Program-made: the position numbers and the translations under genes | Assembly (NCBI RefSeq): GCF_041431135.1 | Contig: NZ_CP107799.1 | Coordinates: 1,612,001-1,676,000 of the forward strand | DNA from: Streptomyces sp. NBC_00554 | GTDB lineage: Bacteria; Actinomycetota; Actinomycetes; Streptomycetales; Streptomycetaceae | Direction: 5' to 3' | DNA length: 64,000 nt | Notes under the pieces: generated by a model | Told to the model about the DNA's origin: nothing | What the model saw: the letters and a program-made list of their open reading frames with translations, nothing else | Database searches by the model: none | Shown: positions 1-64,000 of the stretch, in pieces | How positions within the stretch are numbered: the stretch's first letter is position 1 | Layout: each line of letters begins with the position of its first letter

Positions 1-11
1 AAGTAACCGCC

Positions 12-602
12 ATGGGGGACCTTCTGCTGGTCCGCCACGGCGAAACCGAGTGGAGCGTGTCGGGCCAGCACACCAGCTGGACCGACCTGCCCCTCACCCA
101 GCGCGGCGAGGAACAGGCCAAGTCCCTCGCCCCGCTGCTCGCCGACCGGACCTTCGCCCTCGCGCTCACCAGCCCACTGGGCCGCGCGATACGCACCGCG
201 GAACTCGCGGGCCTGTACGGGGCCGTACCCGAACCCGACCTGCACGAATGGGACTACGGCGCGTACGAAGGCATCACGACCGTCGAGATACACCGCACCC
301 GGCCCGACTGGTACCTCTGGAACGACGGGGTACCGCCCGGCCCCTCGGGCCACCCCGGCGAGTCCCCGACAGAGGTGGGACAGCGCGCCGACCGCGTGCT
401 CTCCCACATCGACACGGCACTCGCCGAAGGCGACGTCGTCCTCGTGGCACACGCCCACTTCCTACGGGTGCTCGCCGCCCGCCGCCTCGGCCTCCCCGCC
501 GCGGACGGCCGCCTGTTCCAGCTCGCGACGGGGACGGTCAGCCGGCTGTCCACGGAGCACGGGCGTCCGGTGATCGCTCAGTGGAACGCCAGAGGGAATT
601 GA
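12..602 (+). CDS. Histidine phosphatase family protein
   Basis: A 196-residue protein of the histidine phosphatase (phosphoglycerate mutase-like) superfamily, which hydrolyses phosphomonoesters through a phosphohistidine. The RHGE motif sits at residues 8-11 with the nucleophile His9, and a second HxH (147/149) near the C-terminus supplies the other conserved histidine. Length is normal for the single-domain cytoplasmic family. The substrate cannot be read from sequence; relatives include alpha-ribazole phosphatases and broad-specificity phosphatases. The six bases before the start end in TAA, which may be the stop of an upstream gene. The adjacent minus-strand gene converges on it with a 22-bp gap. 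Confidence 0.85.
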   Translation: MGDLLLVRHGETEWSVSGQHTSWTDLPLTQRGEEQAKSLAPLLADRTFALALTSPLGRAIRTAELAGLYGAVPEPDLHEWDYGAYEGITTVEIHRTRPDWYLWNDGVPPGPSGHPGESPTEVGQRADRVLSHIDTALAEGDVVLVAHAHFLRVLAARRLGLPAADGRLFQLATGTVSRLSTEHGRPVIAQWNARGN

Positions 603-624
603 GGATTTCCGCCCTAGGAGCGCT

Positions 625-2433
625 TCAACGCCCCGGTCGCACCGCGTGCTGCGCGGCAAGCCGTACCGGGGCGTTCTGCGCGCCGTAGCCGCGGTAGCCG
701 CCATCGCGCTGGACGAGTTCGAAGAAGACGCGGCCGACGGTCTCCGTGTAGCAGTGGCGGAATTCGCCGTCGGTGTCGCGGTCGTAGAGGATGCCGAGTT
801 CGCGGTACGTCGCCAGCTCGGCGTCGGTGAACTCGAAGCGGGCGGCGAGGTCGTCGTAGTAGTTGGCGGGCATCCGGAGGATTCGGCCGCCGGCGTCGCG
901 GAAGCAGCGGGCGGCGGTGACCACGTCGTCCGTGGCGAACGCGATGTGCTGGGCGCGGGCGCCGTCGTCGCTGGGGGCCGGGCCGACGGAGAGGGCGATG
1001 CGGACGGTGCCGTCGGAGTTGGTGACGGCGCGGCTGCGGTGCAGGCCGTAGGGGTCGGCGACGTCGACGCTCTCCTGCGCGCTCAGCCCGAGCACGCTGT
1101 GGTGGAAGAGGGCTGCCTCGTCGAACTGGTGCCAGGGCTGGGTGAGGGCCAGGTGGTCGATGCGGGCCACCCGCCGCGGGTCCGGGCCGTGCTCCACCGG
1201 CTCGAAGTCGCTTGTCCAGGTGGGGTGTTCGGGTCGGCCGGGAGCAGCGAGCCCGGGGGACGCGCAGAAGAAGAGTTCGGTGCCGTCGGGGGCGGCCACC
1301 GCGTCGAGGGGCGCGTCCTCGAGGGCGCGGCGGCGTGGCAGGACGGGTGCGAGGAGGGATTCGGCGCGCCGGGCCGCGGCGGCAGGGTCCGGGGACTCCA
1401 GGCCGATGGCGGCGAGCGCGGTGCCGTCGCGCCGGGCGGCCGGACCGGTGTTGACCAGGACACGGGCCTCGCCCTGCTGCCAGAGGTCCACCGGTTTGCT
1501 GCGGTGCCTGGCCGTGCGGGTGAAACCGAGGGCACCGAGGACCGCGGAGACCGGTACGACGTCGGGTGTGACGAGTTCGGCGAAGGCCACGCCGGTGGGG
1601 ACCACGGGCGCGGGCGGGGTGGCGAGACCGGTCTCCTCCTGGAGTACGAGGAGGGAGCGCCGGGCGTCGACGGCGGTCGGCCCGGCCTCCGCCTGGCGGA
1701 AGACGTCGTTGAAGACCTCGAGGGAGAGCGGCCCCTGGTATCCGGCGCGCACCACATGCCCGAGCAGCCCGGCGATGTCGAAGCCGCCCTGGCCCGGGAA
1801 GCAGCGGTAGTGGCGGCTCCACTGGAGGACGTCCATCGCCATCAGCGGCGCGTCGGCCAGTTGTAGGAAGAAGATCTTCTCGCCGGGGATGTCCTCGATG
1901 CCTTTTGGATCGGAACCGCGGGCGAGGATGTGGAAACTGTCCAGGCAGGTGCCGAGGGAGGGGTGGTCCGCGGCCTCGACGATGCGCCAGGCGTGGTCGT
2001 ACGTGCTCACGTGGCGGCCCCAGGCGAGCGCCTCGTACGCCACTCGGATACCGAAGTCCTGTGCCAGGTCGGCCAGTTGGCGCAGCTGGCCGGCGGCGAG
2101 CGCGTCGTCGTCCACGGCGAGCGGCGAGACGCTGGAGCACACCAGCACGGTGTCCGCGCCCAGCCGTCCCATGAGCTCGAACTTGTGCCGCGCCCGCCGC
2201 AGATTCCGAGCGAACTCCTCCTGTGGCACAGCCTCGATGTCCCGCATCGGCTGATACAGGTCGATGCTCAGTCCGAGGTCGGCCGTCCGCGCCCGGATCT
2301 CCTCGGGGAGGAGCGGGCTGGCAAGCAGATCGTTCTCAAAGATCTCGACTCCGTCGAAGCCGGCCCTGGCAGCAGCCGTGAGCTTCTCGGTCAGAGACCC
2401 ACTGAGCGAGACGGTGGCAATGGACGTACGCAC
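625..2433 (-). CDS. quiC: 3-dehydroshikimate dehydratase-like, TIM-barrel plus VOC fusion
   Basis: A 602-residue two-part enzyme. Residues 1-270 form a sugar-phosphate isomerase/epimerase TIM barrel, and the C-terminal half is a 4-hydroxyphenylpyruvate-dioxygenase-type VOC region. This architecture is known for 3-dehydroshikimate dehydratases (QuiC1 type), which make protocatechuate from dehydroshikimate. The reading frame is open another 300 bases upstream, but GTG at 2433 is preceded by AAGGAG at good spacing and begins the barrel. It follows the shikimate dehydrogenase gene on the same strand, 154 bp downstream and after a hairpin. The role in quinate/shikimate catabolism is inferred from architecture and neighbours. 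An HPPD-like function is less likely because the N-terminal barrel is complete. Confidence 0.8.
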   Translation of the reverse strand: MRTSIATVSLSGSLTEKLTAAARAGFDGVEIFENDLLASPLLPEEIRARTADLGLSIDLYQPMRDIEAVPQEEFARNLRRARHKFELMGRLGADTVLVCSSVSPLAVDDDALAAGQLRQLADLAQDFGIRVAYEALAWGRHVSTYDHAWRIVEAADHPSLGTCLDSFHILARGSDPKGIEDIPGEKIFFLQLADAPLMAMDVLQWSRHYRCFPGQGGFDIAGLLGHVVRAGYQGPLSLEVFNDVFRQAEAGPTAVDARRSLLVLQEETGLATPPAPVVPTGVAFAELVTPDVVPVSAVLGALGFTRTARHRSKPVDLWQQGEARVLVNTGPAARRDGTALAAIGLESPDPAAAARRAESLLAPVLPRRRALEDAPLDAVAAPDGTELFFCASPGLAAPGRPEHPTWTSDFEPVEHGPDPRRVARIDHLALTQPWHQFDEAALFHHSVLGLSAQESVDVADPYGLHRSRAVTNSDGTVRIALSVGPAPSDDGARAQHIAFATDDVVTAARCFRDAGGRILRMPANYYDDLAARFEFTDAELATYRELGILYDRDTDGEFRHCYTETVGRVFFELVQRDGGYRGYGAQNAPVRLAAQHAVRPGR

Positions 2434-2468
2434 GTTGTCACTCCTTCGTTGTCGCTTCACCGGCACGG

Positions 2469-2506
2469 CCCTGAAGGGGCACCGCCGCAGGAGCGCCCCT
2501 TCAGGG
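2469..2506. terminator. Hairpin between shikimate dehydrogenase and quiC-like genes
   Basis: CCCTGAAGGGGC (2469-2480) pairs perfectly with 2495-2506 across a 14-nt loop. The flanking GGGGCGCGGGGAACTGCGCG resembles an intergenic sequence that recurs widely in Streptomyces (from memory). It could attenuate transcription from the dehydrogenase into the quiC-like gene. Confidence 0.6.
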
Positions 2507-2587
2507 GCGCGGGGAACTGCGCGAGAAACCCCCACCGACCCGCACCCGCCACCCTCACCACAGCCACCCCACCCATAAGGCGCCCCC

Positions 2588-3463
2588 TCAGCTCCGCGCA
2601 CCCGCGGCCCCCACCAACTCGGCAATGTCCGCCAACATCCGCCCACTGTCGGGTTCCCTCCCGGTGAACAACCGGAAGGCGTCCACAGCTTGGAAGACAG
2701 CCATCCCCCCACCGTCAAGAACGGCGCAGCCAACCGCCCGAGCTACACGCAACAACTCGGTCTCCAACGGCCGGTACACAACCTCGGCAACCCACAACCC
2801 GGGATGCAACAGCGAAGCCCCGAACGGCAGCCCGGGATGCCCAGCCATCCCCGTGGGCGTGGCATGCACAACGCCATCGGCGCCGGCAAGCAGCCCCCCG
2901 AGCGAGTCCGGCGAAGCAGCGGCGGCCCGCCCCTCACCGAAATGCCGGTTCAGCGAGTCGGCAAGACCCGAGGCCCGGTCGGGCACCGGGTCGACGACGG
3001 TGACATGCCCCGCCCCCAGAGTGAGGACGGCGTGCGCGACGGCAACCCCCGCCCCGCCCGCGCCCAGCTGCACCACCCGCTCCAACGGCACGTCGGGCAG
3101 CCCGCGCGCGAAGGACGCCGCAAACCCGGTGACGTCCGTGTTGTGCCCGATCGCGCGGCCGCCCTCGAAGACGACGGTGTTGACCGCGCCGAGCGCCTCG
3201 GCCCCCGGGGCCAGCTCGTCGAGGTGGGGGATGACCAGCTGCTTGCAGGGGTGGGTGATGTTCAGGCCGTCGAAGCCGAGGTCGCGGGCGGCGCGCACGA
3301 GGTCGCCCACCGCCTCCGGACCGACGCCGAGCCGGTCGATGTCGATCAGCCGGTACAGATAGCGCAGGCCCTGCCGGTCGGCCTCACGCTCATGCAGCGC
3401 CGGGCTGAGCGAGGGGCCGATTCCGGATCCGATGAGGCCGACGAGATAGGAGTTCTGGGGCAC
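2588..3463 (-). CDS. Shikimate/quinate 5-dehydrogenase
   Basis: A 291-residue shikimate dehydrogenase-family enzyme, NAD(P)-dependent, interconverting shikimate or quinate with the 3-dehydro acid. The substrate-binding N-terminus GPSLSPALHE, the NITHPCKQ loop with its catalytic Lys, the NTDVTGF motif and the Rossmann GAGGAGVAVA loop are all visible. GTG at 3463 is chosen because CCGGAGG lies 6-7 bases upstream; an in-frame ATG at 3514 falls inside the operator. A second, catabolic dehydrogenase rather than housekeeping aroE is inferred from the neighbouring dehydratase, TetR regulator and MHS transporter. Expression is probably controlled by the CTAA-N16-TTAG site 24 bases upstream. Confidence 0.85.
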   Translation of the reverse strand: MPQNSYLVGLIGSGIGPSLSPALHEREADRQGLRYLYRLIDIDRLGVGPEAVGDLVRAARDLGFDGLNITHPCKQLVIPHLDELAPGAEALGAVNTVVFEGGRAIGHNTDVTGFAASFARGLPDVPLERVVQLGAGGAGVAVAHAVLTLGAGHVTVVDPVPDRASGLADSLNRHFGEGRAAAASPDSLGGLLAGADGVVHATPTGMAGHPGLPFGASLLHPGLWVAEVVYRPLETELLRVARAVGCAVLDGGGMAVFQAVDAFRLFTGREPDSGRMLADIAELVGAAGARS

Positions 3464-3486
3464 GGCGGGCCTCCGGGAGCGGCTGG

Positions 3487-3510
3487 CTAATGTACGAACT
3501 GGTTCGTTAG
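3487..3510. promoter_or_regulatory. TetR operator 1, CTAA-N16-TTAG
   Basis: A 24-bp imperfect palindrome between the divergent dehydrogenase and TetR genes, with a perfect ACGAAC-TG-GTTCGT core (3494-3507) and CTAA/TTAG ends. In reverse complement it matches the site at 4389-4412 at 18 of 24 positions. Confidence 0.75.
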
Positions 3511-3616
3511 TCATATCAAGCCGCCCGCCGGATGGGAAGGGGCAGGCATCGAGGCGCCCGCCGTCGGACCCTGCTTCTAGAATCGCGGGCACTGACCCAT
3601 CGCCCGAAGGAACCCG

Positions 3617-4282
3617 ATGACCAGCGTCGAAGAACCGGCACGACCGAACGGGCGCACCCGTGACGCCGCCCGCACCAAGGCCGAGATTCTCGACGTGGCG
3701 ACCGTGGAGTTCGCTCGGGCCGGTTACGCAGGCGCCCGGGTCGACGAGATCGCCGCCCGCACCCGCACCACGAAGCGGATGATCTACTACTACTTCGGCG
3801 GCAAGGAGCAGCTGTTCACGGCCGTCCTGGAGCGCGCGTACTCGGTGATCCGGCAGGCCGAACAGGAGCTGGACGTCGAGCACCTGGACCCGATCGCGGC
3901 CATCCGCCGGCTCGCCGAGCTCACCTTCGACCACCATGAGGCGCATCCCGACTTCATCCGCCTGGTGAGCATCGAGAACATCCACGAGGCCGAGCACATC
4001 GCGGCCTCCGAGGAGCTCGGCAGGATCGGCTCGCCCGCGCTCGACGTGATCCGCCGCATCCTGGAGACCGGCCGCAAGTCCGGAGTGTTCACGGCCGACG
4101 TCGACGCCGTGGACCTGCACGCGATGATCAGTGCGTTCTGCTTCTTCCGGGTCGCCAACCGGCACACCTTCGGCGCCCTCTTCGGCCGTGACCTGGTCGC
4201 CCCCGACCAGCGGCAGCACTACCGGACGATGCTCGGCGACATGGTCATCGCCTACCTCACGGCGGACCGCTCGGCGGACTGA
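3617..4282 (+). CDS. TetR-family regulator of the quinate/shikimate cluster
   Basis: A 221-residue TetR protein. The N-terminal helix-turn-helix spans about residues 22-66 (DEIAARTRTTKRMIYYYFGGKE), and the C-terminal ligand domain contains an IENIHEAEHI segment typical of regulators of aromatic or shikimate catabolism. The ATG follows GAAGGAACCCG. It is divergent from the dehydrogenase gene and co-directional with the MHS transporter. A shared 24-bp operator precedes both targets, so it most likely represses them and is released by a pathway intermediate. Binding is inferred from position and symmetry. Confidence 0.85.
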   Translation: MTSVEEPARPNGRTRDAARTKAEILDVATVEFARAGYAGARVDEIAARTRTTKRMIYYYFGGKEQLFTAVLERAYSVIRQAEQELDVEHLDPIAAIRRLAELTFDHHEAHPDFIRLVSIENIHEAEHIAASEELGRIGSPALDVIRRILETGRKSGVFTADVDAVDLHAMISAFCFFRVANRHTFGALFGRDLVAPDQRQHYRTMLGDMVIAYLTADRSAD

Positions 4283-4343
4283 GAGCCCCCTGAGCCGGAC
4301 CGGCCCCCGGACCAATTCGGGGAAGATCCCTCGACGCGACCTC

Positions 4344-4372
4344 TTGACACCCGGGAAACGTGCGCGCAACAT
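4344..4372 (+). promoter_or_regulatory. Putative promoter of the MHS transporter
   Basis: TTGACA at 4344-4349 is followed after 17 bp by CAACAT (4367-4372). The operator at 4389-4412 lies just downstream, where a bound repressor would block initiation. Confidence 0.45.
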
Positions 4373-4388
4373 CCGTAGCCATCCGCTA

Positions 4389-4412
4389 CTAACTATCCAG
4401 TGGGTTAATTAG
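4389..4412. promoter_or_regulatory. TetR operator 2, CTAA-N16-TTAG
   Basis: A 24-bp site with CTAA and TTAG ends in the leader of the transporter gene. It agrees with the reverse complement of operator 1 at 18 of 24 positions, which ties the transporter to the same TetR regulator. Confidence 0.7.
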
Positions 4413-4524
4413 CCGGGGCGCCCAGCAGACGCGCACCCGGAACGGCCGACCCGCCATCCCAGGGCCCCGGCACCTCTCCCCCTCCGCCACTCCCGTCCCC
4501 GGAGTTCCCCAGAAGGAGCCCGCC

Positions 4525-5877
4525 GTGTCCGTCCCCGCCGCCCCGCTCGACGCGCCACCCGGCCAGCCCAGGAAGGCCGCCATGGCCGCCTGGATCGGCA
4601 GCGCCCTGGAGTACTACGACTTCTTCATCTACGGCAGCGCCGCCGCCCTGATCTTCCCCAAGGTCTTCTTCGACGAGTCGGACCCGGCCACCGCGACCCT
4701 CCTCTCGCTGGGCACGTTCGGTGTCGCGTACGCGGCCCGCCCGATCGGCGCGCTGTTCCTCGGCCACTTCGGTGACCGGGTGGGCCGCAAGAAGATCATG
4801 GTCTTCACGCTGATCCTGATGGGTCTGTCGACCTTCCTCATCGGCTGCCTGCCGACCCGCGACCAGGTCGGCGGCCTCGCCCCGGTCCTGCTCGTCCTCT
4901 GCCGCGTCCTCCAGGGCATCTCCGCCGCCGGCGAGCAGGCCAGCGCCAACTCGATGACGCTGGAACACGCGCCACCCAACCGGCGCGGCTTCTTCACCAG
5001 CTTCACCCTCAGCGGCACCCAGGGCGGCCAGCTCCTCGCGACCCTGGTCTTCCTCCCGGTCGCCGCGCTGCCCGAGGACCAGCTGCTCTCGTGGGGCTGG
5101 CGCATCCCGTTCTGGGCCAGCGTCGCGGTCGCCGTCGTCGGCTTCGTCATCCGCCGCACGCTCCAGGAGACCCCGGCCTTCACTCAGCAGGCCGCGACCG
5201 AGGGCGTCGCCAGGCTGCCCCTCGCCATCCTGTTCCGCGAGCACTGGGCGGACGTCCTGCGGGTCGTCGGCGCCGCACTCATCGCCTCGGTCAGCACGAT
5301 CTTCACGGTGTGGGCGCTGGCCTACGGGACGAGCGACTCGGTGGGTCTGTCCCGCTCGCAGATGCTGTGGGTGGGCGCGCTCGCCAACCTGGCCGCGCTC
5401 GGCGCGATCCCGCTGTGGGCCAAGCTCTCCGACCGCATCGGCCGCCGCCCGGTCTTCCTGGTAGGCGCCGTAGGCAGCGCGATCATGATGTTCGTCTACC
5501 TGTGGGCCATCTCCACGGGCTCCTACCCGCTGATCCTGGTGCTCGGCATCGTCACCTTCGGCATCGTCTACAGCGCGGCCAACGGTGTCTGGCCGTCCTT
5601 CTACGGCGAGATGTTCTCCACCCGCGTCCGGCTCTCCGGCATGGCGATCGGTACCCAGATCGGCTTCGCGGTGGCCGGGTTCGCCGTCACCTTCGCCGCG
5701 CAGATCGCGGGCCCGGACGGCGACGACTGGTCGTCCGTCGCCCTGTTCACCGCGGCCCTGTGCGTCCTGCCGGTCGTCGCCGCGCTCACCGCGCGAGAGA
5801 CCCACAAGGTGCCGACCGAGCAGCTCGGCGAGCGTCCGGTTCACGAGCCCGCGGGACGGGAGACGGTCGCGGCCTGA
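4525..5877 (+). CDS. MHS-family major facilitator, probable shikimate/quinate symporter
   Basis: A 450-residue, 12-helix transporter of the metabolite:H+ symporter branch (ShiA/KgtP/ProP relatives). Marks include the N-terminal SALEYYDFFIYGSAAAL motif, the loop 2-3 motif GHFGDRVGRKK, and the second copy LSDRIGRRPVF. The GTG start is preceded by AGAAGGAGCC. It sits downstream of the TetR gene and behind its own operator, so import of quinate, shikimate or a related hydroaromatic acid is the natural guess. The MHS family also carries other organic acids and betaines, so the substrate is inferred from context only. Confidence 0.85.
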   Translation: MSVPAAPLDAPPGQPRKAAMAAWIGSALEYYDFFIYGSAAALIFPKVFFDESDPATATLLSLGTFGVAYAARPIGALFLGHFGDRVGRKKIMVFTLILMGLSTFLIGCLPTRDQVGGLAPVLLVLCRVLQGISAAGEQASANSMTLEHAPPNRRGFFTSFTLSGTQGGQLLATLVFLPVAALPEDQLLSWGWRIPFWASVAVAVVGFVIRRTLQETPAFTQQAATEGVARLPLAILFREHWADVLRVVGAALIASVSTIFTVWALAYGTSDSVGLSRSQMLWVGALANLAALGAIPLWAKLSDRIGRRPVFLVGAVGSAIMMFVYLWAISTGSYPLILVLGIVTFGIVYSAANGVWPSFYGEMFSTRVRLSGMAIGTQIGFAVAGFAVTFAAQIAGPDGDDWSSVALFTAALCVLPVVAALTARETHKVPTEQLGERPVHEPAGRETVAA

Positions 5878-5901
5878 GCCCGCGCTCTCTCTCGCTCCCC
5901 A

Positions 5902-5933
5902 AGTCCCCGGCGCCCGGCAGGCGTTCGGGGACT
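5902..5933 (+). terminator. Terminator after the MHS transporter
   Basis: AGTCCCCG (5902-5909) pairs perfectly with CGGGGACT (5926-5933), and further inner pairing CGCC/GGCG strengthens the stem. Confidence 0.65.
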
Positions 5934-5961
5934 CGGGTGTTCCCCCGGAGTCCCTCCGGCC

Positions 5962-7783
<1,822 letters not shown>

Positions 7784-7809
<26 letters not shown>

Positions 7810-9898
7810 CGCACCGCTCGCGCAACGACCGAAGGTGCGCGAGGTGATAGGCCGCGTTCTCCTTCGCGAGGGCCGCGACGGCCTCGTCGATCAGTGGCAG
7901 CGCCTGCGCGAACTCGCCGCCGTCCAGGCGGGTTTCGGCGAGATCGGTGAGGGCCCGTGCCGTGTTGTACGCCTCGCCGCTCTCCCGGAAGAACCGCAGC
8001 GCGCGCTCCAGCCGCTCCCGCGCCTCATCGCGGCGTCCGAGGCCGCGCAGGGCGCGCCCCCTGTGGCGCTCCAACAGGGCGCGGGCGCGCGGCAGATCAC
8101 CTGCGCCTTCGCCCTCGGGGCCGATTCCGTCGAGGACGACGGACGCCTCCTCGAAGGAGTCGTACGCCTCCTGCCAGCGCCATTGGCGCAGTCGCAGCAG
8201 CCCGAGGAACTCGACGGCGGAGGCGTGTCCGCGTGCGTGACCGGCCGCGTGCTCGTCCCGCGCCGCGGCGCGTGCCTCGGGCTCGGCCTCGTTCCAGCGG
8301 CGCAACTCGGTGAGGGTGTGGGCGAGTTGGGCGTGCAGCGATCCGGCCGTCCGGGTGCCGGGGAAGTGGGCGTCGGCCGTGCGCGCGCCAATTCGGAGGG
8401 CGGGCAGGAGGACGTCGTGGTGGCCTGCCTTGAGCTGGAGCGGCCACAGGGCCTGGCAGAGCCTCGCGACGGTGTCCCAGTCTCGGAACTCCTCGGCGGC
8501 GTACACCGCTTGGACCAGATTGCGTGATTCGGTGGCGAGTGCGGCCAGGGCCTCGCCCCGGTCCGCGTACCGGAGTGGGGAGGTGCCGGAGGGGACCCGC
8601 CAGCTCTCCGGGAGTGCCGCCTGTGCGGCGCCGACCGCCAGGTGCAGATATCCCTCGACGGTCCGGGACACGGCGGCGGAGCAGACGGCGATGCCGTCGG
8701 TGGCGGCCGCGGCGGCTTCCGCGTGGGCGCGGACGACGGGACGGTAGTGGTAGCGGCCGGCGCCGGTGCGCTCAAGGAGCAGCGTGTCGGCGAGTTCCTC
8801 CAGGAGCGGGGCCGCCTCGGTCTCCTCGATGTCCGCGGCTCGTGCGGCGGCCGCGGCGTCGAAGGCGGGCCAGTCGCGGAGGCCGGTCAGCCGGTAGAGC
8901 CGGGCCGCTTCGGGGCGCAGCAGGCGGTAGGAGTCCTCGGCCGCGGCGCGCACCGGATCGCTGCCGGGCTGCGGTGGCTCTTCCACCGGGGGTGCGGAGA
9001 GGCGGGGCGCGGCAGCGCGCAGGGCGTACGGCGAGCCGCCGCAGCGCTCCAGTACGGCGGGCAGCGTGGCCTTTGCCGCGGTGATCGCGGGCTTGCCGGC
9101 CAGGTCGGTGAGCAGTCGTAACGCGTCGCGCCGGGCCAGGGGGTCGACCTGGACCGGCAGGGCGTCGATGCCGGGGAACGGGCGACGGGTGACGACGACC
9201 GTGAACACGCCGGGCGCGGGGGTGAGCAGAGGGCGGATCTGCGCGGCGGACTGGGCATGGTCGAGCACCAGCAGCAGGCGTCGGTCGGCCAGGTGACGCC
9301 CGAAGCGGTCGACGCGGTCCTCGGTGGAGGGCGGTATCTCCTCGTCGGGCAGGCCGAGTTGGCGCAGCAGTGAGCTCAGGAGCGCCCCCGCGTCGGTCGC
9401 GCCGGGGCCGCGCAGGTCGGCGTAGAGCTGGCCGTCCGGGAAACGGTCCGCCTGGCGCCAGCCCCAGTGCACGGCCAGCGTGCTGGTGCCCATGCCCTCG
9501 CGGCCGTGCAGGAGTGCCACCCGGGGGCTGCCGTCGAACGCCCGCGAGACCTCTTTGTCCAGGAGTTTCAAGGCCTTCTGACGGTCCGTGAAGTATCTGG
9601 TGGACGGGGGCAGACGGGGATGCTCGGGCCGGGATCCGGCACCCGGCAGCCGCACTCCCTGCGCGAACAGGGTCCAGGCGCGGGCGAGTTGTTGATCGCC
9701 CTGCACGCGCTCGTGCACCAACTGCGCGACCTGCGTCAGCTGTTCGGCGTTCGTCGGTGCCGCGACCTCCCGGCCCGCGATCCGGCGCACCAGTCCCCCG
9801 GTCGACTCCCAGGCCCATCTGCCCGCTTCGTTGGCCATTCCCGAGCCGACGGTTCCGAGCACCGCCGAGATGGCCGCCAACGAGATGGGATCCAGCAT
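7784..9898 (-). CDS. NB-ARC/TPR protein with degenerate P-loop
   Basis: A 704-residue protein of the STAND-like class common in Streptomyces. It has an N-terminal helical leader, an NTPase-like module from about residue 100, then a TPR-rich C-terminus with repeated RARALLERHRGRALRGLGRRDEA-type helices. The P-loop reads GREGMGTST (132-140), with Thr138 where the invariant lysine belongs. The Walker B-like strand is RLLLVLDHA. Nucleotide hydrolysis is therefore doubtful, and a scaffold or ligand-sensor role is possible. ATG 9898 is chosen over an upstream in-frame start because GGGGAG precedes it and homologues of this class begin near the MLDPISLAAISAVLG helix. Confidence 0.7.
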
Positions 9899-10136
9899 GC
9901 CCCCGCACTCCCCGCTTCCCGCACCCGCGCCCAGCAGGGCGTCTCGCACCTCACACCGATGTCGGGTTCGACCATACGCGGCACGTGAAGCGAGGCGACG
10001 ACACAACCGGCCGTTTCAGTAGCCCAGTTGGTGGCGCACCACCGCATCCGCGGCCACCGAACCGAGCGTGTCGGAAAGGCTCGCGGCCCGGTCGGCCGCC
10101 GCCCGCCGGAAGCCCGCTGAGCGGCGCGAGAGCTCC

Positions 10137-10748
10137 CTACCGCTCCGGCGGCGCCTGGTTCGTCGTTCGCGCCCCGTCCAGGAGAGGGCCGAGTTCCCGG
10201 GACACAGTCGTCAGGGCGCGTACGTCCCGCTCGGTTCTGGCGATGAGGAGCGCTCCCTCCAACGCGCTGATCATGAGGGTGGCGAGCGGCTCGGCCCTGT
10301 CGCGCGGTACGCCCAGATCCGTCAGCGCCTCGGCCACCGGGCGGTTCCAGCGGGCGAACGCGGCGGCGGCAGCGGTCCTCGTGGACTCGGTGGACTCCGC
10401 GCAGTCCACGGTCGCCGCCGCCACGGGGCAGCCCGAGGTGTATCCCGCTGTCCGGAGCTCCTCGGTCCACTGCCGCACCATCGCCGCGAACAGACCACTC
10501 GGCGTCGGCTCCGGCAGCTCGGCGAGGAAGCGGGCGACGCGCTTGCCCGCGTAGCGCCCTGCCCAGTCGACTGCCTCGTTGACCAACTGCTCCTTGCCGC
10601 CCGGGAAGTAGTGCTGGAGCGAGCCGCGCGGCGCCCCGGCATGTACGGCGACCTCGCGCATGCCCGTCGCGGTGACCCCGTCGCGCCGGATGAGCTGCGC
10701 CGCGCTGAACACCATCCGCTCGCGCGGTCCCCGCTCGGAACCCGTCAT
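10137..10748 (-). CDS. TetR-family regulator
   Basis: A 203-residue regulator with N-terminal HTH (GMREVAVHAGAPRGSLQHYFPGGKEQL, about residues 27-51) and a C-terminal domain of the AcuR/LmrA-YxaF type (TSGCPVAAATVDCAE). There are two adjacent ATG codons; the second (10748) sits at better distance from GGGAGG. It is divergent from the beta-hydroxyacid dehydrogenase gene. Two copies of ATGACAGCCGTCAT lie between them, so it probably autoregulates and controls that enzyme. The inducer is unknown. Confidence 0.85.
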   Translation of the reverse strand: MTGSERGPRERMVFSAAQLIRRDGVTATGMREVAVHAGAPRGSLQHYFPGGKEQLVNEAVDWAGRYAGKRVARFLAELPEPTPSGLFAAMVRQWTEELRTAGYTSGCPVAAATVDCAESTESTRTAAAAAFARWNRPVAEALTDLGVPRDRAEPLATLMISALEGALLIARTERDVRALTTVSRELGPLLDGARTTNQAPPER

Positions 10749-10791
10749 CATCGGCCTCCCGCCCTGACTGCCGTACGCATCGGATCTCATT

Positions 10792-10805
10792 ATGACAGCC
10801 GTCAT
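10792..10805. promoter_or_regulatory. TetR operator copy A (ATGAC-N4-GTCAT)
   Basis: Palindrome ATGACAGCCGTCAT in the divergent intergenic region. It is identical to the copy 27 bp further on. Confidence 0.75.
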
Positions 10806-10818
10806 GAAGCTCGCTACT

Positions 10819-10832
10819 ATGACAGCCGTCAT
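10819..10832. promoter_or_regulatory. TetR operator copy B (ATGAC-N4-GTCAT)
   Basis: Second exact copy of ATGACAGCCGTCAT; identity extends to one flanking base on each side. The 27-bp spacing suggests two dimers on the same promoter region. Confidence 0.75.
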
Positions 10833-10885
10833 GGGCAGCAACGGGGTGGCCCGGCTTTCTCGCCGGCCAGAGACGGCGGTGCGTC

Positions 10886-11818
10886 GTGTACGTGGGTTTC
10901 ATCGGCCTCGGAACCATGGGGCAGCCCATGGCCCTCAATCTGGCCCGGGCCGGAACCGCCCTCCTCGTCTGGAACCGCACGGCCGCCAGAGCGGAGCCGC
11001 TGCGCGCGGCCGGCGCCGAGGTGGCGTCCCGTCCCGCCGAGGTCTTCGAGCGTGCCCGCGTCGTGTTCCTGATGCTGGCGGACGGAACCGCGATCGACGA
11101 GGCCCTGGGACGGGGCACCCCCGACTTCGCCAGGCACGTCGCCGGGCACACCGTGGTCCACATGGGGACGACGTCGCCGGAGTACTCGCGCGGACTGGAG
11201 GCCGACATCCGCGAGGCGGGCGGCCGGTACGCCGAGGCCCCCGTCTCCGGATCACGGGTCCCTGCCGAGGCCGGGCAACTCGTGGCGATGCTCGCCGGGG
11301 ACCCCGCGGCCGCCGAGGAAGTGCGCCCGCTGCTCGAGCCGATGTGTCACGAGACGTTCGACTGCGGGCCGGTGCCGAACGCCCTGCTGATGAAGCTCTC
11401 GGTGAATCTGTTCCTGATCACCCTGGTGACCGGCCTCAGCGAGGCGTTCCACTTCGCCGACCGGCAGGGCCTCGACCGGAAGCTGTTCCTGGAAGTGCTG
11501 GGCGCCGGGCCGATGTCCAGTGCCGTATCCCGCATGAAGGCCCCGAAGCTGCTGGAGCGTGACTTCGCCGTGCAGGCCGCGGTCCGCAACGTCCTGGTGA
11601 ACAACGAGCTGATCGCCGAGGCGGCCAGGAAGTCCGGCCTGGCCTCGCCGTTGCTGGACGTCTGCCACGCCCTCTTCGAGGAGACCGTGGCGCTGGGACA
11701 CGGCGGGTCCGACATGGCCGCCGTGCTCCACGCGATCGAGGCCCGCACCGAAGGCGCGAGCAGAGAAGGTCCGGTGTCAGCCGGGAATGCCGTAGGCGCG
11801 CTCGACGTGGAGCCGTAG
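10886..11818 (+). CDS. NAD(P)-dependent beta-hydroxyacid dehydrogenase
   Basis: A 310-residue member of the 3-hydroxyisobutyrate dehydrogenase/glyoxylate-succinic semialdehyde reductase family. It has an N-terminal Rossmann [13 protein letters not shown] (residues 4-16), the substrate motif [15 protein letters not shown], and the catalytic-lysine segment (KLSVNLFLI) in the helical second domain. GTG 10886 is the furthest start with a Rossmann strand directly after it; the ribosome site is weak, so GTG 10892 is possible. The gene is probably under the divergent TetR. Its 3' end overlaps the convergent PPOX gene by 42 bp. The substrate is unknown. Confidence 0.8.
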
Positions 11819-12211
11819 CACCAGTCGGCGGTCGCGGACCATGGCGGCGCGGTAGTCGTCCCAGTCGGGGTGCTCGCCCACCACGTCCCGGTAGTAGCGG
11901 ATGAGTTCCTCGACGGTCTCGTCGTGCGGGTCCGAGGCGACGGGCGTCAGATCCGCCGTGCCTTCGGCGACCGTGTAGGCCCTCCGGCTCTCGCTGGTCA
12001 CGTGGTACGAGGCCCGTGCGTCCCGGCGCAGATTGCGGGTCTTGGCGCGGTCGTCCGTGAGTGAGATCCGGATGATGCGTTCGTCGGGGTAGTAGGCGTG
12101 GCTGACATTCGACAGCTGGGGCCGGCCGTCCTTCTTGAGGGTGACGAGCACCCCGCCCTTGTACTCGGAGAGCAGCTTGAGCAGTGCGTCCTGCGTCGCG
12201 TCCTGAGTCAT
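11777..12211 (-). CDS. PPOX-class F420-dependent oxidoreductase
   Basis: A 144-residue split-barrel flavin/deazaflavin protein of the pyridoxamine-phosphate-oxidase-like family. The core [20 protein letters not shown] and [16 protein letters not shown] match the F420-dependent TIGR03618-type group, small cytoplasmic reductases found mainly in actinobacteria. ATG 12211 begins the protein just before the first helix; the frame is open further upstream but runs into the operator region. It is divergent from the TetR/MFS pair and may be controlled by the same TAGACA palindromes. Confidence 0.8.
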
Positions 12212-12250
12212 GGCTTGGTCAACGCTGCGGGCAGCGCCGGGCATTCCTGG

Positions 12251-12263
12251 TAGACACTGTCTA
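12251..12263. promoter_or_regulatory. TetR operator copy A (TAGACA-C-TGTCTA)
   Basis: Perfect 13-bp palindrome TAGACACTGTCTA upstream of both the PPOX gene and the TetR/MFS operon. Confidence 0.8.
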
Positions 12264-12273
12264 CTCACCCTGG

Positions 12274-12286
12274 TAGACAGTGTCTA
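12274..12286. promoter_or_regulatory. TetR operator copy B, overlapping the start codon
   Basis: Perfect palindrome TAGACAGTGTCTA, 23 bp from copy A. Its last base is the A of the TetR ATG, so a bound repressor would cover the translation start and the probable transcription start. Confidence 0.8.
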
Positions 12287-12867
12287 TGAACAGCGAGCAA
12301 GAGGCGGGACTGCGGGCCCGCCTGATCGAGACCGGGGTCGACCTGGTGGCCGCCGAAGGCGCCCAGGCGCTGTCCCTGCGTGAGATCGCCCGGCGGGCCG
12401 GGGTCTCCCACGGAGCCCCGCGCCGCTACTTCCCCACACACCTGGAGTTGCTGTCCGCCATCGCCCGCCGGGGTTTCACCGACCTCGGAGCCCGGGCGGC
12501 GGAGGCGGTCGCGAGCGAGGCGTCGTCTCCCCGCGCCCAGCTCACGACGCTGGGGCGGGTCTACCTGGACTTCGCGCTCACCAACCGCGGAATGTACGAG
12601 CTGATGTTCCGTCACGATCTGCTGGAGAGCAATCAGTTGGGACTCCGCGAGACGAGCCTGCCGCTGTTCGGCGCCCTGGCGGAACTGGTCGGCCAGGTAC
12701 TGCCCGAGGCCGACGCACGGGTCGTCGCGGGCGCGTTGTGGGCGAACCTGCACGGGATCGCCCAGCTGTGGAGCTTCGGCAGCCTCCAACTCACCACGGG
12801 CGCCGATGACTTCGTACCCCTGCTGCATGCGGCACTGGACGCGCACCTGGGGCCCGAGCCCCGATGA
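12286..12867 (+). CDS. TetR-family regulator of a DHA2 exporter
   Basis: A 193-residue TetR regulator with HTH LSLREIARRAGVSHGAPRRYF (about residues 28-48) and a WHG-type C-terminal domain. ATG 12286 is preferred. A GTG two codons upstream would lie inside the operator, and no ribosome site precedes either, so the mRNA may be leaderless. The stop overlaps the MFS start (ATGA), a standard self-regulated repressor-exporter pair. The two TAGACA palindromes directly upstream are the likely binding sites. Confidence 0.85.
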   Translation: MNSEQEAGLRARLIETGVDLVAAEGAQALSLREIARRAGVSHGAPRRYFPTHLELLSAIARRGFTDLGARAAEAVASEASSPRAQLTTLGRVYLDFALTNRGMYELMFRHDLLESNQLGLRETSLPLFGALAELVGQVLPEADARVVAGALWANLHGIAQLWSFGSLQLTTGADDFVPLLHAALDAHLGPEPR

Positions 12868-14264
12868 ACTCCCGCTTCCACCGTCGGCTCACGCTCGCGA
12901 GCAGTGTCACCGGCGCCGTGGCGGTCGCCCTCGACGGAACCGTGCTCACCGTCGCGCAGCCCACCCTGCAACGCGATCTGCACGCCACGTTCGCGCAGGT
13001 CCAGTGGACGAGCACCGGCTATCTCATCGCGGTCGCGAGCCTGTTGGTGTTCGCGGGCCGGCTCGGGGACCGCTACGGACACCAACAGGTCTTCGCCGTG
13101 GGGATCCTGGGATTCGGCGCGACGTCGGCCGCGATCGGTTTCGCGCCCGGCATCGAATCGGTGATCGGACTGCGGGTCGCGCAGGGCGTGTTCGGCGCGC
13201 TGCTGCAACCCGCCACGCTGGGGATGCTGCGCGCCGCCTATCCCGCCGACCGGCTCGGGATGCCCATCGCACTGCGCACCAGTGCCATCGGTCTCGCGGC
13301 CGCCGCCGGTCCGGTGCTCGGCGGGGCGCTGGTGACCGCTCTGGGCTGGCGCGCGGTCTTCTTCCTCAACGTCGTGCCCGCGCTGGTCATGGGCGTCCTG
13401 GCGCTCGCCGTCCGGGGCCCGGCCCGGAGCAGGGCCGCCTCGGGCGGACTCGACGTGCCGGGGGCCTGTCTGCTCGCGGTCGCGCTGGTGAGTCTGGTGC
13501 ACACGCTGGTCGGGATACCGGAGGCCGGCTGGACGACGGCGTCCACGCTCGGCCTTGTGGTGGTCATGGCCGCGGGCGCCGCCTTCGTACGTCACGAGCG
13601 CCGCACCGCGAGCCCGTTGGTGCCCTACGACGTCCTCGGCTCCGCGACCGTCGGTGCGGCGCTCGGCATTCTGGTGGCCGGGTCGGCGGCGATGCTGGGC
13701 TCATTGTTCGTCGGCAGCTACTACCTGCAGGAGGTCCTGGAGCTGGACCCGCTGCAGACCAGCCTGCGGGCGCTGCCCGGGGCCGTGATGATGGTGCTGG
13801 GCGCGCCGGTTGCGGCTGTGCTGCTGCGCCGGCAGGGTGCGCGCCGGACGACGCTGGCCGGGATGATCGCCCTGACTTCGGGTGTCCTGCTGCTCTCCCG
13901 GCTCGACCGGGCCTCGACGGCCGTGTCGATCGGCGGTGGGTTCCTGCTGCTCGGCGCCGGTTTCGGGACGGTGATGGTCACCGCGACGGCTGTTCTCGTA
14001 CGGCAGGCCTCGGCGGAGTCGGCCGGAGTGGCGGGCGGGCTGCAGCAGACGGCGATGAATGTGGGCCCGACGCTGGGCGTCGCGACCGCGACCCTGCTGA
14101 TGGCACTCGGGACCGGTGTCGACATGGGCCCGCCGCTGACGGCACTCGCGGCCGTGTCCGCGCTCGGCGTCATGCTCGCGGTGAGGCTACCGGGGCCACC
14201 GGGATCCCCGGGACGCATTCGCCAGGAGTCCATCAACAAGTACGGGGCAGGCGACGGTTCATGA
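12864..14264 (+). CDS. DHA2-family MFS drug exporter
   Basis: A 466-residue proton-driven exporter with about 14 hydrophobic helices. It shows the DHA2 signatures LDGTVLTVAQPTLQRDL in TM1, FAGRLGDRYGHQQVF after TM2 and a motif C-like GPVLGGALVTALGW in TM5. It is translationally coupled to the upstream TetR gene by 4 bp. Efflux of a toxic compound or an endogenous metabolite sensed by that TetR protein is likely; specificity cannot be read from sequence. Confidence 0.85.
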   Translation: MNSRFHRRLTLASSVTGAVAVALDGTVLTVAQPTLQRDLHATFAQVQWTSTGYLIAVASLLVFAGRLGDRYGHQQVFAVGILGFGATSAAIGFAPGIESVIGLRVAQGVFGALLQPATLGMLRAAYPADRLGMPIALRTSAIGLAAAAGPVLGGALVTALGWRAVFFLNVVPALVMGVLALAVRGPARSRAASGGLDVPGACLLAVALVSLVHTLVGIPEAGWTTASTLGLVVVMAAGAAFVRHERRTASPLVPYDVLGSATVGAALGILVAGSAAMLGSLFVGSYYLQEVLELDPLQTSLRALPGAVMMVLGAPVAAVLLRRQGARRTTLAGMIALTSGVLLLSRLDRASTAVSIGGGFLLLGAGFGTVMVTATAVLVRQASAESAGVAGGLQQTAMNVGPTLGVATATLLMALGTGVDMGPPLTALAAVSALGVMLAVRLPGPPGSPGRIRQESINKYGAGDGS

Positions 14265-14320
14265 ATCCGTAGGGGACCATGAAGCGAGTTGGTCCAAGAG
14301 CCGCAGCCCGGAGGAGAACC

Positions 14321-15547
14321 ATGGGACACCTGCGACAGGAGGCCGAGCCGCGCGAGGCCGGCCTCGATCCGAAGGCGCTGGCCCGCCTCGATCAGCATTT
14401 TGCCCACCTCGTCGGGGACGGAAGACTCCCCGGGTACCTCGTGTCCGTGTCCCGGCACGGCCGCGTCGCCCACCTCACCGCCTACGGCTGCCGTGACCGG
14501 GCGGCCGGGCTCCCCGTCGAGACCGACACCCTGTGGCGGATGTACTCGATGACCAAGCCGGTCACCTCGGTCGCCGCGCTGATGCTCCTCGAGGAGGGAC
14601 GCATCCGGCTCGACGACCCCGTCGCCGACTTCCTCCCGGCCTTCGCCGACCCCCAGGTGTACGTCGACGGATCCGGCGCGGACACCAGGACCCGCCCTGC
14701 CGCACAACCCATCCTGATCCGGCACCTGTTGACGCAGACAGCGGGCCTGACCTTCGGCTTCTACCACTCGCATCCCGTCGACGCGCTGTACCGGGGCGCC
14801 GGTCTTGAGTCGTCCGTGCCGCCGGGCGCGGATCTGGCCGAGACGTGCGAGGTGTACGCCGGACTGCCGCTCCAGTTCGAGCCGGGCACGCAGTGGAACT
14901 ACTCGGTCGCCACCAATGTCCTCAGCCGCGTCATCGAGGTGGTCTCCGGCCAGGACCTCGACGAGTTCCTGGCCGAGCGGATCTTCGCACCGCTCGGTAT
15001 GAAGGACGCCGGATTCTGTGTCACGGGCGAGCAGGAGGGCCGGCTGGCCGAGTTGTACGGCGAGGACGACGAGGGCGGGATCACCCCGATCGCCGGGCTG
15101 CCCCTGCACGGCCGCCCCCGCTGCGTGTCCGGGAGCGGCGGCATGGTGGCCACCGCCCACGACTACCACCGCTTCATGGAACTGCTCCGCCTGCGCGGAA
15201 CACTCGACGGCACCCGCCTGCTGAAGCCCGGGACCGTGGACCTGATGGCGTCCAACCACCTCCCCGGCAACGCCGACCGCCGCACCTTCGGCAGCCCGGT
15301 CCACCAGGAGCCCGGCAACGCGGGCCTCGGCTTCGGCCTCGGCGTCTCCGTCGTGGTGGACCCGGAGATCACCCAGTCCCCGACGGGGCAGGGCGCGTAC
15401 GGCTGGAGCGGAGTGGCCGGTACGACGTTCTGGGTCGACCCGGCCAACGACCTGACCGTGCAGTTCCTGACCCAGGTCCGCCCCACCTCCTCCCACTCGG
15501 TCTTCCGCGAGCTGAAGCGACTGGTGCACGAGGCGGTGCTGGACTGA
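14321..15547 (+). CDS. Class C beta-lactamase-like serine hydrolase
   Basis: A 408-residue beta-lactamase/EstB-type serine hydrolase. The SxxK nucleophile motif is YSMTKPVTS, the YxN-like motif is WNYSVATNVL, and the C-terminal G-W-SGVAGT segment corresponds to the third conserved box. No signal peptide is visible, so a cytoplasmic esterase is more likely than a penicillin-binding protein. ATG 14321 follows GGAGGAGAACC directly; an in-frame ATG 42 bases upstream lacks such a site. It stands alone between the MFS exporter and the convergent saccharopine operon, 6 bp from the latter's stop. Confidence 0.8.
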   Translation: MGHLRQEAEPREAGLDPKALARLDQHFAHLVGDGRLPGYLVSVSRHGRVAHLTAYGCRDRAAGLPVETDTLWRMYSMTKPVTSVAALMLLEEGRIRLDDPVADFLPAFADPQVYVDGSGADTRTRPAAQPILIRHLLTQTAGLTFGFYHSHPVDALYRGAGLESSVPPGADLAETCEVYAGLPLQFEPGTQWNYSVATNVLSRVIEVVSGQDLDEFLAERIFAPLGMKDAGFCVTGEQEGRLAELYGEDDEGGITPIAGLPLHGRPRCVSGSGGMVATAHDYHRFMELLRLRGTLDGTRLLKPGTVDLMASNHLPGNADRRTFGSPVHQEPGNAGLGFGLGVSVVVDPEITQSPTGQGAYGWSGVAGTTFWVDPANDLTVQFLTQVRPTSSHSVFRELKRLVHEAVLD

Positions 15548-15553
15548 CCCCGG

Positions 15554-16711
15554 TCACCCGGTCCGCAGGGTGAAGTCCACTCCGTCCCGGGCCAGTTCGG
15601 CGAGCCACTCCTGCGACCGGCCGGCTGTCTCCGCGGCGCGGCTCAGGCCCGGCGGGAGCGAGCCGTCCAGGATGTGACGGACACCGAGGGCGAGCGTGCG
15701 GGAGACGCAGCGGGCCATGGCGCTCTCCTCGGCGGTGCCTTCCAGGTCGAGGAGATAGCGCCCGGACCAGTCCTCCCCCGAGCCCGAGCCGCCGCGCACA
15801 TCCAGCGAGACGGCGAGTACGACCCGGTCACGGTCGGCCTCGGTGGTCGGGTAGGCCGTCGCCAACTCCCGCGCGAGGGCCACGATGCGCTGGTCGTCGC
15901 CCGCCTTCAGCTCCTCGAACACCGCGTCCCAGGCCTGCAGCCAGCCGTCGAGACGGAGGGTGCCGCGGACGAACGTCCCCGGTTTCCAGGCCTCCGGAAG
16001 CCCGTACTGGTCGAGGAAGGGGACGCTGTCACGGTTGGGGTAGACCTCGAAGCTCTCACCGTCGATCACATGAGTGCGGGTCGCCTCCCAGGGGCGGGCG
16101 GCGGTCGTCACCGCGCCGTCCTCGACGTAACGGGCGGGCGAGCGCAGGGCGCCCAGGACGCCTGCCGGTGCCCAGCTGAAGCGGTACTTGAAGTCGTTGG
16201 GCACGGCAGGGATGCCGCCGCAGTACGAGGTGAGGCTGTACGAGGCGGCCGACTCGGCGCCGATCGCCTCCTGGGCGCGGGCGATCAGACTGTGCGCGAA
16301 GAGATGGTCGATGCCCGGGTCGAGCCCGCACTCGGTCAGCACCACGACACCCGCCGCCGCGGCCCCGGGCACCTGTTCCAGAACCGCGTCGGACACATAG
16401 CTGGAGCAGGCGAAGTGGGCGCCGCGTTCGACGCAGGCGGCGAGCAGCGGGGCGTGTTCGGGCGCGGGCAGCATGGAGACGACGACGTCTCCGGGGGCGA
16501 GTTCGGCGGTGAGCGCGGGGAGGGTGTACGCGCGGGGCTCGGCACGCCCGGTCAGACCCAAGGCGGCCAGACTGTGTGCGGCGCGCTCCTCGGTGCGATG
16601 CCACAGTCGTACGCGGTCGGCGGCGTCGCACGTCGCGGCGAGACCGCTTCCGGTGGACAGGCCCGCACCGATCCAGTGCACGGTGCCGCTCGCGGCCGTC
16701 GCCTCAGGCAT
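15554..16711 (-). CDS. Saccharopine dehydrogenase-family protein (reductase-like)
   Basis: A 385-residue protein of the saccharopine dehydrogenase family with an N-terminal NAD(P) fold beginning VHWIGAGLSTG and the LTECGLDPGIDHLFAHSLI and SYCGGIPAVPNDFKYRFSWAP segments of the saccharopine reductase (LYS9-like) group. Such enzymes couple 2-aminoadipate semialdehyde, glutamate and saccharopine. Start ATG 16711 is preceded by GGGGAG. It overlaps the end of the second saccharopine-dehydrogenase-like gene by 8 bp and is the last gene of a five-gene operon. Joint action on a lysine- or opine-like secondary amine is inferred. Confidence 0.75.
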   Translation of the reverse strand: MPEATAASGTVHWIGAGLSTGSGLAATCDAADRVRLWHRTEERAAHSLAALGLTGRAEPRAYTLPALTAELAPGDVVVSMLPAPEHAPLLAACVERGAHFACSSYVSDAVLEQVPGAAAAGVVVLTECGLDPGIDHLFAHSLIARAQEAIGAESAASYSLTSYCGGIPAVPNDFKYRFSWAPAGVLGALRSPARYVEDGAVTTAARPWEATRTHVIDGESFEVYPNRDSVPFLDQYGLPEAWKPGTFVRGTLRLDGWLQAWDAVFEELKAGDDQRIVALARELATAYPTTEADRDRVVLAVSLDVRGGSGSGEDWSGRYLLDLEGTAEESAMARCVSRTLALGVRHILDGSLPPGLSRAAETAGRSQEWLAELARDGVDFTLRTG

Positions 16712-17759
16712 CGCGGAACTCCCCTTCTCTTGCGCCGATTTCACGGCAGGCTTGACGGAACCGGTCGAGACCGCGGCCCCACGCCCCGCCGGTCTCGAAC
16801 TCCAGGAGCATCGGCAGCAGGGCCGCCGAGAAGTCGACGCTCGCCTCCAGCGGCAGCAGGGAGGGCAGGTTGTCGATGGCGATCAGATCGAGGGCGGGCC
16901 GCTCGCGCAGCCGGCGGACGGGCTCCGTCCAGTCCGTGGTGGTGTCGTAGACCGGCAGTACGTTCATCGGCGATCCGACATCGCAGGTGACGTCGCACAG
17001 GGTGCGGAGTCGGCGGCCGGGCTCGTCGAGGTCCTTGTCGGTGAGGAAGGGCGGGACCGGGCTTGTGGTCAGGACGGTGTTGACCATCAACTCGTGTTCC
17101 AGCAAGGCGTGCCGGTCCAGATCGCGGGTCTCGGCGAGGTCCCAGCAGGTGGGCTCGACACCGGCCACCTCCAGCGCGACCCGGGCGCCCCGGCCGCTGC
17201 GGCCCAGGGCGCCGACCACCAGAGCCTTCAACTCACCGCCGTCTCCGGCCAGTTCCACGTCCAGCTCTTCCTTGGACGTCGGCCGGAGCGGGGTCCGGAG
17301 CCTGCCCCGGTGATGCAGCACCGCGAGGGCGGCGCCCAGGTATCCGGCCCAGTAGCCGAAGGCGGCGAGCCTGCGCCCGTCGTCGTCCACCAGGTATTCG
17401 AGGTCGAGCAGGGTCCCGCCGCCCGCGAGGAATCTGCGTAGCAGGGTCTCGGCGCCGGGCTGCTGCTTGTAGGCGTGCCCGAAGAAGATGTGGCGGTGTG
17501 TCAGTGCGGCCGGTTCGTCGGGGAGTTCCTTGAGGCCGAGGACGACCGCGTCCGACGGGGCCGAGACCCAGGTTCCGGTCACGGCGACACGGCAGCCGGC
17601 TTCCTCGTACGCCTCGATCGGGAAGACCCGCTGCGGTGACTCCTCGACGGTGAGGGTCACGCCGCTCTCGACGAGCCGTCGGGCGTCCGCGGGCACGACG
17701 GGCGTGCGCCGCTCGGTCGTACGGGTCTCGTGTCGGAGCCACAAGTGGAGGGCGTTCAT
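16704..17759 (-). CDS. Saccharopine dehydrogenase, LYS1-like
   Basis: A 351-residue alanine dehydrogenase/PNT-type protein matching the lysine-forming saccharopine dehydrogenase (LYS1) layout: HLWLRHETRTTERRTPVVPADARRLVESG at the N-terminus, KELPDEPAALTHRHIFFGHAYKQQ, the Rossmann region GALGRSGRGARVAL and the DVTCDVGSPMNVLPVYD loop. This enzyme class interconverts saccharopine with lysine plus 2-oxoglutarate using NAD. ATG 17759 overlaps the stop of the FAD oxidoreductase (ATGA). With the LYS9-like gene it covers both halves of the saccharopine route, but the context with GTP cyclohydrolase suggests a dedicated rather than general lysine role. Confidence 0.8.
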   Translation of the reverse strand: MNALHLWLRHETRTTERRTPVVPADARRLVESGVTLTVEESPQRVFPIEAYEEAGCRVAVTGTWVSAPSDAVVLGLKELPDEPAALTHRHIFFGHAYKQQPGAETLLRRFLAGGGTLLDLEYLVDDDGRRLAAFGYWAGYLGAALAVLHHRGRLRTPLRPTSKEELDVELAGDGGELKALVVGALGRSGRGARVALEVAGVEPTCWDLAETRDLDRHALLEHELMVNTVLTTSPVPPFLTDKDLDEPGRRLRTLCDVTCDVGSPMNVLPVYDTTTDWTEPVRRLRERPALDLIAIDNLPSLLPLEASVDFSAALLPMLLEFETGGAWGRGLDRFRQACREIGAREGEFRDA

Positions 17760-18901
17760 ACGCAGTTGATCTCCGGGCGCAGGGCGTCGGCGGCGAAGCG
17801 CTCGGCGCTGAGGGGGCTGATGTCGACGAAGGGTACGCGGCCCAGATACAGATCGCGGACCACCTCGCCGACCGCCGGTCCCTGCAGGAATCCGTGGCCG
17901 GAAAACCCTGTCGCGTAAAGGAACCGCGTACACGAACCGGCCTCGCCGATCAGCGCGTTATGGTCCGGTGTCATCTCGTACAGGCCGGCCCAGCCGCCCG
18001 TCCTGCGCAGGTCGAGCAGGGCGGGGGCGCGCCGCTCCATGGCCTCGTACAGGCGCGGGATCCAGCGGTCGTGCGTTTCGGTGGCGAAGCCGGGGGTCTC
18101 GTCGGGGTCGGACATGCCTAGGAGGAGACCGGGGCCCTCGGTGTGGAAGTAGAGGCTGCTGGTGAAGTCGATCGTCATGGGGACGTCCGGCGGCAGCCCG
18201 GGTACGGGCTCGGTGACCGCGATCTGGCGGCGCAGGGGCTCCACCGGAAGGTCCACGCCCACCATCGCGCCGATGGCCCGCGACCAGGCACCGGCCGCGC
18301 AGACGACCGTGTCGGTCTCGATCCGGCCCCGGCTGGTGACCACCGCCGTGATCTCGTCACCACGCAGTTCGATGCCGGTGACCTCGCAGTGCCGCAGCAC
18401 GGTCGCGCCGTGCCGGCGGGCGCCGGCGGCGTAGCCCTGGACGACGGATTCGGGCGTGCAGTGCCCGTCGTCCGGTGAGAAGGCCGCCGCGAGCAGCCCG
18501 TCGGTGCTGATCAGGGGTGAGAGCCGGTGTGCCTCGGCCGGGTCGATCATGCGGCTGGGCACGCCGAGGGAGTTCTGCAGCCGCACGCCCGCCTCGAAGG
18601 AGGCGACCTCCTCGGGTGTGGAGAGCAGGAAGAGATAGCCGACCCGGTGCAGCCCGATGTCCTGGCCCGGCTCCTCGCCGAAGCGGCCGAACGCCTCCAG
18701 ACTCCGGGCGCCCAGCTGGATGTTGAGCTCGTCGGAGAACTGCGCCCGGACCCCGCCGGCGGCCCGCGAGGTCGATCCGGAGGCCAGTTCGTCGCGCTCG
18801 ACGAGCACGACGTCGGGTACGCCCGCACGCGCCAGGTGATAGGCGATGCTCGCGCCCATCACCCCGCCGCCGATGACGAGGACCCGCGCCCTCCCGTTCA
18901 C
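17756..18901 (-). CDS. FAD-dependent amine oxidoreductase (DAO/sarcosine oxidase-like)
   Basis: A 381-residue DAO-family flavoprotein. The dinucleotide motif VLVIGGGVMGASIAYHLA is at the N-terminus, followed by GSTSRAAGGVRAQFSD, and the C-terminal GWAGLYEMTPDHNALIGE and GFSGHGFLQGPAVGE match sarcosine oxidase beta/glycine oxidase proteins. These oxidise secondary or primary amines of amino acids to imines, releasing peroxide or passing electrons on. GTG 18901 overlaps the stop of the ornithine-cyclodeaminase-like gene (GTGA). Between an imine-handling OCD enzyme and two saccharopine dehydrogenases, oxidation of a secondary amine such as saccharopine is a plausible but unproven role. Confidence 0.8.
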   Translation of the reverse strand: MNGRARVLVIGGGVMGASIAYHLARAGVPDVVLVERDELASGSTSRAAGGVRAQFSDELNIQLGARSLEAFGRFGEEPGQDIGLHRVGYLFLLSTPEEVASFEAGVRLQNSLGVPSRMIDPAEAHRLSPLISTDGLLAAAFSPDDGHCTPESVVQGYAAGARRHGATVLRHCEVTGIELRGDEITAVVTSRGRIETDTVVCAAGAWSRAIGAMVGVDLPVEPLRRQIAVTEPVPGLPPDVPMTIDFTSSLYFHTEGPGLLLGMSDPDETPGFATETHDRWIPRLYEAMERRAPALLDLRRTGGWAGLYEMTPDHNALIGEAGSCTRFLYATGFSGHGFLQGPAVGEVVRDLYLGRVPFVDISPLSAERFAADALRPEINCV

Positions 18902-19893
18902 CGGCGGGACTCCTCGGCGCGGGCCGCGTCGATGACGGCCCAGGCCGCGGCGGCGTCCTGGATGCCGAGCCCGACGCTGTTGTAGAAGACGATGTCGTCG
19001 GGGTGCCCCCGGCCCCGGTGCGTGCCGGTGAGTACGCCGCCGAGCGGAATCAGGTCCTCCTGGGCGAGCCGCCCGTCCCGCAGCGCGTCGACGACCGGAC
19101 CGGCGTGCTCCGCCGCCGTCTCCGGGTCGTCGACGACCACCGCCGCGGCCCGCCGTACGACCTCCGCGTCGACCTCGCTCCTGCTGGGCTCGAAGGAACC
19201 GACGCTGACGACCGTGCACCCCGGCGCCAGCCACTCGCCCCGTACGACAGGCGCGCTGCTGAGGGTGCAGGCCGCGACCATCGGCAGTCCGGCGACGGCT
19301 TCCTCGGCCGTTTCGACCGCCTTGACGGCGACTCCGAGTTCGGCCGCGAGGCGCTGCGCCGCGTGCGCCCGGCGACCCGGGTCCGGACTCCACAGCCGTA
19401 CGGACGCCAGCTCCCGTACCCGTGCGACGGCCCGCACATGGGCCAGGGCCTGGGTGCCGGAACCGAGGACGCCGAGTTCCGCGCTGTCGGCGTTGGCCAG
19501 CGCGTCGAAGGCGACGGCGCTCGCCGCTGCTGTGCGCAGGGCCGTCACCGCCGTACCGTCCATGACGGCGGCGAGCTGTCCGGTGACCGGGTCGAGCGCG
19601 TTGATCACCGCGTGGACGGTCGGCAGCCCGGCCGCCGCGTTGCCCGGGTTGACGCTGCCGATCTTGGCGACGGCCCCGGTGGCCGCGGACAGCCGCGCGA
19701 GGTAGGCGAAGACGACGCTGTCGTCGAAGCGGCTGGGGTGCATGATCTTCCCCGGGAGCTCGGCGGTGCCGTCGCCGAGCGCGGTGAAGGCCGCGCGCTG
19801 CGAGGCGATCGCTGTATCGGGGTCGAGCAGCTCCCGCACCTGCTCGCGCGACAAATACAGCGGACCGCCGTCGGCGTCGTCGTCTTCTCTCAT
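18898..19893 (-). CDS. Ornithine cyclodeaminase/mu-crystallin family protein
   Basis: A 331-residue OCD/mu-crystallin enzyme. Typical blocks are LPGKIMHPSRFDDSVVFAYLA, KIGSVNPGNAAAGLPTVHAV, GQLAAVMDGTAVTALRTAAAS and the NAD loop GVLGSGTQALAHV. Members include ornithine or lysine cyclodeaminases, ketimine reductases and opine-forming dehydrogenases. The gene begins 3 bp after the GTP cyclohydrolase stop and overlaps the FAD gene by 4 bp, so it is firmly within one operon. Ketimine reduction would fit best with the amine oxidase next to it, but the sequence does not separate the alternatives. Confidence 0.8.
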   Translation of the reverse strand: MREDDDADGGPLYLSREQVRELLDPDTAIASQRAAFTALGDGTAELPGKIMHPSRFDDSVVFAYLARLSAATGAVAKIGSVNPGNAAAGLPTVHAVINALDPVTGQLAAVMDGTAVTALRTAAASAVAFDALANADSAELGVLGSGTQALAHVRAVARVRELASVRLWSPDPGRRAHAAQRLAAELGVAVKAVETAEEAVAGLPMVAACTLSSAPVVRGEWLAPGCTVVSVGSFEPSRSEVDAEVVRRAAAVVVDDPETAAEHAGPVVDALRDGRLAQEDLIPLGGVLTGTHRGRGHPDDIVFYNSVGLGIQDAAAAWAVIDAARAEESRR

Positions 19894-19896
19894 TCC

Positions 19897-20628
19897 TCAG
19901 TGATAGCCGTCTTTGCCGATCCGCAAAAGATCGCGGTCGACCAAGTGGGATCCGTTGAGGTGGGATCCGCCCAGGTGGGCTCCGTCCAAGTGGGGGAGGT
20001 GGTGGTCCATTCGCTCCCGCTTGGTCAGCAGATAGCTGAGGTTCTCCTCGCACGGCGGGATCAGCAGGGGGACCTGTTCGGCGACCTTGATGCCGTGGCG
20101 CAGCAGTGCCTCGCGCTTGCGCGGGTTGTTCGACATCAGCCGCACGGACCGCACGCCGAGGTCGTGCAGGATCTCCGCCGCCACCCGGTAGTCGCGGGCG
20201 TCCACCGGCAGGCCCTGGGCGAGGTTCGCCTCGACGGTGTCCATGCCCTCCGACTGGAGCTGCATCGCACGGAGCTTGGCGAGCAGGCCTATGCCCCGGC
20301 CCTCGTGGCCCCGGAGGTAGACGAGGATGCCGCGGCCCTCCGCCACGATGGCGCGCAGCGCGGCGGCGAGCTGGTCACCGCATTCGCAGTGCATGGATCC
20401 GAAGGCGTCCCCGGTCAGGCACTCCGAATGAAGACGGGTGAGCGTGTCCCCTTCCCCGATATCGGCCAAGTCCCCGTACACCAGGGCCACTTGTTCCTCT
20501 TCACGGTCGTGGTCGAGGTAACCGACCGCGTGGAAAGCGCCGTACACGGTGGGCAATGGGGCAATCACGACGCGTTCGACACCTGTGAGGTGGGCATTCC
20601 CGCCGAGTACTCCAAAGTTATCTGTCAT
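19897..20628 (-). CDS. GTP cyclohydrolase II, Tyr-to-Met variant (FAPy-forming type)
   Basis: A 243-residue RibA-family enzyme. Zinc ligands are Cys70, Cys81 and Cys83 (SECLTGDAFGSMHCECG), with GHEGRGIGL at 107-115. The residue matching the conserved active-site tyrosine (RAYALQ in E. coli) is Met122 (RAMQLQ). From memory, the Streptomyces coelicolor homologue SCO6655 carries the same substitution and stops at the formylamino-pyrimidine (FAPy) intermediate. The enzyme here is thus probably not a riboflavin enzyme. The C-terminus ends in a pentapeptide-like tail, HLDGA-HLGGS-HLNGS. ATG 20628 follows TAGGA. Only 38 bp separate it from the divergent creatininase-like gene, and it heads the five-gene operon. 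Confidence 0.85.
   Translation of the reverse strand: MTDNFGVLGGNAHLTGVERVVIAPLPTVYGAFHAVGYLDHDREEEQVALVYGDLADIGEGDTLTRLHSECLTGDAFGSMHCECGDQLAAALRAIVAEGRGILVYLRGHEGRGIGLLAKLRAMQLQSEGMDTVEANLAQGLPVDARDYRVAAEILHDLGVRSVRLMSNNPRKREALLRHGIKVAEQVPLLIPPCEENLSYLLTKRERMDHHLPHLDGAHLGGSHLNGSHLVDRDLLRIGKDGYH
19942..20001 (-). repeat. 15-bp periodic repeat encoding the tail of GTP cyclohydrolase
   Basis: Four consecutive 15-bp units starting at 19942, 19957, 19972 and 19987 share the AGGTGGGATCCG-type core. They encode HL-containing pentapeptides at the C-terminus. Confidence 0.8.
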
Positions 20629-20666
20629 GATCTGATTCCTAAGCAGAGTCGAAAGGCCGTGAAAAC

Positions 20667-21497
20667 ATGAGTGGTTCGGGAACGCGCTCGACGGTATCCG
20701 GTCTGTTGCCGGTTGACACCACCGAAGACGTACGGGCGCGCGGGGCGGATGTGTCACGGCAGGTCGCCGTGCTTCCGGTCGGAAGCTTCGAACAACACGG
20801 TGCGTTCCTGCCGCTCGCGACGGACACGCTCGTCGCGTGTGCCATCGCGCGGGAGGTCGCCGCCGCGTATCCGGTCCATCTCCTTCCTCCGGTGACGATC
20901 TCCTGCTCGCACGAGCACGCCGCGTGGCCGGGGACCGTCAGCATCTCTTCCGTCACGCTCCACGCGGTGGTCAGGGACATCGCCGATTCGCTCCGCCGGT
21001 CCGGCGTCGACACGCTGGTGCTGGTCAACGGACACGGCGGAAACTACGTACTGGGCAATGTGGTTCAGGAATCCGCGGGCAGCGGTACGCGGATGGCGCT
21101 TTTCCCGGCCATGGAGGACTGGGACGCCGCGAGGGAACGGGCCGGAGTACAGACCTCGCTGCTCAGCGATATGCACGCGGGGGAAATAGAGACCTCCATT
21201 CTTCTGCACGCCCATCCGGAATTGGTCAAGGCCGGTTACGAGACTTCCGATTTCCTCGCGGACGACCGGCGGCATCTGCTCACCCTCGGTATGTCCGCCT
21301 ATACCGAGTCCGGTGTCATCGGCCGTCCCTCGATGGCCAGCGCCGAGAAGGGGAAGGAACTCCTGGCCGGGCTGACCGAGGCGTTCGCGGCGTATTTCTC
21401 CCTGGTGACGGCCAAGACACTGCCCTTGGAAACCGGGAGTTCGGAGACCGGGAGCGGCGAGACCGGGAGTCGCAGGACCGGGACTGCGGAGATCTGA
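20667..21497 (+). CDS. Creatininase-family amidohydrolase, possible FAPy deformylase
   Basis: A 276-residue creatininase-family metal hydrolase. Metal-binding motifs are visible in order: VGSFEQHGAFLPLATDT (about 38-54), HEHAAWPGT, NGHGGNY and DMHAGEIETS. The family includes creatininase, the mycofactocin peptidase MftE and the archaeal FAPy deformylase ArfB. Because it starts 38 bp from a FAPy-type GTP cyclohydrolase, deformylation of that product is the attractive assignment; this is inference. The last 25 residues are an ETGSx repeat tail with no family counterpart. The 3' end overlaps the convergent membrane-protein gene by 199 bp. Confidence 0.8.
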   Translation: MSGSGTRSTVSGLLPVDTTEDVRARGADVSRQVAVLPVGSFEQHGAFLPLATDTLVACAIAREVAAAYPVHLLPPVTISCSHEHAAWPGTVSISSVTLHAVVRDIADSLRRSGVDTLVLVNGHGGNYVLGNVVQESAGSGTRMALFPAMEDWDAARERAGVQTSLLSDMHAGEIETSILLHAHPELVKAGYETSDFLADDRRHLLTLGMSAYTESGVIGRPSMASAEKGKELLAGLTEAFAAYFSLVTAKTLPLETGSSETGSGETGSRRTGTAEI

Positions 21498-22558
21498 ACC
21501 TCGGGGGTCTGCACCTCGGAGATCTGCACCTCGGCGGTCGCTGATCGTCGGCATTCTTCGTGCCCTCCTGCGCTCTCCTCGCGGGGGCGCCGGAGCGCCG
21601 CCGCCCACCGGACGACCAGGACGGCGACGCCGGGCAGGCTCGCGGCGAAGCTGAGCACGCCGTAGACCACGGCGACAGTAAGGCCCATGCTCGCGCCGAG
21701 CCCCGCGGCACCGAACGCCCAGGCGGCGACGCCCTCACGCGGGCCCCAGCCGCCGACGTTCAGGGGCAGCCCCATGGCGATCAGGGCCAGCAGCGCCAAC
21801 GGCAGCAACTCGGCGGGGGACGCGGTGGATCCGGCGACGCGGGCGGCGAGCAGGAACGTGGCCAGGTGACCGGCCAGCACCACGACCGAGGAAAGCGCCA
21901 GGCCCGGCCAGCTCCCCCGGGCGAGCAGAGTGCCGCGTGCTTCGACGAGCGCGGCGCGGAAGGCACCGTACCGCTGGGAGCGGCTGGGCGTCCGCACCCG
22001 GCGCACCGCGCCGACGGTCACGACTCCGCACACCGAGACGATCGCCAGGACCAGGGCGAAGTGGCGGGTCTCCGTGAGCACCGGGGACGGCTGGGTGAGC
22101 AGCACCACCACTCCGACCACGGCCAACACCGCCTGGCCCGCGGTCCGTTCCAGGACCACCGCCCGTACGCCGCGCCCGACGTCCCCGGCGCTCTGGCCGT
22201 GCCGTACGGCGCGGTGCACATCGCCGAGGACCCCGCCGGGCAGCGCCGCGTTGAGGAACAGCGCCCGGTAGTAGTCCGCGACGGCCTGCACCAGCGGCAG
22301 CCGGATCCGCAGCCCGCGCGCCACCAGGCACCAACGCCAGGCGCTGAACACCGTGGTGACCAGCCCGATCGCGACGGCCGCAAGCAGCGCCATCCCGTCG
22401 ACCCTCCGCAGCCCGTCCAGGAAGACACCCGTACCGAGCCGCCAGAGCAGCACCGCGAGAATCACGGCACCGGCGACGGTGCCGATGTGGGTGCGGATCC
22501 GGCGGGAGTTGACGCGGGTGCGCTTCGGACTCGTGGTCACGTCCGCCCCCGCGCTCAC
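21299..22558 (-). CDS. UPF0104/lysylphosphatidylglycerol synthase TM-like membrane protein
   Basis: A 419-residue integral membrane protein of the LPG-synthase-TM/UPF0104 (flippase-like) family. The marks are PGGVLGDVHRAVRHG, VLERTAGQAVLAVVGVV and LPLNVGGWGPREGVAAW, with about eight hydrophobic helices up to residue 325. The final 95 residues are not membrane-like and read through a 15-bp repeat array as EVQIS-type pentapeptides, then run antisense to the creatininase coding region. GTG 22558 overlaps the methyltransferase stop (GTGA). It is the last gene of the five-gene operon and could move a lipid-linked or glycosylated product across the membrane (inference). Confidence 0.75.
   Translation of the reverse strand: MSAGADVTTSPKRTRVNSRRIRTHIGTVAGAVILAVLLWRLGTGVFLDGLRRVDGMALLAAVAIGLVTTVFSAWRWCLVARGLRIRLPLVQAVADYYRALFLNAALPGGVLGDVHRAVRHGQSAGDVGRGVRAVVLERTAGQAVLAVVGVVVLLTQPSPVLTETRHFALVLAIVSVCGVVTVGAVRRVRTPSRSQRYGAFRAALVEARGTLLARGSWPGLALSSVVVLAGHLATFLLAARVAGSTASPAELLPLALLALIAMGLPLNVGGWGPREGVAAWAFGAAGLGASMGLTVAVVYGVLSFAASLPGVAVLVVRWAAALRRPREESAGGHEECRRSATAEVQISEVQTPEVQISAVPVLRLPVSPLPVSELPVSKGSVLAVTREKYAANASVSPARSSFPFSALAIEGRPMTPDSV
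21429..21533. repeat. 15-bp periodic array shared by two convergent genes
   Basis: Seven 15-bp units beginning at 21429. The first four share GAGACCGGGAG-type cores and the last three GAGATCTGCACCTCG-type cores. Both strands are coding in part: ETGSx on plus, EVQxx/xLPVS on minus. Confidence 0.85.
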
Positions 22559-23487
22559 AGCGCCCCACCCGTCGGCCGGGGAAGCGCCAGCACATCGCTG
22601 TGGTGGACCACCACGCGCAGTTCACCCGCGGCGGCCGCCGCCACCCGGGACCGCAGATACGTCTCTGCGTGGGCGGCGAGTTCGGGTCGCTCCTCGCAGG
22701 CCGCGCCGACCCAGCCGCGCAGCCACTCCTCGGTGAGCGCGGCGGTGTCGGGGCCGAGCCGCCAGGGGCTCGGGTGGGTGCGGACCGTCGCGCCGTAGCG
22801 GGCGAAGGCCTCGCAGGTGGCCGTGATGGCTTCGGGACCGAGCAGGTCACCGCGGCGCTGGTGGGCGTTGAACGCCTCGGCGAACTCGGCGTCGAGCGGT
22901 TCGGCCGGGGTGAATTCGACCCGGCCGACGACGGAGAGCGTCAGCAGGGCCGGCACTCCGGCGCCCGCACAGGCCGCCGCGAGGCGGTCGATCTCGTCAC
23001 CGGTGAGCACGTCGAGCAGCGCGGAGGCCGTCACCAGCGAGGCCCCGGCCAAGGCGTCCGCGGTCAGCCGGCCGATGTCACCGCGCTGCGTGGTGACCGT
23101 GACCCGGCTGCCGTCGGCGGCAGCGCGCGGTGCGCCCACCGTCGCGAAGTGGAGCAGATAGGGGTCCCGGTCGTGCAGGATCCAGTGCTGACCGCCGTCG
23201 AGCCTGGGCGCGAGCCAGCGGCCCATGGACCCCGTGCCACAGCCGAGGTCGTGAATCACCAGGTCGTCGCCGCGTACCGGCCGGTTCGCGAGACGGATAC
23301 GCAGCGGGTCCAGCAAGTCGGACGCCCGTGCGGCGGCATCGGCGCCTTCGCGCAGCTGCAGCCACTGGGGCGCGTAACGAGGCACGTCATCGGCGCCGAC
23401 CGCGTCGACGCGCTCCCCCGGCACTCCCGCCCGAATCTCCGGCTCGGGCACGCCGGGCAGACCTGAGGGAGTGGTGGCCGTACTCAT
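22555..23487 (-). CDS. SAM-dependent methyltransferase
   Basis: A 310-residue class I methyltransferase-like protein. The SAM-binding motif I is VIHDLGCGTGSMGRWLAPRL (about residues 65-84), followed by HDRDPYLLHFA, the acidic second strand. ATG 23487 overlaps the glycosyltransferase stop (ATGA), and the stop overlaps the membrane-protein start. The substrate is unknown. Position between a glycosyltransferase and a flippase-like protein suggests tailoring of a small molecule. Confidence 0.8.
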   Translation of the reverse strand: MSTATTPSGLPGVPEPEIRAGVPGERVDAVGADDVPRYAPQWLQLREGADAAARASDLLDPLRIRLANRPVRGDDLVIHDLGCGTGSMGRWLAPRLDGGQHWILHDRDPYLLHFATVGAPRAAADGSRVTVTTQRGDIGRLTADALAGASLVTASALLDVLTGDEIDRLAAACAGAGVPALLTLSVVGRVEFTPAEPLDAEFAEAFNAHQRRGDLLGPEAITATCEAFARYGATVRTHPSPWRLGPDTAALTEEWLRGWVGAACEERPELAAHAETYLRSRVAAAAAGELRVVVHHSDVLALPRPTGGAL

Positions 23488-24686
23488 GCCGCCCTCCTGG
23501 GTTCCCGCGGCAGCCGTCCCAGGACGCCGGCCAGGCTCCGGGCCGTGGTGGCCCAGCCGTTCAGCGCGGCACGCCGGCCGCGGGCGGCCGCCTTCAGACG
23601 ACGGCGTACGTCGGCCTCGCCGAACCAGCCGCGCAGTTCCACGGCGAGAGCCGCCGGGTCCTCCGGTGGTACGAGGATGCCGGGCACTCCGCCGTCGGGT
23701 GCGCGCCCGACGGCCTCGGGCAGGCCGCCGACGTCGGTCGCAAGGACCGGGATGCCGCGCGCGAGCGCCTCGGTGACGGCCATGCCGTACGTCTCGGCGT
23801 AAGAGGTGAGGACCATCAGGTCCGCCGCAGCGTAGCTCGCGTCGAGTTCGGCGCCCACCTGCGGTCCGGCCAGGTGCAGCCGGTCGCCGAGGCCGTGCTT
23901 CTCGATCAGGGCGCGGAGCTCGGTGACGTACGCCGGATCCTGGCCGAGTGCGCCGACGCAGACGCAGCTCCAGGGCAGGTCGGTGACGGTCGCGAGGGCC
24001 TCGACCAGCCGGTGCTGCCCCTTGCGCGGGGTGACCGCCGCGACGCACAGCAGCCGCGAGACCCCGTCGGTGCCGGAGGCGATCGGCGCGATGTCGGCGC
24101 CGGGTTCGGCGACATGGACCCGGTCGGGGGCGAGCCCGTGGTGGGCCACGAGCCGGCGCACCGCCCATTCGCTGGTGGCCACGACGGCCGACACGGCCCG
24201 CAGCGTCGTACGTTCCTTGGCGTCCAGTTCGGCCGCCACGGCAGGTGCGAGCCCCGTCTCGTCGCCGAGCGGCAGGTGCACGAGGACGGTGAGGGCGAGC
24301 CGTTCGGCCTCGGGGACGATGATCTCGGGGACGCCGCAGGCGACGAGTCCGTCGAGCAGGACGGTTGTGCCGTCCGGCAGTTCCCGCAGCGTGCGGGCGA
24401 GTTCGGTGCGGGCGGCGGCTCCGGGGCGCGGCCACTCGCCCGCGACGGCGTGCCGGTGGACCTGCCAGCCGAAGCCGGGCAGGTCCAGGCAGAGCCGGCG
24501 GTCATACGCGTTGCCGCCGCTCGGCGCGGCCGGGTCGTCGACGCCGCCCGGCATGACGAAGTGCACGGAGTTCAGGGACATGGGGATGATCTCGGCCTTC
24601 TGGAGAGCCGCGTTCTGCACCGGCACGTAGTTCAGGGAAGCCTGGTTCCCGTTCACGGATGCCTGGTCGATGGTCGTGTCGGTCAC
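23484..24686 (-). CDS. GT4-family glycosyltransferase
   Basis: A 400-residue retaining GT-B glycosyltransferase. The C-terminal GT4 pattern is clear: [15 protein letters not shown], the [27 protein letters not shown] segment and the EX7E motif in [27 protein letters not shown]. The N-terminal 36 residues before [13 protein letters not shown] are poorly conserved-looking, so an internal start is possible. GTG 24686, however, overlaps the PTPS stop (GTGA) like the other junctions in this operon. Donor and acceptor are unknown. Confidence 0.8.
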
Positions 24687-25081
24687 AGCGCACGCTCGTA
24701 ACTCGCCCAGGCGATGTGCGACTCGTGCAGGGTGACGGTGATGCCCGCGAGCCCTTGGGCGCCCTCGCCCAGCGCCCCGGCGTGCACGCGGTCGGCGAGG
24801 CGGTCGGCGATGACCTTGGCCAGGAACTCCGTCGAGGTGTTGGTGCCCTTGAAGACCGGTTCGTTGTCGAGGTTGCGGTAGTTCAGGTCGCTTACGACAG
24901 CGCCGAGCTCCTGGGTGGCCAGCCCGATGTCGACGACGATGTTGTCGTCGTCCAGCTCGGCGCGGCGAAAGGTGGCGTCCACCAGGAACGTCGCCCCGTG
25001 CAGGCGCTGCGCGGGGCCGAAGACCTCGCCACGGAAGCTGTGGGCGATCATCAGGTGATCGCGGACGGTGATGCTGAACAA
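24683..25081 (-). CDS. 6-pyruvoyltetrahydropterin synthase/QueD homologue lacking key residues
   Basis: A 132-residue PTPS/QueD fold. Zinc-site histidines His14 and His28 are present. Aligned to E. coli QueD (HKCGRLHGHSF), the local sequence [10 protein letters not shown] has Ala24 for the nucleophilic cysteine and Ala30 for the third zinc histidine. The C-terminal [12 protein letters not shown] keeps the conserved glutamate (Glu120). The chemistry must therefore differ from PTPS or QueD. A TTG start at 25081 is supported by GGAGGG seven bases upstream. From memory, S. coelicolor SCO6650 is a structurally studied relative clustered with the Met-type GTP cyclohydrolase SCO6655. Confidence 0.8.
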
Positions 25082-25162
25082 CGGACGACCCTCCAGGTGC
25101 GGTGCGTCTGATCCCCTGCCGGGACCGTGCCGTGTAGTACGGCTGGTCCGTACTCCTTGTTC

Positions 25163-25199
25163 AGCTGCCTGTTCCCCTTTCTTCGGAGGTCAGGCAGCT
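25163..25199. terminator. Hairpin between MDR dehydrogenase and PTPS-like genes
   Basis: AGCTGCCTG (25163-25171) pairs perfectly with CAGGCAGCT (25191-25199). It may terminate or attenuate readthrough from the dehydrogenase, leaving the PTPS-led operon with its own promoter in the remaining 80 bp. Confidence 0.5.
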
Positions 25200-25209
25200 T
25201 GTTCCGGAC

Positions 25210-26190
25210 TCAAACCCCGTCGTAGACCACGCGGTGACACAAGGCGGGTATCGAACCGGAAGCCAATTTGCCCATCGCGTCGGGCAGTTCCTCGAATCGG
25301 CACTCGCCCGTGACAAGCGCGTCGAAGGCGGGGTCGGCGAGCAGTTCGAGGGCGAGCGCGAACCGGTCGGCGTACGTACGGCCCGCTCGCCGCGCGGGGG
25401 AAAGGGAACCCACCTGGCTGCTGCGGACCGTCAGGCGCCGCGAGTGGAAGGCCTCCCCCAGCGGCAGGCTGATCCGCCGGTCGCCGTACCAGCTGAGTTC
25501 GATCACGGTGCCTTCAGGGGCGAGGAGTTCCAGCGCCCGCGAGAGCCCGGACTCGGTGGCGCTGGCGTGCACGACGAGGTCGAGATCGCCGGCCGCGTCC
25601 TCGGGAAGCGCGAAGTCGACACCGAGTGCCCGCGCGATGTCACCGCGTGCCGGATCGGCGTCGACGAGCTGGACCCTTACCCCCGGGAACCGGGCAAGGA
25701 GCGCGGCGACGGAGCAGCCGACCATGCCGCCGCCCACCACCGCGATCCGGTCGCCGATCAGCGGCGCGGCGTCCCACAGGGCGTTCACCGCGGTCTCCAC
25801 GGTCCCGGCGAGCACGGCGCGCGAGGCCGGCACGGAATCCGGTACGACGGTCACGGCGCTCGCGGGGACGACGTACCGCGTCTGGTGCGGATACAGGCAG
25901 AAGACGGTCCGGCCGAGCAGCGCCGCGGGCCCCTCCTCCACCAGGCCGACGTTGAGATAGCCGTACTTCACGGGTGCCGGGAAATCGCCGTCCTGGAACG
26001 GTGCGCGCATCGCGGTGTACTGGTTCTCCGGTACACCGCCACGGAAGACGAGGGTCTCGGTACCCCGGCTCACCCCGGAATAGAGCGTGCGTACGAGCAC
26101 CTCGTCCTCGGCGGGTTCCGACAAGGCTGTTTCCCGTATCTCGCCGTGTCCCGGCGAGCCGATCCAGAAGGCTCGGGCTGTGAGTTCCAT
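25210..26190 (-). CDS. Zinc-type MDR dehydrogenase
   Basis: A 326-residue medium-chain dehydrogenase/reductase. It has the GroES-like N-terminal half (LVRTLYSGVSRGTETLVFRG), then a Rossmann core IAVVGGGMVGCSVAALLARFP, the LVDADPAR acidic turn and GTVIELSWYGDR. Such proteins are often called 2-desacetyl-2-hydroxyethyl bacteriochlorophyllide or threonine dehydrogenase-like; the true substrate is unknown. The cysteine-rich structural zinc lobe is missing. ATG 26190 follows AGGGGACC. It is upstream of the PTPS-led operon on the same strand with a 128-bp gap that contains a hairpin. Confidence 0.75.
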   Translation of the reverse strand: MELTARAFWIGSPGHGEIRETALSEPAEDEVLVRTLYSGVSRGTETLVFRGGVPENQYTAMRAPFQDGDFPAPVKYGYLNVGLVEEGPAALLGRTVFCLYPHQTRYVVPASAVTVVPDSVPASRAVLAGTVETAVNALWDAAPLIGDRIAVVGGGMVGCSVAALLARFPGVRVQLVDADPARGDIARALGVDFALPEDAAGDLDLVVHASATESGLSRALELLAPEGTVIELSWYGDRRISLPLGEAFHSRRLTVRSSQVGSLSPARRAGRTYADRFALALELLADPAFDALVTGECRFEELPDAMGKLASGSIPALCHRVVYDGV

Positions 26191-26310
26191 GAGGGTCCCC
26201 TGAACGATCCGGCAGATCTTCACGTACGGAGCGGTGACAAGCCGCGCACTGTACGCGGCGTTGATCGACTCTGTCATACGGGCCGACCGGCGCGACATCA
26301 GGCGACTGCG

Positions 26311-27450
26311 TCAGAAGGCGTGGGAGTCCGGCTGGGACACGAGCGAACGGACCTCGTTCGCCAGTACCCGGCCCGTGTCCACCTCGGGAGAGACCAGTCG
26401 GGTGCGGGTGAGGGCGAAGGAGAGGCCCCGCTCGCGGTCGGCGAAGGCGATGCTGCCGCCGCTTCCGTGGTGGCCGAAGGATGTCGTCTCCCTCGCCATT
26501 TCGGGCAGGCCGAGGAAGTAGCCGAGCCCCTTGGTGGACCTGCCGAGGAACGTCCTGTCCTTGCCGTCGACCGCTACGGCGGAGGCGAGCCGTGTCCGCT
26601 CCGGGGTGAGCAGCCGTACGCCGTCGACCTCGCCGAGGAGCGCGGCGTACATGCGCGCCGCCGCCCGTGCGGTGGTCGTACCGCCGGCGGGCAGGTCCGC
26701 GAGCAGGTAGTCGCGGCGGTTGGCCAGTTCGGCGGTGGTCCACACGCTGCGGTTCGGTGCGACGAGCCGGACGAAGGGCACGGACGGCGGCAGGCTTTCC
26801 AGGTACGCCGCCCAGTCGCCCTCCACCAGCGGTGCCGTGCGCGGCAGTTCGCTCTCCGGCAGTCCGTAGAAGAGCTCGTCGGCGACGCCGAGGGGCTCCG
26901 CGACGTACGTGCGCAGCGCCTCGGCCGGAGTCAGGCCGGTGATCCGGCGCACGGTCTCGCCGAGGATCCAGCCGAACGTCCAGCCGTGGTAGCCGCTGGC
27001 GGTGCCGGGCTCCCACAGGGGTTCCTGCGCCGCGACGATCGCGCACATCGTGTCCCAGTCGCACAGCTCGGCCGGGGTGATGGCGGCGGGCAGCTGCGGT
27101 ACGCCCGTGGCGTGGGTCAGGGCGTGCCGTACGGTGGCGCGGTCCTTGCCGTGGGCTCCGAACTCGGGCCAGTAGTGGGCGATCGGGGTGTCGTAGTCGA
27201 TCAGCCCGCGGTCGGCGAGGATGTGAACGAGGGTCGCGGTGAAGCCCTTGCCGAGCGAGAAGCTGTGGATCAGCGTGTCGGGTGCGAGGGCTCTGCCCGG
27301 GGAGGCGTCGCCCGCGCACGCGTCGACGATCAGCTCGCCGTCGAGATACACCGCTACCTGGAGACCGTTCTCCTGCCCCGACTCCACGAGCCGTTCGAGG
27401 ACGGCACCCACCCGCGCCCGCATCCGTGCACCCACGTCGTCGCGACTCAC
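26311..27450 (-). CDS. Beta-lactamase-family serine hydrolase
   Basis: A 379-residue serine hydrolase of the class C beta-lactamase/esterase type. The SxxK box is SFSLGKGF (serine near residue 66), the YxN-equivalent is SGYHGWTFGWILGE, and a late FGHHGSGGS segment stands where KTG/HxG lies. No signal peptide is seen. GTG 27450 overlaps the stop of the upstream MFS gene (GTGA), which decides the start and indicates co-transcription under the TetR palindromes near 29.1 kb. The physiological substrate is unknown. Confidence 0.75.
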   Translation of the reverse strand: MSRDDVGARMRARVGAVLERLVESGQENGLQVAVYLDGELIVDACAGDASPGRALAPDTLIHSFSLGKGFTATLVHILADRGLIDYDTPIAHYWPEFGAHGKDRATVRHALTHATGVPQLPAAITPAELCDWDTMCAIVAAQEPLWEPGTASGYHGWTFGWILGETVRRITGLTPAEALRTYVAEPLGVADELFYGLPESELPRTAPLVEGDWAAYLESLPPSVPFVRLVAPNRSVWTTAELANRRDYLLADLPAGGTTTARAAARMYAALLGEVDGVRLLTPERTRLASAVAVDGKDRTFLGRSTKGLGYFLGLPEMARETTSFGHHGSGGSIAFADRERGLSFALTRTRLVSPEVDTGRVLANEVRSLVSQPDSHAF

Positions 27451-28895
27451 CTGGGCATCATGGCACCGGTCTCCGACTCCGCAGGTGATCCCTCGAAGGA
27501 CGCACGGGGCTTACCGGAGATCCGCCCGGGGCGCTGGACGGGCACGAGGAGCGCCGCCAGGGCCGCGGCGAGGCAGAGCAGGGCGAGCAGGGTGAAGCCG
27601 TGGGTGTATCCGGAGGCGTACGGCAGGCCCGAGGGCTGGAGGTGCCCGGTGACCAGGACGCTGGTCACGGCCGCGCCGATGGAGCCGCCGATGGTGCGGA
27701 TGTTGGCGTTCATGCCGGTCGCGGCGCCGGTCTGTTCGGCCGGGACGCTGCCGACGATCAGGTTGGCCATCGAGGCGAAGGCCAGTCCGATGCCGAGGCC
27801 GAAGATGCCCGCGGCGACGGCCACCTGCCACTGCTGGTCGTGCCAGAGGGCGAGGAAGCCGCAGGCCACGGCGCCGAGCGCGGCGCCGGTCGTGAGCAGT
27901 TTCTTGGCGCCCAGTACGGGTTCCAGGCGACCGCTCAGCACGCCCGAGCAGAACATCGCGATCAGCATCGGCAGCATGAGCAGTCCGGCCGCGGTGACGC
28001 TCGAGCCGAAGCCGTAACCCGCGGAGCTCGGGGTCTGTACGAAGCCGGGGAGGAAGGACCAGATCGAATACATGCCCGCGCCGAACAGCAGGGCGGCGGC
28101 GTTGGTGGTCCACACGGCGGGCAGCCGCATGATGCGCAGGTCGATCAGCGGAGAGCGGGAGCGCGCCTCGGCCAGCAGCCACAGCGCGAAGAGCAGCACG
28201 GCGGCGGCGAAAAGACCGACCACCCGGGCCGATCCCCAGCCCCACCGGCTCGCCTGGCTGAGCGGGAGCAGCAGGGCCACCAGCCAGCCGGAGAGTAGTA
28301 CGGCGCCGAGCCAGTTGACGCGTCCCTCGGCCCGGCTGGGCGACTCGGGAACGTAGCGCAGGGCGATGAGCGTGGTGACGGCGACGATGCCGACGGGGAG
28401 CCAGAACAGCCAGCGGTAGTCGAGCGCGGTCACGATGGGACCGGCGGCCACCATGCCCACGCCGCCGCCCGCGGCGATCACCGCGGACAGGTTGCTGATG
28501 CTGGGGCTGACCTCGGCGGGGGTGAACTCGTCCCGGATGATGCCGAAGGACAGCGGGAACAGCGCGCCGCCGATGCCCTGGACGACCCGGGCGACGATCA
28601 GAACCCCGATGGTCGGGGCGAGCGCGGCGAGCAGACAGCCGATGGTCACGGTCACCAGGACGGCGACGAGGGTGCGTTTCTTGCCGATCAGGTCGCCGAC
28701 GCGGCCGAGTATCGGGGTGAAGACCGATGCGGACAGCAGGTACGCCGTCATCACCCAGGTCGCGGTGGACTGCGAGGTGTGCAGTGCGTGCTGAACGGTC
28801 GGCAGGGCCGGCGCGATCAGCGACTGGAGCATGGAGAACACGCCCGCACCGGTCGCGAGGACCGCGAAGGTGAGGCGGGTGGACTTCCGGGGCAT
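27447..28895 (-). CDS. DHA2-family MFS exporter
   Basis: A 482-residue, 14-helix MFS exporter. TM1 reads FSMLQSLIAPALPTVQHAL, the loop 2-3 motif is GRVGDLIGKKRTL, and motif C-like AAGGGVGMVAAGPIV lies in TM5. The frame is open for about 190 bases further upstream, but ATG 28895 begins the TM1 region and follows GGAGAGG. The gene diverges from the TetR gene at 29185. Two adjacent AGyGGAGG-N4-CCTCCrCT palindromes between them point to drug-inducible repression. Confidence 0.8.
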   Translation of the reverse strand: MPRKSTRLTFAVLATGAGVFSMLQSLIAPALPTVQHALHTSQSTATWVMTAYLLSASVFTPILGRVGDLIGKKRTLVAVLVTVTIGCLLAALAPTIGVLIVARVVQGIGGALFPLSFGIIRDEFTPAEVSPSISNLSAVIAAGGGVGMVAAGPIVTALDYRWLFWLPVGIVAVTTLIALRYVPESPSRAEGRVNWLGAVLLSGWLVALLLPLSQASRWGWGSARVVGLFAAAVLLFALWLLAEARSRSPLIDLRIMRLPAVWTTNAAALLFGAGMYSIWSFLPGFVQTPSSAGYGFGSSVTAAGLLMLPMLIAMFCSGVLSGRLEPVLGAKKLLTTGAALGAVACGFLALWHDQQWQVAVAAGIFGLGIGLAFASMANLIVGSVPAEQTGAATGMNANIRTIGGSIGAAVTSVLVTGHLQPSGLPYASGYTHGFTLLALLCLAAALAALLVPVQRPGRISGKPRASFEGSPAESETGAMMPR

Positions 28896-29112
28896 GAAAA
28901 GGGCCTCTCCGAGCAGGGCAGAGCGGAGCAGAGTCGCCGCGAGGCAGCGCCGAGCACTCCGGCGACGGCGCGGGGCGGTCGCTGAAGGGAAGGGATGGTG
29001 GGTACGGGCGGTGCGGCGTGCGCAGGGCCCGGTACGGGGTCGAAGCGGGAGCCGGCGCGTCGGCGATGCGTGCGGCCGCACGCATCCACGCGGAGAACAC
29101 CCCGACTGGTAA

Positions 29113-29132
29113 AGTGGAGGTACGCCTCCACT
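29113..29132. promoter_or_regulatory. TetR operator copy A (AGTGGAGG-N4-CCTCCACT)
   Basis: Perfect 8-bp arms separated by TACG, between the divergent MFS and TetR genes. Confidence 0.8.
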
Positions 29133-29134
29133 GT

Positions 29135-29154
29135 AGCGGAGGCCAACCTCCGCT
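29135..29154. promoter_or_regulatory. TetR operator copy B (AGCGGAGG-N4-CCTCCGCT)
   Basis: A second perfect palindrome with centre 22 bp (two helical turns) from copy A; the arms differ at one base pair. Confidence 0.8.
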
Positions 29155-29184
29155 TCAACCTCGTACCGGCCCCGGGAGGCAGCA

Positions 29185-29763
29185 GTGACGGCTCAGCCGT
29201 TCCCCGTCAGCGAGATCGTCGCGGCCCGCCGCCCGCACCGGAAGGACGCCGCGCGCAACTACGACGCCCTGATCGCCGCCGCGCGCGAGGCGTTCGCGGA
29301 GAACGGCGCCGAGACCTCGCTCGAGGACATCGCCCGCCGCGCGGGCGTCGGGATCGGCACCCTCTACCGGAACTTCCCGACCCGCCGCCACCTCTTCGAG
29401 AGCGTCTACGCGGACGAGGTGGACGACCTCTGCCAGGTCGCCCAGGACGTCGCCGTACTGGAGCCGTGGGAGGCGCTGGCCTCGTGGCTGCGCCGGTTCG
29501 TGGACTACACGGTGACCAAGCGGGCCATCCGCGAGGCGCTCAACAACGAGTCGGAGATCTTCCTGGCCTGCCGGGACTCGATGTACGCGGCGGGCGGTCC
29601 GCTGTTCGAGCGGGCGCAGAAGGCCGGCGAGGCGCGAGCCGACATGGCCTTCGACGACCTCCTGCGGATGGTCGCCGGGATCACCTCGACGACCTTCCTC
29701 GACGACGCCCAGCGCGACCGCGTCCTTGCCGTCGCCCTCGACGGCGTCCGCACCGCACGCTGA
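29185..29763 (+). CDS. TetR-family regulator of the MFS/serine hydrolase operon
   Basis: A 192-residue TetR protein with HTH SLEDIARRAGVGIGTLYRNFPTR (about residues 45-67). The C-terminal domain resembles the SbtR/TetR_C_10 type seen beside drug exporters. GTG 29185 follows GGGAGGCAGCA. It is divergent from the MFS gene, and the tandem palindromes at 29113-29154 are the expected operators. The next gene downstream, an osmoprotectant ATPase, is 119 bp away and is probably a separate unit. Confidence 0.85.
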   Translation: MTAQPFPVSEIVAARRPHRKDAARNYDALIAAAREAFAENGAETSLEDIARRAGVGIGTLYRNFPTRRHLFESVYADEVDDLCQVAQDVAVLEPWEALASWLRRFVDYTVTKRAIREALNNESEIFLACRDSMYAAGGPLFERAQKAGEARADMAFDDLLRMVAGITSTTFLDDAQRDRVLAVALDGVRTAR

Positions 29764-29882
29764 CGAGGGAACTTCCCGACGGGCGCCGCACCGGGCGCGA
29801 ACCCCAACTGGCTAGACTGCGCACCCTCGTACACGTGATCGCACCACGTGCGAGTGCATGCGCTCCCGAAGGGTTTCGACGC

Positions 29883-31022
29883 TTGATAGCCATCGAAGAT
29901 GTCAGCAAGCGATACGCCGACGGCACTGTGGCCGTCGATCGCCTGTCACTCCAGATACCGAACCACTCCATCACCGTGCTCGTCGGGCCTTCGGGGTGCG
30001 GCAAGACCACCACGCTGCGCATGATCAACCGCATGGTCGAGCCGAGCGGCGGCACGATCCGGGTCAACGGCGAGGACATCCAGCGCCAGCCGGTCAACGC
30101 CCTTCGCCAGTCCATGGGTTACGTCATCCAGAACGCGGGGCTCTTCCAGCACCGCACGATCCTCGACAACATCGCCACGGTGCCGCGGCTGCTCGGCTGG
30201 ACCAAGCAGCGCGCCCGGGCCCGTGCCGCCGAACTCATGGAACGGGTCGGCCTCGACAAGGACATGGCCCGCCGCTACCCCTACCAGCTCTCCGGGGGCC
30301 AGCAGCAGCGTGTCGGTGTCGCCCGCGCGCTGGCCGCGGACCCGCCGGTGCTGCTGATGGACGAGCCGTTCTCCGCGGTCGACCCGGTCGTACGCCGGGG
30401 CCTTCAGGAGGAGTTGCTGCGCATTCAGGGCGAACTCGGCAAGGCGATCGTGTTCGTCACCCACGACATGGACGAGGCCATCAGGATCGGTGACCGCGTC
30501 GCGGTGCTGCGCACCGGCGGCAAGCTCGCCCAATTCGCCACTCCGGACGAGCTGTTGTCGTCGCCGGCCGACTCCTTCGTCGAGGAGTTCCTGGGCGCCG
30601 ACCGGGGCATCCGCGGTCTGTCGTTCCTGTCCACGCGCGACCTCCCCCTGGACCGCTCCCGGGTCCTCCCGGTCGGCACCGACTGGCAGGAGACCGCCGG
30701 GCGCATCGGCGCGGAGGCACCCGTCCTGGTCACCGACGCCGACGGCAGGCCGCTGGGCTGGGCCGACCTCGCGACGTGGGCCGATGACGTCAAGACCCTT
30801 GAACCGTACGGGCAGACCTTCGAGATCGGCCGGGACTCGCTGCGCGTGGCCCTGGACCGGGCGGTGCTGTCGCCCACCGGCCAGGCGGTCGCCGTGGACG
30901 GCGCGGGGAAGGTGCTGGGCCTCGCCGGGCAGGAGAAGATCGCCGCGGCGATCCGCGCGGCCAGGCAGCAGCGGGCGGCGGACTCACCGGAGCTTCCCCC
31001 GCAGGTGAAGGCCGCGCGATGA
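29883..31022 (+). CDS. Osmoprotectant (QAT) ABC transporter ATPase with CBS region
   Basis: A 379-residue ATPase of the glycine betaine/carnitine/choline (OpuCA/ProV) group. Walker A GPSGCGKTT, Q-loop VIQNAGLFQH, signature LSGGQQQR and Walker B VLLMDEPF are intact. The C-terminal 120 residues form a CBS-like pair used in this family to sense ionic strength. TTG 29883 follows GAAGGG; the frame is open much further upstream but that part is not ATPase-like. The stop overlaps the first permease (ATGA). Two CACGTG hexamers lie upstream (29832 and 29845) with no assigned role. Confidence 0.85.
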   Translation: MIAIEDVSKRYADGTVAVDRLSLQIPNHSITVLVGPSGCGKTTTLRMINRMVEPSGGTIRVNGEDIQRQPVNALRQSMGYVIQNAGLFQHRTILDNIATVPRLLGWTKQRARARAAELMERVGLDKDMARRYPYQLSGGQQQRVGVARALAADPPVLLMDEPFSAVDPVVRRGLQEELLRIQGELGKAIVFVTHDMDEAIRIGDRVAVLRTGGKLAQFATPDELLSSPADSFVEEFLGADRGIRGLSFLSTRDLPLDRSRVLPVGTDWQETAGRIGAEAPVLVTDADGRPLGWADLATWADDVKTLEPYGQTFEIGRDSLRVALDRAVLSPTGQAVAVDGAGKVLGLAGQEKIAAAIRAARQQRAADSPELPPQVKAAR

Positions 31023-31729
31023 ACGGCTTCTTCGACATCCCGAGCGACCTCCAGAGCAGCTATCTCGGCCTGATCTCCACGCATATGCAGGAGGCGCTGA
31101 TCCCGGTGCTCGTCGGCCTTCTGCTGGCGCTCCCGATCGGCCTGCTGTGCCTCCGCTTCAACTGGATCTATCCGCCGGTCCTCTGGTTCACCACGGTGCT
31201 GTACGCCATCCCGTCGATCGCCTTCTTCGTGGTGCTCATCGACTACACGGGACTGAGCAAGACGACCGTGATGATCCCGCTGTGCCTCTACAGCCTGGTG
31301 ATCCTGGTCCCGGCGGTCGTCGACGGCGTCCGCTCGGTGCCCGAGGAGACGATCGCCGCCGCCACGGCGATGGGCATCGGTCCCGCGCGCCGTTACTTCC
31401 AGGTCCAACTCCCCATCGCCGTACCCGCGATCATGGCGGGACTGCGGGTGGCGACCGCGTCGAGCATCAGCCTGGTCAGCGTCGGGGCGCTGATCGGCAA
31501 CGAGGGGGCGCTCGGCAATCTGCTGACCACCGCGATGCTCTACCACCGCCCGATCCTCGCCGTGAACTCGGTGGTCACCACCGCCGTCCTCGCGGTGCTG
31601 GTCGACGCCGTGCTCGTCCTGCTGCGGCGCGTACTCACCCCCTGGCAGCCGCCCTCCGGCAGCAAGGCCGCACGCCGTACGCCGCCCAAGACCGCGGGCG
31701 CCGCCCGCACCCCGGAGAGCGTCTCGTGA
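31019..31729 (+). CDS. Osmoprotectant ABC transporter permease 1
   Basis: A 236-residue inner-membrane permease of the OpuCB/OpuCD type with five to six helices. The EAA loop reads VPEETIAAATAMGIGPARRYFQVQLPIAVPAIMAG, which docks the ATPase. It is coupled to the ATPase gene by ATGA and to the second permease by GTGA. The C-terminal 30 residues are Pro/Lys/Arg-rich and presumably cytoplasmic. The binding protein is encoded 4.5 kb away, beyond a conservon. Confidence 0.85.
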   Translation: MNGFFDIPSDLQSSYLGLISTHMQEALIPVLVGLLLALPIGLLCLRFNWIYPPVLWFTTVLYAIPSIAFFVVLIDYTGLSKTTVMIPLCLYSLVILVPAVVDGVRSVPEETIAAATAMGIGPARRYFQVQLPIAVPAIMAGLRVATASSISLVSVGALIGNEGALGNLLTTAMLYHRPILAVNSVVTTAVLAVLVDAVLVLLRRVLTPWQPPSGSKAARRTPPKTAGAARTPESVS

Positions 31730-32400
31730 ACGTACTCAACTTCATGCAGAACTTCTTCACCGACGGATCCCACTGGCACGGGTACGACGGGATCCCGCAG
31801 CGCGTCTGGGAGCACGTCCAGTACACCGCCGCGGCGCTCGCGATCGCCGCGGCCATCGGCCTGCCCGTCGGCCTCGTCACCGGCCACACCGGCCGCGGCG
31901 GCAACGCGCTGGCGTTCGTGGCCTCGGGGGCCCGGGCGCTGCCGACGTTCGGGCTCCTGGTGCTGATGTTCGTCTGGCTGGGCCTCGGCATCGTGCCCGT
32001 GATGATCCCGCTCGTGGTGCTGGCGATCCCCCCGATCCTCATCACCACGTACGAGGCGATCCGCACCCTGGACCCCTCCCCCGTCGACGCCGCCCGCGGC
32101 ATGGGCATGTCGGAGGGGAAGATCCTTTTCCAGGTCGAGGTGCCGGCGGCGCTGCCGCTGATCCTCAGCGGTCTGCGCTCGGCGACGATCCAGATCGTGT
32201 CGACGGCCACGATCGCCGCCTATGTGGCGCTGGGCGGGGTCGGCCGGTACATCCTGGACGGCCTGTACCAGCGCAACTTCGAGAAGACGGCCGGCGGGGC
32301 CGCCCTCATCGCCATCCTGGCGCTGCTCGTCCTCGTGGTGTTCTGGGCGGTGGCCCGGGTGGCGGTGTCCCCGGGGGTGCGCAGGCGCCGTACGGCCTGA
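31726..32400 (+). CDS. Osmoprotectant ABC transporter permease 2
   Basis: A 224-residue second permease of the same transporter. The EAA loop is SPVDAARGMGMSEGKILFQVEVPAALPLILSG. GTG 31726 overlaps the previous stop. The gene ends 8 bp before a 17-bp-stem hairpin that also terminates the convergent conservon. Heteromeric permease pairs of this size are normal in the OpuC group. Confidence 0.85.
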   Translation: MNVLNFMQNFFTDGSHWHGYDGIPQRVWEHVQYTAAALAIAAAIGLPVGLVTGHTGRGGNALAFVASGARALPTFGLLVLMFVWLGLGIVPVMIPLVVLAIPPILITTYEAIRTLDPSPVDAARGMGMSEGKILFQVEVPAALPLILSGLRSATIQIVSTATIAAYVALGGVGRYILDGLYQRNFEKTAGGAALIAILALLVLVVFWAVARVAVSPGVRRRRTA

Positions 32401-32408
32401 CGGAAATA

Positions 32409-32445
32409 GGGAGGGGGCGACGGACATGGTCCGTCGCCCCCTCCC
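32409..32445. terminator. Bidirectional terminator between permease 2 and cvnD
   Basis: GGGAGGGGGCGACGGAC (32409-32425) pairs perfectly with 32429-32445 across a 3-nt loop. It lies exactly between convergent stops. Confidence 0.9.
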
Positions 32446-32452
32446 TTGTGTC

Positions 32453-33064
32453 CTACTTCTGCGCGGTGGCCAGGGCGTGTTCGAGGACGACGAGGAGTGC
32501 GTCGCGTACCGATCCGCGTTCGCGGGCGTCGAACACGGTGAGCGGCACGTGCTCGCCGACGTCGAGGGCCCACCGTACGTCGTTCAGGTCGTGCTCGACC
32601 TTGCCGTCGAAGGCGTTGATGGCCACCGCGAAGGGGATCTCGCGGTGCTCGAAGTAGTCGACGGCCGCGTAGCAGTCGTCGAGTCGCCGGGTGTCGACGA
32701 TGACGAGGCCGCCGAGCGCGCCCTCCATCAGGTCGTCCCACATGAACCCGAAGCGCTCCTGGCCGGGGGTGCCGAACAGATAGAGCTTCAGCGTCGGGTC
32801 GAGGGTGACGCAGCCGAAGTCCATGGCGACGGTGGTCGTCACCTTCTGCGGGGTGTGGGAGAGGTCGTCGACGCCCGCGGCGACCGAGGTGATGGACGCC
32901 TCGGTGGTCAGCGGCTCGATTTCGGAAATGGCGCCCACCGTCGTGGTCTTGCCCACGCCGAAGCCGCCCGCGATGACCATCTTCACCGGCATCGGCGGCC
33001 GGGGACCCTCGGTGTCAGCGCTCACGGATCGCGCCCCGGGAGTCGGGGATAGCTCGGAGACCAT
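32453..33064 (-). CDS. cvnD: Conservon GTPase CvnD
   Basis: A 203-residue small GTPase of the actinobacterial conservon (MglA/Ras-like) group. Walker A is GGFGVGKTT (residues 33-41), the G3-like region is LYLFGTPGQERF, and AINAFD takes the place of NKxD. It is the last gene of cvnABCD. Such sets act like membrane G-protein complexes influencing development and secondary metabolism. ATG 33064 overlaps the DUF742 gene by 50 bp; a later GTG (residue 14) is an alternative start. The order and direction match other Streptomyces conservons. Confidence 0.9.
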   Translation of the reverse strand: MVSELSPTPGARSVSADTEGPRPPMPVKMVIAGGFGVGKTTTVGAISEIEPLTTEASITSVAAGVDDLSHTPQKVTTTVAMDFGCVTLDPTLKLYLFGTPGQERFGFMWDDLMEGALGGLVIVDTRRLDDCYAAVDYFEHREIPFAVAINAFDGKVEHDLNDVRWALDVGEHVPLTVFDARERGSVRDALLVVLEHALATAQK

Positions 33065-33449
33065 CGATAACCCTTCGCAATACGGTGGCGTCGCGGGCGG
33101 AGTCGGCCTGCGGTGCGTACAAGGCCAGTTGACCGTCGGCGCGCAGATCGTCGGCGAGCACCCTGATCACATTCAAGTGCATCCGCAGTTTCGCCGCGAT
33201 CTCCGCCAGCGACTGCGGCTGGCGGCAGACCGCGATGATGTCGCGGTGCTGGTCGAAGACGAAGGCGTCAAGTGCGGCAAGACCCAAGTCCGTTGCCACC
33301 ACCTGGGTCTCGATCGGGATCGGCGGTACGAGACTGTCGCCGCCGGCGATCCGGCCCGCGGTGAGCAGGAAGGGCCGGACGACCGACGCGGGGGGCTCCG
33401 TGCCCCACGCGCTGTCGTCGTCGCCTGATGGCTCGCCGGCCGTCGTCAC
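33015..33449 (-). CDS. cvnC: Conservon DUF742 protein CvnC
   Basis: A 144-residue DUF742 protein with the typical SVVRPFLLTAGRI start and a winged-helix-like core, SLAEIAAKLRMHLNVIRVLADDL. It is thought to bridge the roadblock protein and the GTPase in conservon complexes. GTG 33449 has GAAGGG upstream. The 3' end overlaps the GTPase start. Confidence 0.9.
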   Translation of the reverse strand: MTTAGEPSGDDDSAWGTEPPASVVRPFLLTAGRIAGGDSLVPPIPIETQVVATDLGLAALDAFVFDQHRDIIAVCRQPQSLAEIAAKLRMHLNVIRVLADDLRADGQLALYAPQADSARDATVLRRVIDGLRAIPDSRGAIRER

Positions 33450-33505
33450 GTCCTGATCCCTTCGCCTCGCGGGTCGTCATGGACCGGCGACGTCCTCGTC
33501 GACCG

Positions 33506-33985
33506 TCAGCCGGTCGGTGCGATGCCCACGGTGTTCTTGAGTTCCATGACCAGCTGGGGGCTCAGGACGGCACCCGCGCGGTTGGCGAACAGCGTCATCT
33601 CGTACGCGATGTTGCCGAGCTTCGCCTCCTTGGAGGCGACCACGCCGAGCACCGCGCCCGCGCCGAGCGCAGACACCAGGACGTGTCCCTCCTCCAGGTC
33701 GATGATGACCTTGTTCAGGCCACCGAGCCCGTAGTTCCCAGACGCGCCCATGGCGAGGCTGGTGATGCCGGAGACGATCGCGGCGAGCCTCTCCGAGTCC
33801 GCCTGGCCGCGCAGTTGGGACACCGCGAGGAGCAGGCCGTCGGAGGAGACACCGATGACGTCGACGACCCCGGCGGTCTCGGTGGCGAATCGATTGAGCA
33901 GCCAATTGAAGTCGGCAGCGGCGGCCTTGACGTCCGTCACCGGTTCCGCGGCTCCGGATTCCGGCTTGCCTGTCAAATTGGTCAC
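33506..33985 (-). CDS. cvnB: Conservon roadblock/LC7 protein CvnB
   Basis: A 159-residue roadblock/LC7 domain protein: FNWLLNRFATETAGVVDVIGVSSDGLLLA followed by the GASGNYGLGGLNKVIIDLEEGHVLVSALG sheet. In MglB-like systems this fold acts on the cognate small GTPase. GTG 33985 overlaps the kinase stop (GTGA). The N-terminal 20 residues look disordered. Confidence 0.9.
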   Translation of the reverse strand: MTNLTGKPESGAAEPVTDVKAAAADFNWLLNRFATETAGVVDVIGVSSDGLLLAVSQLRGQADSERLAAIVSGITSLAMGASGNYGLGGLNKVIIDLEEGHVLVSALGAGAVLGVVASKEAKLGNIAYEMTLFANRAGAVLSPQLVMELKNTVGIAPTG

Positions 33986-36519
33986 TTGCTCGTGCCTTCC
34001 GGGAATGAGGATCTGTTGTTCTGGGTGGTCTGCTCGGTCGGTGCTCCGGGGCTCATGTCCTCAGCCTCGCACTCGCTCTGGGCCCGCAGGACAGCGGCCT
34101 CGAACTCGTCGAGCTCGGACCGGGTGGCCTCCGGATCGACAGGCTGCCAGGCGGGCGGCCGCGGAGTCGGCATGGGCTGCTTGGGCAGGCGGGTCGACGC
34201 GGTGCTCGACGACAGGGTCGCACCGCGCACCCGGCGCCGCAGCGAACCGGTGGCGTCGTCTGAACCCGACGGGGCGGCGCCGGAGTTGGCCTTGCCGCGC
34301 CGCTGAATGAGCCCGTCCCTCGGATGGGCCAGGGCTTCCTCGCCGCCGGACACCGTCGCGGATTCCTGCCTGCGCCCGTGGCCGGGGGCTTCCTCGACCC
34401 GGGACCGTGACGGAACCCTGCGGGGCAGGGCCGAGGCGCCGGGCGCAGGCTCGACCGTCGAAGGGCGCGGCTCGGGCGGGCCGGAGCGGCGGGCGGCCGG
34501 CATGATGTGCGGGGCCCGCGCCGCGGCTCCCGTCGGGTCGGCGAGCAGCAGATGCGAGGAGGGGACCGCGACCGTGGCGGTGACGCCGCCGCCCGGGGTG
34601 CGGGACAGGACGACTTCGATGCCCCAGCGCCGGGACAGACCGCCGACCACGAAGAGGCCGAGGACCTCGGTGGGCGCCAGGTCGAGCCGCTCGCGGCGGA
34701 TCAGGCGGGCGTTCTCCTCGGCCAGCCGCTCGGTGTTCATCCCGAGCCCGTGGTCGATGATCTCGACCAGGGCGCCGCCGATGGAGCCGTGCCGGGGCCG
34801 CAGGACCACTTCGACGCTGCTGGACGCCGGGGAGAACATCACCGCGTTCTCCAGCAGTTCGGCGAGCATCAGCGTCAGATCGCCAACGATGTCAGGGGCT
34901 ACGGTGACATCGCCTTCGGCGTGCGGGGTGACGCGCTGGTAGCCCTCGATCTGGCCGAGCGCGGCGCGGACGATGTTGCTCAGCCGCATCGGGCCGGTGC
35001 TGAGGCCGCCCTCACGGATTCCGGCGAGCAGCATCAGACTGTCGGCGTTGCGCTGGAGACGTACGGCGATGTGGTCGATGCGGTAGAGCCGGTCCAGTAC
35101 CTCGGGGTCGGTCTCGCCGCGCTCCACCGAGTCGATCAGCGCGAGTTGACGTGCCGTCAGGTTGCTGACGCGACGGCCGACGTTGCCGAACATCTCGGCG
35201 ATGTTCCGGCGGCTGACGACCTGGCGCTCCAGCAGGGCGGTCGCGGTGACCTGAACCTGGTTGAAGGCCTCGGCGAGTTCACCGATCTCGTCGCGGACCG
35301 GCACGGGTACGGCTTCCAGGCGCGGCGGGCTGGCGTCCTCGGCGTCGTCGTCCGCGACGCGGGCCAGCTCGTGCTCCGCCGCCGCGGCCACATGCTGGGC
35401 CGCCGAGGTGAGGCTCTGCACGGTCCGCACCACGGAGCGGCGCATCAGCACCGAGAACAGGAACCAGGCCACGAAGGCGAGCAGGTTTCCGACGACCAGC
35501 CAGACCACCAGCCACCAGGCTGTGTTCGACGCGTCCTGGGTCTCGGCGGCGATCTCGCCGATGAGCGACTCGGTGATCTTCAGCCGGTTCTGCGCCTGGC
35601 GCTCGTAGGTGGGGTCGGCGCTCAACGCTTCGTCGAGGACGCTGCCCAGCTGTTGCGCGTTCTCGGCGACCAGCGCGCCGGGGTCGACCTGGAGCTCGGC
35701 GTAGTGCTGGGCGATGACGCTCTGGTACGGGCTGTGTTCGATCCCGGCGAGGTCGCTGCCCTGTTCCTGGCTGGCGAACCGGGTGAACCGCTCGGCCTGG
35801 TAGGTGTACTGGTCGTAGTCACCGACGGCGCCGGTGTACTCGATCAGCGCGTTGGAGTTCTTGGTCCGGGCCGCGAAGACGCTGGTCTCGAAGGAGGCGT
35901 GGGCGGTGTCGGCGCGCAGCAGCGCGTCGAGCAGATTGCCCGCGGACGACGTGGACTCGCTGGGCGACTGGCCGAGTCCGAGGCCGTTGATCAGTCCCTC
36001 GATGACCGATCCGTACGCCGGGTCGATGTTGTCGGCCGGAATGGGCCCCGACTCGACGGTCTGCCGGAGGCTGTCCAGGCCCTCCAGTTCCTTGAGCGCC
36101 TGCGCCTCGGCGTCGGGCAGCCGGTCCCCGAAGGCCGAACGGACGGCATCCGCCTGGGTGTTGACCTGCTGCTGGGCGTCAAGATAGGCAGCGGTCTCGG
36201 GCGGGCCCTCGTCGGAGGCGGCGGCCTCGTAGCGCAGCGAGACGAGGAGCGCCTGCCGGTGCTCGGTCTGCACGCCGTCGATGAGCTTGGTGACCTCCGC
36301 GCTGTCCCGCACCAGTTGGGCGGTGTCGGCGGCGGAGACGGCCCGGTCGACCTGGAGGTAGACGAAGTAGGAGAGCATCACCGAGACGACCGTGAGCGGC
36401 ACGATCACCAGGACGTTGAGCTTCCGGCGGAAGGGCCAACGGTCAAGGAGGGTCGGAGTCCGGCCTATTCGGGTTGCCGCGGACGGCTCTCCCAGGACGG
36501 CTTTCCTGTGCGCGGGCAC
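33982..36519 (-). CDS. cvnA: Conservon sensor histidine kinase CvnA
   Basis: An 845-residue membrane sensor. TM1 lies near residues 33-55 (LNVLVIVPLTVVSVMLSYFVYL), a large extracellular nitrate-sensor-type domain follows to about 335, TM2 is near 338-362, then a HAMP-like stretch. The HATPase domain has LAELLENAVMFSPASSSVEV as N-box and a DHGLGM G1 box. The segment QLALIDSVERGETDPEVLDRLYRIDHIAVRLQRN replaces a standard H-box, with His as the IDH residue. The tail of about 180 residues is Pro/Arg-rich and disordered. GTG 36519 is taken because AAGGAGG precedes it; TTG 36522 is too close. Confidence 0.88.
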   Translation of the reverse strand: MPAHRKAVLGEPSAATRIGRTPTLLDRWPFRRKLNVLVIVPLTVVSVMLSYFVYLQVDRAVSAADTAQLVRDSAEVTKLIDGVQTEHRQALLVSLRYEAAASDEGPPETAAYLDAQQQVNTQADAVRSAFGDRLPDAEAQALKELEGLDSLRQTVESGPIPADNIDPAYGSVIEGLINGLGLGQSPSESTSSAGNLLDALLRADTAHASFETSVFAARTKNSNALIEYTGAVGDYDQYTYQAERFTRFASQEQGSDLAGIEHSPYQSVIAQHYAELQVDPGALVAENAQQLGSVLDEALSADPTYERQAQNRLKITESLIGEIAAETQDASNTAWWLVVWLVVGNLLAFVAWFLFSVLMRRSVVRTVQSLTSAAQHVAAAAEHELARVADDDAEDASPPRLEAVPVPVRDEIGELAEAFNQVQVTATALLERQVVSRRNIAEMFGNVGRRVSNLTARQLALIDSVERGETDPEVLDRLYRIDHIAVRLQRNADSLMLLAGIREGGLSTGPMRLSNIVRAALGQIEGYQRVTPHAEGDVTVAPDIVGDLTLMLAELLENAVMFSPASSSVEVVLRPRHGSIGGALVEIIDHGLGMNTERLAEENARLIRRERLDLAPTEVLGLFVVGGLSRRWGIEVVLSRTPGGGVTATVAVPSSHLLLADPTGAAARAPHIMPAARRSGPPEPRPSTVEPAPGASALPRRVPSRSRVEEAPGHGRRQESATVSGGEEALAHPRDGLIQRRGKANSGAAPSGSDDATGSLRRRVRGATLSSSTASTRLPKQPMPTPRPPAWQPVDPEATRSELDEFEAAVLRAQSECEAEDMSPGAPTEQTTQNNRSSFPEGTSK

Positions 36520-36750
36520 CAAACCTCCTTGACTTCACTCCATGGAAGCCCGCTGCCCGGGCTTGGTGGGGTCACGATCGCGACAGCGCGCTCAGGCCGG
36601 CAAGTGGAACAAGGCCCTCGACTCCGCCAACATTAGCGGCTGCCGGAAGTGTTCGGCCATGATCAACCAAACTCCGACATGCGGATACGTCCCGTTCGCG
36701 CGCATTTTGGCCACGTTGCGCCCACGGAATGAAGCCGCGCGGTCTCCAAA

Positions 36751-36804
36751 GGTGATCCAGTGGTGATCCTGTGGTGATGAAGTGGTCTCCGTCGGTGATC
36801 TATT
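36751..36804 (+). repeat. Five 10-11-bp direct repeats (GGTGATCC-like) upstream of the binding-protein promoter
   Basis: Units begin at 36751, 36762, 36773, 36784 and 36794. Four share GGTGAT; the fourth is GGTCTCCGTC. The period is one helical turn, and the array ends just before TTGACG at 36811, so all copies face the same side of the helix. Confidence 0.75.
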
Positions 36805-36810
36805 CGTGTC

Positions 36811-36840
36811 TTGACGGTCCGTAAGCGGGCTCGATTGGAT
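36811..36840 (+). promoter_or_regulatory. Putative promoter of the osmoprotectant binding protein
   Basis: TTGACG at 36811-36816 and TTGGAT at 36835-36840 with an 18-bp spacer, directly downstream of the phased repeats. Confidence 0.4.
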
Positions 36841-36902
36841 CGTCGGGACCATCCGCAACGCCGCGCCCGTCGGGCCGCCGCTCCGCCCCATGCCAAGTCT
36901 GG

Positions 36903-37859
36903 ATGACCAAAGTGACCTTCGCCAGAAGCACCAGAACGTCCGCAACGTACGCTGTTTCCCTGCTGGTTGCGGCCGCTGCCGCCCTGACGGGCTGCGGCTC
37001 CTCCGACTCCGGCAGCGACGACCCCTTGCAGGACGACGCCGCCGCCGGCGGGACGGTGGTGGTCGGCTCCAACAACTTCCCCGAGAGCATCCTGCTCGCC
37101 GACATCTACGGCGAGGCCCTCAAGTCCAAGGGCATCAAGGTCAGTTACAAGCTGAACATCGGCAGCCGTGAGACCACGTACGGACTGATCAAGAACGGCA
37201 CGATCACGGTCATGCCCGAATACAACGGCGCTCTGCTGTCCTATCTGAATGCCGACGCGGTACCGACCTCGGTCGAGGACACCAACAAGTCCATCACCGC
37301 CGAACTCGATTCCAAGCTCACCCTGTTGGAGCCGTCCAAGGCCGAGGACAAGGACGCGGTCGCCATCAACGAGGCGACGGCCAAGAAGTACAGCCTCACC
37401 AGCGAGTCGACGATCGCCGACCTCGCCGACGTGGCCTCTGAGCTGGTCATCGGCGGTTCTCCCGAGTTCCAGACGCGCCAGCAGGGGCTGTTGGGCCTCA
37501 AGTCCGAGTACGGCCTTGAATTCAAGTCCTTCAAGGCGCTGGACGCGGGCGGTCCGCTGACGGTCGCGGCCCTCAAGGGCAACAACATTCAGGCCGCGGA
37601 CCTTTTCACCACGGACCCCACCATCGCCGCCAACAAGTTCGTCGTACTCAAGGACCCGAAGAATCTCTTCAGTTTCCAGAACGTGACTCCGCTGGCGTAC
37701 AAGAGCGATCTTCCGGCCGAGGGCGTTTCCGTACTCAATGAGATATCGGCGAAGCTCGACACCGAAACCCTGATCGGGCTCAACAGCGAGGTGCAGGCCG
37801 ACAACAAGGACCCGCTGGACGTGGCCAAGACGTGGCTGTCCTCCGCCGGACTGTCCTGA
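36903..37859 (+). CDS. Osmoprotectant ABC transporter substrate-binding lipoprotein
   Basis: A 318-residue lipoprotein. An N-terminal signal peptide ends in the lipobox ALTG-Cys31. The mature part is the OpuAC/OsmF-type fold: TVVVGSNNFPESILLADIYGEALKSKG, IKNGTITVMPEYNGALLSYL and GGSPEFQTRQQGL. It should bind a quaternary amine and deliver it to the permease pair at 31.0-32.4 kb. It lies beyond the conservon with its own regulatory region, an unusual split since the four genes of this family normally form one operon. Confidence 0.85.
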   Translation: MTKVTFARSTRTSATYAVSLLVAAAAALTGCGSSDSGSDDPLQDDAAAGGTVVVGSNNFPESILLADIYGEALKSKGIKVSYKLNIGSRETTYGLIKNGTITVMPEYNGALLSYLNADAVPTSVEDTNKSITAELDSKLTLLEPSKAEDKDAVAINEATAKKYSLTSESTIADLADVASELVIGGSPEFQTRQQGLLGLKSEYGLEFKSFKALDAGGPLTVAALKGNNIQAADLFTTDPTIAANKFVVLKDPKNLFSFQNVTPLAYKSDLPAEGVSVLNEISAKLDTETLIGLNSEVQADNKDPLDVAKTWLSSAGLS

Positions 37860-37956
37860 CCCCTGCATGACGGCCGGGGCGGACAGCCGCTCCGGCCGGC
37901 GCCCGCCTCTGGGCGCGCGGTTGCCCTGGAACACACGGCTGAGGAGTACGTCCAGC

Positions 37957-39516
37957 ATGCTCAACGGCCGTGACCTCGACGCGGACGCCGTCAGCCGGAT
38001 CGCCGAGGGCACGATGACTCCCGCCGTGCACCCGGCGGCCCTGGAGGCGATGGAGCACACCCGGTGCGCCGCGCGGAAGCTGGCGGCGGAGGGCGCCCGG
38101 GTGTACGGGCGCAGCACCGGCGTCGGGGCGCACCGGGGCACCGTCGTCGAGGAGCGCGACGGCGACGGCCACGATCTGCGGCTGCTGCGCAGCCACGCGG
38201 GCGGCGTGGGCGAGCCGCTGCCCGCACGCCAGGTCCGCGCCATGATGGCGGTCCGGATCAACCAACTGCTGGCCGGCGGCTCGGGCCTGCGCCCGGAGAT
38301 CGCCGAGACCATCGCGGCCGCGCTGCGAGCGGGGGTACATCCTGCGGTCACCGAATACGGGGCGGTGGGCACCGGGGATCTGACGGCGCTGGCCCAGTTG
38401 GGGCTGGCCCTGTTCGGGCATGGCGGGTGGGAAAGCTCCACGGCGGACGCCGGGAAGCCGGTTCCGGAGGCTCTGCGGATCGAACGCGGTGACGCCCTTG
38501 CCCTGTTGAGCAGCAGCGCCCTCACCCTGGGCCAGTCCGCGCTCGTCAGCCACGACCTGGGCGGGCTGTTGCGCGCCGCGCATGTGGTGGCCGCGCTGTC
38601 GCTGTACGCGATAGACGGCTCCCTGGAGCCGTACGCGCCGGAGGTTCACCGGGCCCACCCGCATCCGGCCATCGGGCGCTCCGCGGCATACGTAAGACGG
38701 CTGCTCGGCGTTCCTGAGCGCCGGCCGGCCGGGGTGCCCGAGCAGCCCCTGCCGCCGTCCGCGCGGGTGCAGGACCCCTTCGGCTTCCGGTGCTTTCCCC
38801 AGGTGCACGGTCCGGCGACGGAGGCATGGGCGGGACTGGAGCGTGTGCTGTCCATCGACCTCAACTCCGCCACCGAGAACCCTCTGATCGGCTGGGACGA
38901 GGTCAGGGGCGCCGCTGTCGCCCACCATCACGGCGGTTTCTTCGCGGCGCCGCTCACCCTGGCCCTCGACCAGCTGTGCCTGGCCACGCTTGGCACGACG
39001 CGGCTCTCCGCCGCCCGGCTGTCCGGACTGTGCCGCCCCGAACTGACCGGGCTGCGCTCCTTCCTGGCCGACGGGGCATCAGCGGGTTCGGGCGTGATGA
39101 TCCTGGAGTACAGCGCGTCGGCCGCGCTCGCGGAGGTCCAGGCGTGTGCCACCCCGGCCGCCCTCGGGCACGTGGTGCTGGCGCACGGGCTGGAGGAGGC
39201 GGCCAGCTTCGCCACCCAGGCGGCCCGCAAGGCGCTGCGGCTGACCGAGGCGTACCGGCTGGTGCTGGGCTGTGAACTCGTGGCCGCGGTACGGGCGTTG
39301 CGTCAGCGGGGTGCCTCGCCGGACCCGGCGGCCCCGGCGGGCCGGGCCTACGCGCGGGCGGCGGCGGTCCTGGACCCCGCCATGGCGGACCGGCCGCTCA
39401 CGGACGACGTGGCGGCGGCCACGGGCCTCCTCGCCGAATTCGCCGGATTCGCCGAGCTCGGCGGGCCCGATGAGACCGATGAGCCCGACGCCTTCGCGAA
39501 ACTGTATGCAATATGA
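37957..39516 (+). CDS. Aromatic amino acid/histidine ammonia-lyase family protein, variant MIO motif
   Basis: A 519-residue member of the HAL/PAL family. It has YGRSTGVGAHRG near the N-terminus, HPAVTEYGAVGTGDLTALAQLG in the region of the prosthetic group, SIDLNSATENPLI and EVQACATPAALGHVV. The canonical Ala-Ser-Gly that cyclises to MIO is replaced by Gly-Thr-Gly (GTGDL). Whether Thr supports MIO formation is uncertain, so lyase or aminomutase activity is not assured. ATG 37957 is favoured because it follows GAGGAG; the frame is open 90 bases upstream. The stop codon overlaps the first half of a GntR-type operator. Confidence 0.75.
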   Translation: MLNGRDLDADAVSRIAEGTMTPAVHPAALEAMEHTRCAARKLAAEGARVYGRSTGVGAHRGTVVEERDGDGHDLRLLRSHAGGVGEPLPARQVRAMMAVRINQLLAGGSGLRPEIAETIAAALRAGVHPAVTEYGAVGTGDLTALAQLGLALFGHGGWESSTADAGKPVPEALRIERGDALALLSSSALTLGQSALVSHDLGGLLRAAHVVAALSLYAIDGSLEPYAPEVHRAHPHPAIGRSAAYVRRLLGVPERRPAGVPEQPLPPSARVQDPFGFRCFPQVHGPATEAWAGLERVLSIDLNSATENPLIGWDEVRGAAVAHHHGGFFAAPLTLALDQLCLATLGTTRLSAARLSGLCRPELTGLRSFLADGASAGSGVMILEYSASAALAEVQACATPAALGHVVLAHGLEEAASFATQAARKALRLTEAYRLVLGCELVAAVRALRQRGASPDPAAPAGRAYARAAAVLDPAMADRPLTDDVAAATGLLAEFAGFAELGGPDETDEPDAFAKLYAI

Positions 39517-39530
39517 ATCGTATGCAGTAT
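39499..39530. promoter_or_regulatory. Double GntR-type operator before the PAS gene
   Basis: Two 16-bp sites, 39499-39514 (14 of 16 bases match the site at 47086) and 39515-39530 (12 of 16), each containing GTATGCA[A/G]TAT. The first overlaps the ammonia-lyase stop codon. Confidence 0.7.
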
Positions 39531-39565
39531 CCTGACGGCTCTGACGGCCCCGGCTCGGAGGAGAC

Positions 39566-39997
39566 ATGGAAGATCTGGATCCCGAGGTGGTGCTGGGAAT
39601 GGCTGCCCAGGCACCCGACGGCATAGTGATCATCGACCGCGAAGGACTGATCCGCTACTGGAACCGGGGTGCGGAGCGCATCTTCGGGTTCTCGGCGGGC
39701 GAGGTCGCCGGTCGCAGTCTGGACATCATCATCCCCGAGAAGCACCGGCAGCGTCACTGGGACGGCTTCGTGACGGCCATGGAGCAAGGGACCAGCAGGT
39801 ACGGGAAAGCAGACCTCCTCTCGGTTCCCGCACTCGGGGCGGACGGCCGCAAGCTCTCCATCGAGTTCAGCGTCGTGCTGCTCGCCGATCCCGACGGCGG
39901 AGCGGCCCACTGCGGCGCGGTCATCCGGGATGTCACCGCGCGCCGGGCCCGGGAGAAGGAGCGGATGCGGCGCAACGAGGCCGCCACAACAGCCTGA
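39566..39997 (+). CDS. Single-domain PAS protein
   Basis: A 143-residue stand-alone PAS domain: APDGIVIIDREGLIRYWNRGAERIFGFSAGEVAGRSL is the classic N-terminal half, and the domain closes with GAVIRDVTARRAREKE. No effector domain is attached. ATG 39566 follows GGAGGAG. It is preceded by a double GntR-type operator identical in design to those controlling the oxalate/formate genes. It may bind heme, flavin or a small acid, or act as a partner protein; no ligand residue is diagnostic. Confidence 0.8.
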   Translation: MEDLDPEVVLGMAAQAPDGIVIIDREGLIRYWNRGAERIFGFSAGEVAGRSLDIIIPEKHRQRHWDGFVTAMEQGTSRYGKADLLSVPALGADGRKLSIEFSVVLLADPDGGAAHCGAVIRDVTARRAREKERMRRNEAATTA

Positions 39998-40009
39998 GAA
40001 ACGCCTCAC

Positions 40010-40047
40010 CGAAGCAGGGCCACCGTCACTACGGTGGCCCTGCTTCG
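40010..40047. terminator. Bidirectional terminator between the PAS gene and frc1
   Basis: CGAAGCAGGGCCACCGT (40010-40026) pairs perfectly with 40031-40047 across a 4-nt loop between convergent stops. Confidence 0.9.
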
Positions 40048-40063
40048 TTGTGCGGGGTTCTGG

Positions 40064-41320
40064 TCAGGCGACGACCTTGCCCTCGTGCAGCTTGCGGATG
40101 TCGTCCGCGTCGTAGCCGAGGTCCGCGAGCACCTCGTCGGTGTGCTCGCCGAGCAGCGGCGCACCCTCGATCTCGGGCTTGAAGCCGGAGAACTTGATCG
40201 GGCTGCCCACGGTCAGGTAGGTGCCGCGCTCCTTCTGCTCGACCTCGACGATCGTGCCGCTCTTGCGCATGTCGGGGTCGGCGGCGAGCTCCTTCATGCT
40301 GAGCACGGGCGCGCAGGGCACCTCGAAGGTGCGCAGGATGTCGACGGCCTCGTACTTGGTCTTGTCGGCCAGCCACTTCTCGATCTCGCCGAAGATGTCC
40401 ATGATGCGCGGCTGGCGGGCCAGAGCGGTGGTGTACTCCGGGTCCTCGGCCCACTCGGGATGCCCGATGACCTCGCAGGTGCGCACCCAGTTCTGCTCCT
40501 GGATCGTGAAGTAGATGTAGGCGTTGGGGTCGGTCTCCCAGCCCTTGCACTTCAGGATCCAGCCCGGCTGGCCGCCGCCGCCGGCGTTGCCGCCACGGGG
40601 CACCGCGTCGCCGAACTCACCGTGCGGGTACTGCGGGTACTCCTCCAGGTAGCCGATCTTCTCCAGGCGCTGCTGGTCACGGAGCTTGACCCGGGTCAGG
40701 TTGAGCACGGCGTCCTGCATGGACACCGATACCTTCTGGCCGAGGCCCGTCGCGTTGCGCTGGATGATCGCGGTCAGCAGACCGATCATCAGGTGCATAC
40801 CGCTGTTGCTGTCGCCGAGGGCCGAGCCGCTGATGGTGGGCGGACCGTCCCAGAACCCGGTGGTGGACGCGGCCCCGCCGGCGGCCTGGGCGACGTTCTC
40901 GTAGACCTTGAGGTCGCTCCACTTGGAGTCGTCGTTGAAGCCCTTGACCGAACCGAGGATCAGACGCGGGTTCAGCTCGTGGATGTAGTCCCAGCTGAGA
41001 CCCATGCGGTCCATGGCGCCCGGCGCGAAGTTCTCGACCAGCATGTCCGACTCGCGGATCAGCTTCTCCATGATCGCCTTGCCCTCGGCGGTCTTGGTGT
41101 TGATGGCCAGCGAGCGCTTGTTGCTGTTCAGCATGGTGAAGTAGAGGGCGTCGAGGTCCGGGATGTCACGGAGCTGACGGCGCGTCACATCGCCGCCGTT
41201 GATGCGCTCGACCTTGATGACGTCGGCGCCGAACCAGGCGAGCATCTGTGTACACGCGGGACCGGCCTGGACCCCGGTGAAGTCGATCACCTTGATTCCG
41301 GCGAGCGGCTTTTCACTCAT
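40064..41320 (-). CDS. frc: Formyl-CoA:oxalate CoA-transferase (copy 1)
   Basis: A 418-residue class III CoA-transferase that moves CoA from formyl-CoA to oxalate, giving oxalyl-CoA and formate in the cytoplasm. Family marks are [35 protein letters not shown], the catalytic-aspartate segment [12 protein letters not shown] and the glycine loop GGGGQPGW. Length equals characterised Frc proteins. It follows the decarboxylase gene on the same strand with a 90-bp gap, so the two probably share the LTTR-controlled promoter near 43.26 kb. A second, clearly diverged copy is at 59.4-60.7 kb. Confidence 0.93.
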
Positions 41321-41410
41321 GGTGTATTCCTTCTCCTGAATGCTCTCAGTTGCGAGAGTCGGCTGTGCGGGGGCGGTTGTCGCGGGGTGGAGCGCTCGGG
41401 GCCGAGGCGC

Positions 41411-43162
41411 TCACTTCTTCTTGGGCGTGATGTTGCCGACGGTGATGCCCTTGGGGTTGAGGTGCGCGATGTGGCCGCTCTCGGTGCCGGCCGAGGGGTC
41501 GATCACACAGTCGATGAGCGCCGGGCCGCCCGTGGCCAGCGCGTCGATGAGAGCCGCGGTGACCTCTGCGGGCGTGGTCGCGCGATAGCCCTTGCCGCCG
41601 AACGCCTCGATCATCAGGTCGTGGCGTGCCGAGAGCATCAGGGTGGTCGGCGACGGGGCGTCGTCGAGGGGGTTGACGTCGTCGCCGCGGTAGACGCCGC
41701 CGTTGTTCATGATCACGGTGACCACGGGCAGCTTGTAGCGGCAGATCGTCTCCAGCTCCATGCCGCTGAACCCGAAGGCGCTGTCGCCCTCGACGGCCAC
41801 GACCGGGTCGCCGCTCTCGACGGCGGCGGCGATCGCGTACCCCATGCCGATGCCCATGACGCCCCAGGTGCCGCTGTCGAGGCGGTGGCGGGGTACGTGC
41901 ATGTCGATCACGTTGCGCGCGATGTCCAGCGCGTTGGCGCCCTCGTTGACGATGTACGTCTCGGGGCGCTCGACCACGACGTCGCGTACCGCCTTCAGCG
42001 CGCCCATGAACTGCATCGGGCTCGGGTCGGCCTTGAGGCGCTCCGCCATCTTGGCGACGTTCTGCGCCGAGCGCGAGGCCAGTTCCTCCCGCCACGCGGT
42101 GGGGGCGGCGATCTGGCCGGGCTTGGTCCGCTCGGCGATCGCGTCGAGCACGGACTCGATGTCACCGACCAGCGGGGCCGCGATGGGCTGGTTGCTGTCC
42201 ATCTCCTTGGGCTCGATGTCGATCTGGATGAACTTCGCGTCCGGGTTCCAGCTCGGTGCTTCGCCGTGGTTGAGCAGCCAGTTGAGGCGGGCGCCGACGA
42301 GCACCACGACGTCGGCCTTCTTCAGGGCCAGCGAACGGGCGGTGGCGGCCGACTGCGGGTGGTTGTCGGGCAGCAGGCCCTTGGCCATCGACATCGGTAC
42401 GTAGGGAATGCCGGTGGACTCGATGAACTCGCGGATCTTGTCGTCCGCCTGCGCGTAGGCGGCTCCCTTGCCGAGCATGACCAGCGGCCGCTGCGCCCCC
42501 GCAAGCAGCTCGATCGCGCGGTCCACCGCCTCCGGCGCGGGCAGCTGGCGCGGCGCCGGGTCGACGAGCCGGCTCAGCGTCTTGGCGCCCGCCTCCGCGT
42601 CCATGATGGAGCCGAGTACCGCGGCCGGGATGTCGAGGTAGACGCCGCCGGGACGTCCGGATATCGCGGTGCGCAGCGCTCGGGCGATACCGCGGCCGAT
42701 GTCCTCGACCCGGCTCACGCGGTACGCGGCCTTCACGAACGGCTGCGCCGCGGCGAGTTGGTCCATCTCCTCGTAGTCGCCCTGTTTGAGGTCGACGAGG
42801 TGGCGCTCGCTGGAGCCGGAGATCTGGACCATCGGGAAACAGTTCGTGGTGGCGTTCGCCAGCGCGACAAGCCCGTTGAGGAAGCCCGGTGCGGACACCG
42901 TCAGCGCCACTCCGGGCTTCTTCGTGAGGTATCCGGCCGCCGCAGCCGCGTGTCCCGCGTTGCTCTCGTGGCGGAAGCCGATGTAACGGATGCCCTGCGC
43001 CTGCGCGAGGCGGGCCAAGTCGGTGATCGGGATGCCGACCACCCCGTAGATGGTGTCCACGTCGTTCAACTTGAGCGCGTCGACGACCAGGTGATACCCG
43101 TCGGTGAGCTCCGTCGGAACGTCGGCGGTCGCCGCTGTCTCCAGTGTCGAGGGGGCGGTCAT
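41411..43162 (-). CDS. oxc: Oxalyl-CoA decarboxylase
   Basis: A 583-residue ThDP-dependent enzyme releasing CO2 from oxalyl-CoA to give formyl-CoA. It shows the cofactor-activating glutamate in FRHESNAGHAAAAAGYLT, SGSSERHLVDLKQGDYEEMDQ characteristic of Oxc, the central domain ALELLAGAQRPLVMLGKGAAY-type core, and the Mg/ThDP motif EGDSAFGFSGMELE...NNGGVYRG. ATG 43162 lies 98 bp downstream of an LTTR box. It is divergent from the oxalate-CoA ligase, placing activation and decarboxylation under one regulatory region. Confidence 0.95.
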   Translation of the reverse strand: MTAPSTLETAATADVPTELTDGYHLVVDALKLNDVDTIYGVVGIPITDLARLAQAQGIRYIGFRHESNAGHAAAAAGYLTKKPGVALTVSAPGFLNGLVALANATTNCFPMVQISGSSERHLVDLKQGDYEEMDQLAAAQPFVKAAYRVSRVEDIGRGIARALRTAISGRPGGVYLDIPAAVLGSIMDAEAGAKTLSRLVDPAPRQLPAPEAVDRAIELLAGAQRPLVMLGKGAAYAQADDKIREFIESTGIPYVPMSMAKGLLPDNHPQSAATARSLALKKADVVVLVGARLNWLLNHGEAPSWNPDAKFIQIDIEPKEMDSNQPIAAPLVGDIESVLDAIAERTKPGQIAAPTAWREELASRSAQNVAKMAERLKADPSPMQFMGALKAVRDVVVERPETYIVNEGANALDIARNVIDMHVPRHRLDSGTWGVMGIGMGYAIAAAVESGDPVVAVEGDSAFGFSGMELETICRYKLPVVTVIMNNGGVYRGDDVNPLDDAPSPTTLMLSARHDLMIEAFGGKGYRATTPAEVTAALIDALATGGPALIDCVIDPSAGTESGHIAHLNPKGITVGNITPKKK

Positions 43163-43260
43163 GATCCGAGGTCCTCCTTGGGCAGGTCCTGCCAGTGCGG
43201 CTACTCACCTCACCTTCGTGAGCCGCGCTCCCCGCGTCCAAGACCCATCGACGACCAGCT

Positions 43261-43277
43261 GATAAACAGCATCTATC
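43261..43277. promoter_or_regulatory. LTTR box 1 (GATAA-N7-CTATC), oxc side
   Basis: GATAAACAGCATCTATC, a T-N11-A LysR-type site, 98 bp upstream of the oxc start. It matches box 2 at 13 of 17 positions. Confidence 0.7.
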
Positions 43278-43319
43278 GATGGCCGGTGGCGAGCCCGTGA
43301 CCTGCGGCGCGACCCCCTT

Positions 43320-43336
43320 GATAGACACCTGCTATC
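43320..43336. promoter_or_regulatory. LTTR box 2 (GATAG-N7-CTATC), ligase side
   Basis: GATAGACACCTGCTATC with perfect 5-bp arms, 92 bp upstream of the ligase start, nearly the same distance as box 1 to oxc. Confidence 0.75.
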
Positions 43337-43428
43337 GGCCGGTCGCCAGTGCGTATTGGACGCGCACCGCACACCACCGCAGGCTCGCAGAGGACTGGTT
43401 CATCAGACGTGGCACGGGAGGTGGAGTC

Positions 43429-45018
43429 ATGGCCGTTCCGGCGGCGGCATCTGTGCGCGACGCGGACCGGTACCGGCCACCCACGGTCACGGGCCTCGCC
43501 GATCTCCTCGACCGGCACGTACGCGAGCGTCCGCACGCCCGGGCCCTCGTCGTCACCGGGGACCGGGTGCACCTGTCCTACCGCGCCCTCGCGGCCCTCG
43601 CCGACGGCGTGGCGGCCCGGCTCGGTGGCACGGGGCTGCGTCGCGGTGACGCGATCGGGCTGATCTGCGCCAACAACGTGGAGTTCGTCGTCGCGCTCCT
43701 GGGTGCGGCGCGGGCCGGTCTGGTGGTCGCCCCGCTGGACCCGACGCTGCCCGGGTCTCAGCTGTCCGCCCGGCTCGAAGCGCTGGGCGCACAGGCGCTC
43801 CTGCTCGGTCCTTCGGTGGCCGACGCTCCGCCGGCCGCCGAGGTCGCTCTCCCCACCTGGCCGCTGCGCGTGGTCGCCTCCCGTGCCGGGACGGCGGCGG
43901 TCGACCTGGACACCGGCGCGCGTGCGGTGCGCCGGGTGCGGGGCGCGGCCCCTGAACTCTCGGAGCAGGACGCCCTCGTCCTGTTCACGGCGGGCACCAC
44001 TGCCCGCGCCAAGATGGTCCCGCTGACGCACGCCAACGTGGCCGCGTCCGTGCGGGGCATCTGCGCCACCTACGAGATGGGGCCGGCCGACGCGACGGTC
44101 GCGGTGATGCCGTTCTTCCACGGCCACGGGCTGTTCGCGGCGCTCCTGGCGTCCCTGGCCAGTGGCGGATGCGTACTGCTGCCCGAGCGGGGACGGTTCT
44201 CGGCGCGCACGTTCTGGGACGACATGCACGCCGCGGGCGCCACCTGGTTCACCGCGGTCCCGACCATCCACGAAATCCTCCTGGACCGGGCGGAGACCGA
44301 GTACCCGGGCCCGCAGACACCGCCGCTGAAGTTCGTCCGCAGCTGCAGCGCGCCCCTCAACACGGCCACCCAGCGGGCGCTTGAGCGCACGTTCGGAGCA
44401 CCGCTCCTTTCCGCATACGGAATGACCGAGTCCGCACACCAGGCCACCAGCGAGCCGCTGCCGCCAGGCCCCCTGAAGCAGGGGTCGGTCGGCCGGCCCA
44501 CCGGAGTGGAGCTCCGTGTCGTCGACCCGAGCGGACGGACGTGTCCGGTCGGCACCGAGGGCGAGGTGTGGGTGCACGGTCCGACCGTCGCCCGCGGCTA
44601 CCTCGGCGACCCCGGCGAGACGGCCCGCGGTTTCGCCGACGGCTGGCTGCGCACCGGTGACCTGGGCCGCCTGGACAAGGACGGGTACCTGTCCCTCACC
44701 GGGCGCATCAAGAACCTCATCAACCGCGGCGGCGAGAAGATCTCGCCCGAGCATGTCGAGGACATCATCGCCGGGTGTCCCGGAGTCGCCGAGGCGGCCG
44801 TGTTCGCCGTCCCCGACGCGGTCTACGGGCAGCGGGTCGGTGCCGCCGTGGTCCTGCGCGAGGGCGAGAGCATCGGGTCCGAGCAGATCCTGCGGTACGC
44901 CCGTGACCGGCTGGCGCCCTTCGAGGTTCCCGACCGGATCGAGCTCGTCGCCGCGCTGCCGCACACCGCCAAGGGAGCGCTCGACCGGCTTGCGGTGGAG
45001 GCCACGTACGCGCCCTGA
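43429..45018 (+). CDS. Oxalate-CoA ligase (AAE3-like acyl-CoA synthetase)
   Basis: A 529-residue ANL-superfamily ligase that would activate oxalate with ATP and CoA. AMP-binding motifs are present: LFTAGTTARAKMVPLTHAN, SAYGMTESAHQATSEPLPPG and GWLRTGDLGRLDKDGYLSLTGRIKNLINRGGEKISP. The segments KFVRSCSAPLN and MTESAHQATSEPLP closely resemble plant and yeast oxalyl-CoA synthetase (AAE3/Pcs60). The P-loop has TAGTTA for the usual TSGTTG. ATG 43429 follows GGGAGGTGGAG; the upstream in-frame region contains the LTTR box. It is divergent from oxc, and its end meets lysR 12 bp away. Confidence 0.85.
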   Translation: MAVPAAASVRDADRYRPPTVTGLADLLDRHVRERPHARALVVTGDRVHLSYRALAALADGVAARLGGTGLRRGDAIGLICANNVEFVVALLGAARAGLVVAPLDPTLPGSQLSARLEALGAQALLLGPSVADAPPAAEVALPTWPLRVVASRAGTAAVDLDTGARAVRRVRGAAPELSEQDALVLFTAGTTARAKMVPLTHANVAASVRGICATYEMGPADATVAVMPFFHGHGLFAALLASLASGGCVLLPERGRFSARTFWDDMHAAGATWFTAVPTIHEILLDRAETEYPGPQTPPLKFVRSCSAPLNTATQRALERTFGAPLLSAYGMTESAHQATSEPLPPGPLKQGSVGRPTGVELRVVDPSGRTCPVGTEGEVWVHGPTVARGYLGDPGETARGFADGWLRTGDLGRLDKDGYLSLTGRIKNLINRGGEKISPEHVEDIIAGCPGVAEAAVFAVPDAVYGQRVGAAVVLREGESIGSEQILRYARDRLAPFEVPDRIELVAALPHTAKGALDRLAVEATYAP

Positions 45019-45030
45019 GCCGGCCACGGC

Positions 45031-45966
45031 TCAGCGCACGCGGTGCTCCGCGGCCAGCGGCTGGTTGAAGAAGTCGTCGAGTGCCAGTCCCGTCGCCGCG
45101 TTGACGAACGCCCGGGCCGCGACCGAGCCGGGGGTCGCCGCGTGGATCGCCACCGACACCTGCGCCCCGGCCTCCGGATCGACCAGGGGCAGCGCTCTCG
45201 TGCGGCCGATCACCGGCATCGCGCGCAGCCACGCGTGCGGCACGATGCTCGCCCACTCACCGCCGCCGACGTGCGCGTAGAGGGAGGCGATCGAGTCCGT
45301 CTCCACCTGCGGGGTCACCACGAACCCCTTGTCCGCGAAGACGCTGTCGATGATCTGGCGGATCCTCATGTCGGGGGTCAGCAGCGCGAGCGGCAGCTGA
45401 GCCGCGTCCGCCCAGGTCATGGTGGAGGTGGTCTGGGAGGTCAGCTGGTCGGCGGAGATCAGGAGCATGTACCGCTCCTGGTACAGCGGGACGACCTGCA
45501 GGCCCTCCTGGTCACCGGGGTCGAAGTGCGCGATCGCCACGTCCAGCTCGAAGTCGCGCAGCTGGCGGTGGAGTTCCTTCGTCGACAGCCGGGAGCGGAC
45601 CTGCACCTTGGCCAGCGGGTGGGCCGCGCAGAACGCGGCCACGGGCAGCGCCAGGGTCGTCGACGCCGTGGGGTCCGTGCCCAGCCGCAGGGTTCCGGTG
45701 ATGCCGGACTGTACGGCGGCCACCTCGGCCTTGAAGGCGTCCTGCTCGGCGAGGATCCGCTTGGCCCATACGACGAGCCGTTCGCCCTCCGGGGTGAGGC
45801 CCTGGTAGTTGTGCCCGCGGTTGATCAGCGTGACGTTCAGCTCGCGCTCCAGCTTGGCGATCGCCGCCGAGAGCGCGGGCTGCGAGACGTAGCAGGATTC
45901 CGCCGCCCGGGCGAAGTGCCTCTCCCTGGCCACCGCTACGAAGTACTCCAGCTGACGGAACAGCAT
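45031..45966 (-). CDS. LysR-family regulator of oxalate genes
   Basis: A 311-residue LTTR. The N-terminal HTH is FVAVARERHFARAAESCYVSQPALSAAIAKLERELN (about residues 9-44), and the C-terminal effector domain has two substrate-binding-like halves (GTLRLGTDPTASTTLALPVAAFC; DVAIAHFDPGDQEGLQVVPLY). It converges on the oxalate-CoA ligase. The three GATAG-N7-CTATC sites in the island have the T-N11-A geometry expected for this family and no other LysR gene is in view, so it is the likely activator, with oxalate or an acyl-CoA as effector (inference). Confidence 0.87.
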   Translation of the reverse strand: MLFRQLEYFVAVARERHFARAAESCYVSQPALSAAIAKLERELNVTLINRGHNYQGLTPEGERLVVWAKRILAEQDAFKAEVAAVQSGITGTLRLGTDPTASTTLALPVAAFCAAHPLAKVQVRSRLSTKELHRQLRDFELDVAIAHFDPGDQEGLQVVPLYQERYMLLISADQLTSQTTSTMTWADAAQLPLALLTPDMRIRQIIDSVFADKGFVVTPQVETDSIASLYAHVGGGEWASIVPHAWLRAMPVIGRTRALPLVDPEAGAQVSVAIHAATPGSVAARAFVNAATGLALDDFFNQPLAAEHRVR

Positions 45967-46025
45967 GAACGACTCCTCGCTGGTGCCATGTGATCGGCCA
46001 AGCCTACCCAGCCTGGCTGGTCACG

Positions 46026-46097
46026 CCCGTTGTCCGCCCCGTTGTCAGCTCCGTTGCCCGCCCCGTTGCCCGTGCTGCTGTCAGCTCTGCTGTCCGC
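46026..46097. repeat. 12-bp tandem repeat, six units, reaching into the PanE-like gene
   Basis: Units of CCCGTTGTCCGC type begin every 12 bp from 46026 to 46086. The stop codon of the PanE-like gene (46081-46083) lies in the fifth unit. Confidence 0.85.
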
Positions 46098-47055
46098 TCC
46101 GCGCCAGCAGGTCGGTCGCGGCGTGGACCGCGCGCAGGTTGGGTGCCTCGGCGCCGGAGATGTCGGCCATCTCCACCACCGCGGTCACGATGGCGTCGAG
46201 CTCCAGCTGCTTGCCGGCCTCCAGGTCCTGGAGCATCGACGTCTTGTGGTGCCCCACCCCTTCGGCACCGCGCAGCCGCTTCTCGATGGAGATGTCGGGT
46301 GTGCTGCCGACCCTGGACGCGATGTCGAGGGTCTCCTCCATGAGCAGGGTGACCAGCCGCCGGGTGGGCGGGTGCCGGCAGATGTCCGCCATCGTCGCCC
46401 GGGTCAGCGCGCTGATCGGATTGAAGGCGACGTTGCCCATCAGCTTGATCCAGATGTCGTCGCGCAGATTGGGCTCCACCGGGCTCTTCAGCCCGCCCGC
46501 GACCATGGCCTCGCTCAGGGCCGTGCACCGGTCGGAGACCCCGCCCGCCGGCTCACCGATGGAGAACCTGGTGCCCTCCAGGTGCCGGATCACGCCGGGG
46601 GCCTCGATGACCGTGGCGGGGTAGACCACACAGCCGATGGCCCGCTCCGGTGGCAGCACCCGGCTGGTGGCGCCGTCCGGGTCGACCGCCTCGATCCGCC
46701 GTCCTTCGTAGGGGCCGGCCAGTTTGTGGAAGTACCACCACGGAACGCCGTTCTGACCGGCCACCACCGCGGTCCGGTCGCCGAGCAGCGGGGCCACCAG
46801 CGATCCGCTGGAGGGGTAGGAGTGCGCCTTCAGCCCCAGGAACACGTAGTCCACCGCGCCGACCTCGGCCGGGTCGTCCGTGGCGTGGGGATGTGCGACA
46901 AAGTCGCCGCGCGGGCTCTTCACCTGGACCCCGTGGGCCTGAATCGCCTTCAGATGCTCACCGCGCGCGATCAGGTGGACCTCTGCCCCACCGCGGTGCA
47001 GTGCCGCTCCGACATAGGCGCCGATCGCACCGGCTCCGAGAACGGCGATTTTCAT
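46081..47055 (-). CDS. PanE/ApbA-family reductase, possible oxalyl-CoA reductase
   Basis: A 324-residue 2-dehydropantoate-2-reductase-family protein. The Rossmann start is MKIAVLGAGAIGAYVGAAL; the catalytic Lys segment is DDIWIKLMGNVAFNPISAL. In Methylobacterium extorquens the PanE2 paralogue in the oxalate cluster reduces oxalyl-CoA to glyoxylate (recalled from the literature). The same role here would give this strain an assimilatory branch beside decarboxylation. ATG 47055 follows GGAG, 31 bp from the best GntR-type operator in the window. Ordinary pantothenate synthesis is the alternative but would not explain the location. Confidence 0.75.
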   Translation of the reverse strand: MKIAVLGAGAIGAYVGAALHRGGAEVHLIARGEHLKAIQAHGVQVKSPRGDFVAHPHATDDPAEVGAVDYVFLGLKAHSYPSSGSLVAPLLGDRTAVVAGQNGVPWWYFHKLAGPYEGRRIEAVDPDGATSRVLPPERAIGCVVYPATVIEAPGVIRHLEGTRFSIGEPAGGVSDRCTALSEAMVAGGLKSPVEPNLRDDIWIKLMGNVAFNPISALTRATMADICRHPPTRRLVTLLMEETLDIASRVGSTPDISIEKRLRGAEGVGHHKTSMLQDLEAGKQLELDAIVTAVVEMADISGAEAPNLRAVHAATDLLARSGQQS

Positions 47056-47085
47056 GGCGGCTCCTCTTCGAAGGGGTCGTGATGA

Positions 47086-47101
47086 ATACTGTATGCAGTA
47101 T
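47086..47101. promoter_or_regulatory. GntR-type operator, reference site (ATACTG-N4-CAGTAT)
   Basis: ATACTGTATGCAGTAT, with perfect 6-bp arms, between the divergent PanE-like and moaA genes. Other copies in the island were scored against it. Confidence 0.8.
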
Positions 47102-47163
47102 CCTCGCTGGATGTACAGTCTCGTGGCACAGAGCCACGTGATACGGAGCCAAGGGGGCAGCTC

Positions 47164-48153
47164 GTGCTGATCGACACGCATGGCCGGATCGCCACCGATC
47201 TACGGGTCTCACTGACCGACCGGTGCAATCTGCGGTGCACGTACTGCATGCCGGAAGAGGGCCTGCGGTGGCTGCCCAAGCCGGAGTTGCTCACGGACGA
47301 CGAGATCGTGCGGATGGTCTCGATCGCGGTGACCGAGCTGGGAGTCACCGAGGTGCGCTTCACCGGCGGCGAGCCGCTGCTCCGCCCTGGCTTGGTGGGG
47401 ATCGTCGAGCGCTGCGCCGCCTTGGAGCCGCGCCCCAGGATCTCCCTCACCACCAACGGCATCGGTCTTGCCCGCACCGCCGAGGCGCTGCGCACCGCCG
47501 GGCTCGACCGGGTCAACGTCTCGCTCGACACCCTGAACCCGGAGGTCTTCCGCACCCTCACCCGCCGCGACCGGCACCACGACGTCCTCGCGGGCCTCAC
47601 CGCCGCCCACGACGCGGGCCTCACCCCGGTCAAGGTCAACACGGTCCTGATGCGGGGCGTCAACGACGGCGAGGCCCCCGACCTGCTCGACTGGGCCCTC
47701 CGCCACGGCTACGAGCTGCGGTTCATCGAGCAGATGCCGCTGGACGCCCAGCACGGCTGGCAGCGCGAGGACATGGTCACCGCCGCCGAGATCATCGAGC
47801 GGCTCTCGGCCCGTTTCGCCCTCACCCCCGAGCCCTCCGCGGTACGCGGCTCCGCGCCCGCCGAACGCTGGCTGGTCGACGGCGGACCCGGCCGGGTCGG
47901 CGTGATCGCCTCCGTCACCAGGCCCTTCTGCCGCGCCTGCGACCGCACCCGGCTCACCGCCGACGGGCAGGTCCGCGACTGTCTGTTCGCCCGCGAGGAG
48001 TCCGACCTGCGTGCTGTTCTGCGTTCCGGCGCTTCCGATCGGCAGATCGCCGACCGCTGGCGCACCGCGATGTGGGGCAAGAAGCCGGGCTCGGGCCTCG
48101 ACGACCCGTCGTTCCTCCAGCCCGGGCGCCCGATGTCCGCGATCGGCGGCTGA
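47164..48153 (+). CDS. moaA: GTP 3',8-cyclase MoaA
   Basis: A 329-residue radical-SAM enzyme for the first step of molybdopterin synthesis. It has the CxxxCxxC cluster (RCNLRCTYC, about residues 20-28), the GGEPLLRPGL motif, the C-terminal second cluster CRACDRTRLTADGQVRDC, and the essential terminal Gly-Gly. GTG 47164 follows AAGGGGG. As a likely extra copy embedded between oxalate and formate dehydrogenase genes and sharing their operator, it would raise cofactor supply when formate dehydrogenase is induced. Other Moa genes are not in this window. Confidence 0.95.
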   Translation: MLIDTHGRIATDLRVSLTDRCNLRCTYCMPEEGLRWLPKPELLTDDEIVRMVSIAVTELGVTEVRFTGGEPLLRPGLVGIVERCAALEPRPRISLTTNGIGLARTAEALRTAGLDRVNVSLDTLNPEVFRTLTRRDRHHDVLAGLTAAHDAGLTPVKVNTVLMRGVNDGEAPDLLDWALRHGYELRFIEQMPLDAQHGWQREDMVTAAEIIERLSARFALTPEPSAVRGSAPAERWLVDGGPGRVGVIASVTRPFCRACDRTRLTADGQVRDCLFAREESDLRAVLRSGASDRQIADRWRTAMWGKKPGSGLDDPSFLQPGRPMSAIGG

Positions 48154-48163
48154 CCACCGACTT

Positions 48164-48188
48164 GGGGCCGGTGAGCCGCACCGGCCCC
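48164..48188. terminator. Terminator between moaA and fdsD
   Basis: GGGGCCGGT (48164-48172) pairs perfectly with ACCGGCCCC (48180-48188) across a 7-nt loop. Confidence 0.75.
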
Positions 48189-48210
48189 GAGCGCCGGTGC
48201 GGCCCGCCGG

Positions 48211-48423
48211 TCAACGCAGCAGCCGGACCGCGGCGACCACCACCGGGTCGAGCCCGTCCGCTCCGGCGTCGACGAACTCGTACAGCCGGTTGCGCATGCG
48301 CGGGTCCCAGAACTTGCCGATGTGTCCGGCGATCGCCTCGGCGGCCGCATCGCCCGGCAGGTGCACATGGTTCGCCGCGATCTGGTTCGCCATCCTGGAC
48401 TCCGGTGCCATCCCGCCCGCCAT
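48211..48423 (-). CDS. fdsD: Formate dehydrogenase delta subunit
   Basis: A 70-residue FdsD-type subunit: RMANQIAANHVHLPGDAAAEAIAGHIGKFWDPRMRNRLYEFV is the family signature, with the conserved FWxPRMR. It helps assemble or stabilise the molybdenum subunit in soluble NAD-dependent formate dehydrogenases. ATG 48423 starts one base after the fdsA stop; the longer open frame upstream lies inside fdsA and is not used. It ends the fdsGBAD operon. No fdsC sulfurtransferase follows. Confidence 0.88.
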   Translation of the reverse strand: MAGGMAPESRMANQIAANHVHLPGDAAAEAIAGHIGKFWDPRMRNRLYEFVDAGADGLDPVVVAAVRLLR

Positions 48424-48424
48424 C

Positions 48425-51247
48425 TCAGTCCACCACCGTGACGAGTTGGTGGTCGTCCTCGACGACCTCCGTGCCGCTCTGCCCGAGCGGGTGCGCAAGG
48501 CCGACCTGTACGGCGGTCACCTTGTACTCCGGGCAGTTGGTCGCCCAGTCGGAGTTCTCGGTGGTGACCACGTTGGCGCCGGTCACCGGGTGGTGGAACG
48601 TGGTGTAGACGACGCCGGCCGGCATCCGGTCGGAGATCTCCGCGTGCAGGGTCGTCTGCCCGACCCGGCTGGCCAGCGTCACCAGGTCGCCGTCCTTGAT
48701 GCCGCGGGTCTCGGCGTCGTGCGGGTGCAGTTCCAGGATGTCCTCGGGGTGCCAGGCGACATTGCCGGTACGGCGGGTCTGCGCGCCCACGTTGTACTGG
48801 CTGAGGATGCGGCCCGTGGTCAGGACCAGCGGGAAGCGCCGGGTGCTGCGTTCGTCGGTCGGCACGTAGTTGGCGACCACGAACTTGCCCTTGCCGCGCA
48901 CGAATTCGTCGACGTGCATGACCGGGGTGCCCTCCGGAGCCGACTCGTTGCAGGGCCACTGGACGCTGCCGAGCTTGTCGAGGACCTCGAAGGAGACGCC
49001 GGTGAAGGTCGGCGTGACCGAGGCGATCTCGTCCATGATCTGGCTCGGGTGGTCGTAGGACATGGCGTAGCCCATCGCGGTGGCGATCTCGCTGATGATC
49101 TGCCACTCGTGCTTGCCCGTCTTCGGCTTCATCACCGCACGCACCCGGTTGATGCGGCGCTCGGCGTTGGTGAAGGTGCCGTCCTTCTCCAGGAACGACG
49201 CGCCGGGCAGGAAGACGTGCGCGAACTTGGCCGTCTCGTTGAGGAACAGGTCCTGTACGACGACCAGTTCCATCGCTTCGAGGGCGGCGGTGACGTGCTT
49301 GAGGTTCGGGTCGGACTGGGCGATGTCCTCGCCGTGCACGAACAGGCCCCGGAAGGTGCCGTCGATCGCGGCGTCGAACATGTTGGGGATGCGGAGTCCC
49401 GGCTCGGACAGCAGCGTGCCGCCCCAGAGCCTCTCGAAGACCTCGCGCACGGCGTCGTCGGAAACGTGCCGGTAGCCGGGCAGTTCGTGCGGGAAGGAGC
49501 CCATGTCGCACGAGCCCTGCACGTTGTTCTGACCGCGCAGCGGGTTGATGCCGACACCGTCACGGCCGACGTTGCCGCACGCCATCGCGAGGTTGGCCAT
49601 TCCCATGACCATCGTCGAGCCCTGGCTGTGCTCGGTGACGCCGAGGCCGTAGTAGATGGCCCCGTTGGGCGCCGCCGCGTACAGCCGGGCGGCGGCCCGC
49701 AGTTCCCCGGACGGTACGCCGCTGACCTCCTCGGTGGCTTCCGGGCTGTTCTCCGGACGGGCGACGAACTCGGCCCACTCGGCGAACCCTTCGCAACGCT
49801 GCGCCACGAAGGCCAGATCGGCCAAGCCCTCGGTGACCACGACATGCGCCATGGCGTTGACGACCGCGACGTTCGTGCTCGGCTTGAGCTGGAGGTGGTG
49901 CGCGGCCTCGATGTGCGGCGAGCGCACCAGGTCGATGCGGCGCGGGTCGACCACGATCAACTCGGCGCCCTCACGCAGCCGGCGCTTCATCCGGGAGGCG
50001 AACACCGGGTGCCCGTCGGTGGGGTTGGCGCCGATCACCATGATGACGTCGGCCTCGGCGACCGAGCGGAAGTCCTGGGTGCCCGCCGACTCGCCGAAGG
50101 TCTGCTTGAGCCCGTATCCCGTCGGGGAGTGGCAGACCCGGGCGCAGGTGTCGATGTTGTTGTTGCCGAAGGCCGCGCGCACCATCTTCTGTACGACGTA
50201 GACCTCTTCGTTGGTGCAGCGCGAGGAGGAGATGGCGCCGATCGAACTCGGCCCGTACCGGCCCTGGAGTTCGCGCATCTTGGTGGCGACCGTGCCGATG
50301 GCCTCTTCCCACTCGACCTCGCGCCAGGGGTCGGTGATCCTGTCGCGGACCATGGGCTTGAGCATGCGGTCGGGGTGCGAGGCGTATCCGAAGGCGAAGC
50401 GGCCCTTCACGCAGGAGTGGCCCTCGTTGGCGCCGCCGTCCTTGTGGGGCACCATCCGGACCAGTTCGTCGCCGCGCAGCTCGGCCTTGAAGGAGCAGCC
50501 GACACCGCAGTAGGCGCAGGTGGTGATCACCGACCGGGTGGGCATGCCGAGTTCGACGACCGACTTCTCCTGGAGCGTCGAGGTCGGGCAGGCCTGCACG
50601 CAGGCCCCGCAGGAGACGCACTCGGAGTCCATGAAGGTCTCGCCGGCGCCCGCCGACACCTTGGACTCGAAGCCGCGCCCCTCGATGGTCAGCGCGAACG
50701 TCCCCTGCACCTCGCCGCAGGCCCGCACGCAGCGGGAACAGGCGATGCACTTGGACGGGTCGAAGTCGAAGTACGGGTTGGAGGTGTCCTTCTCGGCGTC
50801 GAGGTGGTTCTCGCCCTCGTAGCCGTACCGCACCTGCCGCAGCCCGACCACGCCCGCCATGTCCTGCAACTCGCAGTCACCGTTGGCCGGGCAGGTCAGA
50901 CAGTCCAGCGGATGGTCGGAGATGTAGAGCTCCATGACGCCCTGGCGGAGCTTCTCCACCTTCGGCGTCTGCGTCCTCACCTGCATCCCGTCGGCGCACG
51001 GCGTGGTGCAGGACGCCGGGGTGCCGCGCCGGCCGTCGATCTCCACCACGCACAGCCGGCAGGAGCCGAAGGGCTCGAGGCTGTCGGTGGCGCACAGTTT
51101 GGGTATCTCGATCCCGGCCTGCGCGGCTGCGCGCATCACCGAGGTGCCTTCCGGCACGGTCACCGGCATCCCGTCGACCTCCACCGAGACAGTCGCCTCG
51201 CCGGGCCTCTCCGGGGTGCCGAAGTCGGGTTCCTTGAGCAGTGTCAT
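48425..51247 (-). CDS. fdsA: NAD-dependent formate dehydrogenase alpha (molybdenum) subunit
   Basis: A 940-residue catalytic subunit oxidising formate to CO2. Iron-sulfur ligands run in order: [2Fe-2S] Cys52/63/66/80, the His-Cys3 cluster in DHPLDCLTCPANGDC (111-125), two ferredoxin-like [4Fe-4S] sets at 167-177 and 210-220, then CAYCGVGC (244-251) at the start of the molybdopterin domain. The molybdenum ligand is cysteine in CARVCHSPTGYG rather than selenocysteine. The coding end overlaps fdsB by 4 bp. Electrons pass via FdsB to NAD+. This completes oxalate breakdown and yields NADH. Confidence 0.95.
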   Translation of the reverse strand: MTLLKEPDFGTPERPGEATVSVEVDGMPVTVPEGTSVMRAAAQAGIEIPKLCATDSLEPFGSCRLCVVEIDGRRGTPASCTTPCADGMQVRTQTPKVEKLRQGVMELYISDHPLDCLTCPANGDCELQDMAGVVGLRQVRYGYEGENHLDAEKDTSNPYFDFDPSKCIACSRCVRACGEVQGTFALTIEGRGFESKVSAGAGETFMDSECVSCGACVQACPTSTLQEKSVVELGMPTRSVITTCAYCGVGCSFKAELRGDELVRMVPHKDGGANEGHSCVKGRFAFGYASHPDRMLKPMVRDRITDPWREVEWEEAIGTVATKMRELQGRYGPSSIGAISSSRCTNEEVYVVQKMVRAAFGNNNIDTCARVCHSPTGYGLKQTFGESAGTQDFRSVAEADVIMVIGANPTDGHPVFASRMKRRLREGAELIVVDPRRIDLVRSPHIEAAHHLQLKPSTNVAVVNAMAHVVVTEGLADLAFVAQRCEGFAEWAEFVARPENSPEATEEVSGVPSGELRAAARLYAAAPNGAIYYGLGVTEHSQGSTMVMGMANLAMACGNVGRDGVGINPLRGQNNVQGSCDMGSFPHELPGYRHVSDDAVREVFERLWGGTLLSEPGLRIPNMFDAAIDGTFRGLFVHGEDIAQSDPNLKHVTAALEAMELVVVQDLFLNETAKFAHVFLPGASFLEKDGTFTNAERRINRVRAVMKPKTGKHEWQIISEIATAMGYAMSYDHPSQIMDEIASVTPTFTGVSFEVLDKLGSVQWPCNESAPEGTPVMHVDEFVRGKGKFVVANYVPTDERSTRRFPLVLTTGRILSQYNVGAQTRRTGNVAWHPEDILELHPHDAETRGIKDGDLVTLASRVGQTTLHAEISDRMPAGVVYTTFHHPVTGANVVTTENSDWATNCPEYKVTAVQVGLAHPLGQSGTEVVEDDHQLVTVVD

Positions 51248-52857
51248 GCCGTGCCCTCCGTCCTCGTGCCGGTCGCGGTTACGGGTTGGATCTCCAGCGT
51301 TCGACGGCCGCCGAGGAAGTCGTCGGGGAAGTGCGTGATGGCGCTGCGTACGGGCATCGGCGTCAGCCCGCCCATCGCGCAGAGCGAGCCGTCGGTCATC
51401 AGGTCGCAGAGGTCCTCGAGCAACGCCAGGTTCTCGTCCCGGTGTTCACCGGCCACGATTCTGTCGATCACCTCGACACCGCGTACCGAACCGACCCGGC
51501 AGGGTGTGCACTTGCCGCAGGACTCCTCCGCGCAGAACTCCATCGCGAAGCGCGCCTGGGCAGCCATGTCGACGCTGTCGTCGAACACCACGAGACCGCC
51601 GTGTCCGACCATCGCGCCGGCCGCCGCGAACGCCTCGTAGTCCATCGGCAGATCGAACATCGACGTCGGCAGATAGGCGCCGAGCGGGCCGCCGACCTGC
51701 ACCGTGCGCACCGGGCGCCCGGAGAACGTACCGCCGCCGTAGTCCTCGACGAGTTCGCGCAGGGTGACGCCGAACGCGGTCTCCACGATGCCGCCGTGCG
51801 CGATGTTGCCGCCGAGCTGGAACACCTGGGTGCCGCGGGAGCGTTCGACGCCGAGTTCCTGGTAGGCCTTCGCGCCGTCCGCGAGTACGACGGGGACGGT
51901 GGCCAGCGTGAGGACGTTGTTCACCACCGTCGGTTTGCCGAACAGGCCCTCGATCGCGGGGATCGGCGGCTTCGCGCGGACCGTGCCGCGCTTACCCTCC
52001 AGGCTTTCCAGCATGGAGGTCTCCTCGCCGCAGATGTACGCCCCGGCGCCGACGCGGACATGCAGGTCGAAGTCGAGCGCGGAGCCGAGGATGCCCTTGC
52101 CGAGCCAGCCGTGTTCGCGGGCGATGCCGATCGCCGCGCGCATCGTGGCCACCGCGTCGGGGTACTCCGAGCGGATGTAGAGGTATCCCTCGCTCGCGCC
52201 CACCGCGTGTGCGGCGATCGTCATGCCCTCGATGAGCATGAACGGGTCGCCCTCCATGACCATCCGGTCGGCGAAGGTCCCGCTGTCGCCCTCGTCCGCG
52301 TTGCAGCAGACGAACTTGAGCTCGTCCGTGCAGCCGAGCACGGTCTTCCACTTGATACCGGCCGGGAATCCCGCGCCGCCGCGGCCGCGCAGCCCGGAAT
52401 CGGTGACCTCCGTGACCACGTCCTCGGGAGCGCGGGCCAGGGCCGCTTTCAGCCCCGCGAGTCCGCCGTGCTCCACATAGTCCTCGGTCGACAAGGGGTC
52501 GGTGACGCCGATTCTGGCGAAGGTGACACGGTTCTGGCGTGCCAGCCAGGGCAGTTCGTCGACGATGCCCAGCCGCAGCGGGTGGTCGGCGCCGTCGAGC
52601 ATGCCGGCGGCGAGGAGTTCCTCCACGTCCGAGGGGGCCACCGGTCCGTAGCCGACGCGGCCCTGCGGGGTCACCACCTCGACGAGCGGCTCCAGCCAGA
52701 GCATGCCGCGTGATCCGTTGCGTACGACCTCGACGTCGAAGTCACCGCCGACGGCGGCCAGTTGAAGAGCGTCCGCGACCTCGTCCGCGCCGACGGACCT
52801 GGCCGCCGAGTCGCGGGGGACGTAGACCTTCGCCGTGGCCTGCGAAGTGTTGTTCAC
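51244..52857 (-). CDS. fdsB: Formate dehydrogenase beta subunit (NuoF-like, FMN/NAD)
   Basis: A 537-residue flavoprotein subunit that passes electrons to NAD+. After a thioredoxin-like N-terminal region comes the NuoF core: GLRGRGGAGFPAGIKWK (NADH site), CNADEGDSGTFADR and GAYICGEETSMLESLEGKRG (FMN). The C-terminal [4Fe-4S] motif is CAEESCGKCTPCR...C. GTG 52857 overlaps the fdsG stop and the stop overlaps fdsA, giving tight 1:1:1 coupling. Length and layout match proteobacterial FdsB. Confidence 0.94.
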   Translation of the reverse strand: MNNTSQATAKVYVPRDSAARSVGADEVADALQLAAVGGDFDVEVVRNGSRGMLWLEPLVEVVTPQGRVGYGPVAPSDVEELLAAGMLDGADHPLRLGIVDELPWLARQNRVTFARIGVTDPLSTEDYVEHGGLAGLKAALARAPEDVVTEVTDSGLRGRGGAGFPAGIKWKTVLGCTDELKFVCCNADEGDSGTFADRMVMEGDPFMLIEGMTIAAHAVGASEGYLYIRSEYPDAVATMRAAIGIAREHGWLGKGILGSALDFDLHVRVGAGAYICGEETSMLESLEGKRGTVRAKPPIPAIEGLFGKPTVVNNVLTLATVPVVLADGAKAYQELGVERSRGTQVFQLGGNIAHGGIVETAFGVTLRELVEDYGGGTFSGRPVRTVQVGGPLGAYLPTSMFDLPMDYEAFAAAGAMVGHGGLVVFDDSVDMAAQARFAMEFCAEESCGKCTPCRVGSVRGVEVIDRIVAGEHRDENLALLEDLCDLMTDGSLCAMGGLTPMPVRSAITHFPDDFLGGRRTLEIQPVTATGTRTEGTA

Positions 52858-53333
52858 GATGACACCGTCCCGTTGAGGATCGCGCCCAGACCGGCCGTGC
52901 TCACTCGTCCATGCAGTCGGCCGTTCACCTCCACCGCCGGCCCCAGAGCGCAGTTGCCGAGGCAGAAGACCTGCTCCACGGTCACCGCGCCGTCCGCCGT
53001 GGTCTCCCCCAGGGACAGTCCGGCCTCGCGGGCGTAACCCACCAGGCTGTTGGCTCCCAGGGCCTGGCAGGCCTCGGCACGGCAGATCCGTACCGTGGTG
53101 CGTCCGGCGGGCTCGCGGCGGAAGTCGTGGTAGAAGGTCACCACTCCGTGGACGTCCGCACGGGAGAGGTTGAACTCGTCGGCGAGTACCGGTATTGCCT
53201 CCTGCGGCACATGGCCCAACTCGGCCTGGACGGCGTGCAGTACGGGCAGCAGCGCACCCCGCTCTCCCCGGTGGCGGGCGGCCACCCTCCGCACCACGTG
53301 CTCGACCGTCACGTCACTCCCGCTGGTCGTCAT
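52854..53333 (-). CDS. fdsG: Formate dehydrogenase gamma subunit (NuoE-like)
   Basis: A 159-residue NuoE-type [2Fe-2S] subunit. LLPVLHAVQAELGHVPQEAIPVLADEFNLSRADVHGVVTFYHDF and the cluster ligands CRAEACQ and CLGNCALGPA are visible. ATG 53333 is the first start giving the conserved N-terminus. It is the first gene of fdsGBAD. Upstream lie two GntR-type sites (53381-53410) and the divergent gntR1, so autoregulated control is likely. Confidence 0.93.
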   Translation of the reverse strand: MTTSGSDVTVEHVVRRVAARHRGERGALLPVLHAVQAELGHVPQEAIPVLADEFNLSRADVHGVVTFYHDFRREPAGRTTVRICRAEACQALGANSLVGYAREAGLSLGETTADGAVTVEQVFCLGNCALGPAVEVNGRLHGRVSTAGLGAILNGTVSS

Positions 53334-53380
53334 GATCGCTCTCCAAGAGCCGATAGCGATGCTTGCAGGGGACTGAGACA

Positions 53381-53410
53381 ATACCCCATACAGGCTTCTG
53401 TATACAGAAC
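53381..53410. promoter_or_regulatory. GntR-type operators upstream of fdsG
   Basis: ATACCCCATACAGGCT (53381-53396; 12 of 16 against the reverse-complement motif) is followed by the perfect 14-bp palindrome TTCTGTATACAGAA (53396-53409). Confidence 0.65.
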
Positions 53411-53414
53411 TCAA

Positions 53415-53449
53415 CCGCACTCAGCCACACCCGGCCGCACTCAGCCACA
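53415..53449. repeat. 15-bp direct repeat in the fdsG-gntR1 intergenic region
   Basis: CCGCACTCAGCCACA occurs at 53415-53429 and 53435-53449, with starts 20 bp apart. It sits between the two operator clusters. Confidence 0.8.
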
Positions 53450-53488
53450 TCCAGTCGCGCTCCGCCACGGAACTGCGGACGCCATCTT

Positions 53489-53508
53489 GCATACCAAAAC
53501 CTGTATGC
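53489..53508. promoter_or_regulatory. GntR-type operator upstream of gntR1
   Basis: GCATAC (53489-53494) and GTATGC (53503-53508) form an inverted repeat 87-106 bp before the gntR1 start. The spacing is wider than at the reference site. Confidence 0.5.
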
Positions 53509-53594
53509 TGAGGCCCGCCGTCGGCAACCCTCTCGGCGGCCACCACTTGGCAAAGCCGTCGGCCCCACAGGCCCGGTGGCAGAACGGGGCTCCC

Positions 53595-54284
53595 ATGCGC
53601 GAGGCACTCACGGCCGCTGCGTCCCGGCGCGTCACCCGCCCGGCACCGCTGCGCCAGGCCGTCTACGACGCGCTGACCGAACTGATCGTCAGCGGCTCGC
53701 TCAAGCCCGGCCAGCACCTCGTCGAGGCCGAGCTCGCCGAACACCTCGGTGTCAGCCGCCAGCCGGTCCGCGAAGCCCTGCAGCGCCTCCAGACCAACGG
53801 CTGGGTGGACCTCCGTCCCGCCCAGGGCGCCTTCGTGCACTCCCCCACCGAGGTGGAGGCCGCCCAGCTGCTCAGCGTCCGCGCGGTCCTGGAGACCTAC
53901 TCGGCCCAGCTCGCCGCCGAGAACGCGAAGCCCGAGGACGTCGTACGGCTCTGGGAGCTGCAGGAGGAGGGCGTCGAAGCGCTCGCCGCGGGCGATGTCG
54001 AACGCCTGGTCGCCGCCAACACCGCGCTGCATGCCTTCGTCACCTCCGTCGCCGACAACGCCGTACTGTCCGAGTTGATCTCGCTGGTGGGCCAGAAGGT
54101 GCGCTGGTACTACACGCCGATCGCCCAGCCCCGCGGCAAGGAAGCCTGGAACGAGCACTCGCAGCTCATCAAGGCCATCGCCAAGGGAGACCCGGACCGC
54201 GCGAGCGAGATCATGCGCAAGCACACCGAACGCACCACCGACTTCTACCGCAAGCAGATCGCCGCCGGGGCCACCCAGAACTAG
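53595..54284 (+). CDS. GntR/FCD-family regulator 1
   Basis: A 229-residue GntR regulator. The N-terminal winged helix is LRQAVYDALTELIVSGSLKPGQHLVEAELAEHLGVSRQPVREALQRLQTNGWV (about residues 19-71), and the FCD domain has RAVLETYSA and the metal-site histidines in NTALHAFV and EHSQLIKAI. It is about two-thirds identical by eye to GntR2, 1.3 kb away. It is divergent from fdsG. The stop TAG is partly formed by the first two bases of a MITE-like element, so the C-terminus may have been set by that insertion. Confidence 0.88.
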   Translation: MREALTAAASRRVTRPAPLRQAVYDALTELIVSGSLKPGQHLVEAELAEHLGVSRQPVREALQRLQTNGWVDLRPAQGAFVHSPTEVEAAQLLSVRAVLETYSAQLAAENAKPEDVVRLWELQEEGVEALAAGDVERLVAANTALHAFVTSVADNAVLSELISLVGQKVRWYYTPIAQPRGKEAWNEHSQLIKAIAKGDPDRASEIMRKHTERTTDFYRKQIAAGATQN

Positions 54285-54479
54285 GACCTGTCCGGCCGAT
54301 CCCGGCGGAGACGCGGGGTGGCCGTGACATAAGCCGCTCCGCGGCGGGCGCACATCTGCCGCGTTGTCGTCGGTCACCGACTCCCTCCTCCGCCTTGCAG
54401 CTGCACGCACCACACCCCGCTCACCGGCACCACCAAGACACCGCGGCTTCCCTCCACCGTGATCGGCCGGACAGGTCCT
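54283..54479. mobile_element. MITE-like element, 197 bp with 28-bp terminal inverted repeats
   Basis: AGGACCTGTCCGGCCGATC (54283-54301) is repeated exactly in inverse at 54461-54479. With two mismatches the match extends to 28 bp (26 identical). There is no coding capacity and no clear target duplication. The ends recall IS5-type ends in Streptomyces (memory only). It lies between convergent gntR1 and the short ACAD gene and could also serve as a terminator. Confidence 0.65.
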
Positions 54480-54507
54480 GACCGCCCGAACCGCCCCACG
54501 GCCGGGT

Positions 54508-55308
54508 TCAGGACGCCGCGAGAGAGTCGGTGGCACGGCGGGCGGACCGGAGCGAGACATCGGCCACCGCCGGATGGGCCGCCTCCGCGCCGACGGCCGC
54601 CTGCAGTTCGAGCAGCCACGGCAGGACCGTACGCAGCACGATGTCGAGCCCTCCGCCGTCCGCTCCGAGCATCGCGTCGGCGGGAACCAGCACCGGATCG
54701 GCGAACACGGTGGACGTCGCGCTGCCGTGCGGCCCTCCCCCGTCCGGTCTGGCCGGCACGAACAGGTCCGGGGCGTGCGCCGGAACCACCCAGAGGGTCA
54801 GGCCGTCCGGCCCGGTGAGCGGCCTGGAGGACCAGACATAGCTGTCGGCCTCCCCCGCCGCGACCACCTGGTGTTTACGGGCACGCAGCGCGACCACGTC
54901 ACCGGAGCGCGCGGCGGTGGAGCGTGACGCCCAGAACTCGCCCTGCACACCCTGTTCGGCGGGGTCGTCCTCGGCGAGCGCCAGGCTGCCGAGATGGCGT
55001 CCGGCGGCGATCTCACCGCGGACCCAGGCACTTCCGTACGACTCGATGACGGCGACCGCCGCGTAGTGGGACTGGAGCACGGCCGCGGTCGCCGGGCAGA
55101 TACGGGCGATCCGCGCGACCACCTCGGCGGCTTCCGGCAGGCCCATTCCGAGGCCGCCGAATTCCGTGGAGACGGTGAGCCCCAGCAGCCCGGCGCGGCC
55201 GAGGGCCGTCACGGAGGCACGGGGGAACTTCGCCCGCGTGCCGGTCGCTTCGGCGGTCGGCACGATGACGGTCCTGAGGACTTCAGAGAGAGCGGTGCGG
55301 TACGACAC
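54508..55308 (-). CDS. Short acyl-CoA dehydrogenase-like protein
   Basis: A 266-residue protein carrying only the N-terminal and middle parts of an acyl-CoA dehydrogenase: GRAGLLGLTVSTEFGGLGMGLPEAAEVVARIAR, then LALAEDDPAEQGV in place of the FAD-binding strand. The C-terminal helical domain with the catalytic base is missing compared with the usual 380 residues. GTG 55308 is preceded by GAGGAGGGGG. A GntR-type operator lies 47-62 bp upstream. A similarly short gene beside oxalate regulators might have a binding rather than dehydrogenase role; truncation is the other possibility. Confidence 0.7.
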   Translation of the reverse strand: MSYRTALSEVLRTVIVPTAEATGTRAKFPRASVTALGRAGLLGLTVSTEFGGLGMGLPEAAEVVARIARICPATAAVLQSHYAAVAVIESYGSAWVRGEIAAGRHLGSLALAEDDPAEQGVQGEFWASRSTAARSGDVVALRARKHQVVAAGEADSYVWSSRPLTGPDGLTLWVVPAHAPDLFVPARPDGGGPHGSATSTVFADPVLVPADAMLGADGGGLDIVLRTVLPWLLELQAAVGAEAAHPAVADVSLRSARRATDSLAAS

Positions 55309-55354
55309 GGGGTGACCCCCTCCTCGGGAGCGCAGCTCTGCTGTGCGGCGCACA

Positions 55355-55370
55355 TGATTGCATACAGTAT
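55355..55370. promoter_or_regulatory. GntR-type operator upstream of the ACAD-like gene
   Basis: TGATTGCATACAGTAT matches the reverse complement of the reference site at 13 of 16 bases. Confidence 0.7.
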
Positions 55371-55474
55371 TCTGCATCCGGTTGGATGCGCCAGAGGTGA
55401 GGAGGGGGCAATTGGCGAGGGGGAGGCGATTTCCGCGAATTCGCGTCACGGACGGCACTCAGAGTGGCTATTGC

Positions 55475-55490
55475 ATACTACAGTCAGTAT
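55475..55490. promoter_or_regulatory. GntR-type operator upstream of gntR2
   Basis: ATACTACAGTCAGTAT keeps perfect ATACT/AGTAT arms (12 of 16 against the reference), 50-65 bp before the gntR2 start. Confidence 0.65.
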
Positions 55491-55511
55491 CCCGAAGCCA
55501 GAGGCTTCGGG
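55491..55511 (+). promoter_or_regulatory. Hairpin in the gntR2 leader
   Basis: CCCGAAGCC-AGA-GGCTTCGGG, a perfect 9-bp stem immediately after the operator and 28 bp before the start codon. It may affect translation or message stability. Confidence 0.5.
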
Positions 55512-55539
55512 ACAGCAGTCCAACGAGGGGGAGGGTTCC

Positions 55540-56235
55540 ATGCCCGACACGCCCACCGTGGCAGCCCGCGGCCCGATCGCCCGGCCCGCTCCGCTGCGTC
55601 AGGCCGTCTACGACGCCCTGACCGACCTGATCATCAACGGCACCCTCAAGCCGGGCCAGCACCTCGTCGAGGCCGAGCTCGCCGACCATCTCGGCGTCAG
55701 TCGCCAGCCCATCCGCGAAGCGCTGCAACGGCTGCACACCACCGGCTGGGTCGATCTGCGGCCCGCCCAGGGCGCGTTCGTCCACTCCCCCACTCCGGAG
55801 GAGTGCGCCCAGCTCCTCAGCGTCCGGGGCGTCCTGGAGACCCACTCCGCACGCGGCGCCGCGGAACACGCCACACCCCACGACGTCGACCGCCTGTGGG
55901 AACTGCAGCAGGTGGGGCTCACCGCCCTCGCAGCCGGCGACGCCCGCGCCATCGTCGAGGCCAACGCCGCCCTGCACGGCCACATCACGCACCTGTCCCG
56001 CAACGCGGTCCTGGCGGAACTCATCCCCCAGGTCGACCGGCGCGTGCGCTGGTACTACATGCCCATCGCCAAGCCGCGCGGCACGGACGCCTGGAGCGAA
56101 CACGCCCAGATCATCCAGGCGATCGCCGACGGAGATCCCGAGCGTGCCGAACAGCTCATGCGCCGGCACACCCGGAACACCGCCGACTTCTACTGCGAGC
56201 AGATCGCCGCGGTGACCGCCCGCCGCACCCGGTGA
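55540..56235 (+). CDS. GntR/FCD-family regulator 2
   Basis: A 231-residue paralogue of GntR1 with the same winged helix (LRQAVYDALTDLIINGTLKPGQHLVEAELADHLGVSRQPIREALQRL) and FCD domain (RGVLETHSARGAAEH; NAALHGHITHLSRNAVL). The recognition helix is nearly identical, so both should bind the same ATACTG-type operators. ATG 55540 follows GAGGGGGAGGG. It diverges from the ACAD-like gene and converges with the carbonic anhydrase gene. Two near-identical regulators in one island suggest heterodimers or different effectors, perhaps oxalate and formate. Confidence 0.88.
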   Translation: MPDTPTVAARGPIARPAPLRQAVYDALTDLIINGTLKPGQHLVEAELADHLGVSRQPIREALQRLHTTGWVDLRPAQGAFVHSPTPEECAQLLSVRGVLETHSARGAAEHATPHDVDRLWELQQVGLTALAAGDARAIVEANAALHGHITHLSRNAVLAELIPQVDRRVRWYYMPIAKPRGTDAWSEHAQIIQAIADGDPERAEQLMRRHTRNTADFYCEQIAAVTARRTR

Positions 56236-56251
56236 CCGGGGCGCGAGCGGT

Positions 56252-56776
56252 TCACTGCCCCGGGTCTATCTCCCGCAGCAGCCCCGTCGACACGTCGAAG
56301 ACGAATCCCCGCACATCGTCGGTGTGCGGCAGGAACGGCGAGGTGCGCACCCGCTGCATCGACTGGCGTACGTCCTGATCGACATCCGTGAAGGCTTCGA
56401 CGGCCCAGGCCGGCCGCTGCCCGACCTCCATCTCCAGCTCGATCCGGAAGTCCTCGGTCAGGCTCTGCAGACCGCAGCCGGTGTGGTGGATGAGGATGAC
56501 ACTGCGGGTGCCGAGGGCGCGCTGACTGATCGTCAGGGAGCGGATCGTGTCGTCGGTGACCACTCCGCCCGCGTTGCGGACGGTGTGGCAGTCGCCCAGC
56601 TCCAGGCCGAGCGCGGCATGCAGGTCGATCCGGGCGTCCATGCAGGCCACGACGGCGACGCGCAGGACGGGGCGGGCGCCCATGCCGGGATCGGCGAATC
56701 CGGCGGCGTACGCGCGATTGGCTTCAAGGAGCCGGTCGGTGACCGTCCCGCTGAGACGGGGTGTTGGTGTCAACAT
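56252..56776 (-). CDS. Beta-class carbonic anhydrase
   Basis: A 174-residue beta-carbonic anhydrase. The zinc site is Cys45, His98 and Cys101 (ACMDAR and HHTGCG), with the Asp47-Arg49 dyad. It hydrates CO2, which is released by Oxc and by both formate dehydrogenases, to bicarbonate. It lies 165 bp downstream of the second formate dehydrogenase on the same strand, but a terminator-like hairpin and a weak GntR-type site in that gap suggest separate control. ATG 56776 has GAGG upstream. Confidence 0.88.
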   Translation of the reverse strand: MLTPTPRLSGTVTDRLLEANRAYAAGFADPGMGARPVLRVAVVACMDARIDLHAALGLELGDCHTVRNAGGVVTDDTIRSLTISQRALGTRSVILIHHTGCGLQSLTEDFRIELEMEVGQRPAWAVEAFTDVDQDVRQSMQRVRTSPFLPHTDDVRGFVFDVSTGLLREIDPGQ

Positions 56777-56829
56777 GCTGGGCTACCTCACTCCGGTCGA
56801 ACGCCTGAGAAAGAGGATCTACATACGGT

Positions 56830-56845
56830 GATCTGTATACGGTAT
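56830..56845. promoter_or_regulatory. Weak GntR-type operator upstream of carbonic anhydrase
   Basis: GATCTGTATACGGTAT matches the reference at 11 of 16; ATACGG also repeats 14 bp upstream. Confidence 0.45.
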
Positions 56846-56889
56846 GAAGTAGCCAGTATTCGTAACCGTGCGGCCCCTTGTCCAGAGTG

Positions 56890-56918
56890 CGTGCAAGGGT
56901 TCCCTTGTCCCTTGCACG
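56890..56918 (-). terminator. Terminator after the fdhF-like gene
   Basis: CGTGCAAGGG (56890-56899) pairs perfectly with CCCTTGCACG (56909-56918). Confidence 0.7.
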
Positions 56919-56941
56919 GACTGAGGACTTGGGGCGAGGTC

Positions 56942-59230
56942 TCAGGCGACCGCCGCGGGCTCCAGTCGGACGACGACGCCCTTCGAGGTCGGGGTGTTGC
57001 TGATGTCGGCCACGCTGTCCAGCGGCACCAGGACGTTGGTCTCCGGGTAGTACGCCGCGGCGGAACCGGGAGTGGTCGGATAGGAGACCACCCGGAACTT
57101 CTCCGCACGGCGTTCCACGCCGTCGCGCCACACACTCACCAGGTCCACCTCGCTGCGGTCGGCGAGCCCGAGCGCCTCCAGGTCGACAGGGTTCACCAGG
57201 ACCACGCGGCGGCCGTTGTGGATGCCCCGGTAGCGGTCGTTCATGGCGTAGGGGATGGTGTTCCACTGGTCGTGCGAGCGCAGCGTCTGGAGCAGCAGAT
57301 GCCCCGCGGGTGCGCTCAGCATCTCGAAGTCGTTGCAGGTGAAGACGGCCTTGCCGCTCGGGGTCGGGAACACCCCTGAGTTCACCGGGTTGGGCAGCCG
57401 GAAGCCGCCCGGCCGGTCGACCCGGACGCTGAAGTCGTCGAAGCCCGGGACGACCCGGGAGATCCGGTCGCGGATCGTGCCGTAGTCCGCCTCGAACTTC
57501 TCCCAGGGGATGGACGGTTGCTCGCCCAGGGTCCGCCGGGCCAGCCGCGAGATGATCGCCACCTCGCTGAGCAGATGCGGTGAGGCCGGGTGTAGGCGGC
57601 CCCGGGAGGCGTGCACCTCGCTCATGGAGTCCTCGACGGTGATGAACTGCTCGCCGCTCGCCTGGACGTCCCGGTCGCTGCGGCCCAGGGTGGGCAGGAT
57701 CAGCGCGGTGTCGCCGCAGACGGTGTGGGAGCGGTTGAGCTTGGTGGAGATGTGCGCGGTGAGACGGCACCGTCGCATCGCCCGCTCGGTGACGTCGCTG
57801 TCGGGCGTGGCCCTGATGAAGTTTCCGGCGACCCCGACGAAGACCTTGGCCTCGCCGTCGCGCATGGCCCGGATGGCGTTCACCGAGTCCAGGCCGTGCT
57901 TGGTGGGCGGGGTGAAGGCGAACTCGCGCTCCAGGGCGTCCAGGAAGCTCTGCGGCATCCGCTCCCAGATGCCCATGGTCCGGTCGCCCTGCACATTGCT
58001 GTGGCCGCGCACCGGGCAGACGCCCGCTCCGGGTTTGCCGATGTTGCCGCGCAGCATGAGGAAGTTGACGACCTCACGGATGGTGGGGACGGCGTGCTTC
58101 TGCTGGGTGAGCCCCATCGCCCAGCAGACGATGATGTTCTCCGCGGCGAGGACCCGCTCGCCCACCGTCTCGATCTCCTCGCGGGTGAGACCGGTGGCGT
58201 CGAGGATGTCGTCCCAGTTGGCCTTGCGGGCCTGCGCGGCGAACGCTTCGAAGCCGATCGTGGACACGTCGATGAATCCGTGGTCGAGGACCGTTCCCGG
58301 CGCGGCTTCCTCGGCCTCCAGGAGCAGCAGGTTCAGCGCCTGGAAGAGGGCGAGGTCGCCGCCGGGCCGGATCTGCAGGAACTGGTCGGCGATCGCGGTG
58401 CCGCGGCCGACGATTCCGCGGGCCTTCTGCGGGTGCTTGAACCGCATGAGGCCGGCCTCGGGCAGCGGGTTCACAGCGACGATGTGGCCGCCGTTCAGCT
58501 TGGTCTCCTCCAGCGCGGAGAGCATCCGCGGGTGGTTGGTGCCCGGGTTCTGGCCCACCACGAAGACGAGGTCGGAGTGGTGGATGTCGTCCAGGCTCAC
58601 GCTGCCCTTGCCGATGCCCAGCGTCTCCCCGAGTGCGGAGCCGCTGGACTCGTGGCACATGTTGCTGCAGTCGGGCAGGTTGTTCGTGCCGAAGGCCCGG
58701 GCGAAGAGCTGGAGGAGGAAGGCGGCCTCGTTGTTGAGCCGGCCCGAGGTGTAGAAGAGGGCTTCGTCGGGCGAGTCGAGCAGGCGCAGTTCCTCGGCGA
58801 GCAGACCGAGGGCGTCGTCCCAGCCGATCGGCTCGTAGTGGTCCGAGCCGGGCCGCTTGACCATGGGTTCGGTCAGCCTGCCCTGCTGGTTGAGCCAGTA
58901 GTCGGACTTCTGGCCCAGCTCGGACACCGGGTGTTCCCGGAAGAACTCGGCGGTGACGCGGCGTGAGGTCGCCTCGTCGTTGATGTGCTTGGCGCCGTTC
59001 TCGCAGTACTCGTTCTTGGCCCGGTGGCCCGGCGCGGGTTCCGGCCAGGCGCAGCCGGGGCAGTCGAAGCCCTTGGTCTGGTTGATGTTCAGCAGGGTCA
59101 GCGCCGTGCGCCGGACCGAGGTCTGGCCCAGCGAGTACTGGATCGCGTGTGTGACGGCGGGGAGTCCGGTCGCCCAGGTCTTGGGCGGGGTGACTTCCAG
59201 TCGGTCTTCCGGGTCCTCGATGGTGCTCAT
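56942..59230 (-). CDS. FdhF/YdeP-family molybdopterin formate dehydrogenase-like protein
   Basis: A 762-residue molybdopterin oxidoreductase of the FdhF/YdeP clade. Cluster ligands lie in GFDCPGCAWPEP and EYCENGAKH, the Mo ligand is the cysteine of NMCHESSGSAL, and RGHSNVQGDRTMGIWE and the C-terminal molydopterin-binding MNDRYRGIHNGRRVVLVNP region follow. Oxidation of formate is the expected activity, but the electron acceptor is unknown and no partner subunit is adjacent. ATG 59230 starts the conserved region. An LTTR box lies 134 bp upstream, so it belongs to the LysR regulon whereas fdsGBAD carries GntR sites. Confidence 0.85.
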   Translation of the reverse strand: MSTIEDPEDRLEVTPPKTWATGLPAVTHAIQYSLGQTSVRRTALTLLNINQTKGFDCPGCAWPEPAPGHRAKNEYCENGAKHINDEATSRRVTAEFFREHPVSELGQKSDYWLNQQGRLTEPMVKRPGSDHYEPIGWDDALGLLAEELRLLDSPDEALFYTSGRLNNEAAFLLQLFARAFGTNNLPDCSNMCHESSGSALGETLGIGKGSVSLDDIHHSDLVFVVGQNPGTNHPRMLSALEETKLNGGHIVAVNPLPEAGLMRFKHPQKARGIVGRGTAIADQFLQIRPGGDLALFQALNLLLLEAEEAAPGTVLDHGFIDVSTIGFEAFAAQARKANWDDILDATGLTREEIETVGERVLAAENIIVCWAMGLTQQKHAVPTIREVVNFLMLRGNIGKPGAGVCPVRGHSNVQGDRTMGIWERMPQSFLDALEREFAFTPPTKHGLDSVNAIRAMRDGEAKVFVGVAGNFIRATPDSDVTERAMRRCRLTAHISTKLNRSHTVCGDTALILPTLGRSDRDVQASGEQFITVEDSMSEVHASRGRLHPASPHLLSEVAIISRLARRTLGEQPSIPWEKFEADYGTIRDRISRVVPGFDDFSVRVDRPGGFRLPNPVNSGVFPTPSGKAVFTCNDFEMLSAPAGHLLLQTLRSHDQWNTIPYAMNDRYRGIHNGRRVVLVNPVDLEALGLADRSEVDLVSVWRDGVERRAEKFRVVSYPTTPGSAAAYYPETNVLVPLDSVADISNTPTSKGVVVRLEPAAVA

Positions 59231-59363
59231 GATCTGGCCTGTGCCTTTCTGCCGCTCCCGCGCGCACGACAAATCCAGCGCCGCGGCGGGAACCGAAATC
59301 CCGCTCGTGATCAGCTTCGGCCAGGCCTTGAGAAGTAGTCAAAGAGAGAACAACTTCCACGCG

Positions 59364-59380
59364 ATAGAAGCCGTCTATCA
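59364..59380. promoter_or_regulatory. LTTR box 3 (GATAG-N7-CTATC), fdhF side
   Basis: GATAGAAGCCGTCTATC with perfect 5-bp arms and T-N11-A geometry, 134 bp upstream of the FdhF-like start. Confidence 0.75.
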
Positions 59381-59439
59381 AACGGTCGGCACCCCTTCTG
59401 ACCTGCCCTGACGAGGGTCGCCGGGTGGACGGCAGTCGG

Positions 59440-60669
59440 TCAGATCACACCCTGGGCCTTGAGCAGCGGCAGCTCGTCGCGGGAGAGGCCGAGCTCGCGG
59501 AGGTAGATCTCCTCGTTGTGCTCGCCGAGCAGCGGGGACCGCTCCACCTTGACCGGGGAGTCGGAGAGTTTCAGGGGGTTGCCGACCGTGACGTACGTTC
59601 CGCGCTCGGGGTGCTCGACCTCGACGACGATCTCGTTGGCGGCGAGCGAGGCGTCCTCGATGATCTCCTTGGTGGACAGGACCGGGCCGCAGGGGATGTG
59701 GTGGGCGTTGAGCGCCTCGAGCACCTCCATCTTGGAGAGGGTGCTGGTCCATTCCTCGATGAGCTGGAACATCTTCCCGAGCTTGGGCAGCCTGATCTCG
59801 GGGGTGGCCCACTCGGGGTCCTCGGCCAGCTCGGGCCGGCCGATGAGTTCGCTGATCGGCTTCCAGCCGACGGGCTGGACGATCACGTACACGTAGTCGT
59901 TCGGGCCGCCCGGCGCGCACCTGACCGCCCAGCCCGGCTGCCCGCCGCCGCTCGCGTTGCCCGAGCGCGGCACCTCGTCGCCGAAGTCCTCGTTCGGGAA
60001 CTCCGCGAGCGGGCCGTGCGCGAGCCGCTGCTGATCGCGCAGTTTCACCCGGCAGAGGTTGAGCACGGCGTGCTGCATCGCGACGTTGACCCGCTGGCCG
60101 CGACCGGTGTGGGTGCGCTGGAAGAGAGCGGCGAGGATCCCCGCCACGGCGTGCATACCGGTGCCGGAGTCGCCGATCTGCGCGCCCGTCGCGAGCGGCG
60201 GGCCGTCCTCGAAGCCGGTGGTCGCCATCGACCCGCCCATGGCCTGGGCGACGACCTCGTACGCCTTGTAGTTGGTGTACGGGCCTTCGCCGAAGCCCTT
60301 GATGGAGGCGTACACGATGCGGGGGTTGATCTCGCGGATGCGGTCCCAGGTGAAGCCCATGCGGTCGATGGCGCCGGGTCCGAAGTTCTCGACCATGACG
60401 TCGGAGCCCCGGATCAGCTCCGTGAGGATCTCTTTGCCGCGCTCGGTCTTGGTGTTGAGGGTGATGCTGCGCTTGTTGCTGTTGAGCATCGTGAAGTAGA
60501 GGCTGTCCACGTCCGGGATGTCGCGCAGCTGCTTGCGCGTGATGTCACCGGTCGGCGCCTCGACCTTGACCACATCCGCACCGAGCCACGCGAGGATCTG
60601 CGTTGCGGACGGGCCGGACTGAACGTGCGTCATATCCAGGACGCGCACGCCCTCGAGAGCCTTCGTCAT
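59440..60669 (-). CDS. Formyl-CoA:oxalate CoA-transferase (copy 2)
   Basis: A 409-residue class III CoA-transferase related to frc1: [35 protein letters not shown], catalytic Asp in [12 protein letters not shown] and loop SGGGQPGW, where the first glycine of the usual GGGGQ is Ser. It may prefer another donor or acceptor pair, for example succinyl-CoA/oxalate or formate recycling. ATG 60669 follows GAGGCGG. A GntR-type site (60718-60733) lies 49 bp upstream, unlike copy 1, which is behind an LTTR box. Confidence 0.85.
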
Positions 60670-60717
60670 GATCGCCGCCTCACTCTGTGTGTCGCCATCC
60701 CAGGGACCCCATACTGT

Positions 60718-60733
60718 AGATTGCATACCGTAT
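60718..60733. promoter_or_regulatory. GntR-type operator upstream of the second CoA-transferase
   Basis: AGATTGCATACCGTAT matches the reverse-complement reference at 13 of 16. A partial second site (ATACTGTA) begins at 60711. Confidence 0.7.
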
Positions 60734-60791
60734 GGAGTTGCTTCATGGTTGCGGCACGAACGAGGGATGTCCAGAGGGCGCTGATGGTTTT

Positions 60792-60816
60792 CGCTTCGCC
60801 GGCTACCGGAGAAGCG
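60792..60816 (-). terminator. Hairpin at the end of the hydrolase gene
   Basis: CGCTTCGCCGG pairs with CCGGAGAAGCG (one mismatch) around a CTA loop that is the hydrolase stop codon. Confidence 0.5.
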
Positions 60817-61870
60817 CGCTCCGGGCGAGCCAGTCCGCCGTGTACGGGCGGTGGTGGGCGGGCAGGTTCGCGCAGCCGTGGTTGCCCTCGTCCAGCGCGA
60901 GGAGTTCGGCGGGGCCTGAGGACTCCTCGACGAGGCGGCGGGCGTCCTGCCAGGGGAAGAGGCGGTCGCGTTTGCCGGTGACGACGAGGAGGGGGCAGGT
61001 GATCGACTTCGTACGGCCGGACAGGGTGAGGGCGCGAGCGGCCCGAGCCGCGGCGGACTCGTCCGGCGCGTGGGAGCGGTGACGGAAGGCGGCGCGGGTG
61101 AGGGGTGGCAGGAGATCCCAGGCGGCTCCGAAGTCGTAGGGGCCGGCGAGCGCCACGCAGGCGCGCACCCGGTCGTCGCCTGCGGCCACCCGTGGGGCGT
61201 AGTAGCCGCCGAGGCTGACCCCCCAGACGGCGATCCGCCCGGCGTCGACGCCCGGCTGGGCGGCGAGGGCGTCGATGAGTGCGCGGCCGGGATCCTCCCA
61301 GGCCGCGGTGATGGGCAGGTCGTACTCGGCCTCGCCCTGGCCGGGGCCGTCCACGGAGAAGGTGGCCAACCCCCGGTCGAGGAAGGTGCGTTCGGTGGTA
61401 CGGAACTCCTCCTTGGCGGAGTCGAGTCCGGGGATCATCAGTACGGCGGGGTGCGGGCCCGGACCGGCGGGCATGCGGAGTACGCCCACCAGCGTGGCGC
61501 CCTGGTAGGGGATCTCGATACGGCGTCCCGGTGGGTCGAGGTGCGGCAGGGCGTCGTTCAGACACCGGACCGCCGCGCGGTGGGCATCGCGGGCCTCGTC
61601 CGGGTCCTCGAAGTACAGGAACTTCCCGAAGTGGTAGTAGAGGGCGGCCCTGGCGAGGTGTTCGCCGGTTGAGCGGGTACGGCCCTGCGCGAGGGCGTCG
61701 CGGCCGAGCCGTTCGTGCCCGGCCGCCGCTCCGGACCAGGCGGCGCACCACTGCCCCCAGTGCTCCAGTGGGCCGGTGACCGCCTGGAAGTCGGAGACGA
61801 TCACGCCGTTGGTGGTGAAGCGCGGGGCCCAGTTGGCGAGGGCGGAGGTGATGCGCGCGTCCTTGGTCAC
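60803..61870 (-). CDS. Alpha/beta hydrolase
   Basis: A 355-residue alpha/beta hydrolase with the nucleophile elbow [10 protein letters not shown], an acid in [15 protein letters not shown] and His in [10 protein letters not shown]. About 110 residues of helical N-terminal cap precede the core ([16 protein letters not shown]). This layout resembles the 2,6-dihydroxypseudooxynicotine hydrolase/FrsA-like group acting on C-C or amide bonds. GTG 61870 follows AGGAGGAG and overlaps the LivF stop, so it is co-transcribed with the amino-acid/amide-type ABC transporter. Hydrolysis of the imported compound is a reasonable guess. Confidence 0.78.
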
Positions 61871-62598
61871 GGTCCTGCTCCTCCTGTTGTCGGGGCGCCC
61901 AGGTAGAGCTGCCCGATGTCGGGGTGGGCGGCGATCTCGGCGGCCCTGCCGGTGAGCCGGACCCGGCCGCCTTCCATGACGACACCGTGGGTGGCGAGGC
62001 CGAGCCCGATCCGTACGTTCTGCTCGACCAGCAGGACGGTGGCGCCCGCGAGGTGGATGCGCTCGATCAGTGCGGCGACCGCCGCGAGGCTCTGGGGATC
62101 CAGGCCGAGGGACGGCTCGTCCAACATCACGACCTTCGGCTCCAGCATCAGACCCCGGCCGATCTCGACCATGCGGCGCTGGCCGCCCGAGAGGTTCCCG
62201 GCGGGTTCCCCGGCCCGCTCGCGTACGAGGGGCACGAGTTCCTCCACGGCGGCGAGCCGGGCGCGCAGCAGGGCACGGTCCTTGCGGATGAGGTAGCCGC
62301 CCATCAGGACGTTCTCGGCAATGGTCATCTTGGGGAAGAGCGCCTGGGACTGCGGGACTTGTACGACGCCGTGACGCAGGATGTCGCGCGGGGAGAGCCC
62401 CGACAGGGGGCTGCCATCCAGCCGGACCTCTCCGGTACGGGGGTTCAGCAGTCCCGAGATCACCCGCAGGACGGTGGACTTGCCGGCGCCGTTGGGCCCG
62501 ATGACACAGGTCACGGTGGACGGCGCGCACTCCAGAAACACCCCGTGCAGGACGTCGCCGCCCCCGTACCCCGCCACCACCCCGTCGAGGGTCAGCAC
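61867..62598 (-). CDS. livF: Branched-chain amino acid-type ABC transporter ATPase (LivF)
   Basis: A 243-residue ATPase of the HAAT family. Walker A GPNGAGKST, Q-loop VVQVPQSQALFPKMT, signature LSGGQRRMVEIGRGL and Walker B VVMLDEPSLGL are present. The LivF group is recognised by VAGYGGGDVLHGV at the start and GAPTTGG at the end. GTG 62598 overlaps the upstream LivM-LivG gene by 7 bp; the frame continues upstream but the ATPase fold starts here. Confidence 0.88.
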   Translation of the reverse strand: MLTLDGVVAGYGGGDVLHGVFLECAPSTVTCVIGPNGAGKSTVLRVISGLLNPRTGEVRLDGSPLSGLSPRDILRHGVVQVPQSQALFPKMTIAENVLMGGYLIRKDRALLRARLAAVEELVPLVRERAGEPAGNLSGGQRRMVEIGRGLMLEPKVVMLDEPSLGLDPQSLAAVAALIERIHLAGATVLLVEQNVRIGLGLATHGVVMEGGRVRLTGRAAEIAAHPDIGQLYLGAPTTGGAGP

Positions 62599-64000
62599 GG
62601 CTGATCCGCCTCCTTCTCCGGCTCCGGTGACTTGTCCTGCGGCTCCTTCCGCTCCCCCAAGTACGCCTCCAGGACCGCCGGATCGTCGCGGATCAGCCCC
62701 GGCGGCCCCTCGGCGATCGGCCTGCCCTGCGAGAAGACGACCACCGGGTCGCACAGGTCCAGGACGAGCGGGATGTTGTGCTCGACGAGCAGGAAACCGA
62801 CGCCCTGGTCGGCGAGTTGACGGATGATGCCCTTCAAGTGATCGACCAGGGCCGGGTTGATGCCCCCGGCGGGCTCGTCGAGAAGGATCAGCCGGGTGTC
62901 GAGCATCAGGATCTGGGCGAGTTCGACCAGCTTCTGCTGCCCGTACGACAGTGAGCCCGCGGGTTCCTCCGCGAACCGTCCAAGCCCCATGAAGTCGAGG
63001 AGTTCACGGGCGCGCGCGGCCTCGGCGCCGGTGACTCCGCCTCGTACCGCCGTACGCCAGCGGCCGTCGGGGAGCGGTGCGACGACGTTCTCCAGGACGC
63101 TCATCCCACCGAACAGCCGGGTGGTCTGAAAGGTACGGCCCAGGCCGAGGTGGCAGCGCTCCCAGGGAGGCATCCGGTCGATCCGGCGCCCCTCGAAGGT
63201 GATCTCCCCCACGTCGGCCCGCAGGGTGCCGGTGACCAGGTTGAACAGGGTGGTCTTCCCCGAGCCGTTGGGCCCGATCAGACCGGTGATGGTGCCGCGC
63301 CGTACGACGAGATCGGCGCCGTCCACCGCGACCAGTCCCCCGAAGTTCTTCGACACCCCGCTGATCCGCAAGAGTTCACCGGTCGCCGGCCGCTCCACAC
63401 GCGAGGCCACCACGGGCGGCAGCCGCCCCAGCGCGCCTTCCTGGTCGGTGTACTCCACCGTTCGCGGATGCCGTGCCCGCCACCAGGCGGCCGCCCCCGG
63501 CAGCAGCCCCTGCGGCAGGAACAGCACCACACCCGTGAGCAGCCCCCCGAACAGCAGCAGCCTGCTGCTCGACCCGCCGCCGTACACGGTGGCCGCCTCG
63601 CTGCCGATGGCGACGACGAACGCGCCGACCACCGGCCCGTACAGGCTGCCGCGCCCGCCGATCAGGGCCGCGAGGACCACCATGACGCTCGCCAGAACGG
63701 CGAACATGGTGGTGGGGCTGATGTAGGAGAGGAAGTAACCGTAGATTCCGCCCGCGACTCCGGTGAAGAAGGCGCCCGACGCGAAGGCCGTCACCTTGTA
63801 GCGGGTGGTGGGGATGCCGATGGCGGCGGCCTTGCCCTCGTCCTCCCGGATGGCGAGCAGGCCGGCGCCGAGTTTCCGGGTCCGCACCCAGGCACTGAAG
63901 GCGACGGTGAGGATCAGCAGGCCCAGGAAGAGGTAGTAGAAGGGCAGGTTGCCGGTCTCGCGGGACCAGGGCGGCAGCGGCATCGCCAAACCCTGGTTGC
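62592..64000 (-). CDS. LivM-LivG fusion (permease plus ATPase), 5' end outside window
   Basis: The visible part is over 465 residues and open at the window edge. The N-terminal half is a LivM-type permease (GLLAIREDEGKAAAIGIPTTRYKVTAFASGAFFTGVAGGIYG), followed by a linker and a LivG-type ATPase: Walker A GPNGSGKTT, LSYGQQKLVELA signature and Walker B LILLDEPAGGINP. Permease-ATPase fusions of this kind are common in actinobacterial HAAT transporters of amino acids, amides or urea-like compounds. LivH and the binding protein are expected just beyond 64,000. Confidence 0.88.
   Translation of the reverse strand, partial: NQGLAMPLPPWSRETGNLPFYYLFLGLLILTVAFSAWVRTRKLGAGLLAIREDEGKAAAIGIPTTRYKVTAFASGAFFTGVAGGIYGYFLSYISPTTMFAVLASVMVVLAALIGGRGSLYGPVVGAFVVAIGSEAATVYGGGSSSRLLLFGGLLTGVVLFLPQGLLPGAAAWWRARHPRTVEYTDQEGALGRLPPVVASRVERPATGELLRISGVSKNFGGLVAVDGADLVVRRGTITGLIGPNGSGKTTLFNLVTGTLRADVGEITFEGRRIDRMPPWERCHLGLGRTFQTTRLFGGMSVLENVVAPLPDGRWRTAVRGGVTGAEAARARELLDFMGLGRFAEEPAGSLSYGQQKLVELAQILMLDTRLILLDEPAGGINPALVDHLKGIIRQLADQGVGFLLVEHNIPLVLDLCDPVVVFSQGRPIAEGPPGLIRDDPAVLEAYLGERKEPQDKSPEPEKEADQPC

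Follow-up and report, generated by a model that had tools for sequence, protein, structure and literature searches.

Positions 15554 to 26190 of the window, by which we mean the whole 64,000-nucleotide stretch of Streptomyces sp. NBC_00554 DNA that was analysed, hold eleven genes in three strand groups (-, +, -), an arrangement that had been predicted from the sequence and that is borne out by ORF coordinates and family matches (Table 1). For nine of the eleven, the match to the family after which they are named exceeds the Pfam cut-off; the methyltransferase (MT) and the medium-chain dehydrogenase (MDR) score below theirs. The accompanying description of "almost no intergenic space" holds for most neighbours, since same-strand genes overlap by 4 or 8 bases and the GTP cyclohydrolase II homologue (GCH2) and the OCD gene are 3 bases apart, but not for the 128-base gap between MDR and the PTPS homologue. 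The GCH2 and creatininase-like (CRN) genes start divergently with 38 bases between them, and the CRN and flippase-like genes converge, sharing 199 bases at their ends. An Rfam scan of the window gave 0 matches. The serine hydrolase gene that flanks the locus on its left was found in 44 of the 60 fetched loci.

Table 1. Features of the locus, in window coordinates, with their proposed assignment.
Feature	Positions	Strand	Proposed assignment	Evidence or remark
MDR, medium-chain dehydrogenase	25210-26190	-	core	Pfam ADH_zinc_N just under cut-off; weakly BchC-like
PTPS homologue, SCO6650 family	24683-25081	-	core	3d7j E=3e-75; FGPA..HGA motif
GT4 glycosyltransferase	23484-24686	-	core	Pfam PF00534
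MT, class I SAM methyltransferase	22555-23487	-	core	Pfam Methyltransf_25 under cut-off
LPG_synthase_TM flippase-like membrane protein	21299-22558	-	core	PF03706
Creatininase-family hydrolase (CRN), candidate FAPy deformylase	20667-21497	+	core	PF02633
GTP cyclohydrolase II homologue (GCH2), Met-type	19897-20628	-	core	PF00925
OCD/mu-crystallin family reductase	18898-19893	-	accessory block	PF02423
DAO, FAD amine oxidase, sarcosine-oxidase/glycine-oxidase-like	17756-18901	-	accessory block	PF01266 (found in longer frame 17756-20053)
Lys1-type saccharopine dehydrogenase (lysine-forming family)	16704-17759	-	accessory block	PF05222; 3ugk E=4.8e-66
Lys9-type saccharopine reductase (glutamate-forming family)	15554-16711	-	accessory block	PF16653, PF03435; 1e5l E=2.3e-42
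5' remnant of CDP-alcohol phosphatidyltransferase gene	26199-26281	+		gene found in 61/61 compared loci
Beta-lactamase-family hydrolase and MFS transporter	26311-29081	-	outside core	occupy the CDP-alcohol phosphatidyltransferase place of relatives
Beta-lactamase-family serine hydrolase	14279-15547	+		PF00144; frequent convergent neighbour

The comparison with other Streptomyces divides these genes into a constant and a variable part. A set of eight genes, which we call the core (MDR, PTPS, GT4, MT, flippase-like, CRN, Met-type GCH2 and CDP-alcohol phosphatidyltransferase), is intact in all 58 uncut loci of the genus, and the cyclohydrolase, CRN, MDR, PTPS, GT4, MT and flippase-like genes that the original prediction had joined in one pathway thus stay together throughout. 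A gene was counted as intact if its best match covered more than 70% of the query without an internal stop, stops at alignment ends being set aside; if such stops were counted, they would affect 11 CRN, 3 GCH2, 2 CDP-alcohol phosphatidyltransferase and 1 MT copies, and none is affected once they are set aside. The 150 genomes searched comprised 67 PTPS-positive and 83 PTPS-negative ones; 59 of the former were fetched as 60 stretches (G020 twice), the window's own being the 60th genome, while the remaining seven, on short contigs, were omitted; three of them (L106-L108) were read later, as was G085. The 58-locus table omits L011 and L045, whose contigs end within the locus, as well as L065, an isolated PTPS, and adds L105 from another draw. 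Distance correlations between core proteins range from 0.64 to 0.88, which is expected from common descent and was given no weight.

Of the CDP-alcohol phosphatidyltransferase gene, beyond MDR, the window itself retains no more than the opening codons; the count of 61 in 61 compared loci was made with a trimmed query, avoiding artefact frames antisense to MDR. As the window has lost this gene, it is perhaps dispensable, and the same genome encodes a 52% homologue at another site. The earlier account of the locus did not include it.

The first part of the core points to GTP. In an alignment, the residue of the window GCH2 that corresponds to E. coli Tyr105 is Met, as had been claimed, rather than the Tyr expected of a riboflavin GTP cyclohydrolase II; the other two GCH2 copies of the genome have that Tyr. 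SCO6655 of S. coelicolor is likewise a Met-type GCH2, and work on it is reported to have shown that this type of cyclohydrolase goes no further than the formamidopyrimidine nucleotide (FAPy). Wherever the Met-type gene was seen, a creatininase-like gene lay beside it, in 61/61 loci and in 16/16 of a second set (9 genomes new). CRN keeps the motifs EQHG, NGHGGN and HAG and scores under the NCBIfam cut-offs for ArfB, MftE and creatininase (for ArfB, 37.9 against 180 bits). BrbF of Sinorhizobium, a creatininase-family enzyme annotated as creatininase, deformylates exactly this FAPy, and its authors describe the FAPy-forming partner of this enzyme as still awaiting discovery (PMC9478397). In archaea, where riboflavin synthesis starts with ArfA-ArfB(-ArfC), FAPy formation and deformylation are likewise divided between two enzymes, BrbF carrying out the second of these steps (PMC9478397). 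The predicted front end of the locus, from GTP through FAPy and deformylation to a reduction, resembles that split route. The present set differs in that it would start with a GCH2 homologue and in that GT4, MT and membrane proteins accompany it; its hydrolase falls under the ArfB cut-off and belongs to the same annotated family as BrbF. A Tyr-type cyclohydrolase occurs together with a creatininase-like gene (27-35% identical) in 16 loci of the Halomonas/Acidobacteria type, so that a role solely as helper of the Met-type GCH2 was rejected as a full account of CRN, which may have another role, at least in those loci.

Further members of the core are related to, but divergent from, enzymes of known pathways. 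The PTPS homologue shares with the QueD/PTPS family (COG0720) the Pfam PTPS domain and the invariant, ring-binding Glu near the C-terminus, and it has lost two residues seen in its QueD-like relatives, the catalytic Cys and the second His of the zinc-binding HGH motif; the expectation of a residue-depleted enzyme was thus correct. It scores under the curated NCBIfam cut-off for QueD, and its sole PDB match is SCO6650 (entry 3d7j, Table 1). The statement that part of the set is conserved as SCO6650-SCO6655 in S. coelicolor accordingly holds for the PTPS homologue, and to our knowledge the products of that region have been described only as single proteins. These PTPS proteins form a sub-family, FGPA..HG[HA], with a gene context of its own; the classes named in the relevant portion of a published classification are PTPS-I to PTPS-IV only (PMC5041015). 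For MDR, the NCBIfam BchC match lies far under the cut-off, and a comparison with PDB sequences gave no match at 1e-5. GT4 resembles EpsE and MshA, both under their NCBIfam cut-offs. The AlphaFold model of MT (mean pLDDT 86.6) matched only generic class I methyltransferase folds, and its one match among PDB sequences was a restriction enzyme (E=0.048).

A further partner lies outside the locus. An unlinked RibD_C reductase copy of at least 72% identity, a limit chosen after the list had been viewed, occurs in 54/67 PTPS-positive and 4/83 PTPS-negative genomes, and at the looser limit of E<=1e-45 the counts are 56/67 and 19/83, all taken regardless of kinship. Nine genomes carry RibD_C inside the locus, and all nine are among the 13 without the copy of at least 72%; together with G085 (64%, beside its PTPS) and G139 (a partial copy, 66%), RibD_C is found, unlinked or within the locus, in 65/67 PTPS-positive genomes. 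MDR, PTPS and RibD_C stand side by side in one genome. By sequence comparison, RibD_C would mostly have been relocated away from the locus in this genus, and it offers a concrete, testable partner invisible from the locus itself. ArfC, the third archaeal enzyme, is RibD_C-like. The gene set drawn up earlier did not contain this reductase, which is unlinked in the present genome.

Relatives of the core, in many cases accompanied by RibD_C, were found in Rubrobacter, Chloroflexota, Proteobacteria and Acidobacteriota, and also in annotated records of Methylosinus, Agrobacterium, Microbacterium and Thiodictyon. Eighty named loci from several phyla combine MDR-PTPS-GT4 with RibD_C, MT, CDP-alcohol phosphatidyltransferase (CDP), the flippase-like LPG gene, GCH2 and CRN in varying number, and only MDR, PTPS and GT4 are near-constant outside the genus. 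Among 50 named loci of at least 16 kb, GCH2 was present in 27, CRN in 18, LPG in 25 and CDP in 30; given the patchiness of GCH2 and CRN, the early steps may differ among these organisms or be encoded at another site.

The saccharopine block (OCD-DAO-Lys1-Lys9) behaves in another way. All four genes are intact in 9 of the 58 genus loci, none is present in 25, and the rest hold partial or broken sets (intact/broken/absent: OCD 13/2/43, DAO 25/4/29, Lys1-type 27/0/31, Lys9-type 25/1/32). These counts are lenient: the Lys9-type gene of G128 (L021) is in two pieces, and if it is counted as broken there are 8 full sets, not 9. Stops were seen in the Lys9-type gene of G122 (L014) and, for the Lys1-type, in G108 and G087. 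The closest relative of the window, L006, lacks both saccharopine dehydrogenase (SDH) genes at a sharp junction, and no match to OCD, DAO or either SDH was found near the cluster in the 80 distant loci. The original prediction had made the block a step of the GTP pathway and had set its own check, namely, whether the block is missing from most genomes with the cyclohydrolase genes; in most of these loci it is indeed missing or incomplete. On the mosaic in the 58 loci and the absence near the 80 distant clusters, the block was rejected as a core step, which it is unlikely to be. From the sequence comparisons, it would instead be an accessory, dispensable lysine/pipecolate/saccharopine module, separate from the core pathway.

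The relationships of the block enzymes are in keeping with lysine metabolism. The best solved-structure match of OCD is a pyrroline-2-carboxylate reductase; both SDHs are related in sequence to the saccharopine pathway enzymes Lys1 and Lys9, the Lys1-type protein aligning to 3ugk over residues 2-341 of 351 and the Lys9-type protein, which carries both Pfam domains, to 1e5l over 9-261 of 385, and relatives of the block enzymes occur in allysine-type pathways. The SDH pair has its next relatives in loci without the other window genes, beside lysine-hydroxylase genes in all four that were annotated; the hydroxylase family PF13434 is itself non-discriminating, with matches in 20/20 genomes. A pair of Lys1-type and Lys9-type enzymes is also part of the azaserine and triacsin hydrazinoacetic-acid clusters (AzsH/AzsI, Tri23/Tri24). 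The pairs in loci L089-L097 are 54-66% identical to that of the window, and in L091 the azs families follow one another as they do in the azs cluster (in a scan without the P450 place). Neither Lys N6-hydroxylase nor cupin/MetRS families were detected among the scanned ORFs of 14279-29081. The window DAO was rejected as a hydrazinoacetic-acid oxidase, having no tblastn match in L089-L097, loci that hold such an oxidase.

The presence of the block can be explained by two further rationales: (i) it provides strain-specific tailoring of the core product, a lysine unit being an optional decoration, and (ii) all eleven genes form one pathway, OCD, DAO and the SDHs producing an amine from lysine or glutamate that is joined to the GTP-derived core. 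Both gain from the finding that, among the 150 genomes searched, close block orthologues are confined to PTPS-positive ones (OCD at >=71% in 15 genomes, DAO at >=82% in 30, Lys1-type at >=75% in 31 and Lys9-type at >=72% in 30, the window's genome included). The first also fits the mosaic of sub-sets, and we regard it as possible, if improbable, since OCD, an amine oxidase and two SDH types could be a self-contained set, in line with lysine-pipecolate-saccharopine pathway chemistry, and the SDH pair's next relatives lie apart from the other window genes. The second can draw on the apparent operon GCH2-OCD-DAO-SDH-SDH, with its few-base overlaps or 3-base gap, but it is hard to reconcile with a core that is whole wherever the block is partial or missing, with the distant clusters or with L006, and we consider it unlikely. 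That the core provides a second route to riboflavin, or an ordinary one to pterin or queuosine, pathways to which the GCH2, RibD_C and PTPS families belong, is very improbable in view of the altered PTPS and the two Tyr-type GCH2 copies, and we know of no place in those routes for the GT4, MT, flippase-like and CDP-alcohol genes.

On balance, we therefore favour a reading in which the locus represents, in Streptomyces, a widely distributed biosynthetic cluster with a split GTP front end, and in which the saccharopine block stands outside its core pathway. Reading gene content, conservation, co-occurrence and residues together, we propose the following steps: (i) the Met-type cyclohydrolase would open GTP and halt at FAPy; (ii) the creatininase-like hydrolase would take off the formyl group; (iii) the RibD_C reductase would reduce either the ribosyl side chain or a ring at a later stage, and the resulting 2-amino-4-oxo-pyrimidine would retain its 2-amino group; (iv) the PTPS homologue and MDR would rework the pyrimidine unit, probably towards a pterin; (v) GT4 would attach a sugar and MT a methyl group; (vi) the CDP-alcohol phosphatidyltransferase and the flippase-like protein might lead to a phosphodiester- or lipid-linked product crossing the membrane, as the membrane proteins in the core suggest. 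Our guess for the product is a pterin or diaminopyrimidine that is glycosylated and perhaps attached to a lipid. Going further, we offer only tentatively that several phyla make previously unknown membrane-associated pterin/diaminopyrimidine phosphoglycolipids by an archaeal-like split start and a repurposed PTPS without a metal site.

To conclude, a GTP-derived pathway with a FAPy-type cyclohydrolase, a candidate CRN deformylase and sugar and methyl transfer genes, as first predicted, is supported by the co-conservation of the genes and by sub-sets of them in several phyla. In the open-access literature searched, neither the pathway nor its occurrence outside Streptomyces was described, and nothing appeared on the association with RibD_C, on the CDP-alcohol gene or on a product of the cluster; the idea that the full combination is an undescribed pathway is supported to that extent for the core, and is not supported for the saccharopine block. 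The cluster supplies a genetic context for the orphan structure SCO6650 and for the Met-type cyclohydrolase. The latter is now paired with a creatininase-family enzyme, which recalls the missing FAPy-forming partner of BrbF (PMC9478397). Because the gene set is widely kept and is whole in every uncut locus of the genus, its product is probably of lasting value to bacteria as unlike as Rubrobacter, Halomonas and Streptomyces.

We found the eleven genes in three groups and orientations, as claimed in the original prediction, with the tight packing described there (overlaps of 4 or 8 bases and a gap of 3 bases between the cyclohydrolase gene, GCH2, and OCD), and a Pfam scan of the window open reading frames placed nine of the eleven named families above the cut-off and the methyltransferase (MT) and MDR below it. 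The predicted residue changes also held: GCH2 aligns with Met at the position of E. coli GCH2 Tyr105, and the SCO6650-type PTPS is without Cys and has HGA replacing HGH. The two further GCH2 copies of this genome are both Tyr-type. All twelve relatives displayed retain an antisense tail like that of the overlap between the flippase-like (LPG) and creatininase-like (CRN) genes, and the terminal repeat of the window GCH2 is missing from them.

Coordinates of the features discussed
Stretch	Positions	Feature
Window	15554-26190	eleven-gene locus
Window	19897-19992	short terminal repeat of GCH2, type HLxGxHLxG
Window	21299-21497	199 bases by which LPG enters convergent CRN
Window	22508-22542	MT to LPG; about 655 additional bases here in L006, the closest relative
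Window	to about 26281	first codons of the CDP gene
L231	7795-10352	second locus in the genome of the window, where RibD_C diverges from a Tyr-type GCH2
L242	184-2233	adjacent MDR-PTPS-RibD_C of another sub-family (MDR and PTPS 68-73% identical); no other cluster gene matched on the contig
L065	5996-6385	lone PTPS paralogue off cluster
L086	9480-9869	lone PTPS paralogue off cluster
L196	10001-10396	lone PTPS paralogue off cluster
L127	10439-12351	example of putative four-carbon acid sugar kinase
L091	3971-17191	azaserine-type cluster
L103	9283-9875	remnant-like fragments of both SDH genes in G149, a PTPS-negative genome (54-59% identical)

PTPS occurs in 67 of the 150 genus genomes, the window's own included, and the window proteins were mapped onto 60 stretches from 59 of these. 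An eighth core family, a CDP-alcohol phosphatidyltransferase (CDP; PF01066) divergent from MDR, was present in 61/61 compared loci; the window retains just the first codons of this gene, after which resemblance to the closest relative breaks off abruptly, and genes of the beta-lactamase and MFS families occupy its place. All eight core genes (CDP, MDR, PTPS, GT4, MT, LPG, CRN, and GCH2) were intact, defined as a best match covering >70% of the query with no internal stop, in 58/58 uncut genus loci. In the same loci, the OCD/mu-crystallin reductase (OCD) was intact in 13, broken in 2 and absent from 43, the FAD amine oxidase (DAO) 25, 4 and 29, the Lys1-type saccharopine dehydrogenase (SDH) 27, 0 and 31, and the Lys9-type SDH 25, 1 and 32, respectively. 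A few copies of both SDH genes carry further stops or a split, so that these counts would understate rather than overstate the decay of this block. With the core kept whole, the block is dispensable, and none of its four genes matched near any of the best 80 of at least 569 distant PTPS loci. Against the reading of a dispensable neighbor, close matches (identity thresholds of 71-82%, depending on the gene) were confined to PTPS-positive genomes among the 150 (OCD, 15/15; DAO, 30/30; Lys1-type, 31/31; Lys9-type, 30/30), and the block is therefore tied to the core locus, through function or descent.

The window SDHs are sequence relatives of the lysine-forming and glutamate-forming saccharopine dehydrogenases, which in yeast are named Lys1 and Lys9. 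Remoter SDH pairs (54-66% identical) lie in other loci, L089-L097, without any other window gene; a lysine/ornithine N-hydroxylase is near the pair in 4/4 annotated loci (L089, L091, L093, and L096), and, in the part of the genes scanned, DAO occurs in three of the four and a cupin/MetRS fusion in L096. One of them, L091, has the azs gene families in azs order within the part scanned. PMC10445470 terms AzsH and AzsI of the azaserine cluster saccharopine dehydrogenases, a pair resembling the Lys1-type and Lys9-type pair of the window. We infer that such SDH pairs return oxidase-derived allysine to lysine; OCD, DAO, and the window pair would form a closed lysine-pipecolate-saccharopine module.

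Outside the genus, a genome from another family of the class (L067) carries MDR-PTPS-GT4-MT-LPG-GCH2-RibD_C, the last being a reductase family. We scanned 84,980 genomes, one per species, with an alignment led by distant PTPS; the best 80 of at least 569 relatives, many from metagenome assemblies, came from Rubrobacter, Chloroflexota, Alpha-, Beta-, and Gammaproteobacteria, Acidobacteriota, Nocardioides, and others. Within 7.5 kb of PTPS, these 80 loci, many of them short stretches, had MDR in 76, GT4 in 76, RibD_C in 64, MT in 55, CDP in 42, GCH2 in 33, LPG in 27, and CRN in 20; for the 50 of 16 kb or more, the counts were 49, 50, 43, 37, 30, 27, 25, and 18, respectively. The near-constant set is therefore MDR-PTPS-GT4 only, front-end genes sometimes not being nearby. 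The PTPS motif ended in HGA in 68/80 and HGH in 12/80, the search pattern itself having demanded HG[HA]. Annotated plasmids of Methylosinus, Agrobacterium, Microbacterium, and Thiodictyon carry overlapping gene sets with RibD in each, and in Rubrobacter loci FolB and an acyltransferase adjoin the cluster, which hints at pterins. The gene after the trio in ten named loci is presumably a four-carbon acid sugar kinase, and six of the ten also have an aldolase-like gene. The lone PTPS paralogues are 73-80% identical, and one, on a plasmid, adjoins MEKHLA-domain and cupin genes.

Since RibD_C is common outside the genus yet missing beside the window, it was searched for genome-wide. The window's genome has it some 3.7 Mb from the locus and within 1 kb of the third GCH2, which is of the Tyr type. 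Close copies (≥72%, a limit chosen after the list was seen) occurred in 54/67 PTPS-positive versus 4/83 PTPS-negative genomes (Fisher p ~2e-23, kinship ignored); counting all matches at E≤1e-45, the figures were 56/67 and 19/83 (p ~7e-14, kinship ignored). Of the 13 PTPS-positive genomes without a close copy, nine carry RibD_C within the locus, G085 has its own adjoining MDR and PTPS, and G139 has a partial copy (66%); none was found in G001 (79% complete) or G130 (99% complete, ~780 contigs). Among fetched genus loci, the in-locus form is limited to those nine, all lacking a close unlinked copy, so that none of them has both forms. We take this pattern as the best evidence within the genus for RibD_C in the pathway.

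The reaction of SCO6655 reportedly ends at FAPy, the formamidopyrimidine nucleotide from GTP. Met-type GCH2 always had a creatininase-like neighbor (61/61 loci in a first survey; 16/16 in a second, 9 of these genomes being new). Tyr-type GCH2 without a creatininase-like gene within 3.5 kb numbered 24 and 14, respectively; some of these copies lie away from PTPS clusters, and the stretches of the second survey span only ~3.6 kb. In the first survey, a distant creatininase-like gene also accompanied Tyr-type GCH2 in sixteen loci of the Halomonas/Acidobacteria type. As described in PMC9478397, archaea divide the step from GTP to the deformylated product between two enzymes, and BrbF, a bacterial formamidase annotated as creatininase, acts on this FAPy. 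By family, CRN is a candidate counterpart of such a separate deformylase. The Met-type pairing, these precedents, and the reported SCO6655 end point together make deformylation of FAPy by CRN likely.

At the back end, GT4 resembles the EpsE and MshA models with scores under their cut-offs, structure comparison of the predicted MT model gave a generic fold, and the CDP-alcohol phosphatidyltransferase and flippase-like protein point to the membrane. PMC5041015 names PTPS classes PTPS-I to PTPS-IV. Open-literature searches with the SCO numbers, GCH2/creatininase, PTPS/creatininase, the gene set, COG0720, and GCH2 evolution found no paper on the cluster.

To conclude, the original prediction of an undescribed pathway combining all eleven genes stands for the core but not for the saccharopine block, which was complete in 9/58 core-bearing loci and wholly absent from 25/58 and which we judge to be a local, dispensable neighbor. 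The pathway encoded by the core is real and broadly conserved, and it is apparently undescribed.
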